A DNA stretch of 64,000 nt from Chrysophaeum taylorii (lineage: Eukaryota > Sar > Pelagophyceae > Pelagomonadales > Pelagomonadaceae): the NCBI GenBank assembly GCA_029834535.1, contig JAQMWT010000683.1, positions 1 to 64,000 on the forward strand, written 5' to 3'. Each line of letters opens with the position of its first letter. The first letter of the stretch is position 1. The notes under the pieces are model-generated. The model ran no database searches and was not told the DNA's origin. It worked only from the letters and a program-made list of their open reading frames with translations. Made by a program: the position numbers and the translations under genes. Positions 1 through 64,000 of the stretch are shown piece after piece.

Positions 1-592
1 TTTCAAGATTGCAACCCTAATGTTACGAATGGTATGTTGCAACCCAATGTTACGAATGGTATGAGGCGTTAGACTAGCGATAAGAGAAAAGACGTAAGGA
101 TACTGGATACAAGGGTGGTAGTGTCATAGCTTCTTCGCACACAGGTGCTGGAAAAGAAGGAAAAGGAAAAAAGGGGTGTGAGGTCCCTCTTTGAGGAGAC
201 GCTCTGATTTGAGGACGTCACAGAGGCATTGTGGCAAGAAAAAGAGACAGAGATCAGGGCGAAGATCACGAAGTGAGGTAACGAGCACGAAGCCGGAGGA
301 AGGAAGGAGTTTCCGTACTGCGGGTGAAAATGTCGCTAAGATTGTGTAAGGCGGGGTATGTGCTTGAGATCGATGATGTGGTTGCGATGGTATTCGGCGG
401 TACTGTAAAAGCGAATGTCAATATGGCGGGTGCGCCGTGAGACATTGGAGACGAACTTGGGTGACGGTGGTGCTATTATCAACATACATTGGGACCGTGT
501 GACGAGGGAGATCAAAGTCATCAAAAAGTTTGAGAAGCCAAGAGAGCTCAGCAGTAGCAGCGTAAAGAGCAAGCAATTCAGCTTCGAAAGAA

Positions 593-718
593 CGAGCAAG
601 TAAGTATTGCGAGCGGGAGCAGTAGGCTATCATAGAGCCAGAAGCAACAAAAGAAGAGCGAGCAAGTAAGTACTGCGATCGGGAGCAGTAGGCCATCATA
701 GAGCCAGCAGAGAAAACA
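593..718. repeat. Tandem duplication, about 64 bp x 2
   Basis: Two adjacent copies of a roughly 64-bp unit, each containing GAGCAAGTAAGTA and GGGAGCAGTAGG, lie in the RNase H part of element D. The copies differ at a few positions. Confidence 0.85.
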
Positions 719-938
719 AAGAAACAGTTGTGGAGTGGCGGTCAGGGTCGTCGGCCCAGCGGGAGTCGGAATAACCACAGAGACGAAGGGTAGAATCGCG
801 ACCAAGAACAAGGGCAAGATCCTGAGTACCGTTGAGATAACGCAGAGTGTGGATAAAGCGCCAAGCGTGCCAGTGGGTTTACCAGGATTGTGGGAAAACG
901 CGCACACTGATTGACGGACCAAGTGATATCAGGGCGAG

Positions 939-1622
939 TCATGATGGAGATGAAGAGGACACAGCCAACAATACGGCGAAAAGGGACACGCGTAATGCGA
1001 AGACCAACGTAAGAGGTGAGATCGAGTTCATTGACGTCAGTGAAAGCGCGGAAACGGAGGAAAAGGCTTGGTAATGGCCAATGCAATGACGAGGGTGCGC
1101 CACAAGAAGATCATCAACGACTAAAACAAGACGGAGGACCACGGTAGAATTGAGGACGAGCTTGTAATGGCAAGTGTCACCAGATCCGCGGACGAAGCCA
1201 CAATCATTGAGAAGGAAGCGTTCCAAATAAAGCCACCAATTGCGACAAGCTTGTTTGCAACCATACCAAGAGCGACGGAGCTTGTAAACGATTTTGGAAC
1301 CATCGGTGGGTTGGCGAGGTTCGGGTGGCCAGACATAGATGTCTTCGTCAATGGGAGCTTGAATAAAAGCGGAGCTGACATCCAACTTGTGCAAATCCCA
1401 GTCATGAACAGCGACAAAGGTCAGAAAGAAACGGATCGTGACGATGTTGGCAACCGGTGAGTAGGTGTCATGATAATCAATGCCGTGAACCTGTGTAACT
1501 GCGGACGACAAGGCGAGCCTTGTACGATTTGAAGCGGCCAGAGTCATACTTTGCGGAGGATCCACTTGAGGGTACAAATGTTGCCAGAAAACGTCGAAGG
1601 AAGGCGCATAACATCCCAGCAA
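939..1622 (-). pseudogene. Element D reverse transcriptase remnant
   Basis: This stretch encodes the copia reverse transcriptase core. Readable landmarks are the YHDTYSPVA entry, the LDVSSAFIQAPIDEDIYV catalytic block, the CGF...DTCHY segment and a VDDLL box. In intact elements the domain copies element RNA into DNA inside the capsid. Here it is a fossil fragment within element D. RNase H remains lie just downstream (lower coordinates), with an EAELLALYAA segment and a YVDNST segment. Confidence 0.85.
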
Positions 1623-1927
1623 CCAAGCTGACCAAGAGAGCTGTATTCTTCGATGGCTTGCAACCAGCCAGGACGCTTAGGATTGGTCGGATAGTCGTTT
1701 CGTCAAGGTCTGATACTGAGACATTTCTTCGGAAGCAGAGTAATAAACGTGTGCATGAGGATCAACAAGGGTGTTAGCTAAACAAAGGGGAAGGAAGACC
1801 CAATGAACTAACAAACAAAAGCTAACAGAAGAGACATACAAGGAGTTACAGGGAAACAGAAGCGACAGAGGAAACAGAATCAACATCGTGACAGGAGGAA
1901 ACAGAATGGCCCGTATCACATCAGTCG

Positions 1928-2034
1928 TATCAACATCAGAATGGCCCGTATCAACATCAGAATGGCCCGTATCAACATCAGAATGGCCGTATCAACACAG
2001 AATGGCCCGTATGAACACAGAATGGCCCGTAAAG
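1928..2034. repeat. Short tandem array (about 20-bp unit x 5)
   Basis: About five copies of a unit close to ATCAACATCAGAATGGCCCGT, with small length changes, lie in the linker part of element D. Confidence 0.9.
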
Positions 2035-3189
2035 TTTGTTGGTTGGTCGACTTTGCGCGGTCGGTCCGTTTGGCGCGACTTTGTTTTGCACTTTCTGTTG
2101 TTTTCTCTTTGGTGCTCTTTGTACTTTTCTCTCGAGCTCGTAGAATGGTCGGTTCACGATGGGTGATCAGTCCCAGTGAAACCGGCGCATTCTCATCAAA
2201 CACAGGGGGCAAGGGGGCAACAGCGGAAGAACAGCGGACAATGGGGGAACAATAGACGAGAGCTTGAAGCGTGATTCGAGAAAGTCAGAACAACGTTGAA
2301 GTTCCTTCGGTGGTTGACATTGCAGGAAATCGGTAAGTGAAACTGTCAGCAAAATCGAGGTCTGAAGAACAATAGCGACAAAAGTGCCTGATGACGTGCG
2401 TTAGACGATTGTCGCAGCGGGGCAAAGATAGGGAAACACAGGCTGGTACATATGATGGCGGTGTACCAGACGTCTGATGAGAACGGCCTTTGCAGATAGG
2501 TTGCATGGTGCATGGTGACCAGGTTATGACGATGGTCGGAGTCGACAGAAGCAAAAACAGGCGTAAACAGGTTTGATGCGAACGTTGGTGTTTGGTTGTT
2601 GTGGCGCGAGCAAGTTGCATGGGCACGACCGCGTCCTGTACGCGAAGATGGAAGACTTCGGACGCGCCAGCGGTGTAAGGAACGAACAGGTAGACCAGGC
2701 TGCTGTATGCCAGCCTGCTGTGACAGATAAGAAAGTGGCCCGTTTTCGCAGTCGCAAGAACGAAATTGCCATATGGGCCAACGTTGGAGGAGCAAGCGGC
2801 GAGCTTCGCTCGTCATACTCGAATAGACTGCGGTAGAAGTTGGCGACAGTGGCAAAACAGTTGTGGCACGTAAGAACGTTGCAGATAGCTTGCAGATAGC
2901 GTCGCAGTGGCACGTAAGAACATTGCAGATAGCGTCGCGGGTGCTGAGCACGGAATTCACGTCGATAGCAAAACCGAATTTTAAAGGTCAGAAAAGCGGC
3001 GAAAGCGATAGTGCGTGAAGGAGAACCACAAATCACACAGCAAAGAGCGTCTGTCCAGGATCCCGAAGATAAGCGATCCAACCACATAGGAAGCACGAAA
3101 ACTGCGCACGCGAAAATTGACAGGCACAGCTTAGTTGTGGCAGGTGAAATGAGCGATGGAACGTGATTCGCTGGTTTTACCAAACCGAC

Positions 3190-3400
3190 AAGCACAACGA
3201 GGAATGGATCGACGAATAGCTGAAAATGCACAACGGGGAGTGGAGCAACGAATAGGCGAAATACAGAACGAGGAGGGGAGCAACGACGAGGGGAAAAGAC
3301 AGAACGAGGAGAGGAGCAACGACGAGGGAAAATACAGAACGAGGGGTGGAGCAACGAATAGCGGAAAATACAGAACGAGGCGCCTGTGCAATGGGAGCTA
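3190..3400. repeat. Degenerate minisatellite in element D
   Basis: Imperfect units of about 28-40 bp are built on GAACGAGG, GGAGCAACGA and GAAAATACAGA. They make a purine-rich repeat array in the gag-integrase interval of element D. Confidence 0.75.
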
Positions 3401-3751
3401 AAAACAAAACGAGGGGCTTCCGTGGATGGGGCTGTTGATGTGCTTGCATCAGACATTCGGCGGTACACGCTGACTTGGAATTATCTTGAAAGTGTTGCGC
3501 TGTTGAGAAGAACGGCGATGGTGGGTAGGGCGTTGTCGTGGAATAGCTAAGAACTTTGAAACTTGCGGCAGTCCCCTTAAAGTGATCCTTGCAGCCGCCA
3601 AAAGACATCGGGTAGTGCGTCGGAATCGAGTAGAGCCAGGTTGTTGGGAAAGGGGAGCGTCTAGGGTAGGTCAGTTGGAAGAGTCTGAAGTCGTGGCTGA
3701 CGACGCGGCGGATAGCGCGGCGGAAGTGGTTGTGCATGCCATCGAAATTGA

Positions 3752-3829
3752 TTGTTGTTGAACTTCTCAAGGGTAGAACCACATTCATCGTTGTTGTTGA
3801 ACTTCTCAAGGGTAGAACCACATTCATCG
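3752..3829. repeat. 39-bp tandem duplication
   Basis: Two perfect or near-perfect 39-bp copies begin TTGTTGTTGAACTTCTCAAG within the gag part of element D. Confidence 0.9.
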
Positions 3830-3925
3830 GTACGAAACGCAAGACGATAAAACAAAGCCAGTTAGGCTTGAAGCACGATGCACGTAGTCAAATGCGAGGA
3901 CACACTCGAGGGTGCGTCGGATCAG

Positions 3926-4015
3926 GTACAATGCCGAGCAACTTGAACTCCGGTGATAGGTAAAATGCCGAGCAACTTGAACGCCGGTGATAGGTATAAT
4001 GCTGAGCAACTTGTA
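3926..4015. repeat. 34-bp tandem array, nearly 3 copies
   Basis: Units close to ATGCCGAGCAACTTGAAC...CCGGTGATAGGTA repeat nearly three times in the gag part of element D. Confidence 0.85.
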
Positions 4016-4545
4016 TACTCCGATGATGAACTTGTTGAGGAAGTTCACTACGCAATCCCCACGGCCCATGTAGACATCGGTAATGCGCTTGTAAAGTCGC
4101 GTGAAGTTCATGTCGCGGTTGTCATGGATATGAACGTTGTTGCTTGACGCGAAAGTCTTCTTCAGAGCAGCCAGAAGCGGAAATGCTAGTCCAAGTGTCA
4201 GTGGTCAAGATAATGCGATCACCGGTGGAAATGATCATGTTTTCCAGGCGCCGGGTCCATTGGTGAAAAGGATGTCGCTCACCACTGAAAGCATCGAGTT
4301 TTTGCGAAATCTTGGTATCCTTAATTTCGATCGAGGACATGATAAACGATAACGAACCGAACACGTAGCAATGAACTGAAGCCGAGGAGGAGTCGCTGTT
4401 GTCCGTGAAGTCAAGCTCAGGGCGTTCGATGACGAACACCTGGAACCATGTTACGAATGGTATGAGGCGTTAGACTAGCGATAAGAGAAAGACGTAAGGA
4501 TACTGGATACGTGGTGCAGGGGTAAGTGTCATAGCTTCTTCACAC

Positions 4546-5152
4546 CTAATAAGGATTTAGGAGTATACACAAAGGTTTGTCTTTAAATGTCGACTGCTAA
4601 GAAGGGGGGGGGTGTGTGGGGAGCATGAAGGATGTGGGTGGGTTTGTGGGGTATGAGGGATGTGCCTGACGGGCGGAGATAAGTACGCGGGACCTAGTCG
4701 GGGTCATCGCCGAGCCGTGGGGCAGGCGAAGAGAGGACGGGCCCCGCCCGTAGGTCGTACGCATGCTGCCGCCGGAAACAAAGGTTTGGGGTAAAAGTTA
4801 GTGCGACCCTCAACCGTACCCCCTGTTTAGCACCGTGCACACACAGACCTATAGGACTTGGCTCATCAGGCGGCGGGGTCAGGGTCAGGCCGTCAGCCGA
4901 AGTGAATGAACGTGAAGTGAACATGGGACTTCGGACGAAAATTTTCGGTGAAGTGAAGACTGAAGTGAAGTGAACCAAATTCAGCGAACCTAGTGAAGTG
5001 AGCCCAGTGAATTCCCAACGCTGGCTGGTAAAATAGGGTCGAAAAAAAGGTGTGGGGGGCGCTTATTACTACCCCCCCCCTGTCAGCACGGGCAAAATTT
5101 TCCTCCCTCCACGACTAGTCGCTCGCCAAGATAACAACAACGCCATCAGAAA
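4546..5152. other. Intergenic stretch with Helitron-end fragment, upstream of DGAT2-like gene
   Basis: No gene is supported here. Positions 4575-4656 carry a block (TTTAAATGTCGACTGCTAAG, then a G-run, then GGATGTGGGTGGGTTTGTGG) that recurs inside Helitron copies H1 (11834-11911) and H2 (13227-13291), so it is a scrap of the same family. Positions 4900-5010 are rich in GAAGTGA repeats. A G-run and a C-run flank 5050-5090. The last 60 bases should contain the 5' leader of the acyltransferase gene. I see no TATA box I would defend. Confidence 0.6.
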
Positions 5153-6178
5153 ATGACGTCGACCGTCGTCCACAAGAGCTTCCTGAAATCGACCGCCGGC
5201 GAGCGCTTGTTGGGTTTCGCCGCCGCGTCTGTGTTCTCGGTGACGTACTACCTCGCGCCCGCATGGATCTTGTGTGCGGTGGTGTTGGCGGCGTTCCGTC
5301 CGTTTGATAGGCTGACCCTGGTAGTCGCCGGCCCCGTGTTTGTGTCTTTGTTGCTCCCGAGCAGCATCGCCGCCAATGTCGGGAAGCGCGTGCTACGGTC
5401 GTACCCGTTCCAACAAATTCCAAAGTACTTTGCCTATGAAGAATACCACGAATTCTCGGACGACGACGTGGGTAAGGCTATCCACATTTCTGGCGATCGG
5501 TTCGTCTTCGCGTGCCACCCGCACGGCGTCTTTCCCTTCGTGGCGACTTGTGCGATGCTGTCGACCCTCGGAGCCCCCTCGGATACGGGAGTCTCGCGAT
5601 ACGAACACGGACAGCCCTCGGAAGACACGCCGACGGCGGTCGCTTCGGTTCTCCTTCGGATTCCCATCCTCAAGGAAATTACCGGGATGTTCGGGATCAT
5701 CGACGCGAGCAGCGACGTCTTGGCAAACAGGCTCAAACGGGGCAGCTTCGCCCTTTACGTTGGGGGATTAGTCGAGATCTTCTTGTCGAGCCGAGAGAGG
5801 GAGACCGTCGTGCTGAGACGCCGCAAGGGTTTTATTAAGCTTGCTCTCCAATCGGGCGCCAAGATCGTCCCGGTCTACTTGTTCGGGAACACCACCTGCC
5901 TCTCCGCCCTCACCTCGGGCCCCCTCGCTGCTCTTTCTAGAAAATTTGGCGTCTCTTTGACTTTATTCTGGGGACGCTGGGGTCTCCCTCTCCCGCGGCC
6001 CGTTAAGCTCGTCTACGCCCGCGGCAGGCCCATCGACCTCCCCCACATCCCCAACCCCACCCAGGCCGACATCGACAAGTGGCATCTCCACTACTGCGAC
6101 AAACTCCTCACCCTCTTCGACGCCTACAAATCAAAAAACCCAGACTACGCTAACAAAACCCTCGATATCGCCGGCTAG
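5153..6178 (+). CDS. DGAT2-family acyltransferase (diacylglycerol/monoacylglycerol acyltransferase-like)
   Basis: A single-exon 341-residue protein with the hallmarks of the DGAT2 family, which makes triacylglycerol from diacylglycerol and acyl-CoA at the endoplasmic reticulum and lipid droplets. It has an N-terminal hydrophobic hairpin (about residues 22-72). The catalytic HPHG tetrad is at 122-125, the GGLVE motif at 204-208, and RKGF plus VPVYLFGN at 224-246. These are the standard conserved blocks in the right order, and the length matches the family (about 330-390). The first ATG sits in an AAAATGAC context and gives a natural N terminus. No intron is evident. Substrate choice (DGAT, MGAT or wax synthase) cannot be read from the motifs. 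The neighbours are mobile-element remains, so there is no contextual clue. Confidence 0.93.
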   Translation: MTSTVVHKSFLKSTAGERLLGFAAASVFSVTYYLAPAWILCAVVLAAFRPFDRLTLVVAGPVFVSLLLPSSIAANVGKRVLRSYPFQQIPKYFAYEEYHEFSDDDVGKAIHISGDRFVFACHPHGVFPFVATCAMLSTLGAPSDTGVSRYEHGQPSEDTPTAVASVLLRIPILKEITGMFGIIDASSDVLANRLKRGSFALYVGGLVEIFLSSRERETVVLRRRKGFIKLALQSGAKIVPVYLFGNTTCLSALTSGPLAALSRKFGVSLTLFWGRWGLPLPRPVKLVYARGRPIDLPHIPNPTQADIDKWHLHYCDKLLTLFDAYKSKNPDYANKTLDIAG

Positions 6179-6799
6179 CGCTAGCCTTCAATAATATAGT
6201 ATACGGTCGCAAACGACGACCTGAGCACTTTTTTTTTCTTGGCGACGACGACGACGTCAGCTGGGATTTGTTCTAGTCGCTGTCGTTTTTCATACGTATT
6301 TTTTCCTTCGAGTGAGTGTATAAGTGAAGAAAGACTATTCTCATTTTTTACATCGCGGCACTTCACTTTTGAGTTTCTCTCCCCTTGAGCGATCATCCAT
6401 CTTGGCTCTTAGGGCCTGGGAGTTGCGAACCAAAATGATTTTAGCTCCCTAAGCAAGCCAGAGTCCCCAAGTGGGGGCGCGAGCAAAATAAATTTCAAGC
6501 CGCCGACAATATTTATTTATTTATTGGCTCTCTAAATTCTCACCCCTTGTTGGAACCCCTGGAGCCGCGTGCAAACACAGCACCCCACCCAATCTACGAA
6601 CAACCCTTTTGCGGTAGGAAAGGATTATTATGCGCTCTAACTTCTTACCCTGCTTGCTTCGACTGTGCCCTCGACGTCTCGAGGGCGCCGAGCGGGCTGA
6701 GGAGCGCTTCCTTCCTTCCTGTCTGGGTCCAGCCTTAGAGTTCGCTGCCCACGAGCTTCCATCCATCCGAAGACTCGTGAGATGATTCATGGTTGAGAT
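6179..6799. other. Intergenic stretch, no gene seen
   Basis: This holds the presumed 3' region of the acyltransferase gene and an AT-rich patch (ATTTATTTATTTATT at about 6509-6527). No recognisable coding or RNA feature was found. A tRNA-like reading near 6410-6500 was considered and rejected. Confidence 0.6.
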
Positions 6800-9700
6800 T
6801 AGTCGAGATTTGAAAGGAGCAACCGCCAGGCGTGACCCGAATTAATAAGAATAAGGAAGCCCCCGCCGGGAAAACCCCCGCGAAAACCCCCACGAAAACC
6901 CCCGCGAGCGCCCGGAGGTGGCGTTGCGAATGCGTGCGTCAGGGTTGAAGTAGAGTAAACGTAGTAGAGAACTCTTAATAGAACGAGGGGGAAGGAAGGC
7001 GGTGTGAGGGTTCCCACCACAGGACTCCCCTTCTTTGATAATAGGAGCTGTCCTCAGCGACGGCGGCGGTGGTGCGACCGACAAGAGTTTCGGCGCGGTC
7101 CGCCCGGGGACGGGTCTTGAGCGCGCGTCTGATGAGCGCGCTGCTGAGCTTGGAGTTGGTCTTGTTCTTGGTGCGCGCGATGCGCGAGAACATCTTTGAC
7201 GCGCTCCTGGACGATCGGAACTGATTTCCCCTGGAGCTTGAACCGGGGAACCAGGACGCCGATCTCGAAGTCGGTAACGCAAGGGGTGCACTGAGGTGTT
7301 AATTTCTCGGTGCGGGTGAAGCTGCGGCCGACCACCGTCTTGAATTCCAGGCTCGGCGCTCGAGCTTCGAGCGGCGAGGTCGGGTCGAAATGCGAGGGGT
7401 CGTCCGTCGCGCGGGCCCAGATCGGAGTAAAGGTGGAGGGCGACTCGGTCCTGAACATCATCATAATCCTCGAAAATTTCGGCAACGACTGATCGGTTCC
7501 TGTACGAGACGGGCGACAGACGCTCGGCGATGATGATGAGGAAGGCATGCGCGCTGCTCGGGTCGCGACTTGTTTTGAGACTGTGGAATATACAGGAGCA
7601 CGTGCGAGTTGACGTTTGTATTCGACATTAACATTCTCGACGTCGTAAGCGAGCTTCTGCGTCTTCTTGGCGTGATCGTGCGCTTCGGCGACCACTTTCG
7701 AGCGAGTAATACTGGAAGTTGTGCTCGACTCGCTTTCGCAGAGGTCTCTTAGGCTTTTGGGCGATCTCTTCCAATTAGAGGGTGCCGGGGACGAATTCCT
7801 TTTGCAGCCCGACATCGGTCGCCTTCTTACGTTGTCGCGTGGCATTCGACGTGGCGTGCACCCGAGGCCCGGTTCCCTGGTGTTGGGTGACTCGGGACCG
7901 AGATCGTGGGGGAGGCTGGACCTTTGTTCTCGTCCGTTTCCCGGGGTGGTGGGCGCTGTGGCGTTGTCGCCCGAACCTCTTCTTGGCAGGTGACGATTTC
8001 GCCCCGGGCGAGCTCTTGGTCTTGGATTATCGACGTCGCTGTGTCGACACGGCCACTGCGGCTGCTGGTCGGAGCGATCTCGCGTTGAGCAAGTCCCGGC
8101 TACGATGCCGAGGTGCTCCCCGCGCTTGGTGCCGTGGCGACCAAGGCTTCTCCGGGCTTGAGCGCTCGACTCGGCGGAATGCTGTGGGTTCGACCGGGGT
8201 CGATGCGCGCTGTGAGCTGGTTGCGAACGCTCGGAGCTCGGGCGCGTTTTTTTTTGGCGCGTCGCTCGGCATAGACGGGTCCTCGGCCGTGGTAACTTAC
8301 GGCGGCCGAAGCGCGCCGAGGAGATCTTTTTCGGTCGGCAGTGGCGGCAGAGCTCTCTTGCCGCCTTGACTCCTACTCTGCGTCATTGCCGTCTGCCACG
8401 ATTGCGACTACCGGCACGGCCATTTCGTCTCAGATGGATATTCGCAGGGCGATCCACTCTGAAATCGAGGTCGTGTTCTTTCCTGATCCGAAGAGTGAAA
8501 GCTCGAAAGGCAGCTCGCCGCGATCCAGCAACATCCCTCGCTTTCCCATTAGGCCTACGAGGTCGCGACAGATGTAGGTGATTCCGTCCACGCCGATCAC
8601 CGCGGCGTACGATGAGTCGCCTCGCTCGTTGAACGCGCGGATGGCCACGAACGGAACGTCGTCAGGCTGCCGACTTCGAAGCAGTTGAGGACGCGCAGGT
8701 CCGTGTCGATCGTTTCGGCGTTGATGGTGGCGAAAGAGGAGTGCAGGCACGTGGCTTCGTCCCTGCCGTCGGCATCGATACGTACGCATGTGCAGCGAAG
8801 AAAAATCGACGGGCTCTCGACCACCATTCTCTGCCGGCTGGTTCGTAGATTTGCGGGTAGATGTTGGATTCTCCGCCGACGGCCTCTGTTTTTTCGCGCT
8901 CTAGAGCCGGGCTCTCGAATTCGGGGGATCTTCGTTCCTCGTCTTCCCGAGACTCTTATCGTTTGTCGGCTTGAGCTCCTCGTCGATTGTCCTCTCTTCC
9001 TTTTGGTGAGGGATGACCTCGCTCCCGTCTGGGGTTTGGTTTCGGTTTCGTGATGGGGGATCGGTGGGTTCTCTCGGGGAGTCGTTGGCACGTTTTTCTT
9101 GTTCGAAGGCCGCTTGACTCTCGTCCACCTTCCCAACACTCGTCGTCGTCGTCGTCGTCGTCGTCGCTATCGGACGTATCGTCGATGAGGTCGGGGACGT
9201 CTGTGTCCACGTCGCGAGGGACCTCCGCGGTTGCGCTACTGATGCCACTGGCCGCATCTTCCTCCTTAGCGCGCGAGGTCGAGCCTTCGGCGTCGTCGTT
9301 GCTGACGTCGGTGCGTGTCGTGTCCGGCTCGTGCTGCCCCACAGCGCTGGATGTGCTCTGCGTTTCTTCGAATTCGTGGGCTGACCAGAAACGATAATGC
9401 GTCCTCTCGATGCGAGTGCCAGCTGCTGTCAAGCGCGTTTGCGGTGAGCGATCGCAGATGGACACTCGATCGGGTCGGCGCGGCACGTCGATGTTGATCT
9501 CGGGGAGATCGGCGCTCTCTTCCTCCAGGAGCGCGGGGCTCCTCGCGAGGTGAGCTTGGCCCGTGCGATAGCGATCTTCGCTTGCATTTTGTCCGGCATC
9601 GCGTCGATAGTCGTCGCGGAGTCGAACATCGGATCGAACGGGAAGGCCCTCGCATACGATTTCGGCGGCGGTTCGCTCGACGGCGTTGTTGCGGGCGCAC

Positions 9701-10540
9701 GGGCCAGAGTCTTCGAAGAACTCGCCGTCCGTACTGCTGGCCGATCCGAGGAGCGTCGGTGATAGAACGTTCGGCTGCGCCGTCTCTCGATTGAGGCCCA
9801 AAGATAGATCCGTCCCGCGCAATCCATCGATGATTGCGTACTCCAGGGCGAGACGTTCTCGAGGTCCGCGGCTCCTACAACAACCCGGGAAAGGCCGCCC
9901 GAAAGATGGAAGAAGGAATTAAGGCGGCGCAGACGGCGCTGCTGACGGCGAGGGCTCCGGTGGTCCAGCGGCCCTTGCTCTCAGTCAATAAGCGCTGTCG
10001 CAGGTCCAGGAACAAATTTGGAGCGTGCATCACGAACGTCTAGTACGAGATTTCCTTCCTCGATGAGGCCGCCGCCAACGAGCGAGGCCGCGGTCACGGC
10101 GAAGGAGCAGAACCGGGCCGACGCCTGAGAGGAGCGCCGCTCCGAGATCCGCGCCCTTCGCCGCGGTCGGGACGCCGTCGAAGCTCCGTCCTGGCCAGCT
10201 TAAGTCCTTCATCTTTGGCCGCGCCCTCGCCGAGGCCAAGAACAACAAAGAGCATGCCCTCGTCGAGGAAGCCCGCTCCCACGTCGACAAGCCCCTGCTT
10301 CTGCCTCCGACGCCAGCGCCTGCTCGAGACAACCCCGCCGTCGAACGTGCTGGTGCCCCCAAAGATGAACCCGTCGAGTCCCCGCCCGCCGAAGACGAAG
10401 AGAGCCTGGCCGAGAGCGAGATTGGCGGTTTCTTCGGGGATCTTGGCGATCGAAGTCGATGCTTGATTCCTGCCCGCGCGCTGCGGGCTCGTCCCGTTAA
10501 CCCCCCGACCCACGCCAGCTCGTAGGCACCACCACCCTTG
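6800..10540 (-). mobile_element. Decayed LTR-retroelement remains (relative of the 40.2-41.9 kb element)
   Basis: A GC-rich stretch of overlapping open frames without intact genes. The best anchor is on the minus strand at about 7320-7160. A translated TPCVTDF segment followed by a V-L-V/I-P-R/K-F block matches the C-terminal tail encoded at 41650-41760. Just downstream on the minus strand, a purine tract ending AAGGGGAGTCC meets TGTGGTGGG at 7021. This matches the purine tract and LTR start at 41841-41853. I infer a 3' LTR running down from 7021 toward about 6800. The remaining frames (acidic and arginine-rich, 8400-9830) are consistent with gag or linker sequence but carry no motif I can name. 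It is broken and old, and the upper boundary is a guess. Confidence 0.45.
7054..7845 (-). pseudogene. Polyprotein tail remnant of LTR element
   Basis: An open stretch on the minus strand whose C-terminal third matches the tail of the element at 41.6-41.8 kb (shared TPCVTDF, then a hydrophobic VLVPRF-type block, then QERV/VERV). In the 41-kb relative this tail follows a Ty3-type integrase C-terminal domain. That integrase domain is not clearly recognisable here. Confidence 0.45.
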
Positions 10541-11789
<1,249 letters not shown>

Positions 11790-12945
11790 CCTAACTACTA
11801 ATCGACAGATGTTTGTCTGTTTGTCTGTCTGTTTGTCTGTAAATGTCGACTGCTAAGAGGGGGGGGTGTGTGTGGGGAGCATGAAGGATGTGGGTGGGTT
11901 TGTGGGGTATGTCTGTTTAGTTGTTGGGTCTGTCTGTCTGTTTTGTTGTTGGGTCTGTCTGTTTGTCCCTCGATTTAGGGTAAGGATAAGGTAGGCGCGA
12001 GAGTAAGGATCAGGTAGGCGCGAGAGCCAGACAGTGATCCTCCAAGCCGTCTACGGCGACCTCGCAGACTATTTCCACGACCCGCGGCGGCTCTTTCAGC
12101 GCGCCATTCTCACGCCCCGTCGAAACGATGTTGTCGATGCTGACAACGCGCGCATGACCGCGGCCTTTTTTTCCCGGAGACGAGGCGTCGGAGTTCTTTT
12201 CGGCTGACTAGGCTGGGTCGGAAGACGACGCCTCGCTCTTTATAGTCGAGTTTTCAACTCCCTGACAACCAACGGCATGCTGACTTTGATCGCGAGCTTA
12301 AAGTCTTCGCAACCTCGACCCGTCGCACGGCCACTGCAACGGTACCAGATACATGATCGATCGTGTCGTTGTCACCGAGGCTCCTCCAACCTGTATCCCG
12401 TAAGGCCCGCCGACGCCAAACGATCACCAAGAGCCAGGGCCAGACGCCCCGCGAGGTCGGCGTCCTCTTGGCGAAGCCCGTCTTCTGCCACGTCCAGCTC
12501 TACGTGGCTCTCTGTCGATCGGCAACCCCGAGGATATCCTCTTCTGAGTCGACGACTCCACCCTACCCCACACGTGCTGCGCAATACCGATAAGCCCCCT
12601 CCCGGCGTCTACACGCGCACGGTAGGTGAACTTACTGGGACCACGTGAACTTACTGGGGTTTGAGATTGGGACTAGGTGAACTGAGTGACCAGGTGAAAC
12701 TGGGACCAGGTGTGAACATACTGGGGTTTTTAGAGTAAAGGGTTTTAAGAGTAAACTCAAAGGTTGGCGGCGCGTGCGGATCAAAGCAGCTTAGATTGGC
12801 GGAGGCGAGAGCGACGAGCTCAAAGGAGTTGGTGTGAGCTGGGTGAACTTACTGGCCAGGTGAACTTATATGAAACTTACTGGGACCAGGTGAACTTACT
12901 GGGGTTAGAGATTGGGACTAGGTGAACTTACTGGCCTGCACTTGT
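11790..12945 (+). mobile_element. Helitron-derived copy H1 with PIF1-helicase tail
   Basis: First of four copies in the window that start CCTAACTACTAATCGACAGATG after a T and end GGCCTGCACTTGT. Its centre (about 12015-12600) encodes a decayed C-terminal part of a Helitron PIF1-type helicase. Translated segments include ILTPR..DVV, then KSQGQTPREVGVLL at about 12429 and a QLYVAL..S segment, which are late helicase motifs. The Rep domain and the N-terminal helicase are absent. The last 350 bases are built from repeats of GTGAACTTACTGG and AGAGATTGGGACTAGG. No target-site duplication is seen, as expected for Helitrons. Several frame changes separate the helicase segments. Confidence 0.75.
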
Positions 12946-12956
12946 TCTAAGATAAT

Positions 12957-14241
12957 CCTAACTACTAATCGACAGATGTTTGTTTGTTTGTTTGTTTGTT
13001 TGTTTGTTTGTTTGTTTGTTTGTTTGTTTGTTTGTTTGTTTGTTTGTTTGTTTGTTTGTTTGTTTGTTTGTTTGTTTGTTTGTTTGTTTGTTTGTTTGTT
13101 TGTTTGTTTGTTTGTTTGTTTGTTTGTTTGTTTGTTTGTTTGTTTGTTTGTTTGTTTGTTTGTTTGTTTGTTTGTTTGTTTGTTTGTTTGTTTGTTTGTT
13201 TGTTTGTTTGTTTGTTTGTTTGTTTGTTTGTCTTTAAATGTCGACTGCTAAGAGGGGGGTGTGTGTGGGGAGCACGAAGGGTGTGGGTTTGTTTGTCCCC
13301 GATTTAGAGTAAGGATCATGTAGGCGTGAGAGCCAGACATTGATCCTCCAAGCCGTCTACGGCGACCTCGCAGACTGTTTCCACGACCCGCGGCGGCTCT
13401 TTCAGCGCGCCATTCTCACGCCCCGTCGAAACGATGTTGTCGATGCTGACAACGCGCGCATGACCGCGGCCTTTTTTTTTCCCGGAGACGAGGCGTCGGA
13501 GTTCTTTTCGGCCGACTAGGTTGGGTCGGAAGCCGACGCCTCGCTCTTTACAGTCGAGTTTTCAATTCCCTGACAACCAACGGCTTGCTGACTTTGATCG
13601 CGAGCTTAAAGTCTTCGCAACCTCGACCCGTCGCACGGCCACTGCAACGGTACCAGATACATGATCGATCGTGTCGTTGTCACCGAGGCTCCTCCAACCT
13701 GTGTCCCTTAAGGCCCGCCGACGCCAAACGATCAACAAGAGCCAGGGCCAGACGCCCCGCGAGGTCCGCGTCCTCTTGCCCAGAATCCAGTCTTCTGTCA
13801 CGTCCAGCTCTACGTGGCTCTCTGTCGAGTCGGCAACCCCGAGGTTATTCTCTTCCGGGTCGACGACTCCACCCTACCCCACACGTGCTGCGCAATACCG
13901 ATGAGCCCCCTCCCGGCGTCTACACGCGCACTATAGGTTAACTTAATGGGACCAGGTGGACTAACTGGGGTTAGAGATTAGGTGAGCTGAGTGACCAGGT
14001 GAACTTACTGAGACCAAGTGTGAACTTACAGGGTTTAGAGATTGGGACTAAGTGAACTGAGTAACCAGTTGAGAGCGACGAGCTCGAAGGAGAGTGGCGT
14101 GAGTGTGAGCACGAGTGGGTTTACGCCGGGTTAGAGATTGGGACTAAGTGAACTAACCGACCAGGTGTGCACTTAATGAGACCAGGTGAGGTTACTAGGG
14201 TTAGAGATTGGGACTAGGTGAACTTACTGGCCTGCACTTGT
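12957..14241 (+). mobile_element. Helitron-derived copy H2 with PIF1-helicase tail
   Basis: A second copy lies 11 bases after H1 in the same orientation. It has the same CCTAACTACTAATCGACAGATG start and GGCCTGCACTTGT end. The helicase fragment (about 13330-13900) is very similar to that of H1, with a KSQGQT segment at about 13736. Near its start H2 carries a greatly expanded TTTG repeat. Its 3' end abuts the sulfotransferase-like gene, which lies on the opposite strand, and provides that frame's last codons. Confidence 0.75.
12977..13231 (+). repeat. (TTTG)n microsatellite, about 255 bp
   Basis: More than 60 uninterrupted TTTG units lie inside H2, where H1 and H3 have only a few TCTG/TTTG units. 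The expansion is therefore specific to this copy. Confidence 0.97.
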
Positions 14242-15107
14242 GTCACCCCTAATAAGGGGTTCGAGGGGGATCGGTTGGCGAGATAAGGGAAGCAGGTGTC
14301 TAGGGGACCGCAAGCGTCGAGAAGGGGGTGGGGCGGCGAAGGAGGATGTCGTCGCGTCGAGGGAATTCCGGGGTTGGCCTCTTGCTTGGCGTAATCGCGT
14401 TCGAAGGCGAGGACCCGGGCGAAGTTGATGGCGCGAGGCCGACGCGTCGCGAATGCGAGCTGGGCGATCGCTGCGACGAGCTGCGCGGTCGCAATTTCGG
14501 GGTTGGCCGCGAGGTGCTCGTAGGCCCAGTGGAGGCCAAAGGGCGCGCGAAAGCGCCAGCATCGCATCGCCCGCTCGCGAGACCGGAGGTAAGCGACTGC
14601 GTCAGCGCAGGTCGCGTTTTGCTCGAAAAAGGAGGCCCCGAGCGCCGACTCGAGCATTGCCGCGGGGCTTCTCGAAACGGTCAGAATAATCGTGCGGTCG
14701 CAGAGGCCGAGCAACTCGGAGTCGAACTCGTGGGACTTGACGAGGACGACGTCGGTCGAGACGTTTTTTGATAAAGTCCATTTTCTGCTGCCCCAGGAGC
14801 GTCCTACGAGGGCGTAGTAGCGCGGGGTGAGGTGGCGGTCGTAGCGCCAGTACCCGATGTCGAGCAGAGAGACGCGCTCGAGGCGCGTGCGCACGCGCAA
14901 GACCGCGTCCTTGGCGAGGGTCGACAGGAGCGTGCTGCCTGAGCGCGGCGAGCCCGCATTCACGACGGCGAGGCCGCACCGGAAGTTCTCGTGGCCAGCG
15001 ATCGGGCCGATCGCGTCCTCGCAGACGAGAGGCGCCGCTTCGCACCGGAACGCCGCCGCCGCCGCCGCCGGCAGGACGACGAATGCGCAAAAGCAAAATG
15101 ACGTCAT
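14214..15107 (-). CDS. Sulfotransferase-like protein, probably secretory pathway
   Basis: From the ATG at 15107 the protein has a hydrophobic alanine-rich N terminus (residues 1-20) that looks like a signal peptide or anchor. It then has GSPRSGST at 52-59, the 5'-phosphosulfate-binding loop of PAPS-dependent sulfotransferases. A VLVKSHEFD strand follows at 121-129, and VSRSP at 144-148 is in the place of the 3'-phosphate-binding RDP segment. Members of this fold transfer sulfate from PAPS to carbohydrates, lipids or proteins, often in the Golgi. An upstream ATG at 15206 would add a basic N terminus and bury the signal sequence, so I prefer 15107. The last nine or so codons and the stop lie in Helitron copy H2, so the native C terminus has probably been replaced. 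Acceptor is unknown. Confidence 0.7.
   Translation of the reverse strand: MTSFCFCAFVVLPAAAAAAFRCEAAPLVCEDAIGPIAGHENFRCGLAVVNAGSPRSGSTLLSTLAKDAVLRVRTRLERVSLLDIGYWRYDRHLTPRYYALVGRSWGSRKWTLSKNVSTDVVLVKSHEFDSELLGLCDRTIILTVSRSPAAMLESALGASFFEQNATCADAVAYLRSRERAMRCWRFRAPFGLHWAYEHLAANPEIATAQLVAAIAQLAFATRRPRAINFARVLAFERDYAKQEANPGIPSTRRHPPSPPHPLLDACGPLDTCFPYLANRSPSNPLLGVTQVQASKFT
15098..15107. promoter_or_regulatory. Shared divergent start palindrome ATGACGTCAT
   Basis: The 10-bp palindrome holds the ATG of the DUF3592-like gene on the plus strand and the ATG of the sulfotransferase-like gene on the minus strand, so both proteins begin Met-Thr-Ser. Its core TGACGTCA is also the consensus CRE/bZIP site. 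Whether it acts as a regulatory site is inference. Confidence 0.4.
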
Positions 15108-16087
15108 ACTTTTTGCCACGCGCGGCAGCAACAACAGCCTGGTGCGTGGTGACTGCATACCTCGACGTCGTGCTGGTGCGTGCCGCCTACGAGACCCTCG
15201 TCGCATCCCGGTGGCCGAGCGTGTTTGCCGAAGTTGTTCCTGAATACGACACGGATGCGCTCGGATACGAGACCACCGACGTCATGTATCAGTACCGCGT
15301 CGATCGGGTTTATCATGGCACGCGGTATCGCGTCTTCGACCTGGGGCACGACGTCAAGGTCGAGCAGGCGGCGCGCTACGATCCGCGCGATCCATCGAGA
15401 GCGGTGATGAGCGCGACGCTCGGCGGTGACTTTTGGTGTTTTGCTTTGTTGGCCGCGTCGCTCAACTGTGCCGCAGCGTTCGGAGTCGTTTGGTTGGCTG
15501 CCAAAGACCCAACCCTCAACGGCCCGATCGAGATCCTCGAGATGGGGGATGTCGCTATCGTGCGGCGACGCGGCCGCGGCAAGCCGCTCCGCTGGCTCCG
15601 GGTGCAGCCCGTCGCTCGAGTCTGCGAAGTGCTGCCTGTACTCGGCCTCGCGACGGGCGTTCTTGCGACAACCGGTTACCTCTACGATCCCCGCTTCACC
15701 AAGCCGACGCTGGGGATTTTTATCCTTGTCGCCGCCTTGTGGGCCCTCCGCCCCTTCTCCGTCGTTCAGGATCTCTTCCAAGCCGATCTTCTCGTCGACA
15801 AGCGCCGCGAGGTGCTCTACGTCCATAACACCGCTGTCAACTTTGCCGATATCGTCCGGCTGACAATCCCGGAACGCGCAAACACCTTCTCTCCGACCCT
15901 CTGGTGGATCGCTGCTCCTCGAGGAGGAGAAGGAACTCGCAACGGCTTCTCCGCCAAGATCGCCACCTGGTCCGACGAGGCGAGAGCCCAGGACTTCGCC
16001 GCCTGGCTCCGGAACTACCTCAACCTCAAGCCCGTCAATCTCGTCGAGGGGTTCGAGACCCTCGACCGCTTCGACGACCCCAAGTGA
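15098..16087 (+). CDS. DUF3592-like multipass membrane protein
   Basis: A 329-residue single-exon protein counted from the ATG at 15098. A first membrane segment (about residues 8-30) leads into an extracytoplasmic stretch. This stretch has the DUF3592 pattern: W near its start, YQYRVD (65-70) with YHGTRY, and YDPRDPSRAV (94-103). A second membrane segment follows (about 112-134), and two more hydrophobic segments lie near 185-225. The C-terminal third is soluble and ends without a signal. DUF3592 proteins are widespread membrane proteins of unknown biochemical role. The gene diverges from the sulfotransferase-like gene and shares its start palindrome. An ATG at 15083 would add five residues. 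Confidence 0.65.
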   Translation: MTSYFLPRAAATTAWCVVTAYLDVVLVRAAYETLVASRWPSVFAEVVPEYDTDALGYETTDVMYQYRVDRVYHGTRYRVFDLGHDVKVEQAARYDPRDPSRAVMSATLGGDFWCFALLAASLNCAAAFGVVWLAAKDPTLNGPIEILEMGDVAIVRRRGRGKPLRWLRVQPVARVCEVLPVLGLATGVLATTGYLYDPRFTKPTLGIFILVAALWALRPFSVVQDLFQADLLVDKRREVLYVHNTAVNFADIVRLTIPERANTFSPTLWWIAAPRGGEGTRNGFSAKIATWSDEARAQDFAAWLRNYLNLKPVNLVEGFETLDRFDDPK

Positions 16088-16196
16088 AAGGCGAATTTAT
16101 ACCCTTTTACATATCCATCGCCAAATCAATTTTCAGAATGGTTTTTGTGTCGTCGGCGGCGGCGGCGGCGCGATTTTCTTACTCGGTGGCCGGTAG

Positions 16197-17390
16197 TTAT
16201 GCATAGAATCGCCAGTGTAGACCCGCCGACGAGGCCTGATTCAGAGCCAGCCCGTGATTGATCGAGAGGTCCTCGTCGTCGTCGAACAGAAGGACGAGCA
16301 GATATCCAGAAAAAGGCGAAATTGTCGCCGCGAGGTCAGGAGGCCGTCCCGAGTTTGACTGCGAGACCAGAGATTGTCTGTCCATACTACGTCGAGCTTT
16401 TACGACGTCACTCGCGCTGCTTTCCGAATGGAAATGAGATCATAAAACCGGAGAAGTCATCCCAAAAGACCGTCGGGATGCGCCAAAATGAAGGCGCAGC
16501 CCACGAGAATAGCCGTCTCCGAACCTGTCGTCCCTTCGATGCGTCGTGGTCGTCTACGAACGTCGCCGCAAGCGACGGCACTTTCGCAATGAGCGCCTGG
16601 AGATCGAAGAGCGAGGAATAGTCGTCGTCGGCTCCTGCTGTCTGCGAGAGAGAGCTCTCAACGGAAAATTGAAGGCGAGGGTGAATGGACCCGAAGAGTC
16701 GAAATACTCCCGGACGGCAAAGGCGGCACCTCGGGTCGTGACGCACTCGCCACTGTACCCCTTGACCATGTCGAAGCGGAACCCACCGTACCCGACGCCG
16801 CGGAGAAAGGCCGCGTAATTCAGGACGGCCGTCTGGATGGTTAGTATGGTCGAGGTCGGGGGCGCCGCAAACGTTTTTCCCGGTTTCGGCGGCTCCGCCA
16901 TCCGTCGCAGAAGACGCCCGCGTCGCATTTATAGTCGTCGGCAACGACCGCCCAGTTGCCCATTTCCGGGTCAACGAAAGCAGTTTGATCCATCGCGCGC
17001 GCGTCGACGTCGGGCGAAGCGATGGTCCGCGACAAATCTGCCGGCCCCAACGAGGGCCGCGACTGCTGAAACCTGCGAGTCGCTGCCCTCGAGCGCATCC
17101 CAGGCTTGCGGCATGTACCCTTCAGCGTCAACCGAAGGGGAGGGATGGCGGCGGGAACCAGACGGCTGAAAAATTCCTTGCGAGGATCTCTCGCGGATGG
17201 CCGCCTCGATGGCCGCAGCGCTGCGGTCGCTGAGGGTATCCCAATCAAACGCCTGGAGCAGCACGCTCTCCGTCGGGTTCTGGGCGTTGGCGCAAGACAA
17301 CAACAACATGAGCAACATCGTCCCAACGCGAAGATGAGAGCCACATCCACGAACAAACCTTACCCTTTGTTGCTCGTTATTTTTTGCCAA
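16197..17390 (-). pseudogene. Alpha-amylase (GH13, plant type) pseudogene
   Basis: The minus strand encodes an alpha-amylase broken by several frame changes. In order it shows a signal-like LLMLLLSCANAQ, then VLLQAFDW, an AVWFPPPS strand in a different frame, and SVDAEGYMP. Next come GNWAVVADDYKCD, APDLDHTN (again another frame) and GFRFDMVKGY near 16784, which holds the nucleophile Asp. FVDDHD near 16550 is the third catalytic Asp. These are the standard GH13 blocks for an enzyme that cleaves alpha-1,4-glucan in starch. At least four frame changes separate them, with no splice-like boundaries that would restore the frame. I therefore call it a pseudogene, although sequencing error cannot be excluded. 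The C-terminal boundary near 16197 is approximate. Confidence 0.75.
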
Positions 17391-19455
17391 ATAATTACTA
17401 CAGCGCGAAATGCCGTCGCCTCCGACGACTCATCATGGCGAGCGACAAAGAAGATTCACAGCGATGGGAAAGAAAGAAAGAAAGAAAGAAACAAACAAAC
17501 CCTCGCGTCGTGGGGCCAAGTCCTGAGGAGTCTGTGGGATGGTATTCTGGGCGTGAACGACCTCGGTTTCTTCGTCTTGTTCTTTCCTCATCATTTTTTT
17601 TCACTCTGTCTTGGCGAGGTCGCTGTACTGGATCCGCCGCAATGAATTCTTTTTCATGCGCAGAAGGGCAACTTTTTCGTGCGCGCTGAGCAAAAAACGT
17701 GCTTCTATCGGTCAGGACAAGATTTCCCGCGCGTGCTCGGGCAGCACTCGCCGTAGCTATGCGCGCCGCGCGTACCATTCGAGTCCATCGAGGCTCTCGC
17801 CATGTCCGTAAGGAACGTGAACGGCCGATCAAGCCTTCCAACGTCGAGCTAGCCAGATCTGCGAAGTCGACTTCGTCCTTTTTCTCAAACACGGGAGGAT
17901 AAAGCGGTTTCGAGTTGATCGATCTCGAGGGCCTGATCAAGGGAGTAAAGACGTCTTAGATCAAACTCCACGTTGAAATCGGGCATTTGCTGGATCGCAG
18001 GCTGAGCATTCAGCCCGTCGCCACTAATGTCGTCGTCCCAAGCGTCGATTGCGTCTAGTGCCGAAAAGAGTGCGGGCTGCCGCAGCCTCGGGGGCAATCT
18101 TTTGCCACCTCGTTGCAGTTAAACGCTAATTACATATTCTTCCTTGAGCGGCCCAACGTCTGCAGTTATTAATAGCCTGCCAAGAAGGAAGGAAGGCAAA
18201 TATCAACTCGCGCTCGTTAAATTCGCAGTCGGAAAGGAGCATAATCTCGCCATCATTCCCGCAAATATAGCCAAGACAGGTTTTGCAGAGGTCATCAACA
18301 TCGACAGTCTTATGACGTGGTATTATCGATTCCGCAGTTATGATGTTCGGGAGATCGACGACTTCTAGCGTTCCTGCTCGCAGGGACTCGATCATCTTGT
18401 GCTTATTATTCAATGCGGCGCACCCCCCCCCCCCAAGTTGTGAAGTGTTCGTGTTGCACGAAAACAACGCCTGCATCCGTTAAAACAAAAATCTCGCCTC
18501 GAATTAGCGGCGGCGGCGGCCAACCCCAATCATCGCTCATTACTGATTGTCCAGGGGAGGCCAGTGTGGGTGGACGCGTACAGCTTGAGGACGTGGTGCA
18601 TGCGCAGCAAGCAACGGGTACACTTTGGTAGACCGAGGTCGAGCTTGAGCTCGGACGATTATTTCTTTCTTCTGCAAAAATGGCAATTGCAGTTCCTTCA
18701 AAGGTGAGCCTAGGAGCTTGGTCAGCAGCAGCTCCTGGCCAGCTTGGGATGGATTGATTACCTTCTTGGCTCTGGATCGTGGTGTCAAGTCGCTCCACGT
18801 GCCGCCCCGATAGACATTATCGTGCACGTCGCTTCGACCTCAACAACAAAGAATTCTTTTTGCGACGCCGATTTAAACAGCCCAATCTTGGACAATGGTT
18901 GCGACCGCCAAATTAATATCGACTCGTTCGCGCGGAGCAGCGCAGCAGTGCCGGCATAAGTTCCGTCGTCGTCAGCTGGAACGAGGCCTAGGACCATCAA
19001 TCGGGCCAGATGGGCTTGAGGTTTTGTCCTTGATCCTCCTCCTACCGTCGTCCAGCAGCCGGGCGAATCCCACGAATAAATGCCGTGAGCGGCTTCGTAT
19101 AGTAATGACATATGCTTCAGAATCCGAACATCATAAGCAGCAGTATCCACTCAAACAGCGCCTATGGAGTCATATGAACGGGCACGTGCCCGAAAGTAGC
19201 TGGTACTTACAAATTTGCGATTTATTAACTATACTTCGAGGCTGCCTCTCTCCACCGCACCATCATCAACATTATCCTGCGCCTCATTATCAGAAGCGGG
19301 CTGTTGAATAAAAGTGAAATGAATACGGAGGGGCCCGCAGGATTGAATCATTGATGGTAAAGTGAGTCGGGATAGTGAAGTGAAGTGGACTTGGTGAAGT
19401 GGGCAGCAGTGAGTGAGTGAGTGAGTGAGTGACCAGAAGAAGTAGACGGCCATCA
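17391..19455. other. Stretch with unassigned short minus-strand frames
   Basis: Several minus-strand frames of 70-180 codons (17398-17940, 17885-18097, 18126-18476, 18406-18798, 18785-19150) have protein-like composition, but I recognise no family. They could be a decayed gene or exons of an intron-bearing one. A C-run lies at 18424-18434. A GTGA repeat at 19410-19432 lies downstream of the peroxidase stop, in its presumed 3' UTR. Confidence 0.4.
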
Positions 19456-20389
19456 TCAAAGGCCGAAGAAGCCGAGGCCAAAGATGCCGGTTTTGGGTGT
19501 TTTGAAGGTGCAGCCGAGTTCGAGGAGCTTGGCAAAGGCGGTTGAAAATTCTTTGAAGAAAAGATCTTCGTCCTTGGCATATTCGACGACGACATCGCGA
19601 AACTTTTTGTCCCAGAGGAGAGCCATGTCCGAGGGGAGCATCATGAGGGCGCCGTCGGGGGTCTCGAACTGGTCGGGGCCCGTCCACGGCTTCCCCTGGT
19701 GCGTCGTCTTGAGCGTCCACGCCTCTTCTAGAAGAAGTCGGAAGTACTCGTTAGAGAAGGTGGTCTCCGCGTAGGTCCAGGGGCCCCAATAGCCCGAGGC
19801 GTCCTCGTGGCACCGGCCCAAGGCGTGGGCCCCCGAAAGGGCAACAATCTCTCGGTCGGTAAAGCCCATGCGGTGAAAAATGTCGCGAAGATGCTGTACC
19901 GTATTCTTCGGAGTGCCCATGTCGGCGTTCGGGAGGCGTCCGTCGGGAGGCGACGTCGAGCCGTCGGGGGCGTCGGAGCGGCCCGAGCGCCACGGGACCA
20001 CTGGACCCCCCATTTCCTCGATGGCGACGACGCCGCTCAACGTGTAAGCGTCCGCTCGCGACAGTTCACTTTCCGCGGCGATCTTCTCCATCTCGAAACG
20101 CGCCGCGGCGAGTCCCGCGTTCGCGCCCCACGATGCTTCCGGCTCGTACTTCATCCGACCGCCCTCCGAACCCCGGACTTGTCTTTTTACTGTAGGTCCC
20201 CGCAGAGTGCCAGGCCAACCGGACGAGGGTCGGACCAATGGAACTCCCGTCCCCGCGCTGCTCGGCCGACTTCTCCATCAATGCCACGATCTTCGCTTTC
20301 GCACCCTCGATGTCCTCCATCCGGGCCGCCGCGGGCACGCCCATCGTGAGAGCCACAGGGCCAACCAACCTCACAGCGTTCCCGATCAT
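19456..20389 (-). CDS. Ascorbate peroxidase (class I heme peroxidase) with a frame change
   Basis: This encodes an ascorbate peroxidase-type enzyme, which reduces hydrogen peroxide with ascorbate as donor. From the ATG at 20389 the distal site RLAWH is at residues 57-61, followed by SAGTY. After a frame change near 20175-20190 the second part reads [17 protein letters not shown], then the class I block with LPNAD. The proximal heme ligand follows in [12 protein letters not shown], then a C-terminal helix ending KLLELGC. Apart from the frame change the catalytic residues are present and total length (about 310 codons) suits the family. The break could be a real indel (pseudogene), a sequencing error, or an unrecognised splice. 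The only GT-AG span across it is 13 nt, too short for a normal intron. Confidence 0.8.
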
Positions 20390-20705
20390 TTCTTCCGCAA
20401 CTAACTAATCCTTCCTTTACTTACCCCGACACAAAGGTCGGGAATAGTAACACAATGCAAAACGCGGCTGAGGCCTCATATAAGCTGCACTCGAAGAAGC
20501 TGCTGCTGCTGCTGCTGCTGTGGCGCTTCCATTTTCGGAGTGACGTGTTGTGAGCAAGGAGACACCTCATCTCATCAAGCACTTTGCCAGCCAGCCAGCC
20601 AGCCAGCTGGGGTATGAATGTCCACACGGGGAACCGACCGCCAAGCAAGGAAGATAAAAATATGCTTTTCGTTGCCAAGGCCTGGGCATTCTTCTCTACA
20701 ATAAA

Positions 20706-20787
20706 ACTAACTAACTAACTAACTTCAGACCTCTCCCGAGCATGGGAGCCAGGCCGGACCGACAGGAGCCAGTCCGGAATCACGGGC
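20706..20787 (-). mobile_element. LINE 3'-end fragment with (GTTA)n tail
   Basis: On the plus strand this reads TAACTAACTAAC, then ACCTCTCCCGAGCATGGGAG, then a CCGGACC...CCAGTCCGGAATCAC segment. The same order and near-identical sequence occur at the tail of the LINE copy at 60208-60488. On the minus strand it is therefore a 3' UTR ending in a GTTA repeat, as in many non-LTR retrotransposons. Coding sequence is not preserved. Confidence 0.7.
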
Positions 20788-21261
20788 CTGTAGACGAGGA
20801 GCGCCGAAAGGTCGGTCGGCGGAGAGTGACCATCAAGCTTGTCGCCATGCGACGAGGAGACCGCGATGTGACTGACAACCAACTCGTCGATAACCTTCCG
20901 TCTTCGCCCCCCGGCCATACCCCGTCCCACTGCGAACGTTCCTACAATAAAACCCGTAGTACAAACAACAACATGGGCTCGGTACTGTAGTTACTCTATG
21001 TAACTCTGCTCGAGCCAAGGGAACTGTTGAAACGTCCGTCCGTCTCGTCCGAGTCCTTCACGGGGCAGAATTGTGGTCCCTAACTAACGGAAGTTTTCTT
21101 CAATATCTCCTCCGATGCTTTCTTCGTGCGCGCGCGCGCGTGCCGCGTCTCAAGCGCGACGGCGTCTCCGGACCAGGAAAATCTCCCTACCCTCCTTTAC
21201 TGCCTAGGCCTGGAGACTTTCATCTGACAACCCCCCACGTTTCCCGCATGTCCCTCGAAAG

Positions 21262-21440
21262 ATGCGATGCGATGCGATGCGATACGATGCGATGCGATAC
21301 GATACGATACGATGCGATGCGATGCGATACGATGCGATGCGATACGATGCGATGCGATACGATGCGATGCCATACGATGCGATGCGATCCTATCCTATCC
21401 TATCCTACCCTATCCTATCCTATCCTACCCTCTCCTCTCC
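21262..21440. repeat. Pentanucleotide satellite (GATGC/GATAC, then TATCC)
   Basis: A pentanucleotide array mixes GATGC and GATAC units and then passes at about 21390 into TATCC/TACCC/TCTCC units. It creates long spurious open frames. Confidence 0.95.
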
Positions 21441-21489
21441 TTCCTCCAAACGCCCCCTCGGGTCGGGTCGGGTAGGGTCGAGTCCCACA

Positions 21490-21640
21490 GTTTGTTCGCG
21501 TGCGGCCGGGGTCTCTCTCACCAAGGCACTCCGCAAACACACCAACGAATACCTTTTCTCTCTCAAGACCGTGACAAATGGCGACAGACCATCGAACTTC
21601 GTCTGAGAATCGCCCTGTGATTCTGATAAAGCGCGCCCCG
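21490..21640 (+). mobile_element. LINE C-terminal coding scrap (tentative)
   Basis: On the plus strand SLTKALRKH is followed in another frame by QDRDKWRQTI. The same order of motifs, SLAKALRKC then AQDRAQWRSAI, ends the LINE copy at 60.2-60.5 kb. A DRxxWR close to the C terminus is a common end signature of LINE polymerase proteins. One frame change separates the two parts. Confidence 0.45.
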
Positions 21641-21689
21641 GCGCTGGGATGCATCACGTGGCCTCTAGTTGAAGTAAGATTACAAACCT

Positions 21690-21986
21690 TCAGCAACACG
21701 AGCTCTCGTCAGCCTTTGTTACCGGCCACCAGCACTCGCTCCTGCCTCCTCTGTAGTAGTAGACCGAGGTGAAGTTAAAGCGCTGCTGCTTGTACCAGCC
21801 CTTGATGTAGCCGCGCTTGCCCCAAAACAGATACCCCCGAAACGACACAGAGCACCCGTCCACCACCGGCAAATTCTTAAAAATAATCGCGTTCTCCTTG
21901 TCGGCCCAGATGTCCCTGGCCACGAGATCCCGCGCCCGACGATGCGAGTCCACCTCCGACTGCGACTCGACATACCGTGGTTCCAT
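21690..21986 (-). CDS. Hypothetical protein, possibly a first exon
   Basis: A 98-codon frame with natural-looking composition: charged N terminus, then an aromatic-rich stretch (FRGYLFWGKRGY, RFNFTSVYYYRGG, CWWPV). I recognise no family. A GTAAC follows the CWWPV codons and could be a 5' splice site, in which case this would be a first exon. No downstream exon is evident. Confidence 0.35.
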   Translation of the reverse strand: MEPRYVESQSEVDSHRRARDLVARDIWADKENAIIFKNLPVVDGCSVSFRGYLFWGKRGYIKGWYKQQRFNFTSVYYYRGGRSECWWPVTKADESSCC

Positions 21987-23512
21987 TCTTTTCTCCTTGA
22001 TCTCTCCTCCTGTTATTATGTTTCCGTCCGGAACTAGGTGTATAGTATTTTTTTTCTTTTTTATTTACTACTACTACTACTACTACTACTACTACAAGTA
22101 CTGGTGGAGGCCCGGCCTGACTCCGCGTCGTGCGGGTGTTTGGGGACCGACCAACCAAGGCTGCCGAATGCACTTGGTCGCGCATTCACAAAGCGCGGTC
22201 GACATCCTCCTCAGTGAGCAGAATAGACTAACGCATGTCTATAGATTGGTCCGTACGATACCTCCGCAAAGACAACAGCGCCTGTTTCTCTCGCAAGCGT
22301 CGTTTTACCGTGGCCGACCGTATTTTGTAGCCTTTCGCAACTCGTTCTTGGGGCGTGTAAGCGAATTTGAATGGGCCCAGGCCTGCAAGCGAGTTCTTGT
22401 GGTCCCGGTGATGCGTTGGAAATGGGAGCGGGCGGCGTCAACTCCTCAAATCAAATCCCCCCATAGAATCCGCAATGCCCCAGGACATTCTCGGTGGGGC
22501 TCGCGTTGCGGAGGAGTTCTCGGCCGCCTGAGTACAAGTGGCGGCGGAGGAGGTCGAGGTCCAAGGTCAATTCGGACCATTTTTTGACACCAAGGTGGTC
22601 GTCAACAGTCGGGATGTCAGCGAGATCCTTATCAAGGTCACTGCGTGGGCAATCAGGTTGCCGTTGAGGGACGTCCGCGACAGCAGCGATTGCTTGGCGT
22701 GGTGTTCGGCCCGCGCGGAGAGTCAGTCTCAGAGAGCTGAAACTACGTTTCCATTGCGGGAGGAAATGCCTCGGTGCATCTTAACGCGCAGCACCGAGAG
22801 ACCCAATTCGAGCCCAAGTTTTTTTTTTTTTTCTTCTTCTACGGACTTGTAGCATCGTTTTTGATAGCGCCGACCTCGGGCATTTCGCGACGTTCGTCGG
22901 GGAGTCGCAGCGAATTCTACCGCAGGTTTGGGGACGCTTCTCTTCTCCTAGCGTGGTCAATTCGCGAGTACTCTCGGCGTCGCAGCCTCTTCCGGCAGAG
23001 TCGCGACCGTCTAGACGTCCTAGACGACGATCCGCTGGCACGAGTGCACTCTCCCGTAGACTCGAGAAAAAATGCCAGGAGACTGAGCACGCTCTGCTGC
23101 GCGGGAAGTAGGCGCGATCGACTCCGAGTTTCAACATGGCACGGTCTACACTAAATTTTGTCATCCGCAGGACATCCATCCATCGGGTTCCGTTATTGAG
23201 CCGCGCGCGAGCGCTTCCGCCGTTTGTTGTTTGCAAGAACCGATCGACATTTCCGCGCGCGAGGCATCCTCGAGGTATATACCGCACCTGCGGCGGTCTT
23301 CTTACTACTCCGTGGAAACGAAACCTTCTGTTGCGTGCGCGCGCCTTGGGCCTTGGTCGTCAGTCGCCTTGCCGCCACGATCGTTATCCCGCAGCCACCG
23401 TGGTTCTCGCAACAGACAGAGGCCTTGAACGACACCTCTCCAATTAGAAGAAGAATCCTATGACCCTATCAAGTGTAGTTGGTGGTGCAAGGAGGGTTAG
23501 TTAGTTAGTTAG
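21987..23512. other. Intergenic stretch, no gene seen
   Basis: It contains a TAC trinucleotide run (22066-22095) and a T-run (22820-22833). Open frames on both strands are short, mutually overlapping and without recognisable motifs. A GTTA/TTAG repeat at 23496-23517 overlaps the stop codon of the TTC12-like gene. Confidence 0.55.
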
Positions 23513-26038
23513 TTAGTTTGGAAGGAGGTCGTGGCCGAGGACGGTGATCATCTCGATGCCTCGGAGTTGGCGCACGCGTTCCTTGCAATGCGGAACGAGG
23601 GCGATGAGTTTGGCCAGGATAATCGCGCAGTTGCGGCGCACGGGGAGTTCCTTGTAGTTCGCGAGGGCGGCGACGAGGCGTTCGTGGGCAGCGTCGTCGA
23701 CGAGTTCCTCGGCAAAGGTGGGGGCGTCGGGCGCCGAGAGGCCGACGATGAGGGCCTTGCAGGCGTTGCAGACCGTCGAGGCGAGGGGCTTGTGGAGGGG
23801 CGGCATCGAGACCGAGTCGGAGGTGACCTGGCCGAGGTCGGAACGCGGCTCGGGCAAAATTCTCGCGAGGGTTGGGAAGAAAGCTCCGGCCCGAGGCACG
23901 GACGATTTGTCGAGAGAGGTGGCGATCGCGCGCACGAGGGCGTCTCGCTCGACGCTCCGCCACTCGTCGTCGTCTTGTGCGGCGGACCTCGCGAGGGTCG
24001 CGACGAGGTGGGGGAGCGCCTTGGGCGACTTCCGGAGGGCCTCCGCCGCCGTGCTCTTTGGGGTCGTGAGCCTCGAGAGGAGTTGCGCGGCGCGCGCACG
24101 CACGAGAGGGTGCGTCTTGGCGTCGTACAAGCGCTGGAAGACGAGCGGGATCGCGCCGGCGGCCTGGGCGGCGTCGCGACACCGGTCCTTATCGACGCAC
24201 GCGTTGGCGACGGCCGCTAACGCGGCGGCCTGGACGGCGTAATCCGTCGAGTCATCGCGCGCGACGCGAAGCAGAATGCCGCAGGGCGTGTTGTGCGCCG
24301 AGACGTCGTCGGGACTGATCGCCACGGCCAGCCGGTCGCGGACGCTCCTGTCGAACGCGAGTCGCGAGAGCGCGTCGACGGCCGCGGCCTCGATTTCCTC
24401 CTCCTCCAATCCCGTTCTCTTGATATTTTTGAGGACGGTTGCGAGGCGCTCGACCAGGTCGGGACTCGCCAGAGGCTGGACGTCGCGTTCTGTCAAGTCC
24501 CGCACCGCCCGCGCGGCGTGCGCGACCGTCGCGACGCGTTCCGTCGGCCGGATACACGCTCGGAGTCCGGCGAGCAGAGGCTCGTGGTGGAGAGCGACGC
24601 GCGCGGCCGCCTCGCTCTCGGCGTCGAGCGCGAGGAGCTCGGCGACGAGCTCGGCGCCGCCTTCTTCGAGGTTCTGGCTCGCGACGTCTATCGCGCCCGC
24701 GTCCACCGCTATTGCCTTGCTCTTGACCTCTCCCGCGACGGCTCCGGCGAGTGTCGCGAACAAGAGCCTTTTTTCCACTACTGATGATGATGACTCCGGG
24801 TCGTCGTTATAATTTTTGTTGTCTCCGCTCTTGACCGAAGAAGAAGAAGACAGCGCAGAGTCGAGGTCCAAGGCGCCGTCGACCGGTTCGGAGGGTTCCG
24901 CCGCGCCGAGTCGCGCGCACAGATCCGCGATGCCGCCCTTGACCCGGAACAGCACCCTCGCCTCCCCCGACGCGCGCAGGGCCGCCGCGAGTCGTTCCAA
25001 GTCTCGAGGACCAGCTTGAGTTTGAGAAGACGAAGCTTCGACGGTCGCGAGGGCGTCGTCCGCGCGCAGCGCTTCCAGCGAGTCATTTTGCACCGCCGCC
25101 ATCAGCCGGTTCTCGTCGTCGAGCGGCTGCGCGCTGCTTGCTCTGGCTGTCGCGGCGCGCTCGTTGGCGTCGTCGACGATGCCCCGTTCCACTCGCTCCA
25201 ACTGCTTCGCTACGGCGGGCGCCGCCGCCGCCTCGCGGAGGTCGGCCCTCGCGCCCTCGAGGTCGCCCTTGAGCTCCTTGGCCGCCGCGCGTCGCGAGAG
25301 CGCCTTGACCCGCAGCCCGGGCGTCGGCCGCACGGCGAGCGCGCGGGAAGCAAACTCGACGCAGTCGTCGAGCTCGGAGCGTTTGAGATGGACCTGCGCC
25401 ACGTTCAGCAAGGTCGCCGCCTCGTAGCCCTTGAGCGCGAGGGACTCCCTGTACAATTCCATCGCCTCGTCGTAGCGGCCCGCCTTGTAGAATCGGTTGC
25501 CTCTCAGCCTTTTTGCCGCGGCCGTTTCGTCCTTTGCTTTCCGTCTCTCGTCGCGCTCCGCCTTGTCCTTGAGAAACCCGTCACAAAATTCTTTGTTTGC
25601 CGCCTCGAAGGCGCGGTTCTCGGCGTCCTCCTTCTTTTTCCGCTCTTCCTCGGCCTCCTCCAGACTCGCAGGGTCCTGCGGCTCCCAGTCTCGCCACCTT
25701 TGGTAGTCGACTTCGTACTTCTTCGCCCAACTCCGAGCCCCCCCCTCGTCGACGCCCGTGTCCTCCTCCTCCTCCTCCTCCTCCTCCGCGAACAGCAACT
25801 CGACGCCGCGCCACCAGTGCTCGCGCTCCCGCGCCCGCTCCTGCTCGGCCCGCGCAGCCTCGCGCGCTGCGTATTCGGCGCGACGCTTGTCTCGGAGCAG
25901 CGCTTCCCGCTCCGCCAAAGCCTTCTCCTCGCGCTCCTGCCGCTGCAGCTCCTCGAGCGACACCTTCCCCTCCTTGATCTCGCGGATCCGCCGCTCCACG
26001 TCTGTCGCCTGCCGCAGAAACTCGTCGATCTCGTCCAT
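23513..26038 (-). CDS. TTC12-like TPR/armadillo protein (dynein-arm assembly factor)
   Basis: An 841-residue single-exon protein. Residues 1-170 are helical and charged, opening IDEFLRQATDVERRI and including an acidic run at about 85-92. Residues about 172-280 form three TPR repeats, starting KRLRGNRFYKAGRYDEAMEL. The remainder (about 320-841) is armadillo/HEAT-like alpha-helical repeats and ends with CKERVRQLRGIEMI. This layout (short N-terminal helix region, TPRs, ARM array, closing R.L.G.E.. helix) matches TTC12, a cytoplasmic factor needed to assemble axonemal dynein arms. Unc-45-type chaperones share the TPR-ARM plan and are the alternative, but the termini fit TTC12 better. The start at 26038 lies 67 bases from Helitron copy H3. 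The stop codon lies in a TTAG repeat. Confidence 0.75.
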   Translation of the reverse strand: MDEIDEFLRQATDVERRIREIKEGKVSLEELQRQEREEKALAEREALLRDKRRAEYAAREAARAEQERAREREHWWRGVELLFAEEEEEEEEDTGVDEGGARSWAKKYEVDYQRWRDWEPQDPASLEEAEEERKKKEDAENRAFEAANKEFCDGFLKDKAERDERRKAKDETAAAKRLRGNRFYKAGRYDEAMELYRESLALKGYEAATLLNVAQVHLKRSELDDCVEFASRALAVRPTPGLRVKALSRRAAAKELKGDLEGARADLREAAAAPAVAKQLERVERGIVDDANERAATARASSAQPLDDENRLMAAVQNDSLEALRADDALATVEASSSQTQAGPRDLERLAAALRASGEARVLFRVKGGIADLCARLGAAEPSEPVDGALDLDSALSSSSSVKSGDNKNYNDDPESSSSVVEKRLLFATLAGAVAGEVKSKAIAVDAGAIDVASQNLEEGGAELVAELLALDAESEAAARVALHHEPLLAGLRACIRPTERVATVAHAARAVRDLTERDVQPLASPDLVERLATVLKNIKRTGLEEEEIEAAAVDALSRLAFDRSVRDRLAVAISPDDVSAHNTPCGILLRVARDDSTDYAVQAAALAAVANACVDKDRCRDAAQAAGAIPLVFQRLYDAKTHPLVRARAAQLLSRLTTPKSTAAEALRKSPKALPHLVATLARSAAQDDDEWRSVERDALVRAIATSLDKSSVPRAGAFFPTLARILPEPRSDLGQVTSDSVSMPPLHKPLASTVCNACKALIVGLSAPDAPTFAEELVDDAAHERLVAALANYKELPVRRNCAIILAKLIALVPHCKERVRQLRGIEMITVLGHDLLPN

Positions 26039-26105
26039 ATATACGCAACTTGGGGCGTTAGAAGCAATTTTTATTACCCTTTACCCTTAATATTTATTTA
26101 TTTAT

Positions 26106-27133
26106 CCTAACTACTAATCGACAGATGTTTGTCTGTCTGTCTGTTTGTTTGTCTGTCTGTCTGTTTGTCCCTCGATTTAGGGTAAGGATCAGGTAGGCGC
26201 GAGAGTAAGGATCAGTTAGGCGCGAGAGCCAGACAGTGATCCTCCAAGCCGTCTACGGCGACCTCGCAGACTATTTCCACGAGCCGCGGCGGCTCTTTCA
26301 GCGCGCCATTCTCACGCCCCGTCGAAACGATGTTGTCGATGCTGACAACGCGCGCATGACCGCGGCCTTTTTTTCCCGAAGACGAGGCGTCGGAGTTCTT
26401 TTCGGCCGACTAGGTTGGGTCGGAAGCCGACGCCTCGCTCTTTACAGTCGAGTTTTCAACTCCCTGACAACCAACGGCATGCTGACTTTGATCGCGAGCT
26501 TAAAGTCTTCGCAACCTCGACCCGTCGCACGGCCACTGCATACCAGATACATGATCGATCGTGTCGTTGTCACCGAGGCTCCTCCAACCTGTATCCCTTA
26601 AGGCCCGCCGACGCCAAACGACCACCAAGAGCCAGGGCCAGACGCCCCGCGAGGTCCGCGTCCTCTTTCCCAAGCCCGTCTTCTGCCACGTCCAGCTCTA
26701 CGTGGCTCTCTGTCGATCGGCATCCCCGAGGATATACTCATCTGGGTCGACGACTCCACCCTACCCCACACGTGCTGCGCAGTACCGATAAGCCCCCTCA
26801 CGGCGTCTACACGCGCACTGTAGGTGAACTTACTGGGACCAGGTGAACTTACTGGGGTTGGAGATTGGGACTAGGCGAGCTGAGTGACCAGGTGAAACTG
26901 GGACCAGGTGAACATACTGGGGTTTTTAGAGTAAAGGGTTTTTAGAGTAAACTCAAGGTTGGCGGCGCGTGCGGATCAAAGCAGCTTAGATTGGCGGAGG
27001 CGAGAGCGACGAGCTCAAAGGAGTTGGTGTGAGCTAGGTGATCTTACTGACCAGGTGAACTTATATGAAACTTACTGGGACCAGGTGAACTTACTGGGGT
27101 TAGAGATAGGTGAACTTACTGGCCTGCACTTGT
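26106..27133 (+). mobile_element. Helitron-derived copy H3 with PIF1-helicase tail
   Basis: Third copy of the CCTAACTACTAATC...GGCCTGCACTTGT family, about 1.03 kb, with the helicase fragment at about 26235-26800 (KSQGQT at about 26626). It is shorter than H1 and H2 because it lacks the G-rich GTGTGTGGGG block near the start. It begins 67 bases upstream of the TTC12-like ATG. Its end abuts the truncated LTR of copia copy C'. Confidence 0.75.
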
Positions 27134-27140
27134 CTCCGAT

Positions 27141-28892
27141 TATGAAGAACCCAATCTGAAGCTCTTTTCCAACATGGAGTAGGCCTCCAGGTGCGTACCG
27201 TCAGGTACGGGGTTTTCTGTTTAATTAACAGAGACTTCGTTCCTCGTTGTCATTGTAAACGCTTCTATGGAACCTAATGTCCTTAAGGAGTTAGGGCTTA
27301 AATCCCTGCCTTGTGTAGTAGCATGTGACAAGCGGAATGGTCTGTACACGCCTAAGAATGCACGCAGTCTCTACCATGTACCCGGAGAGGGTCAAATCTC
27401 TCCAGGTTATGGGCCCAGGTGCGTAGGTGTGTCAGCCCAACTGTGTTGTACGTCTAAATGGAGTGATCAATTTACGCCTGATCACGAGTACAATGCGACA
27501 ATGCGTTTGGCGGTGGTCTACTGTACCTATTTGTTGTGTGACGGTATGTGCCCACCAGTTAATTTGGTTTGTGACCGAGTTGGGTCGGTCACTGGTCACA
27601 TGCACTCGCATAACCAAAAAAATTAAAATTTTCCCTATACAAGCCGCGGAAACTCGCACGGGTTTTTCCTTCCATTCCCCAACAAAAGACTGACTGCTCG
27701 AGAACTAATCCATTCTTCAGTCTCAAGTCATCCTGTTAAATAGCATGCTGATTTGTTTGGTCTTGTAAATAAGCCCACGTTTAAATAGCGTACTGCACAT
27801 ATAACCCGCACTTGAGAAACCCTTCATTCTTATGTGTCGAATATGTTTATAAATCCTCTAACCTACCTTGATCAGTCACGATACTTCTCCTGAAAATACC
27901 AATATCCGGAATGCTCCGGAATACAGCCAAATCCTTGATAGCGAAGTAGATGCCATCTTTTCAACATCGATATCCGAGAAAATTAACGAATTACATCTGA
28001 ATTAATGAAGATGCCCTGCCCGAACATTTAAAGACTTGGCACGTCAACTCTTCCCATCAACTAACAGTTGATGTCCGTAATAATCTTGAAAGACTTTTCT
28101 ACCAAGAGTCGTATAATCTCGTTCGTCCTGAATTAAATAAGGATGTCAAACGTGTCCTCACTTTATTAGATACCCGATTCCCAAAATCAATTGTGTATGA
28201 TTCTTCTCTAACTAACATATCCTTTACAGGTCTCTCTAATACCGACTGGATCAAACACTGCGAAACTTATGCCGGTTTCTTGTACACATTTTTAAATCTG
28301 GAATCACAAGACAAACCAGCACTCGCTATGTGGCCTCAATTAAAGAAGATACATGCACTTACTGCACATCCTAATAAACTACGTGCTGTAATGCTTTTAG
28401 CTTACCATTTCTATGAGACAGTGTCTTGTACAGATGTTACTGAGCTTAAATCTCAGTTTAATCGAATGTCTTTAAATGTTAATTGGTACGCCCATGTATT
28501 TGCCGAACAACTCCTTGCCTTCCAATCTCAGGCAAAGCAATTAAATAATGATGAAGCATCAATCCAACTCAATAACTCCATAATCACTCTTAAAGCTCAC
28601 GAGGAAATCTACCGTCTATATGCTAATCCCTCGGATCATGAGCGCTATTCTCAGTCTTTATTGGCATGGTGTAAACTGTACGAGACACGCTCTGGTAACA
28701 ACTCGAGTCACGATCCCGAATAGTTAAAGCTAGTTGATCCTAACGACGTTCGTCCACTATTGGAATTCTTGTTAAAGATATACAATGAAACAAAGTTTCC
28801 CTCTAACCGACGCTTTGGATAAACCCGCTTCCTGGATCCATTACATCCCTGGTACTACCGCCACCAAGCCACCTAAGGTTTTATTGATGGAT
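27141..28892 (+). mobile_element. Copia copy C': truncated LTR, leader and gag, plus orientation
   Basis: An incomplete copy of the element C family in plus orientation: partial 5' LTR (27141-27404), primer-binding site (27405-27418), leader and part of gag (about 27870-28892). The gag part is closely similar to that of element C (shared SIVYDSSLTNISFTGLSN). The copy ends where the inverted 3' LTR of element C begins. It is broken and lacks pol. It is AT-rich like element C. Confidence 0.85.
27405..27418 (+). other. Primer-binding site, initiator-tRNA anticodon type (C')
   Basis: GGTTATGGGCCCAG directly follows the LTR end. It is complementary to the anticodon stem-loop of eukaryotic initiator tRNA-Met, the half-tRNA priming site known from Drosophila copia and yeast Ty5. 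Confidence 0.75.
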
Positions 28893-28897
28893 ACTAT

Positions 28898-29294
28898 TGG
28901 AGAGATTTGACCCTCTCCGGGTACATGGTAGAGACTGCGTGCAGTCTTAGGCGTGTACAGACCATTCCGCTTGTCACATGCTACTACACAAGGCAGGGAT
29001 TTAAGCCCTAACTCCTTAAGGACATTAGGTCCCATAGAAGCGTTTACACTGACAACGAGGAACGAAGCCTCTGTTAATTAAACAGAAAGCCCCGTACCCG
29101 ACGGTACGCACCTGGAGGCCTACTCCATGTTGGAAAAGAGCTTCAGACTGGTTTCTTCATAGTCGTGAAAGAAAAAGGGCGGAAGGGTAAGGGAAGAAGG
29201 AGAGAGGGAAAGCCGTATTACGGAGAGAAAACCCTCATGTAGAAATAGGTGTGAAATGTTCCAGCGTCGCACACACGATAGTGTAGCTCTCTGG
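28898..29294 (-). repeat. Element C 3' LTR
   Basis: About 397 bp, matching 39794-40191. A purine tract (GAGGGGG read on the minus strand) lies just inside its inner edge, as expected for a polypurine tract. Confidence 0.85.
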
Positions 29295-29356
29295 ACCCCC
29301 TCAATGTATGGAAACGGTTTGTGCATTTCAGACGTTCTTGAGGCGGAACTTGTGCA

Positions 29357-30630
29357 CTATACGTGAGAACAGTGAACAATGGAACAAACAACAACAGAAC
29401 AGGACAATTTAATTGTGACGTCGAGCGTGTTGTGATGTTGCGTAATCATTGCATCACTCAAGTTGACCAAGGGTAATATAGCAGAAGAAAGGAAGGACAT
29501 AGCAGTATCCGGTGTAAGAGCGTGTAGGTCCAATGCAGGAATAACACGATCATGTGCATCAGACATAGCTGTGTGGAGGTGATGAGCTGCTGCGTCGATT
29601 TGAACTCGCTGTGTCTCATTATACGTATCTGGAGGGAGCTGTCCAATAGATGAGATAAGCAACCGAGAAATGATATGGACAAATACAGCAGAAGACGGGA
29701 TTATGGTGTCCTGATGCATTTGAAGACTTGACAAGATGTTGTCTAATAGAGATACATGTTTGATGTTCTCGATCACTTGAGTGTTTAAGTTTTCGTAAGT
29801 CTCTTGCATCTGTGTGAGAGACGTTAGTGCAAGCGATAGTTGTTGATCTCGTGCCATCAATTGCTGTTCGGTATTAGTGAGACGTAGGGATAAGGACCGA
29901 ACCTCTTCTTTTAATTGGTGTAAAGATTCAGCCATATTGTTGTCAGCTTTATCTGACGTGGGTTCAGCGGTTGGATTATCGATCGGCGCTGGTGAAGCAT
30001 CTTCAGAAGAAGTATCATCTGAAAAGACATCAATTATGTCCGAAGGGTAGCTAACCTGGATTAGCACATTTTTAAAGGCAGCTTGCTGGTCAAGTGATAG
30101 TTGACGAAAATAATTAAGCATTGGCGGTAACGTCTCGGGAGAGATTGTGTCCAATTAGTGGGAAACATCGTTAACGAAGCGTTCGACAAGCACATTAAGT
30201 AACTCATCCGGGTTGGTCACTATACATACTTTATCTTCAACAGAATGTAACAAAGACCAAGCTGCTACAAGAATCTCAAGATTTACACTCGAGATAAAGG
30301 GCAACTGAAGTAAAAGCATGATACTGTCGATCATTAAAGCAGGAAAGTTGGAAGGGCTGCTGACTGTTGCTGGGCAGTTGCCTTGGGCGCCTTGGGCGTC
30401 ACGGGCGTAGATTAATGTCCTTGCGCCACCGACAAATAGGTTTGATGTTTCCAATTAGGGGAACTAGTCGGTGCAACGCTTGGAATTAGAGCATTAAAAG
30501 GTGGAGACAGTGACAGTATACCACCGCGACCGCGGTTCAGGGTAGAGTGGCGTCGGCTCGCAGCATCTTTGGTTTTAGTGGGATTCATCATGAGAGGAAT
30601 CTCAACATCAGATCTTTTGTAGTGTTTCAC
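29357..30630 (-). other. Element C extra 3' open region (after RNase H)
   Basis: Between RNase H and the 3' LTR there is about 1.3 kb of mostly open sequence. The downstream part (30154-29357) would encode about 265 residues with an acidic Ser/Asp-rich stretch. A strongly heptad-like segment follows (about residues 78-140, with LHQLKEEVRSLSLRL). The product is unknown. Some copia lineages carry an extra ORF in this place, but no membrane segment typical of an envelope is seen. Confidence 0.6.
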
Positions 30631-30710
30631 ATTTTAGCTTTAGCAAGCCAGTATCCCTTTGCATAACAGGGTTAGTTTAAAGTCATTTCGGACATAATGG
30701 AGGGTAATGA

Positions 30711-31553
30711 TTAACCATCTTGTTGAGCTATGGGTTGTTGTAAGCCGAGTAACGTGCGAAATCTGCTGAAGAGTGGAGCTCCAAAGGGTTTGGTAAATCC
30801 ATCGGCGATATTATGGGAACCGGAAACATGATGTAGACGAATGCGTTTTAACTGTACGTAGTCGCGTATACGGAACCAACATGCGCTGATAGCTTTGGCC
30901 TTAGTCACACTGTCGGGATTATTAGATAGATGAATAGCAGAGGCAGAATCTCCAAGTATAGGACTGTTACGCATGAACGACATGTCCGATGGGAGGGGAT
31001 TGTCGTGAGCATCATAATCTAGTAGCAAGTCTTTCCCTGAAGGTTGGCGGAGATATAAGTGAGGATTTATAGCGAATGCCATTTCCGTTAGCAATTTGTG
31101 TAACCAGACCACATCATCGGCGCACATATTAAGGGCTATAAGCTCGCTCTCATGCGTAGAAGTAGCTGCAATAGGCTGCAACTTGGACTTCCAAGTGATG
31201 AGAGAACCAAACAGAAAGATAGCGTAGCCGGTTGTAGATTTGCGGTCTTGTTCATAAGAGGGTGCATTATCGGCATCAACGAATGCGACCAGTGGATCAA
31301 AATTACCTGAATTAACTTGTTCTTTAGTGTAGTCCAACATGGTAGCCATGTCAGTACGATTACCGATAAGAAGTCGAAGATGGTCCATTAGAGCGGAAGA
31401 ACCAGAGTAGTACCAGAGGCGAAGATTGCGATTTTCGGGCTTGCGCAAGTAGCGGAGCGTTCCTGTTAGTACTTGAACATGTAGAAATGCTGGATTATGC
31501 ATTCCTCGAGAGCAACGACTAAGGCTTTGGGATAAATCAGGGCGACAGGCCAA
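30711..31553 (-). pseudogene. Element C RNase H region
   Basis: The copia RNase H domain is readable: a FVDADNAP block, RKSTTGYAIFLFG, then ITWKSKLQP and ESELIALN. Farther on are the GDSASAIHLSNNP block and a HVSGSHNIADGFTKP ending. This is the standard end of a copia polyprotein. Confidence 0.85.
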
Positions 31554-32984
31554 TGAACAAACGTGAGCTTGCCGAGTAGCGTAGAGAAGGTATGAAGGAT
31601 GAACTTGTCCATATCAGAAGATGGCTCTCCAGTTTTATACGTGGTTGATGGTGACATCGGTGTGGAAGTGGGACGCAACTGCATTAAAATGGGGTACTCT
31701 TCGAACAATGCATCAAGTTTAGCCTGACAGTCCAGTGATATAGAGCCATCAGTTGTACGCGTTATGCGCATGCCTAAGAGAGTATGGACTTCCTCGAAGG
31801 TGTCGACTGAGTATTCCTTTTTCAGAGCGTGAAGGAACTCGCGACGTGGAGTTTCCGAAGTACAAGTAATGACGACGTCGTCTACTGAGAGCGTGCAAAT
31901 TAGAAATGTAGCGTCAGCTTGGACTTTAGCGTAAATGCATGTGTCTGTTCGAAATCGTGTATAGCCTAATGAATCAAAGAAGCCGTTTATGGTTTGATTC
32001 CAAAGGGCAGGGCTCTGACGCAATCCATAGAGAGATTTAAGTAGCTTTGGAAGACGGCGGCCTTGGTATTTAGTATCTTCAGGATCGAGAAGGTAAATGC
32101 CTTGAGGCAGTTTGACGTAGACATGAGAATCGATGGGAGCTTGAACAAAAGCGTTAGGGACGTCGACATGGTAGACGGGAAGTCGCAGGTGAGCTGCTAG
32201 CGCCAAAACACAACGGATGCCGGTAAGCTGTGCCATAGGACTGAATGTGTTGAAGAAATCGGTGCCCAGAGAGGCTAAGAATCCTCGTAGGACCAGGCGT
32301 GCTTTATGTTTAATGTACTGACCAGCAGCGTTGGTTTTTATACGTAGGACGAGACGGGTGTCAATTGGTTTTTGAGTTGACCATTGGCAGCGCTAGTTTA
32401 AAGCAGCCAAACTTAACAATGTCAAAAATCTCTTTGGAGATGGCAGCAACATAAGCTTTGCGATCAGCGTCTGAGAGACCTTTGAGGCAGTTCAATTCAT
32501 ATTCATCAATTTTGATATCATTGGCTTGAATCTTGTATTCGTCCGAACCAACCGTGCTGGGATCATGAGTCGTCGTCAGATGAGTAATCGAATAAGAAGC
32601 GATATTATCGTGCAGATGAGCATGATCGGGATCTTCGACGAGTTGAACAACTAGTAGAGGAGCATCACCAAGGTGGGCTTCAATGTAATGCGATTGCACG
32701 GTGATATAGTCTTCGATGGCGGAGAGATGAGGCTCGGAGGCACCGTAAGAAGCGTCATTATGATCCAAAATGGAGTGGGGTGTGAACAAAGCACAAACAT
32801 ATTGAGCGGGAGGAACTTGAAAGGCGTGAGCATGTTCAGAAATTAAATGAACGAGAGCTTGAGGAAGGTGAAAGTCGGCAAGGTTGATGTCGTCGCAGAA
32901 GTGAACATGAGGAGTATCAGGCGATGGGTGGCTATGGCTCCTATGACACATAACTGAAGAGGACTGTGAAATCGCTTGGTGCAC
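31466..32984 (-). pseudogene. Element C reverse transcriptase region
   Basis: The copia RT core is visible: FNTFSPMA-like entry, VYHVDVPNAFVQAPID, LYGLRQSPALWNQ and LSVDDVVIT as the catalytic box, ending LLGMRITR. The upstream part (32984-32361) holds the linker that precedes RT in copia polyproteins. Confidence 0.85.
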
Positions 32985-33084
32985 ATGGTGATGAAGGGAT
33001 GGTGTAAATTCCCCTCTGGAGGTATAGCCGTCCAGTGGATGCCATGAGCGATATGAAGGGAGTGGAGGGTGGGGTCGCAGAACG

Positions 33085-34440
33085 TTATGTACTGCTTGGA
33101 GAGGTCATACTTGAAGTCGGCAAGCGTACCACCGGCTTGTTTATAAGCGGCAACAGTAGGCGAAGCAATACGAGTAAGAACATCCTTGAGATTGGTTTTG
33201 CGACGAGGCTGAGGGTGATGAGGACCACGGGTGAGACGGAGGACATCCTGGGAATAGAGAGACCGATAAGATGGTAAAAGTGGCAGAGTGTCGGAGACAC
33301 TTCAGATGTAGGTGTGGTGGCGGAAGTAGCGGGTGCAGGAGCAGCTGGAGCACATGCGGGAGCGGGAGAGGGAGCATGGAGATGAGAAGAAGGAGTCCCC
33401 CTCTCATGGTCAGTGTCGGTAGGCATAGCATTCCCCCTCTGCGCCGCATCATTGGGGGTGCTGTGAACAGAGAAGGGAATGTCGGGTGAAGGTGCGGGAG
33501 GTGGATGCTGTTCATAATCAGGAGGAGATTTAGAAATAAGATGGGGGAAAGTCAGTTTAGAGGAAACACGGACTTGACCGTTTTCAGGATTAAGGACAAC
33601 ATCGGCTAAATGATTAACATGGGGTGTTATTAAAGGGTTTATAACGTTAGCACCGCATAAGTAGATGTAGGGACGACATCGGGGTTCATATTTATGAAAT
33701 TCGTTAGGTTCCAAATGCAAATAACAAACAGAACCAAAAGGTTTGAGGTAGTCTTGTTGGGGAACATTACATTGGTCTAACAAAACTTGTTGGGGACTTA
33801 GGACTTTATTATAAATACGTTCGAGGGAAACGTTAGGGAGGAGATTATATGATTGGATAGCATGTATAACAGCCCACGGGTAGTGTGGTGCCGGATCTGT
33901 TAGGAGGTGACCTTTATAGGATACATTAAGCATATGCCTGAGTCGTGTAGACGCGGCAGTGGCTATGTGACCAACAGCGGCTTCGACTTCATGATTAAAG
34001 ACATGTAAGTAAGGGGGGAACGCGGACATATTAATACCATGTTCCACACGGAAGGGGGTTGTAACATGCTGAGATAAATAGGGTTTAAAGGAATCACAAT
34101 AGATTTGTTTTAGTTGTACATGAACATAAGTAGAGCAAAATTGCGGACAAACTCAAGGGCGTTACAAAATTCGCTGGAGTTAGTGCTACGACAAAAGTAC
34201 ACTAACAGAAATTTAGAAATGAGACACTTGAAAACAATGATATGTCGAAAGGATCCCCATTCCGAGAGCACAGATACGTAACCACCGTCACATGCCCAAG
34301 CTTCACCAGGTTGAAAAATTTTTTCGAATGATGGTTGCTTGATAAGGTGGTGTGGATGAGGAAAGCGTTTTTTATGAATCGTACAATCCACACAGAACTT
34401 ACGGTAGGGTACGTCAGATGGGTGGTGTCCAGGACTGGCA
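33085..34440 (-). pseudogene. Element C integrase region
   Basis: Reading down the minus strand there is a zinc-finger remnant (FCVDCTIHK), then AWACDGGYVSVL with the first catalytic Asp. The C-terminal integrase part follows (HGINMSAFPPYLHVFNHEVE, then LKPFGSVCYLHL), as in copia integrases, and then a proline-rich tail. Confidence 0.75.
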
Positions 34441-34739
34441 ATAACCTGAACAGCTTTTATAGCTTGAGAATCACTGGAATGGTGAATGTTGTGAAAATTG
34501 GTAGCTCGTTGTTGCGCATCTCGAAATGCAAGGGTGCCCCTGGCATGGACTTTCTTATCGAAGGGTGCATGCTTCTCATGGAGCTGTCTTGGCGTTATAA
34601 GTGGTATTTGTTTTTCTTTGGTAGGAGATGTAGAACATAGTAATGGAACTCTGGTATAATGTTAAGATGTATCTGTTGGGAATATATTTGTGAAGAAGGT
34701 TGACCTATAGTTTTTGGTTAGAGGAGCGTGATCAGGGTC

Positions 34740-36551
34740 AAACGATGGTGATAGTGTTAATATACGCAAGTCATAAACAAGCTGACACAAATGTTTATAA
34801 ATTGTATGATATGTTCCAGCTGGAATAGCATTTGCGATGATATCACAGCATAGGTCAGGGGACAAAGACAAAAGAAAATTGATTTGGTACGCTGTGAAGT
34901 TATTGGCGCGTGCCAATTCGCGAGTTGAGTAGTGTCGAATGCGATCGAGTCGTGGATCGTACACCAGCATATTAGCAAATCCACGAATGGTAGGAGTGGG
35001 AGTGTATATAGAGTGAACTTTGGCACCCATCTTCCTATCGCTTGATGTTATAAAGCCCAAATATCTGCTTTGGGACAAATGCATGTCACTTAAAGCAAAT
35101 ATTTTGTCGATAAATTCGAGACGATTTTCCTGAGGGTAGAAGACAAAAGAATCGTGAAATACAGGAGAGGTATAGGAAACCAGTGCTTGTACTAGACGAC
35201 GTGTGTCTTGATTTTCATTATTATTATGGTATGCTTGGCAAAGCCAAAGAAAGCCGGTAACTGGTTCGAGAGAAGCAGTCTTGTCGATTCCGGCATCGTG
35301 TGTTAAAAGGGTGTAGGTTTCGCCAAAAGCATTTATGTGTGCCTGGTATTTAGAGGAAGAGTTAGAAACTGTTATGTCTCCGCCTGTATGTCTTCCACCA
35401 GTGATGTAAATGATGGATGAAGTAGAGGATTTATTTAAGAATAATCTGTGAGAGGGTTGGTTAGATTCGATAGTTGTAATACGAAAGGACACAGGTAATG
35501 TGATGGATTTAGGGGACCATCGTCCCATAATATTGTAGAGGAGCACAAGAGCTTTAAGTTCAATAGGAGATCTCATGCAAGCAAGTGGTTTTCTTGAATT
35601 AGTCAAGAATCCCAGGCGAAAGTTAGAGATGCCCTCATTTCATCTTGACTGGGATGTTCGACTGTTTTATTGGAGTGCAGACGAAGGAACATCATAGTTA
35701 AGGTTTCAAGCTCAGTCACAGTTAAGCGCACGGATCCTGTACGACTAAAAATATTGTAGGTTTTAGGTGTGGACACGAATGGTATGTCAGGAAAGACTTG
35801 TGTCCAAGGTTCGTCGACTATTAACTTGCGACTGATGGAGTTAGCATGGTCTGCGGAATTTGTTTATGGTGTCAGAGAAGCTGTTATATTTGCGTGCAAC
35901 GATCCATCTTTCTAATATCCAGATGACTCGTTTATTAGGCCATGAAAGCAGATCGAGAGGGCCGGTGTTATATTTGCGTGCAACGAGGATCCATCTTTCT
36001 CTGGCTTGATAATCTCCACATAGATAGCATGGAAATCGGTCACATATGTCCACCGTGTAGTGCATCGTTGAGAAGATGAGATTAGCAACTCGTATATGGT
36101 CTTCGTACGATGCGGAGTGTGGTGGTGTCATTTCCATGAAAAGAACAAGCGGCTTTAAAAGCTCAAGTACACTTAGAGCACTTGGAAACAAGGAATCATC
36201 CATATCGCGTTCGAAGGTGGAAATGGATCTCCCATTGATTATGTTGCGATTTGTGCATGGTGATGTCAATTCCACTATGTCAGTGTAATATCGTGCACGT
36301 TCAACGTCCGATGCTCGATGGAGATATGTCAAAAACTTAGGTAGGGATGGGAAAACTTCGATGGAATTACCAAAACGTCTTCGTAGCATGTGCGTGATAT
36401 TGTCGTCGCTCTCAACAAGAACTTTAACGTTGATGTTGATTTGCAAGTCATTAGACGCGCAAGCCAAGAATGCAGGAGTGGACATCCCAGAGCAAGGTAA
36501 AGTTACTGTAGGTATTCGTGGGCTAGTAGATGAAGTTACTGTATGGAGCAA
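34740..36551 (-). pseudogene. Element C C5-cytosine DNA methyltransferase-like domain
   Basis: Between protease and integrase the translation shows the C5-DNMT motif series in order. They are a motif I-like CSGMSTPAFLACA with VLVESDD, motif IV ELTSPCTN near 36260-36250, and motif VI FMEMTPP near 36134. Motif VIII is GDYQARERW near 36010, motif IX RIRHYSTRELA near 34943, and motif X IIANAIPAG near 34841. The roughly 350-codon gap between VIII and IX is where target recognition domains sit. In the family, the motif IV Cys attacks cytosine C6 and the motif VI Glu protonates N3. Both residues are present here, although PCQ and ENV are altered to PCT and EMT. A short tandem duplication lies at about 35900-36010. 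The domain is a diverged fossil; activity cannot be inferred. Confidence 0.75.
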
Positions 36552-37149
36552 ACGTGTTGTAACCTTGCGTCATACTGGAGGTGGGAAATGCTTGCGTATA
36601 TAAGGCAGCTGCGAATGCATTGACTCCAAAATGGTTTTAAGCCATGGGACATAAATTACTCGTTCCATGAGGGTGGAGTGTAGTTTGAGCATTTCGCGTT
36701 GTTCATTAAATGCACATAGTCTGAACTGTAGTGAGCGAAGTTCCATTTTGCGCGCTTTTGCTTGTTGTGGCGAATAAATTGGTAGAGTTGGCAACAGGTT
36801 ACTGAGTTTAAACAAAGTAATCTTGACATTATCATCAATTTTACTCTGGATAGATGATTGTCCTTTAAATTCGACTCCACAAAGGTGTATACCAAGTTTA
36901 TCTTCCCCCCATTGAGTCATACTGATGATGTGCAGATCGGGATCGTTATGGTCGTTTTGCTTGGGTAGAAAAAGTGCAACGTCTAGCTTCACATATCCCA
37001 CATTTGGATGCCTTGGGAGAGCGGGAATGACGGTCCTTATAATCATAGCAGGTGTGATACTCTGCGTATCCGTAGCAGTCTGGATAGCAGGTGATAAGGA
37101 CTCGGGTAGCTTTACGATGTGGATAGGATCAGCGTAACGTTTAAAGTTA

Positions 37150-37766
37150 ATTACATGTTGAGAAGCACATGTGTCAGCATATCCTGGCGTAGTCATTAGC
37201 GGCAAATTGTACTCGTTGTACAATTTAAGCATTGTTGCATAACAGGCATGTGTTGAGCTTTGACCAAACACGTACTGTGTCATGAAACTTTGCGTTTGTT
37301 CGGAAGGCACAACGACGAGTGTAAAACCAGTATTTAGTTTTGGTAGCAACACAGGGGGATCTGTACCATCTTCATTGATTAAATTACTGGGGAGCTCAGA
37401 GTGCGAAGAAGTTTCCCGAGCTTGACGACGAACAATAGCATTCTGAGCTTCAGCATTTATGTACTGCAGTAGCGGCTGAGGGATGTTATCGATTTCCTCA
37501 TCTTTAATTGCCAGGAAAGTGTGGGACATCTTCTCTGTGTCAGCAGTCCCCCTCTGCTCCGCATCACTGGGGGGCGCTTCAGGGGCAGATGTTTCAGTTT
37601 GATACTTTTCTTCTGAAACAAGAGATTCCTTATCGGCTTCCAAGAGGTTCGATATGGTATTGGACATAATATCAACTCGAGATAAGTAGAGACGAACTTG
37701 GGTTGCTTCATCCGGATCTAAGGACTGTGTCGAAGCTTGAGAAGCGGTTGTCCAGAGGGTACTCAA
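37150..37766 (-). pseudogene. Element C protease region
   Basis: A retroviral-type aspartic protease core is suggested by GYADTCASQHVIN, with DTCAS (about 37208-37191) in the place of the copia DSGAS. It lies after gag and before the DNMT-like domain. Confidence 0.6.
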
Positions 37767-39309
37767 TTTTCATTTCCTCCTGTACCATTTTAGAGTCGGC
37801 GGAAGGATTGGGATTCGCTTCCTGCAATTTACCAAACAGGTGGCGAAGAGGATCAACTTGATAAGTAACCCGGTCCATAAGAGACATATTAGAGCGTGCA
37901 TTACGGTTAGAGGAAGATGAGTAGACAGGACGATCGAAGCTGGTACCTTTGACGTTATAATTTGAAAGTGAACCATAGTACGACGTGTCACGGGGTGAGA
38001 ATGTCGATGCTTTATCTTTTGCATTACGAAGCTTACGAGCATTGAAGCCAGACTGTCCAGCTACAGTAGCTAACAACGAGTAAGCGTTGTTTAGAGAATC
38101 GTGGGATTGATGAATAGTGTCCATCAATAATACCTTAGGTGGCTTGGTAGCGGTAGTACCAGGGATGTAAGGGATCCAAGAAGCGGGTTTATCCAAGCGT
38201 CGGTTAGAAGAAAGCTTTGTCTCATTATATATCTTTAACAAGAATTCCAATAGTGGACGAACGTCGTTAGGATCAACTAGCTTTAACAATTCGGGATCGT
38301 GACTCGAGTTGTTACCAGAGCGTGTCTCGTAGAGTTTACACCATTCCAATAACGATTGAGAATAGCGCTCGTGATCCGAGGGATTAGCATATAGACGGTA
38401 GATCTCCTCGTGAGCTTTAAGAGTGATTATGGTGTTATTAAATTGGATTGATGCTTCATCATTATTTAATTGCTTTGCCTGAGATTGGAAAGCAAGGAGT
38501 TGTTCGACAAATACATGGGCATGCCAATTAACATTTAAAGACATTCGATTAAACTGAGATTTAAGCTCAGTTACATCTGCACAGGACACTGTACAAGACA
38601 CTGTCTCGTAGTAATGATATGCTAAGAGTATTATAGCACGTAATTTATTGGGATGTGCGGTAGTTGCATAAATCTTCTTTAGTTGAGGCCACATAGCGAG
38701 TGGAGGCTTTTCCTGGGACTCCAGGTTTAAAAATGTATATAAGAAACCAGCGTAAGTTTCGCAGTGTTTGATCCAGTCAGCATTAGAGAGACCTGTAAAG
38801 GATATGTTAGTTAGAGATGAATCATACACAATTGATTTAGGGAATCGGGTATTTAATAAAGTAAGGACATTTTTGACATCCTCATTTAATTCAGGACGAA
38901 TAATATTGTACGACTCTTGGTAATAAAGTCGTTCAAGTTTATTACGGTCATCAACTGATAATTGGTGCGATGAGTTGACGTGCCAAGTCTTTAAATGCTC
39001 GGGCAGGGCGTCTTCATCAGGTAAGTTTAAATCGTTTACTTGTTCGGCTTTCCATTGAGCGAAGATGATATCAACTTCTTGTTCAAGAAGTTGATTATAT
39101 TCCGGAGCATTCCGGGTGTAAGCTTCATATGAATCGAAGCAGAATAACGCATCCACATATGGACTTGTCATATGCCTGCGAAGCACCTCAATTTGCAAGC
39201 TCACCTTGGTTGAATTGTCTTGGAAACGCAATCCTGCGCTAATCTTATCAACGAGGATTTGTTCTTGTTTGTAGATATCCGAGGTGGATATAATTTTTTG
39301 TTTTGACAT
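37708..39309 (-). pseudogene. Element C gag
   Basis: A long open region (about 530 codons) follows the leader of element C and encodes a mostly helical capsid-like protein. It matches the gag fragment of C' (for example LKTWHVNSSHQL, SIVYDSSLTNISF). No zinc knuckle is evident. Assignment as gag rests on position after the PBS and before the protease. Confidence 0.75.
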
Positions 39310-39779
39310 GATTGTGACCTATTGAGAAATAGGTTATAGGATTGATAAACATATTCGACACATAAGAATGAAGGGTTTCTCAGGTGCGGGTTCTATGTAC
39401 AGTACGCTATTTTAAACGTGGGCTTATTGACAAGACCAAACAAATCAACATGCTATTTAAAACAGGGTGACTTGAGACTGAAGAATGGATTAGTTCTCGA
39501 GCAGTCAGTCTTTTGTTGGGGAGTGGAAGGGAAAACCCATACAAGTTTCCGCGGCTTGCATACGAAAGACTTTAATTTTATTAGTTATGCGAGTGCATAT
39601 GACCAGTGACCGACCCAACTCGGTCACAAACCAATTTAAATGGTGGGCACATACCGTCACATAACAAATATGTACAGTAGACCACCGCCAAACACATTGT
39701 CGCGTTGTACTCGTGATCAGGCGCAAATTGATCATTCGATTTAGACGTACAACACAGTTGGGCTGACACACCAACGCAT

Positions 39780-39793
39780 CTGGGCCCATAACC
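39780..39793 (-). other. Element C primer-binding site (initiator-tRNA anticodon type)
   Basis: On the minus strand GGTTATGGGCCCAG immediately follows the LTR end (...CTCTCCA). It is complementary to the anticodon arm of initiator tRNA-Met. Confidence 0.75.
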
Positions 39794-40191
39794 TGGAGAG
39801 ATTTGACCCTCACCGGGTACATGGTAGAGACTGCGTGCAGTCTTAGGCGTGTACAGACCATTCCGCTTGTCACATGCTACTACACAAGGTAGGGATTTAG
39901 GCCCTAACTCCTTAAGGACATTAGGTCCCATAGAAGCATTTACACTGACAACGGGGAACGAAGTCTCTGTTAATTAAACAGAAAACCCCGTACCCGACGG
40001 TACGCACCTGGAGGCCTACTCCATGTTGGAAAAGAGCTTCAGACTGGGTTCTTCATAGTCGTGAAAGAAAAGGGGCGGGAGGGTAAGGGAAGAATAAGAA
40101 AGGGAAAGCCGTATTACGGAGAGAAACCCCTCGTGTAGAGATAGGTGTGAAATGTTCCAGTGTCGCACACATAATAGTGTAGCTCTATGGA
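39794..40191 (-). repeat. Element C 5' LTR
   Basis: About 398 bp, ending CA at the PBS side. Its outer edge abuts a truncated LTR of the A-type family at 40192. Confidence 0.85.
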
Positions 40192-41852
40192 CGTAGAGAG
40201 AGAAATTTGAAATAGGGATAGTACCCCCTATCCTAGGGTTAGTTCCCTCGACTTTAGCACCTTTTGATTAAGAAAACGCTGTGATATTCACACCGGCTGT
40301 CCTCGTTCCAGGAGACAGATTCGAGGACAGACTACCACTGTTCTCACGCTCTGCTGAAGGGTAACACAGTTGAAATAACTGTTCTCTAGGTATTGGGCAC
40401 CAGCCCCGGTATCAGCAGAGCCTCAGGATTTCCAGACGAGTCCCGCTCACTGACGTTCCCGAACCCAAGCAAAATGCCAACCAATCAAGAACTCCAGAAG
40501 GAGAAGACAAAGAAGCTCGCATAGAGGCAAAGCATACAAGGGAGATGCAAGCACAACAACAAATGATACAAGCACTAGCTCAAGCGCTACAAGCACTCCA
40601 AGCACAACTCAATGCCATGCAGACACCACCTGCCGTCGCTGCTGCGACTGCTCCCCCCACTCCAGCTCAACAAGACCCCAAGAACAAAGCTAACACCTGT
40701 AGTGACCCACCTAGCGCCGTCCTCAAGTCAATGGACTCGGCTCAAGTCACGCAGTTTTTCTTGCTCAAGTGGTACTTGGCTCTGATGATTCGTCCCGACA
40801 ATGGTAAAGAGTTCGTCAACAAGTTGATGGAAGAGTTTTGTCAGCTATTCAACATGCGGTATGGCACTACGATTCCGCATCATGCTCGGGCGAATCCGGC
40901 TGTGCGGGTCAACCGCTTTATCACGCAGATTTCTCCGTTCATGCTTCGCCTCAATCGACAGCCGCTGCTGCCGACTGATTACACGATCATGGATCTGGAC
41001 GCCCGACGTTTGCCGAAAACTCGCACTGATGTTGTGTCAGAGACCCGCGAGAAATTGAAGTTCTACACCGCTACGGTGAATGATGCTCGCAAGAAAGCTC
41101 TCCAGAAACAAAGGCTCGTTCGTAATGCGGACCATGTTTATGTTGAATATGAAGAGAGATCGCATGTTTTGCTATACATTCCTTTTCTTCAGAACAAGCT
41201 TCGACCGGAATGGCGCGGCCCGTTTATTATCGTGGAACGCCTGTCTCCTGTCACCTACAAGCTCGAGTCTCTCGACTCTCCGCCCGAACGCCGTGATGTT
41301 CATGTTAGTCAGATCACTCCCATGATGGTTTCTCCAGTGGTCGATCGAGCCGTGCCTAAGCCCAAGGAAACCTTTCGGGGCGATTTAAAGCCCGGTAAGT
41401 TCGTTGTCTTTCTGGTCCCCGATCGCAAACTGTCCGATTGGCGCAAGAAGATTTATGTGGCTCTAGTTTGTGAGCCTTATGATTATGCGAACGATCGAGT
41501 AGCTCTGCATTTCTACTCTGACCTCGGTCCGCAAGACAAGGTCTCCTACTACAAGCCCACCTCACATCTCTCTACTCGCAAGCTCAAGCCGGAGTACAAG
41601 GACGTGGACGGTCGCAGTTTCACCGACAAGTCCAAGGTCAACAGCAGTACCACTCCCTGTGTCACCGACTTCGCTCCGCACGAGATCGATGTGTTGATTC
41701 CCAAGTTCACTCTGCGTAGTGGACGCGTCCCCGAACCCGTCGTCGAGCGCGTCTACAAGAAAGTCTCTTCCCGAGATGCTCATTCAGCCAGGGCTCGTTA
41801 TTCTCGTCGCACCTCTCGCTGAGTGCAGCTCGCAATCTCACTAGGGGAGTCC
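40192..41852 (+). mobile_element. Mosaic LTR element: A-type leader/gag start joined to Ty3-type integrase tail
   Basis: It starts with an LTR/leader (40192 to about 40480) closely related to those at 43908 and 55185 (shared CTCACGCTCTGC/CTCACTCTGC segments and GAAGGGTAACACA). The gag start follows (about 40480-40750), with the PPAVAAA...AP block shared with element A. At about 40750 it changes abruptly to a Ty3/gypsy-like integrase end: DNGKEFVNKLMEEFCQ, then LRPEWRGPF and ERLSPVTYKLE of the C-terminal domain, then a TPCVTDF tail (to 41822). A purine tract (41841-41852) precedes TGTGGCGG at 41853. The central pol is missing, so the element is incomplete. Confidence 0.65.
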
Positions 41853-42250
41853 TGTGGCGGCAACTCCTGACCGCGGAGGCTTAACCCGCTTCTCGATGCT
41901 TACACCCGTCCAACGGAACCCCTTTTTAAGAATTTTTCCTCTAGCTTCGTAGAAAAATGAGTCAGCTTGACGTCATCAGCTTTGGAGAGAGAGAAATTCT
42001 GACGTTGCAGCGCATATTTCGTAATCAAGACCAGCATCCTCTGGTTCTATTCCCGGCTTCTCCGGAGGACTGCTGCGCCGAACGCGGTCGTGCGAGGTGG
42101 GAACACGTTGCCGACCCTCTCGCCTTGGGCTACGACGCGCGCCGGGGCACATCGAGACCAGCGGCACTCGTTTGAAAGCCGTCGCGAACATCCGTCCAAA
42201 CCCTAGCTCGGCACGTTCGAGGCCGCCCTGCCCGAGCGCCGAGGGCCTTT

Positions 42251-42306
42251 ACTTAATCCGGTAAGCCACGCCATCAGGACTTAATCCGGTAAGCCACGCC
42301 ATCAGG
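42251..42306. repeat. 28-bp tandem duplication
   Basis: Two identical copies of a 28-bp unit starting ACTTAATCCGGTAAGCCACG. Confidence 0.95.
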
Positions 42307-42390
42307 ACCTTGTTCCGGACCTGGTGTCAGCTTGGGTAAGTAAAGGCTGTCCATCGCGACCCTCTACACTCGGTCGAACACGCGAGACGC

Positions 42391-43239
42391 ATGCCACGGA
42401 CGTTCGAGCTCAACGTCGACGCGCCACTTGTCAAGGCTGTCCTGGCCACCGGCACCTGCCGACAGGTCTGGTCCGACTGGCAACTACTGAACGCTGTCGT
42501 TGCGCGCGACCGGTCGAAGAATCTCCGAGGCGTGGCCCTCGACTCGCCGAATTTTGCGCTCGGGCCACGACATGCATCAGGCGAGTATTCCGACAGTGCG
42601 AGTGGGATTTACCGGCGCAACTATAGAAAGACGGTGTCTGGCGCTGTGCCTACGTCGTCTTGCAGCCGCACGAGAGCTTACCGTGGCCGACCGGCCGAAT
42701 TCCGTTTCCGGAGGCTACGAACAAGACGTTTTGGACCACCGTCGGGCGAAAACAAGCCGCAGCCTTTCGCGCGAGCCAGCGCTGCGATTCTGCCGGCTCC
42801 GGCGCCCGCCCCGGCAGGCCCGGTCGTGCAGGGCACCAACACCGGCCGAGTTCGAAGCCCGTCGCCGACGCCGTCGTCTGGGAGCAAGCGACGCGTCCAA
42901 CACGGCCGAAGCTACGCGACGCCGCCTCGCCAGAAGAGTCGAGTGAGTGGTCAGGAAGATGACGGCGACTACCGCGACAGCGACGAGATGGACGCGGAGT
43001 TTAGTTTGGAGGAGCTGCAAAAGCGACTCCGTGATTATAAAGCTCTGGTGAAGTCGCTACGCATGACAGTCAACCGCCTGTATTGTGCGCTGGACGAGAA
43101 AGAGGACAAGATCACCGCCCAGCAAGAAGAACTCCGTCGCGTACAGGCCGAACTTGATACTGTTCGACTTTCGTACCAACCCACCGGTGCCGGAGAAGAA
43201 GATGATGATGTGGCGGAGCTGACTTCCCAGCGTAGCTGA
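42391..43239 (+). other. Open region with C-terminal coiled coil (unclassified, likely element-borne)
   Basis: A 282-codon frame. Residues 110-185 are proline/arginine-rich low complexity, about 195-270 form a clear heptad coiled coil (LEELQKRLRDYKALVKSL and onward), and the end is acidic. No family is recognised. Its place between two LTR-like starts suggests that it belongs to a retroelement (gag or accessory ORF). A host gene is possible but less likely. Confidence 0.4.
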
Positions 43240-43301
43240 CTCCCGAGCGGAGCTGACTCCCCAGCGGAGCTGACTCCCCAGCGGAGCTGACTCCCCAACG
43301 T
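43217..43301. repeat. 17-bp minisatellite x 5
   Basis: Five units close to GAGCTGACTCCCCAGCG lie at the end of the open region above. Confidence 0.9.
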
Positions 43302-44195
43302 CGATTAGAGCTTCTCCGACCACTTATGGCGCGCGCGATAAGCTTCCGCGAGGACGACATCGGCGACGCGACCTCCTCGCTGACTTCACATCGAGACTCC
43401 CGGCGCACGAGCGTTCGGCTTTGATGACGATGTTGCCGGATGAAGCAGCCAATGTGCAGCTTGCACATGTTTACGAAATGTTGGGCGGTTTCGTTGTATA
43501 CACAAGCCTCGGAAGGGCAGAATTTTTCGTCTGATGTGGCACCTTGGGGAGAGCGATAGGGTCTAGTTTTAGGGTGACTGTTTTCTACAATGCTAGAGGT
43601 AAATTTGGAGGCTAATCCGGAAGCCGCCCACACACTTTTATACCGCTATAGATGGTGGAGGATTCACGACCGAACGCATGGTCCCTGGTTCAAATCTATC
43701 CCTGACTTAAGTGTCTCGACTTTCTTACTCTCCCCCCGTGTCCAGACCGTCAAGCGTTGACGAACACGTCCGCGAGGTATACGTGTCTGGCCGGGACGAA
43801 ATAGCCTCCAAATTTTCGCCGAGGTGGCGCCATGGTAGCGCCTTTGGCAAACGATCGACTCTGAGAATACCGCCGGGGTCGGCGTCCTTTCTTTAAAAGG
43901 GGGCGCCTGTGGCGGTTACTACTGCTTTATGTAGCGAAAAGTGTATGGTCAAATAGGCTAATCCGGAGAAGCCGCCCACACACTCTTATGTCGCTATATC
44001 AACACCGTGCTGTCCTCGTTGTTAGGAACAGGACAAGGGCAGCTCTACCACTGCTCTCACTCTACCGAAGGGTAACACAATCGAAATTACTGTTCTCTAG
44101 GCTCTAGGTATATGGGCATCCGTCCGGTATCGGTAGAGTACCATGATTTCCAGTCGAGTTTTGCTCGCTGAAGTTCCTGAACCAACAAAAACAAG

Positions 44196-47100
44196 ATGGC
44201 CACTCGCAATCAAAGTAACCTAGATCAAAGACAAGAGATACAAACCCTGAAATCGGAGATGGACACTCGTATCGCAGCCGAGGTTACAGCCCAGGTCGCA
44301 GCCGCTGTCGCCGCACAGATGTCAGCCAACACCCCACCACCTGCCGTCGCCGCTGCATCTGCCCCCCCCCCACTACGTCTCAACAAGACCGCAAGAACAA
44401 GGCCACCACCTTCTCGGACCCCCCTCGCTCTGTCCTCAAGTCCATGGACGGCGCTCAAGTCCCCCCCCAAATGCTCTCTTACCATGTCATGCCTTTGTTC
44501 GTCGAACATCTCATGCCCGAAACAGGCATAACTCAATACTTCCTGCAAGGCCTCTACACGTGGGAATCCGTCATACGCGGATCTAGCGGCCTAGCAGACG
44601 CTCTCCTCAGTCACTGCATCGAAGAATACGACAAAAGCCCCGCACTCCACGCCATATCTGGCAACACGCCGGATTTTCAAGGTCGCCTGGTCTACTACCA
44701 GGGCGTATACCGCAAATTCGGCAAGGACTTCCTTGACAATATATATGAGCCCAAACTCAAAGAACTCCAAGCACAAGATAAAGACACCATCGATTCGTCG
44801 AAAGGAAAGCTCTATCCTATCACGCAACCTCACCTCGAAGATAAAGAAGCTGATTTCATCGTCTACCTCCGCGCGACCGCACACCCTCTATTCCGCCGTT
44901 TTCTGCACGCCGGTCGCGACTCTGCCAAGCACCCTGCATACGACGAGATCGACAAACTCGGACCCTCTCACCCCATAGGCCTCGAATTCAGACACCAAGT
45001 TTGCTTCGCTCTTGACAAGCACACGGGCCAGAACCATGTCCATCATGCTCACTATGTTTTTAATTCGTCCCTGGAGGCGCCGTTCAACCCGAAGATCCAC
45101 GAACCAGCGCACTATATAGACTATATGCGCCATGTCCAACAGCAACTACGTCAAATCACGGACGATCCTTCTCTCCTATTCGACGACGACACGATAAAAG
45201 AAAAAACTCACAAGATACTCCGCCTCAAGTAACCTCCAAGTTTACTTGACTCCCGCGCCCCAACTCACATCAAAGGCTTCGCCCGTCTAGCTAACTGTCT
45301 TCGTACCCTGAACGACTCTCAGCTCCTCGACGAAGATAAGGCCGCGATTCATCATCTGCCCAAGCTAATTGCCCGCATCACGGTTATATCAACCTGTGAG
45401 CGCAACTTTTGGGCTCACCCCGAGCCTCATCACACCCTTAACTTCAAGCCTCTCCGCTTTGTCACCGGCTTCGGTCGTCTGCCCACCAAAGACAAGACAA
45501 CCCTCGCCTCCGTTCCCGCCGTCATGGTTTTCATTTCACCGAAGATGACGATGGCGCGTCTCCCCCCGAAGACGACATTCCTCCGGATCCAGATGAAGCA
45601 TCTCCTGAAGATGCCGACCTTGTCGACGCCTTCCTCACAGAAGCCAATCTCGACCCATACGATGATAACGCACTCATCCAACAACTCCACGCTTATCGCA
45701 AGAAACAAGTATCTCGCCACCCCAATAAAAATTCACCCAACAAGCCCCCAAATCCCCGTTCACCATCATACTACGACTATGACTCACGTATTTCCGGAAA
45801 AGTGAACAACCGACCTGGAAATTTCCGGGAACTTCCATATTTTCCCATTTCCGTGGAAATTCCGGGAACTGGAGAGGAGATTTTCGGTCACCTGGCGGAC
45901 TGGGCCCAAAGTGGCTAAAACGCGCAATAGAGACACGTGGGTGTCCACTAAGGTGTCTGCGACCGCCCCCAGCGCGGGGAGTGCGGTGGTGTGAGCACGC
46001 AAGGCGTTCAGTGGTTTTTGGAAAGTCTTTGAAGGTAAGTGCTAATAAGAGGGGGGGGGAGTGTGAACGTGAGCATGCGGGGGGCTCGGTGACTTGCTTG
46101 AGTGTTTCGTTTAACTTCGATTGCAACGCTAGCAGCGTTTCAGTCGCAACGGTAGAGGCTTTGAGAGCTGCGAACCTCAGTCGTCGAAAGGCTGTCGTCG
46201 ATGCGGCGGCGCTGCCGAGGAGTCTCATCGACGTCGGCACCATCTAGGATAAGCGGCCGGCGGGAAGAGGCAGCAGAGGCAGAGGGGAGTGTCTTCTTCT
46301 AGCACCAGCAACCAGCCTTAACAATCGGAGTTCGACTGTCGTCCACATAGTTTTCGAGTTTAAGCCCGTGCTGACAAGGCGCGTTGCTGTCCCACCGAAC
46401 GTCGTAGTTGTAGACCCGGGCCCGCGGATTGAACTTGACCACCCTCCCGAACCACCACAGATGGCTCTCAAATGTCGTCGTCGAGGTGTCCAAGCAGCAA
46501 AGTAGAACGTAGAGCGGGATCTTTTCGTCCTCGCGGAGAAAGGAAGCCGGCTTGTCGACGAACGAGAAGCCTGGAGGAACTTCAAACTCATCGAAGTAGA
46601 CCGCACCATCTTGCTCTTCGTCTCTCCCGTCATCGTCGTCTTCCAAATCAAGATCTTCGTCGTCCTTGCGGCCATTGTCGTCATCGTGGCTCTCACCCGG
46701 CAGATAGTCCCCGATGTTCGCGCGTCGAAACTCTAGACCACAATGGGTCCGCTATGAGCGTCAGCTTTGTCTTGACGTTCGCCGCGACCGTCAACTTCGA
46801 CGGGATCGTCCGTGTAGAGGTTCCAGGGGCGTCCAGCACCGCCTCTTCTTCACTAAAGAACGCCAACACTTTCAACCCTTTGTCCCTGAAAGGTTGACCC
46901 CTGCAAGGTCCACTCAGCGCCTTGTGAACCGCGGGGGGGACCTCCCGCCCATCCCGCTCGAGCGTGTGGCCCATGACACCAACACGAACGTGCACACCGG
47001 CGCTCTCACTAAGCGGCCTCACAGTGGGCGAGCGTGGAGCCCTTGCGCGCGCACTACACACTGAATATTCATGATTTGACGCACTTTTCCAGTCTCCGAG

Positions 47101-48449
47101 AGGCCCTTGGGGACTTCTAGGAATTTCTGGAAGTTTCTATTTCCAGGAAGTTCCATAAAAGTTCCATTTTCTTTTCCGTGCGAGTCACAACTACGACATC
47201 AATAGTGAGTTTCCGCAGGTTAGAGCCGAAAAAAAGAATATAGAGCCGTTTGTAGTCCGCTGCATTTACGTGTCAACGCCTGGAAAAGCGTGACACGTGT
47301 GCGATTACGCAAGCACTTCAACAAAAATGGCGCGCACAATCCGCCGCAACCTTCACAGGGCGATGCGCGCCGTGCGGCGTCCTACGGTGGCAAGGCCGCT
47401 GCCGAGGGTCCCTGTGAGACGGCGCATGACGGGGGCTGAACGGCGCAGGTGGTGTTTGTGGCCTTGGTGAACTCCGCGCACAAGTCCCCCCACATCTCGT
47501 CCTCTCCTTCCTCGCGTTGAACGGGTCGAAGGCCACCCAGTTGCGGACGATGGTCTCCTTGATCTTCGGGTCCGCCAGGTGGTTGCCGCTGAACGACACC
47601 TTAGACGCGACGGACATCTCAAACCGCATCACGACGCCCGCCGTAGCTAACCCCCATTTTGTACCACCCTGCGGTGCCTCCCTTCCACGCCCGCTCCGCA
47701 TTTAACCTTCGAGTTTACTCTTAAACCCCGATTTTGTTGAAGTTATCGAAAACGTCGAAATTGAAAGCAAATTTTCTGTGCTGACCTTTCTCGATAAAAT
47801 TGTAGAGCCGTTACATAGCCGTTTTAGAGTCGTTGAATGACCGTTCGTTTTTTTTTTCCGGGTTTCAGCCCTGCGGAACCTCACTTATGACAGTCCCAAG
47901 CCCGAAGCAGCCCCGGTCACCCCCACCAAGCATAAGCCGAATCCCCGTGTTCCTACTGTCACCCCCGATAAACGCGAACACCCGCACCTCCGCAAGGTCA
48001 CCTTTCCCACACAGACGCACCCCCCCAAGCCACCCACTCCTGACCAACGATTCAAGGTCCCAGTACGTGATGTCCGTCGCAAGCTCCAGACAATCCGCAA
48101 CCTCAGTCAAGCCGGCCGCCAACACACTTCCAACTCTGAACGCAGGACCAAGCTCATCAACCTCATCACCACCATATCTGACGAAATTCTTCTCTCGGAG
48201 GCTGACACCGACGCCGCCGACTTCCTTCAGCTCCTCTACACCGATGATCAAGCGGACGAGGGCGCAGTCGACGACGGCTCATCTTATGATGACCAAGGTC
48301 AACTCGGTTTATACGACGACCATGACCAACTAGGCTTATACGACGATCAAGTTCCCGAAATCGAAGATCCAGCCGGCTCAATCGAAAACTACGTACAACG
48401 TCATCGAGACTACATACGTGCCCTTCATCAGAGCCAGCTTTCCCACTAA
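44196..48449 (+). pseudogene. Element A gag (interrupted by a 2.1-kb insert)
   Basis: The first part (44196-45240) encodes a helical capsid-like region, with YFLQGLYTWESVI and HYIDYMRHVQQQLRQITDD. After the insert, 47886-48449 encodes a basic proline-rich segment and an acidic end with a repeated GQLGLYDD motif. The same regions occur in element B (57624-58878). Identification as gag rests on position and on the polyprotein order. Confidence 0.75.
45784..47885. mobile_element. Unclassified 2.1-kb insertion in element A gag, TSD TATGAC
   Basis: The gag of element B is continuous where element A has this extra sequence. It is flanked by TATGAC at 45778-45783 and 47886-47891, a likely 6-bp target-site duplication. 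Minus-strand frames at 46299-46646 (YNYDVRWDSN, LKLENYVDD), 46693-47061 and 47318-47701 (FSGNHLADPKIKETIV) look protein-like but are not in one frame, and I cannot name the family. Related AATTTCCGGGAACTTCC-like blocks lie near the left end and near 47110-47170. No clear terminal inverted repeats or poly(A) were found. Confidence 0.6.
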
Positions 48450-48511
48450 CGGTTGACGACGACGTCTGTGCCGCCAACCAATATATACTGAATCAGGCAC
48501 CAAGCCTAGCG

Positions 48512-48850
48512 ATGACACATTTTCCAACATCATCGACTATTTCCCGCAGAGTCGCAGTTTTCGTATGTGCCGCCTACACCGCAGGGGAGCCCCAGAAGAA
48601 GACACATTCTCTGCACGGATGCAACGGCCCCGGCACCGAATTATGTTTGCTTGACGGCGGAGCATCTTTTTGCTTCACTCGCACCACAACAAACATGGTT
48701 CAAGAATCCATACGCAGGATTCCCGAGCATACCATCCGCATGGGAAGAGGCACTCTCACCAGCAGTTTCATAGGTATAAAGCCACAATATCTGCAAGCTG
48801 CAGGTCTCTCCTCACATGACATTAAAAGCTCTACTGGCCACGCATCATAG
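48512..48850 (+). pseudogene. Element A protease region
   Basis: LLDGGASFCFT (about 48650) matches the retropepsin D-[ST]-G-A-S active-site block, and the following IRMGRGTL strand suits the fold. Element B has LIDGGASFCFT in the same place. In LTR elements this protease cuts the polyprotein. Confidence 0.65.
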
Positions 48851-49099
48851 TTGGTTTTCCTAGTCGTCCCACATTTCCGACCACGTTTACAGGTTATAGC
48901 GACATCGCAGTTGAAAGCTCTAAATGTTCAGGCAACGGACCCTCCGCTGCCGCACAAGCCAAACTTGTATGAAATTCGGCCAAATTCCATTTCGGACCCT
49001 CATGACTACAAAACACTTCTAAAACCACTGCTGTAGTTGTCGCTCATAGACAGACGAACGGCCTCCTGTCACTGCCATCTCATCCTAAGAATACATTCG

Positions 49100-50960
49100 C
49101 CAATGTGGTCAGCTTTCACACTCGTCGCGAAATGTCCCTCGAGGATGAAATCGCTAACATTACGCAAAAAGTCGCCACAGCGCGATCGCAGTCTCACTTT
49201 CCAGATTTCGCTAAATTGCAAGCCCATTCTGCTTTTCTGACGGAATTTTTCAAGCTGCCGTGCCCCTACTTGGATTATGCACTCACTGGCACCGCGGACC
49301 TCTCTGTGTTCACACAACCCCCTCCGCTGCATACTGCCATTATCGCAGGTGGACTCCATCATAAATGCTTCACCTCTTTTCGCAAACGCTTCGACAAACG
49401 CATTACTGTCGTTGTCACCTGTGAAATCAATCCAACCATGCACGCTCGCGCGCAACAATTGTTCCCATATGCTCAGCATTATAGGGATCTCAGGCAAGTT
49501 ACTGCCGTTCTCCAAACCGGCAAACTACGACTGCCTCGACTTGACATGGCTGTATTCACCCTGCCCTGTCAACACCTCCGCGTAGTGAAGGAATATGATG
49601 GCTATGCAACTCCAGCGACTGCCGATCTCTTTGTCAAAGAGGAAATTCGCTTCGTTCGTTGCACGCTCCCGACATACACCATTGTCGAGAACGTTCCACC
49701 TAACCCGAGAACTCATCACGAATATACGCAACTCGCCAAACACTACCAAATTATGGGCTACTTCCGACACTCCGGTGTCTACAACGCCTCAGCCTTCGGC
49801 GACGCTATAAGCAAGCACCGATATCTCGCTGTCTTCGCTCGGCACCCGCTAGATGGCTACAATCTCAAGAAAACCGCCTCCTCCTGGTTGACATCCCCAC
49901 AGAGCATGGTCCCCTTCTTGGACCCTAGTCCCACCATCCGAGAAGATCTCTGGATACCCACCCGCCCCCGCCCTTCACGGCACTGTGACCCGCTCAAATT
50001 CGGATTACGATCAGCACAAGGCTGTATTCTCGTACACACCCGCCAATGCAGCTCAACTCTCGATTTCCGAAAATGCGCGCATCTGCCAAATGCTCGCACG
50101 CCTCAAGCAGCCCTTCATGGATCTTGGACTGGACGCAGACGGCAACTCCTATGCCTCCATGACTTCCATCCCACATCTTCTGGTATTTACACTGCTGCAC
50201 AACCATTTGCAGCAACAAACCACTCTCGCCTCCTGGAAGACGCTTCGCTGCTTCCACGCTCCCGAGTCAAAATGCGCCTACCAGCTGGATGGACTCGTCC
50301 CCGGCACCGCTGCTATCGCCCATGCGTGCAGCTACTTCACGAGCGCCTCGCTCACGCTCCATTCGCACCCCCCCCCAGATCCTGGACTGCTCCCACCAGA
50401 CTGCCGTTTTCTCGCCGCAACACGCCGTCTCTCTGTCCGTCCCCAAGGGCACCGCTTTTCTGGTCGTGGCTTTCAACACCTCCTTACCTGCCGCGCACAA
50501 CTGCTCGCGTCCCTCCAAGTCGGCCCACTACATGAATCGCTCGCACCCCGGCTTTGCCGCGATCGATACACGAGGGCGCATCACTCTCGACGACCCCACG
50601 GGACTCGTAATGTCCGAAGCACGTCCCACTTACGCGGACTATGTCGGTCACATCGGCGACACGCTCCAGGAAGGCACTAGGTGGTACTCGGTCACTGGCC
50701 CGTACCCCACCAATACGAGTTATACTCCAATGCACTACTGCTGATCTCCCCCAATCGAATCCGATACGCGACTCTCAACGAAATCGCAAAATTTGGACAC
50801 CATTCGGACCCAGAGCTCCTCCGCTTGTTCCGCCAACACCCGCCGTTCTTCGCGTTCAAGGCACTGGCCAACGCTGTCCCACACAACATGCTCCAGGTCA
50901 AGTACAGCGCTGTCCTCGCGCATCACGTCTCGCATCACCATATGAACCTTCACATCGAAT
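49100..50960 (+). pseudogene. Element A C5-cytosine DNA methyltransferase domain
   Basis: Between protease and integrase lies a C5-DNMT domain. A motif I-like AIIAGGLHHKCF is followed by VVVTCEINP, the SAM-binding acidic strand. Motif IV FTLPCQHL has its PCQ at 49564-49572, and motif VI TIVENVPPN has its ENV at 49687-49695. Motif VIII is FGDAISKHRYLAVFAR (about 49795-49842). Motif IX is RIRYATLNEIA (about 50756) and motif X is ALANAVPHN (about 50861). The roughly 300 codons between VIII and IX occupy the target-recognition position. Enzymes of this family transfer a methyl group from SAM to cytosine C5. Key catalytic residues are readable, but the domain sits in a broken element and is treated as a fossil. 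Confidence 0.85.
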
Positions 50961-51049
50961 GGGACGCCCTACGCAATGGCATTTCTAGCCCAGAAGACAT
51001 CTGTAAGGTCACCGAATTCTTCTCCAACATCTCCGGCCGCCTCCTAGCA

Positions 51050-52190
51050 GTTGAAGAACTCCACCGCACATCACTATTCAGTGATGTTGCAGACGCTCAC
51101 CACGCCGCGATTCAAAAGTCGCCCAACTCGACAAACCTCGAAACGTTACTCGCCGAAGCCACCGTTGCAAAAGCCAGAGTCGACAAACGAGCCACCCCCC
51201 CGAGCACACCGACTGTCGCGCTGCCTCATTTCCACAAGCCTGGCACCACTCAGCACGCCCAAAGAGTGCACCTGGAGACTCGCTGGCACCGCATTCACCA
51301 TCAACAGCCCGAGGTTCTTCGCCGCACGATCGCAGCTAACGTCACTAACCTCCGCCCAGCCGATGATCGGTATCTGCAGGACTGCACCGACTGCAAGCGC
51401 TGCCAGTCGCACGTCAGTTTCAGCCACAAGAACACTTCTTGGTCGCATGACGAGCTGCCTATGCCCCTGGTCAACATCTCCACATGGATGTGTCCTACCC
51501 GAGCATCAGTAAATGCTATGGTGGATTTCGTTACATCATGCACTTCGCGTGCGTTATATCGGCCCACAAATGGGTATATTTCTTGCGAAAACTAGACGCA
51601 CAGGACGCTCATGCAGGAGTCCTCTATGTGGTCAACGTCGTAAACGTCGAATTCGATGTACATGTGAAGATGATATCATCAGACGCATTCTCGACAGTCC
51701 GCTCCGAAGCTTTTCACCCGCTCAAAGTGCAACTTGGCATCCAGTTCCAAATCATTGGTCGCCAGCTACACCAGCGGAACTTAGCGGAATATATCATAAA
51801 GGAAACACCCGGGGCACCGTCATTCGCCTTCTGAATATGCGACACGTTCGCATTGAAGGGAAACACATTAGCGCCGAGTATTACCATCCGTTTGCTCTAC
51901 TGCACAAGATCCAAGCCGACAACCCACGCTCCCATGGACTGGCTTCGCGCACCCACATGTCTTGCACCGTCCCCAGGCACCATGTCATCAAAGGCACCAC
52001 TCTTGAAACTCCTCCCGTTGGCGAACCAGTCACTTTCGTGTACCCGAAAAGCCAGAAGATGGTGCCCTCCAGCGTCTCGGCCTCCTACTTCCACAGCAAC
52101 AATTATCTGCCTAACCTCCCGGGCACTGACATATTTATCCGCGATGTCCACAGCTCCATCGTGCTTGTACATCAAGGGAAGTAAGGGAAA
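51050..52190 (+). pseudogene. Element A integrase region
   Basis: An HHCC zinc-binding remnant (WHRIHH, then CTDCKRC near 51390) precedes a core that starts MDVSYPSISKCYGGFRY with the first Asp near 51487. ISSDAFST follows with the second Asp, then a NLAEYIIKE segment that may hold the Glu. The order fits a copia integrase, although the spacing is unusual. Element B shows the same series at 62940-63440. Confidence 0.7.
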
Positions 52191-53135
52191 ATCTCCACGT
52201 CAAACGACTTCCACGTCGACGCAGATGTGCCTGTTAATCGTAACATTGAATTGAGCACGTCAAAGCACAGGCACAGTCTCCAACAAACTCACGACAAGAT
52301 AGCCCGTTTCCAGCCATCAGCAACCAGCCGACGCCGGAACTTAGACAGGAATCACCAAATGAGGGCGAGAGTCGCAATCACGACCACGACGACAAACCTG
52401 ACGATAAGGATGCGGATCCAGATCAAAACTCTGCCACCAGTCCAAGCTCATACAGTGACGAGCCACCCGAACAGGACTTTCGTTCCTCAACAGGCCTCCT
52501 CCATCGGACTGCAGTATCACGATGCCTAAGCGACACGGCCAACTACAGGTTGTTCTCGGCGACTCAGGTTTCACCCCAGTCATTGTGCATCGCAACCAGA
52601 GTGGCAAACTCAAGGCAGATCTCTAGGACGAACGCGGTTTCCGCATTCCTAAAGACCAACTTTACATCGTGAAACGTGTTGACGATGGGCAGCTGTTCAC
52701 CAGACGCATTATCGCCCCGGAGTATGGTCGCAACTGGAAGTACAAGATCAGCCCACTGCACGCGCCACAGCCAACATGTCTAGCACGTTGATGTTCATTA
52801 TCAGTGTCAGCGCTCTGAACCAAGGCCATGCCCCCAGCCTCGCGTCCGATTGTAACATTAGGAGACGTGCCAAGCCACCAGACGATGTACCGATAGGATG
52901 CCTCCTCGTGCACACTACTCAAGATTGCGGCATATTGGGCGGGAGCGCACTGGATCTGCAGAGACAAACAGACGCCGAACTCACGCATGTCGACTTCCCA
53001 AAGAAGACGTATCATTCGTCTGTTCTAGTTGACCACCTGGACAACGACAACTCTGTCCTCGAGAACTACGTGTGCCATGACAATTTGTCACCGGCTGAGT
53101 ACTATGCACGGCAATGGAACCAAGAATTCTGTTGA

Positions 53136-54171
53136 ATGAGTTCCGCCCTCTTATGGGGCGTCTCTGCGCACCAGCACTACCATATAGCTTCTCGTCATAG
53201 ACACGCTTTCATGCTTGACTCCGGCGAACTCGGTCACCTTTTTCTAAGTCAAAGTGATCCCAACCAAGACATTCTTCAAGAACTCATGGACTATGACTTG
53301 CAGCACATCGACCATGTCGTGTTACAGCTCGTGACTGCTGATGACATTGTCTATGAGCCTGAGAAAATGGTCGAACTCAAGGGCATCAGCGAAGAAGACA
53401 AGCTCACGCACATCGCTTCAATTCGCAAGGAGATCGAGGGACTATGCTCTAATGGCGTCTTCACGCTGGAGCCATTGCCGCCGGATCGTTCGTCAATATC
53501 GACGAAGCTCGTGAGGAAGGTCAAGTATTTTGCTGACGGAACTCCGGACCGCTATAAGGCTCGCCTAGTCAGTCGCCCGAGGTTTCTTGGCACACGTCGG
53601 CATCGATTCCTATGCCACCTCTTCACCGACCGCGATGCTCGCCACCAACCGGTTATTGCTAGCCATCGCCGTGGAGTATAAGCTCCCCGTCGCGCACGCG
53701 GACATCCCACAGGCCTTCATCCAATCGGCGCTTGATCGCCCGGTATGGATCGATTTCCCTCGTGGTATTCGTGTCTCGCAGAAACTCATTCCGCAGATAC
53801 AGAAGAACCACCCAGTGTCCAAAATAGCTTTGCGACTCGTGAAGGCACTCTGTGGTCTCAAACAGTCAGCTTTGTTGTGGAACATCAAGCTCGACTCGTT
53901 CTTTCGACAACACGAGTTCGAACGCTCGCAAGTCGACACTCGTCTCTACATAAGCTGGGATCGATCTATCAACAGATGGGTTCTTCTATCCGTCTCTGTC
54001 GACGATCTTTTGATCACTGGTACCAACACTGCCAAAATTACAACTCTTCGCAGTGCTTTGGAGAAAGAATATGGCAAAGGCACCTGGCACGACAGTATTC
54101 GATCTTTTATTGGTATTGACGTGCATTACAATGTCTCCGCTGGTCATCTCACTATGAATGTCGCAGCCTAG
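53136..54171 (+). pseudogene. Element A reverse transcriptase region
   Basis: Copia RT blocks are readable in order: a CSNGVFTLEPLPP entry with DRYKARLV, then AHADIPQAFIQSAL with the first Asp, LCGLKQSALLWN, and VSVDDLLITG as the catalytic box near 54000. SFIGIDVHY closes the domain. Confidence 0.85.
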
Positions 54172-54180
54172 ATCACCAAA

Positions 54181-54930
54181 ATGCCCGCTGAGCATAAGCT
54201 CAACATTCGCGGCTCAGACATTCCTTTCTCTGAACTGCTCACTCCGAAGCCACCGGCTAAGCTCCTCTCCGATTTGGCTCGTACTCTCGAAGTCCTTCGC
54301 AAACATTTTCCTCATTACTGTGGCACTAGCATCTATTTATTTGTCACATGTCGCGCTGATATTACAATTCTGTGCAACAAATGCTGCAAAGGCATGCACA
54401 ATCCTGAGCAGACTCATCTTCTGCACTTGTATGTTTTACTTCGCTACTTGAAGGGTGCCCCGAATGATTCTTTAGATTATTCATCGGACAGCCCCTCCAT
54501 TACGCCCTTTATTCAGCACTTGATCACCAACTAGCCCGAATTGCATCATCTTAGTTCACCCATTATTTGTTTCACTGATGCCAGTTTCGCTGACAATTCC
54601 GATCCCCGCTTACGATCTCACTCTGGTGCTTGTATTTTCGTTTTTGGCAGTCTCGTATTTTGGTCTAGTAAACGACAGACTCTCACTGCCAAGAGCACCA
54701 TGGAAGCGAACTCAACGCCGCTAGCGCAGCTGCTGATGAATACCAATGGTTTCATAAGATCTTTTCTTCCCACCCCTATTTATTTTCGCGTGATCAAGCT
54801 CTCGCTATCCCCCCGCTTATTGACAACGCTAGCGCATTACATGTTGCTAATCATCCTAAAGTCAGTGCACCCTTTCGTCATATTAACTTACGAGAATCCC
54901 GCATCCGTGACTACCAAGCCAATTCTGTGA
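54181..54930 (+). pseudogene. Element A RNase H region
   Basis: A copia RNase H remnant: CFTDASFADNSD near 54570, HSGACIFVFGSLVFW, and LTAKSTMEAN. It lies directly after RT, and the LTR at 55185 follows after about 250 bases. Confidence 0.8.
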
Positions 54931-55184
54931 TTCGTCCACTCTGGTGTAGTACTCAGTACCAGATTGCGGATCATTTTCCGAAACTTATATCTCGCACTTT
55001 GTTTCACAAGTCAAGAACGCCTATGGTGTTCATTCCACCTCTTCCCCACCTCCATCTCACCAAGTCAATCTCTCATCTTATCTTCCACCATACGACTCCG
55101 TTCAAAACACTATTCACATTCCGGTTGACGGGAAATCTCTTCCTGTTTAGTTTGATCCAAATTTGCTCGCTCCCGAGTTCTATC

Positions 55185-55385
55185 TGTGAGGGCGTAGAGA
55201 TATAAAATTACATAGAGGGTTAGTACCCCCCTATCCTAGGGTTAGCACCTTCTTGTCTTTTATTAAAACCAGAAAAACGCTGTGTTATCAACACACTGTC
55301 CTCGTTGTTCGGAACAGGACAAGGGCAGCTCTATCACTGCTCTCACTCTGCCGAAGGGTAACACAGTAGAAAATACTGTTATCTA
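55185..55385 (+). repeat. LTR shared by elements A and B
   Basis: A single LTR of about 200 bp (starts TGTGAGGGCGTAGAGA) separates the end of A from the start of B. Its TTAGTACCCCCCTATCCTAG block also occurs at 40215-40245, and its second half occurs at 43998-44100. Confidence 0.75.
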
Positions 55386-57624
55386 TGGACATCGCCAGGA
55401 CGAAATCGTGCACACCAATGCAGCCGCCTTCCACAACTGTTTCGAGGCCGCAAACGGCGAAGGCCGATTCCACCTTGTCCCAGAAGCCGTCCGTGAAAAT
55501 GGTACCGTGGACGTCTGCTCCAAGTGCTATCAAGCTTTAAGTTCCGATTCTGCACGAAGGCAAGCTGCGCCCAAAAACACGATCGCCTCTGGTGCCGATT
55601 TCGGCCGTCTCAGAATCAAGCTGGATGACGGGAGCGATCTCGACATGTCGCACCCATCCGACATCGAAGTTCTGCTTCTAGCTCGAGCGCGTGCCTACTT
55701 GCGCGTGCTCAAAGTCGTTGCAACCGGGCGTCGTTCTCGTCTACGCGGCCAAACCATCACATTCCCTCAGCACGTCGTCCTGGACGAAGCCGACGAACAG
55801 TTTGGTCGCCGCATTGACCGCAAGGCCATTGATGTCGCACTCAACTACGTCCTCGTATTCGTTGTTGGTCCAGAAGGCACACGAGGACAACTCGAGCGTA
55901 ATAAGGTTCTTCACATGTTCGACACGCGCATCCGACCTCACGTTGTCTTCAACTTGATGCAAGTGCAGTATCACGCCCCGGACCTGGACGTCCGCAACGA
56001 GAATATCCTCGAACCTGGCGACTATGACTCCTTCCAAGAGAATTTTGGCGACTTCTTGCAAATCCGCCAAGGTCAGACGCGCAGCGACGCCGAAACTTAC
56101 GTCGTCGAGGTCCTCAAACAAAAGGCGCGTCGCGTGCAAGACACGAAACTCGACGAAGCTGCGATACCGTCCGACGTCGCGAACGTCCGGGCCATTGCTC
56201 AAAGTGACCATCATCGTGCAGTAGACGAAGGAAGACGACCTCGAGGCGACGGCGAACAATCGAGCGACAACAACGACAACGTCGCGAACGACGGCGACGA
56301 CCCAACACTAACGGAAGTCGGTCACATCGGTATTTTACCCCGACAAGAACAAACCGCGACGGTCATCCTTGAAAGCATGGAGGCGACGGCGAAGGACATC
56401 ATGCAGAAACTTGTAGACGAGTCTCCGTTAAAAGAGATCCAAATCGTCAAAGAGAAAGAGCGACGCTACGAGCTGCGCCGAGGCATCGTCCCCCTAGATG
56501 ATTATGCGGGGTTTCCGCAAGCGGTATACGATACATTCATCCACCTATTTGTTACGCGTCGCGGTATCACGCTCAACAGGATCATCCCACCCGACAAGTA
56601 CCGTCAGCTCGCGCTCGTTTTCGATAATCGATTTGCACCTTCGATGCCACTCTTGTTTACGTGCGCGAACACGATCCGGCGTCACGACGCGAGGCGGGCT
56701 GTTGCTGGCAGCATCAACGCCAACCCTGAGAAATTCGAGAACTTCAAAGACTTGGTGACGCGCTAAGATTTCAGATTTCAGGACGACGCTCGAATTCGCG
56801 AAGAAAAACCCCAAGAAGAAAGAAGCCAAGAATCTCGTCAAGCAAGTCCATGACTTTATGCAAATCCCTTCCGGCAAAGTACGTGGAGCAGTGCCGAGCG
56901 CGACGCCGAGATGAGACACGTCATGAACGACATGAGAAACCACGGACCGGGAGCCGTCTTCGTCACCCACGCGATGGACGACGTCCATGACGACGACACC
57001 GTACGTCTTGCGTAGGCTTTCACAAAGCATGGAGGTTTTCCCTGTCTCGATGATCCCAACACGCCCAAGATACTCCAGCAACTCGCGTGGCCAAACGACG
57101 ACCACCCCGAAGCTCAAATCGTGCTCGACGACGCGAAGCTCAACCAACTGGCGAGCGACAACCCCGTTGCCACTGCGCTCGTTTTCGACTTCAACAACCA
57201 AAACATGAAAATGTCCTGCGCATAGACGAAACCCGCCTCAAAGACGAAGACTTGCGTCGTCAACCTCCAGGTCTCTTCGGGCGCGCGGTTGCAATGCGCA
57301 TGGTCGTCGAATCCAGCAAAAAGATGGCCCAACACGGCCACTCGATTTTATATGGAGGGCTCCCTCCTCGTATGTTGGCCTTCATCGTGCATCGCGCGGA
57401 TCTCCGAGACGCCATGATCGAAGCTCGCTACACTCAAATTCGGGGTGACTTGCCCTACTCGTACAACGCCGTCGACGTCGCCGAGCGCATCCTTCGCCAA
57501 CCACGAATCAAAGAACGAGGCGATTTCACGATCGCACGAAACGCCCAATCCGGGGAGTACAACCGTGTCGAACTCGAACATCGAGCTCTTCGATGTGTAG
57601 CGCACACTATGACGCACCAACACT
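55386..57624 (+). mobile_element. Helitron Rep-side fragment (DUF6570 plus Helitron-like N domain)
   Basis: The open frame ending at 56766 begins in the LTR and then continues into Helitron polyprotein sequence. It has a zinc-type CSKCYQAL, then an LLLARARAYLRVLKV...GQTITFPQH block typical of DUF6570, which precedes Rep in many Helitrons. The Helitron_like_N region starts with NRIIPPDKY, LLFTCANTIRRHDARRAV and NPEKFENFKDLV, and further segments (VFVTHAMDDVHD, SDNPVATALVFDF) lie downstream with frame changes. The Rep HUH motif and the helicase are not seen, so this is a partial copy. It ends where gag homology with element A resumes at 57624. Confidence 0.7.
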
Positions 57625-58878
57625 GAAATCCATGAACCTGCGCATTATATAGATTATATGCGCCACGTTCAACAACAGCTTCGCCAAATCACCGACGATG
57701 CCTCTCTCCAACTTACCGACAAAATGATCCTCAAGGAAATCCACCAGATCCTACGGTTCAAATACCCTCCAAGCTTGCTTGACTCCCGCGCCCCAACGCA
57801 TATAAAAGGCTTTACTCGTCTTGCCAGCTGCCTTCGCACCCCCAACGACTCGCTGTTACTCGACGAAGAGAAAGACGCGATAAACCATTTGCCCAAGTTG
57901 ATCGCCCGCATCACGGTTATCTCCACCTTCGAGCGCAACTTTTGGGCTCACCTCGAGCCTCACCCCACTCTGAATTTCAAACCGTTGCGATTCGTCACTG
58001 ACTTCGGTCGTCTGCCGACCAAAGATAAAGACAATCCACGTTTTCGCTCCCGCCGCCATGGCCTCCACCTCACCGAAGATAACGCCGACACCTCACCCTC
58101 TGAAGATGAAATTCCCCCAGATCCTGACGAAGCATCCCCAGAAGATAACGACCCCGTCGCTGTCTTTCTCACGGAAGCCAACCTCGATCAAGATGACGAC
58201 ACCGATCTCATCCAACATCTACACGCTTACCGAAAGAAACAGATGTCCCGCCATCAGAAGAAGACCCCCCCGAAAAAGTCGCCAAATCCTCGCTCCCCGT
58301 CGTACTACGATATCAATGACAGCCCTAAGCCCAAGGCCACCCCTGTCACCCCAACAAAGAACAAACACAACCCCCGTGCTCCTCCTGTCACCCCAGACAA
58401 ACGCGAGCACCCGCACCTCCGCAAGGTCACTTTTCCCACTCAAACCCATCCACCAGAACCATCCACTCCCGACCAACGGCTCAAAGTCCCCCTCCTTGAT
58501 GTTCGTCGCAAGCTCCAGATCATCCGGGACCTTAGTCAAGCCGGTCGCCAACACACATCCAACTCAGAGCGCATGACCAAGCTCATCAACCTCATCACCA
58601 CTATTTCCGATGAGATACGTCTCACCGAGGCCGATTCCGACGCCGCCGAGTTCCTTCCGGTGCTATCATCCGATCCCCAGGATGATCCACCCGATGAGGG
58701 CGCAGCCGACGACGTAGATGACCAAGGCCACTTCGGTTTCTATGATGATCACGGACAGCTAGGCCTCTACGACGATAACATTCCCGACATAGATGATGAA
58801 GACGACTCCGCTGAAGACTACGCACACCGCCACAGCGACCACCTGCGTGCTCTACACCGTAGTCAGCTTTTTCGATGA
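57624..58878 (+). pseudogene. Element B gag remainder
   Basis: Continuous gag sequence matching element A at 45090-45780 and 47886-48449, without the insert that splits A. It has HYIDYMRHVQQQLRQITDD at the start, a basic proline-rich middle and an acidic end with GQLGLYDD. It serves as the uninterrupted reference for the insertion in A. Confidence 0.8.
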
Positions 58879-59571
58879 TGGTTGCCGACGACGCCTGTGC
58901 CGCCAACCAAAAATTACTAAATCAGGCACCACGCCTCATGATGAAGAACTTCCCAACATCATCTGACATTTCCCCCAGAGTCGCAGATTTTCTTTGTGCC
59001 ACTTACACGACAGGAAAGACCCCCACAAAGACTAACTCGCTGCACGGATGCAATGGACCCGGCACTGAAATTTCTCTAATTGACGGTGGTGCATCATTTT
59101 GCTTCACTCGCACAATCCAACATTTTTTTCCCGAGTCCATACGAAGGATTCCCGAACATACCACCCGCATGGGCAGAGGCACCTTAACCAGCCACTTCAT
59201 CGGTGTCAAACCGTTGTATTTGCAGGCTGCAGGTCTCTCCTCAAAGGATATCAAAGACCCCACAGGTTGCGTCTTATGCCTCGTCTTTCTGGTCGTCCCG
59301 CGTTTCAGACCAGGTCTACGGGTTATAGCGACCTCTCAACTGAAAGCTCGGAACGTTCAAGCAACAGATCCACCGCTGCCCTACGAACCATACTTGTATG
59401 AACTTCTGACCACCTCCACTTCAGATCCCCATGATAACAAAACACTTATAGGCACAACCGCAGTAGTTCTCGCCAATCGCCAGGCTAATGGTCTCTTGTC
59501 CCTGCCATCCCAGCCAAAGCAAACATTCCGCGCTGTGTTTAGTTTTCACACCGGAACAAAAGATGTCCCTC
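58875..59571 (+). pseudogene. Element B protease region
   Basis: LIDGGASFCFTRT near 59080 is the retropepsin active-site block, followed by RMGRGTLTSHFIG. It matches element A at 48512-48850 and extends further in the same frame toward the DNMT domain. Confidence 0.65.
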
Positions 59572-60207
59572 GAGGATGAGCTCGCAAACATAACGCAAAA
59601 CGTCGCAAAGACACGCTCGCAATCCCATCTCCTCGATTTCGCTAAATTACAGCATCATTATATATTATTAACGGAATTAATCAGTATACCGCGTACTGTC
59701 GTCCACCAAGAAGGCTGTGACTCTTTTCGCAAACGCTTCGACAAACGCATCACTGTCGTGGCCACCTGTGAAATCAACCCTATTATGCGCGCCCGCGCGC
59801 AGCAACTTTCCCCGCACGCTCTGCATTATGCGGATCTAAGAAAGCTCACTGCCGCTCTGCAAACCGGCAAAATACGACTACCTCAACTTGACCTGGCTGT
59901 CTTCACCTTGCCTTGTCAACATCTGAGTGTAATGAAAGACTATGACGGCTATGCCACTCCGGTGACCGCCGGCCTTTTCGTCAAAGAACAAACCCGCTTT
60001 GTTCGTTGCACGCTCCCGACATACACCATTGTCGAGAATGTACCCCCAAACTCCCGAACCCACAACGAGTACACCCAGCTCGCCAAATGCTATCAGCGCA
60101 TGGGTTACTTCGGACACTCCGGTGTCTACAATGCCTCCGCTTTCGGTGACGTCACAAGCAAGAACCGCTACCTCGCTGTCGTTGCCCGACTCCCGCTCAC
60201 CGACTAC

Positions 60208-60488
60208 TAACTAAACTAACTAACTTCGGACCTCTCCCGGGCATGGGAGCCAGGCTGGGCCGGCAGTAGCCGGTCCAGGATCACAGAGCAAAAATCACAC
60301 AGTTGGGGTAGAGGCGAGGGATGAAAGTGCGTGGATGGCGGACCGCCACTGCGCGCGGTCTTGTGCGAGGTCGTGCCACGAGTTGAAGGGGATGTCGCAT
60401 TTCCGGAGTGCCTTGGCGAGCGACCTCCCGTACGTCATCTGCGGAGCCCCCGGTGGGCGCTTGGAGCGGACCCAAGACGCTCAGAGAG
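60208..60488 (-). mobile_element. 5'-truncated LINE with (GTTA)n tail
   Basis: A 281-bp insertion flanked by the target-site duplication CGACTAC (60201-60207 and 60489-60495) and absent from the matching place in element A. On the minus strand it encodes a LINE protein end: YGRSLAKALRKC, WHDLAQDRAQWRSAI, then a stop. A 3' UTR follows (shared with 20706-20787), ending in GTTAGTTAGTTTAGTTA. The duplication, the truncation and the simple tail indicate target-primed reverse transcription. Confidence 0.85.
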
Positions 60489-60640
60489 CGACTACAACCT
60501 CGAGAAAACCGCTTCTCCCTGGCTCATATCTCCTCCGAGCATGGTTCCCCTCCTGGACCCAAGTCACACTATCCCCGGCGATCTCTGGATAGCAAACCCC
60601 GCCCTTCGTGGCACAGTGACCCGCTCCACGTTGGACTACT

Positions 60641-61672
60641 ACAAGTGCAGGCCAGTAAGTTCGCCAGTAAGTTCACCTAGTCCCAATCTCTAACCCCAGT
60701 AAGTTCACCTGGTCAGTAAGTTCACCTAGTCCAAATCTCTAACCCCAGTAAGTTCGGCGTAAACCCACTCGTGCTCACACCCACTCCTTCGAGCTCGTCG
60801 CTCTCGCCTCCGCCAATCTAAGCTGCTTTGATCCGCACACCCCGCTAACCTTTGCGTTTACTCTAAAACCCCCAGTAAGTTCACCTGGTCCCAGTAAGTT
60901 CACCTGGTCACTATATTCACCTAGTCCCAATCTCAAACCCCAGTAAGTTCACCTGGTCCCAGTAAGTTCACCTACAGTGCGCGTGTAGACGTCGGGAGGG
61001 GGCTTATAGGTGTTGCGTAGCACGTGTGGGGTAGGGTGGAGTCGTCGACTCAGAAGAGTATATCCTCGGCGTTGCCGATCGACAGAGAGCCACGTAGAGC
61101 TGGACGTGACAGAAGACGGGCTTGGGCAAGAGGACACCGACCTCGCGGGGCGTCTGGCCCTGGCTCTTGTTGATCGTTTGGCGTCGGCGGGCCTTAAGGG
61201 ATACAGGTTGGAGGAGCCTCGGTGACACGACAAGATCGATCATCTATCTGGTACCGTTGCAGTGGCCGTGCGACGGGTCGAGGTTGCGAAGACTTTGAGC
61301 TCGCGATCAAAGTCAGCATGCCGTTGGTTGTCAGGGAGTCGAAAACTCGACTGTAAAGAGCGAGGCGTCGTCTTCCGACCCAACCTAGTCGGCCGAAAAG
61401 AACTCCGACGCCTCGTCTCCGGGAAAAAAGGTCGCGGTCATGCGCGCGTTGTCAGCATCGACAACTTCGTTTCGACGGGGCGTGGGAATGGCGCGCTGAA
61501 AGAGCCGCCGCGGGTCGTGGAAATAGTCTGAGAGGTCGCCGTAGACGGCTTGGAGGCTCAATGCCTGGCTCGCGGGCCTACCTGATCCTTACCCTAAATC
61601 GAGGGACAAACAAACAAACAAACAAACAGACAGACAGACAAACAGACAAACATCTGTCGACTAGTAGTTAGG
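60641..61672 (-). mobile_element. Helitron-derived copy H4 with PIF1-helicase tail
   Basis: Fourth copy of the family, inverted. On the plus strand it starts ACAAGTGCAGGCC and ends TAGTAGTTAGG, the reverse complement of the ends of H1-H3. The helicase fragment (KSQGQT near 61160) is on the minus strand. Comparison with element A shows an insertion into continuous DNMT sequence without target-site duplication, as expected for Helitrons. Confidence 0.75.
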
Positions 61673-62679
61673 ACCAGAACAAAGCCACATTTCGTACGCA
61701 CCCGCCAACGCAGCTCAACTCTCGATTTCCGAGAATGCACGCATCAGCCAATGCTTGCACGCTCGAAGAAGCCCTTCGCGGATCTAAGACTCGACGCCGA
61801 CGGCACCCCCTATGCCTCGATGACCAATATCTCCCATCTCTTGGCATTCACATTGCTGCACAATCATTTGTCGCAACACCCTACTCTCACAGCATGGAAC
61901 ACACTCCGCTGCTTTCACGCCTCAGAGTCCCAATGTGCTTACCATTTAGATGGAGCCATCACCGGCACTGCCGCCACCGCCGTCGCATGTGGCTACTTCC
62001 CGCGCGCATCCCTCACCTTGCATTCACGGCCCCCTCAGATATTGGACTGTTCACACCAACCCGCAGTCTTCTCCCCAACGCACACATTCTCCCTGGATGT
62101 TCCCAAGGGCACCGCCTTTCTGGTCGTCGCCTATACCAACTCCTTGGCAGCCGCTCACCGCTGCTCGCGCCCCTCCACGTGGGTCCACTACATGAATCGC
62201 TCGCATCCCGGCTTCGTCGCGATCGATTCACGAGGGCGAATTACGCTCGATGACCCCACGGACTCATAATGTCCGAAGCACGTCCCACTTACGCGGATTA
62301 CGTCGGCCACATCGGCGACACGCTCCATAAATCCACAAAGTGCTACTAGGTCACTGGCTCGTACCCAACCAACACGAGCTACTCCAACGCATTACTGCTG
62401 ATCTCTCCCGACCACATCCGATACGCGACTCTCAACGAAATCGCAAAGTTTGGACACCACTCGGACCCGGAACTGCTCCGCCTGTTACAACGGCATCCGC
62501 CGTACTTCGCGTTCAAGGCACTGGCCAACGCCGTCCCGCACAACATGCTGCAGGCTAAGTACAGCCCTGTCCCCGCACTCCACGAGTCGCATCACCATGT
62601 GAACCTTCACATCGAATGGGCAACCATACGCAATGGCATTCCAGGCCCCGGGGACATCAACCAGGTTGCATAATTCTTC

Positions 62680-63966
62680 TTGAACATCTCCAGCCGTCTC
62701 TTAGCAGAGGAGGACCTCAACCTCACCTCCCTCTTCAATGCCGTTGCAGATGCTCACCATGCTGCGATCCGCAAGCCAAGCAAATCGAAAAACATCGAGA
62801 CGCTACTTGCCGAGGCTACAGTTGCTAAAGTCCGAGTCGACAAGCGACACACCCCTCCTCGGACTTCGACTGCCGCTCTGCCCCACTTGCATAAGCCCGG
62901 CACCATTCAGCACGCAAAAAAAACGCTCTTGGTCACTCGCTGGCACCGCAGACACCACCAACAACCCGAGATTCTTCGCCGCACAATTGCCGCCAATGTA
63001 ACGAATCTCTACCCAGGTGATGATCGGTATCTGCAAGACTGCAGCGAATGCAAGCGCTGTCAACCGCATGTTAGCTTCACCCATAAGAACTCTTCCTGAT
63101 CTCAGGATGAACTGGCCTACGCCCCTGGCCAACATCTCCACATGGATGTCTCATATCCCAGCATCAGCAAATGTTATGGTGGCTTCCGATACATCATGCA
63201 TTTCGTGTGTATTATATCGGCACACAAATGGGTATACTTCCTGCGGAAACTGGACGCGCAGGACGTTCTGGCTGGCATCCTCTACGTGGTCAATGTGATC
63301 AAGGTCGAATTCGATGTAACTGTGAAAATCATCTCGTCTGATGCCTTTTCCACATTCCGCCCCGAAGGTTTCCACCCGCTCAAGGTACAGGTCGGTATCC
63401 AGTTTCAAATACACCAGCGGAACTTCGCGGAAAACATCATTAAGGAAAACACACGAGGCACTGTAGTCCGCCTCCTTAACCTTCGCAGCGTCCGCATCGA
63501 AGGAAAGCCTATTGGCGCCGAGTATTACCACCCGTTTGCTCTACTGCATAAGATCCAAGCAGACAATCAGCGCTCTCATGGACTGCCATCGCGCAATAAC
63601 ATGACATGCGCCGTTCCCCGGCGCATCATGTCACCCACGGCACCACTCCTGAAGCTGCTCCCCATTGGCGAGCCTGTCACCTTTGTCTATCCTCAAAGTC
63701 ACAAACTGGAACCCTTCAGCGTCACCGCCTCATACTTTCATAGTGACAACTACCTCCCGAACCTCACCGGCTCGGACCGATTTATCCGTTATTTTCACAG
63801 CTCTATCCTGCTTCTACATCAAGGGCGATATGGACAAATCGCACCTCGAACGACTTCCAAGTTGATGCAGACATCCCAGTCAACCGCAACAAGGAGATCG
63901 AACGGATCAAAGCACACGCACAGATCCCAGCAGAGGCACGGAAAGAGGACCCGCTCCCATCAATAA
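62680..63966 (+). pseudogene. Element B integrase region
   Basis: A zinc-binding remnant (WHRRHH, then CSECKRC) and an integrase core starting MDVSYPSISKCYGGFRY match element A at 51240-51830. ISSDAFSTF follows with the second Asp, then FAENIIKEN. Sequence continues in the element to the window end. Confidence 0.72.
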
Positions 63967-64000
63967 GCGAGCAACCAATGCCAGAAATTAGACAGGAATC

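Follow-up and report, generated by a model that had tools for sequence, protein, structure and literature searches.

How does a DNA cytosine methyltransferase come to lie in the middle of a retrotransposon? Methyl marks on DNA are the normal means by which cells silence mobile elements, and only in few lineages are retroelements known that themselves encode the enzyme writing it. The window analysed here, a stretch of 64,000 nucleotides whose host is a pelagophyte, probably Chrysophaeum taylorii, contains a copia-type retrotransposon (element A) inside which a C5-cytosine methyltransferase had been annotated from the sequence alone. In our view it is nearly certain that a domain of the C5-methyltransferase family is built into the pol of copia LTR elements, in the order gag / protease - methyltransferase - integrase - reverse transcriptase (RT) - RNase H, that it occurs in at least 74 places of the genome and that it has been kept by selection.

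Element A itself is broken (Table 1). The initial annotation let it begin at 48.5 kb; the actual start is near 44.0 kb and the end at 55385, with foreign DNA lodged in gag. The segment 43997-44099, a remnant of the 5' LTR, is 89% identical to the 3' LTR of the same element, the leader aligns by blastn at 78% over 44379-44601, and the first part of gag aligns by tblastn at 78% over 44717-45496 and at 67% over 45493-45777. Compared with an open copy of the family (the C96 copy), pol aligns as nine separate pieces, interrupted by stops and shifts of frame; a break at ~49.96 kb divides the methyltransferase, whose catalytic half (49276-49956) is 77.5% identical to the open copy. That the methyltransferase lies between a retropepsin-like block and an integrase, in an element that also has RT and RNase H, had been claimed as well, and of these parts the integrase and the RT are borne out by their alignments and, for the RT, by a strong RVT_2 match (the rve match of element A, at E 0.004 and 17.8 bits, is below its cut-off of 32.6), and the protease and the RNase H were identified by eye, Pfam giving no match for either in element A. 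In aspartic proteases the second residue of the active site is usually serine or threonine; in element A it is glycine. In the family a putative protease block of the LIDGGAS type is recognizable by eye, with no Pfam match in the window or in the C96 copy; its active site (pol residue ~80) reads D-G-G in most family copies, not D-S/T-G, and DSG in one (L015).

Table 1. Positions within the window of the three copia elements with a methyltransferase or related domain, and of their parts.
Feature	Position	Strand	Evidence
Element A, right-hand remnant of 5' LTR (remainder lost or diverged)	44009-44099	+	77.7% identity to positions 105-196 of the 196-bp 3' LTR of the C96 copy
Element A, leader and first part of gag	44379-45777	+	alignments to family
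DNA foreign to the element (~2.1 kb) within element A gag	45778-47873	+	gap separating adjacent gag alignments
Element A, last part of gag	47874-48440	+	70% to residues 382-576 of C96 gag (tblastn)
Element A, start of pol and aspartic protease block (LLDGGAS)	48410-49015	+	tblastn, 71%; motif by eye
Element A, catalytic half of C5-cytosine methyltransferase, motifs I-VIII (PCQ, ENV), single open frame	49276-49956	+	PF00145
Element A, middle region and motifs IX-X, different frame, broken	49967-51055	+	tblastn, 55%; TLNEIA and ANAVP present
Element A, integrase core	51457-51807	+	86% to open-copy integrase; rve weak in ORF 51451-51831
Element A, copia-type RT	53572-54252	+	RVT_2 E 4.4e-29 in 53569-54168; 83% to open copy
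Element A, RNase H region (CFTDASFAD)	54535-55194	+	by eye: ORF 54535-54930 and tail of C96 copy
Element A, 3' LTR (TAGAGA...TATCTA)	55195-55385	+	72% to full 196-bp LTR of C96 copy
Element B, second broken copy of the element A family, extends beyond window end	57619-64000	+	tblastn
Element B, gag	57619-58872	+	tblastn
Element B, methyltransferase pieces	59701-60207, 60460-60651, 61751-62712	+	tblastn; PF00145 E 3.6e-8 on 59701-60207
Element B, integrase	within 63100-63963	+	sub-threshold rve match (E 0.0036)
Element C, divergent copia element, approximate span	30714-37769	-	identity 34-39% in the RT (31694-32531) and 24% in the integrase region (34122-34550)
Element C, methyltransferase-related domain, motifs I-VIII (SPCTN, MEMTPP)	35844-36569	-	family profile

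The Pfam check that had been proposed for the methyltransferase is significant. PF00145 matches the frame 49006-50532 at E 3.2e-7 (30.5 bits, cut-off 22) over residues 133-283, which correspond to 49402-49854, and the excised piece 49276-49908 at E 4.9e-8; all eight open copies of the family match as well. Motifs IV (LPCQHL), VI (VENVPP) and VIII (SKHRYLAV) of element A lie in this frame and motifs IX (YATLNEIAKFG) and X (ANAVP) at ~50.76-50.88 kb in a second one (50681-51592), so that the canonical order read from the letters stands. Motif I is only partly canonical: the 23 copies that align at this motif read AIIAGG or AIITGG. In DNA C5 enzymes the target-recognition domain sits between motifs VIII and IX, which are ~280 residues apart in the alignment of the family domain; the middle region of element A is, by position only, a candidate target-recognition region.

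Could this nevertheless be a host methyltransferase gene that lies by chance beside element fragments, or was retrocopied next to them? The frames of element A are broken, so the domain can appear detached. In the C96 copy, however, PF00145 (349-475), rve (1016-1110) and RVT_2 (1686-1933, E 1.6e-38) share a single open pol frame of 1951 residues, with the integrase preceding the RT, which is the copia order; rve scores 17.2 bits here, below the cut-off of 32.6, and the DDE residues were recognized by eye. A stop codon separates RT from RNase H in this copy, and a full gag-pol copy free of any interruption did not emerge from the analysis. The C96 copy has LTRs of 208 bp (5') and 196 bp (3') with the termini TAGAGA...TCTCTA and the 5-bp duplication CTCAC on both sides, and another copy (C523) has LTRs that are 95.4% alike and GGAGA on both sides; perfect 5-bp target duplications are thus at hand for two copies, the 5' LTR of element A being partial.

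Furthermore, the domain recurs in the genome (70.8 Mb in 697 contigs), in which a count of copies had been called for. With PF00145 (123 of 474 candidates scored) there are at least 57 places, every one above cut-off: 28 coincide at least in part with a match of the element-domain query, 10 align as element copies, 2 are elements A and B, 9 others have the family RT within 7.5 kb, 1 (C206) is 48 bases away from an element match and 2 are host genes, the assignment leaving aside five (C23, C519, C576, C589 and C371). The element domain as query gave 83 matches that merge into at least 74 places, a lower bound (74 of 780 candidates scored, elements A and B not being among the 74), and 49 of the 74 have the family RT within 6 kb. 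Among the 145 RT matches listed (142 of 1390 candidates scored), 140 show 63-100% identity and five show 42-44%.

Several other features of the window and the genome may be recorded here. The family RT of element B lies outside the window, at C683:65875-66303, and the methyltransferase of this element is interrupted by ~1.1 kb of foreign DNA that includes multiple CCAGTAAGTTC-type repeats (60646-60974). A fragment of family LTR and leader at 40194-40750, 87% identical to the C96 LTR, is a further partial copy, and the segment 40374-41819, with PF22938 (integrase C-terminal) and PF24626 (Tf2-1-like SH3) both just under cut-off, is probably a piece of a gypsy-type element. The frame 55267-56763, which starts within the 3' LTR of element A, has a sub-threshold match to DUF6570 (E 1.4e-4, 22.7 bits, cut-off 24.3); domains of this type are found near Helitron genes. 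A gene for the second-largest subunit of RNA polymerase (L039, on C398) contains an intein-like stretch, the end of which reads VSNGFVTHN and is followed by a cysteine. As to the host, a bacterial-type rpoB on contig C697 matches the chloroplast rpoB of Aureococcus anophagefferens at 73%; its top match stands at 77%, and the lower ranks among the 120 matches listed stand at 58-60%.

Among 25 distinct copies of the domain, counted after removal of three duplicate loci, all 25 have PCQ and 24 have ENV, counts that are biased because the copies were found via their PF00145 score. For the eight of nine open copies that entered the dN/dS sample (L006 was dropped for stops), the ratio in the catalytic half has a median of 0.16 (28 pairs, range 0.11-0.54, the high values occurring at low dS) and lies at 0.11-0.17 in all 13 pairs with dS > 0.5; the integrase region gives 0.12 (15 pairs), the protease region 0.17 (10 pairs), the middle of the domain 0.26 (28 pairs), motifs IX-X 0.19 (28 pairs, highest 1.25) and the RT 0.29 (just 3 pairs of low divergence), all of these ratios being favoured low because only open copies entered. 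The catalytic half is under purifying selection. Given the joint open frame, the LTRs with target duplications, the recurrence in at least 74 places and the selection, the methyltransferase is integral to the copia pol, as the initial annotation had it: it is coded within pol and has been kept there under selection. A separate host gene next to element debris is ruled out by the joint frame, the LTRs and the duplications, and its probability, considering also that the family profile gives negative bit scores to the DNMT5 and DNMT2 of the host, is negligible.

What kind of methyltransferase is it? We compared with the PDB a profile of 17 domains, 15 from the element A family, one from the divergent relative L043 and one from element C. 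The best sequence match is M.HhaI (E 2.2e-7, 33.8 bits), followed by 4dkj, presumably MpeI (E 2.2e-4, 23.9 bits), HaeIII (E 1.6e-3, 21.1 bits), DNMT2 (E 0.03, 17.0 bits), 9baq and 9bap (E 0.22-0.29, names that give no class) and DNMT1 (E 0.6), and no chain named DNMT3 or DNMT5 is among the 30 PDB matches at E up to 1. A profile of eight copies matches 8yf3 alone (E 0.037) and the C96 domain as sole query has no match in the PDB; the NCBIfam model dcm matches at 2.9e-8 and 5.6e-7, both short of its cut-off, and methylases of PHROGs match the domain at 1.1e-7 to 3.1e-9. A weak structure model of the catalytic half (pLDDT 47, pTM 0.39) has the strand-helix order of class I methyltransferases, and Foldseek gives it 11 matches with E no higher than 1e-3 (TM ~0.4), nine of them DNMT1/DNMT2 and two thermospermine synthases, DNMT3A/B ranking lower; a model of the full domain was discarded (mean pLDDT 27). 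The 1951-residue C96 pol has no match to SNF2, which speaks against the DNMT5 class, and no phage-integrase Pfam match, its integrase being of the rve type, which speaks against a DIRS element; the DNMT2 class is disfavoured by the subzero score of the host DNMT2 and the E of just 0.03 of its PDB counterpart. A recent capture from the DNMT5 or DNMT2 of the host is, on the same scores, unsupported. Searches for protein homologues with eight family members as queries, which need shared 5-residue words, gave none at E up to 1e-3, so the specificity of the domain cannot be borrowed from a relative; pol as query gave two matches, on the RT side alone by name and Pfam, and in viral contigs 149 stretches fit a pattern, with no relative among them.

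These comparisons bear on the nature of the substrate. Profile scores are higher for the DNA methylases than for DNMT2, and the ~280 residues between motifs VIII and IX occupy the site of the target-recognition domain in DNA C5 enzymes, both of which argue against the domain methylating RNA, such as the genomic RNA of the element or its priming tRNA, for instance to protect it or to tune reverse transcription. This alternative draws on the C5 fold shared with the tRNA methylase DNMT2, which appears in the Foldseek matches and only weakly in the profile search, and on the suggestion of RNA methylation for SymbioLINE in the accessible text of the 2018 study (PMC5890265); we consider it quite improbable.

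Is the domain confined to one family? Element C scores 24.6 bits against the family profile, the best of 2000 shuffles reaching 10.1, and PF00145 gives E 0.26, below cut-off; its RNase H and protease-like text were recognized by eye. Within 34665-36569 (minus strand) its motifs IV and VI read PCT and EMT. Its candidate motifs IX-X (STRELARANNF and IIANAIPAG, by eye) are not claimed because they failed the profile test, in which 623 of 1245 scored shuffles equalled or exceeded the score. Two of five divergent relatives, L043 (C560) and L044 (C214), were analysed. The former aligns at 24% identity (E 5e-20) with pol residues 142-488, which run from the last part of the protease region through methyltransferase motifs I-VIII, and at 30% with residues 713-821, up to motif IX; PF00145 was undetected on it, and the protease of its family has DTG. 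In both relatives motif IV is AECT and motif VI is EEMTPP, and dN/dS between the two is 0.15-0.25 in three of four aligned stretches and 0.92 in the fourth (78 codons, at the start). The altered motifs may reflect changed specificity or lost activity, both being possible, and since this family has ECT and EMT and yet is constrained, part of the lineage may do something else.

Such observations lend themselves to a reading in which the domain is non-enzymatic, a module that binds DNA or chromatin and that, joined to the integrase, directs integration: it lies directly upstream of the integrase in pol, its motif I is odd in all 23 aligned copies, and L043 and L044 remain constrained in most stretches with neither PCQ nor ENV. 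However, seven residues (E50, D90, C98, F119, E138, G175 and R182 in C96 domain numbering) are invariant in all 17 aligned domains from three families, and these include the Glu of motif II, the Asp before motif IV, the Cys of motif IV, the Glu of motif VI and the Arg of motif VIII; by position, we take C98 and E138 to be the catalytic cysteine and glutamate. Pure binding would not demand invariance of the catalytic Cys, both Glu and the Arg, and absence of PCQ need not mean inactivity given that motif IV of the DNMT5-type protein of the host is TSC. We therefore regard a purely binding function as rather unlikely. Sixteen of the 17 sequences match PF00145 at E up to 1. Because two divergent copia families hold related domains in which the catalytic Cys, Glu and Arg are kept, the capture looks old and, as far as such an alignment can suggest, may predate the separation of these families; a single old capture is the simplest reading, and exchange of the domain between copia families is the alternative. 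Together with the selection, the related domains suggest an enzyme that has been in working use for a long time and is not a passenger.

What, then, could a retrotransposon gain from methylating cytosine? Two methyltransferases of the host were found, a protein that combines DNMT and SNF2 (L028, DNMT5-type) and a DNMT2 (L029), in a scan that intron-split or very divergent enzymes could escape. In the accessible text of a published survey, DNMT5 is present in pelagophytes and DNMT3 is missing from most stramenopiles except diatoms (PMC9998398); DNMT5 of Cryptococcus, as described in the available part of the report, acts on hemimethylated DNA and rejects unmethylated DNA (PMC13297926). We propose that the methyltransferase would be made within pol, after which the protease might release it or it might stay attached to the integrase, and that it would methylate cytosines of the double-stranded cDNA of the element before or at integration. 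New copies would then arrive pre-marked, resembling resident silenced DNA, and the host DNMT5 would copy the mark at each replication; pre-marking would spare the cDNA from recognition by the host and lower the cost per insertion. A role in silencing is, as the initial annotation had already said, an inference. The proposal is supported by the de novo CG methylation that the SymbioDIRS domains performed in yeast, and weakened by yeast tests of the KnitGypsy and SymbioLINE domains in which no methylation was seen and which the authors, in the accessible text, call inconclusive (PMC5890265). It is also weakened by the little CpG decay between copies, where CpG transitions are 1.15 times as frequent as other C/G transitions, a ratio too weak to serve as proof of methylation. 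The CpG observed/expected ratio is 0.94-1.08 in the element versus 1.22-1.41 in host stretches, and TpG+CpA is 1.09-1.15 versus 0.68-0.95; the shift is in the expected direction, and composition alone may be a sufficient explanation. Methylation of the element's own cDNA, the likeliest role of the domain, is, taken by itself, a tentative idea to which we give somewhat less than an even chance; as a whole, a methyltransferase built into pol combined with self-methylation of the cDNA is the best explanation that we can offer, with a probability of roughly 0.55.

A bolder possibility follows from the set of host enzymes found, DNMT2 and a DNMT5-type protein, together with the copying of existing CG methylation by Cryptococcus DNMT5: the retrotransposon might supply the sole de novo DNA cytosine methyltransferase of the alga, seeding the methylome at integration for DNMT5 to perpetuate. 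We rate this as very improbable. If true, the parasite would set the silencing and the host would keep it up; with the related domain in divergent copia families, this division of labour would be ancient. In any case, a host with DNMT2 and a maintenance-type DNMT5 turns the origin of new methylation in the absence of DNMT1 and DNMT3 into a testable question. A caution also follows, in that many algal DNMT "genes" may be pol genes of transposons.

How does the family compare with known systems? The published assembly of Chrysophaeum taylorii (71 Mbp, 702 contigs) comes with a paper in the main text of which the string "transpos" has zero occurrences (PMC10366177), and among the titles and opening lines of abstracts covered by our literature search, most subscription papers being outside its scope, none describes a pelagophyte or a copia carrier. 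Published carriers, as far as the accessible text goes, are LINE, DIRS and gypsy elements (PMC5890265), and a 2019 opinion paper, in its available part, lists gypsy and DIRS carriers (PMC6338049). The same 2018 text has Symbiodinium Copia elements without any DNMT domain (PMC5890265). One sentence in the available part of a 2025 paper, citing the 2018 work, speaks of "DNMT3 members embedded in LTR Copia and DIRS" in streptophytes and dinoflagellates (PMC12344493); it mentions no pelagophyte and gives no structure, and the 2018 paper that it cites describes, in its accessible text, gypsy, DIRS and LINE carriers. Of the two possibilities originally left open, membership in the published set and a separate capture, the latter is tentatively favoured, because the carrier is a copia element unlike the LINE, DIRS and gypsy carriers, the profile matches bacterial enzymes best and no DNMT3-named chain is among its matches.

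A close parallel, according to the accessible text, is KnitGypsy-Dnmt3 of Klebsormidium nitens (PMC5890265), likewise an LTR element with a cytosine methyltransferase inside the Pol frame and under purifying selection; it differs by its Gypsy domains, its Dnmt3-class enzyme and its charophyte host, whereas here there is a copia RVT_2, an ochrophyte host and no DNMT3-named chain at E up to 1. In SymbioDIRS-Dnmt3 of Symbiodinium the methyltransferase is also fused in Pol with the RT, but that element, as described there, has a tyrosine recombinase and DIRS repeats in place of an rve-type integrase, ordinary LTRs and 5-bp duplications (PMC5890265). SymbioLINE-Dnmt of Symbiodinium shares an orphan-class methyltransferase and a multicopy retroelement but, in the same account, is of the non-LTR type and encodes the enzyme in an ORF that lies upstream (PMC5890265). 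Among enzymes, M.HhaI and the bacterial C5 methylases are short and stand-alone (327 residues), whereas the element domain is fused with pol, has an unusual motif I and holds a long stretch that separates motif VIII from motif IX; the DNMT5-type protein of the host belongs to the same superfamily and genome but has SNF2 and TSC, neither of which is present in the element domain. Sola1-1_Ec32 of the brown alga Ectocarpus is likewise an algal transposon with its own DNA methyltransferase but, from the accessible part of its description, a DNA transposon with a predicted N4-methylcytosine/N6-methyladenine enzyme in a ParB-like fusion (PMC12477816). Set beside these systems, the present family adds the copia class and a stramenopile host to the retroelements that carry a DNA methyltransferase.
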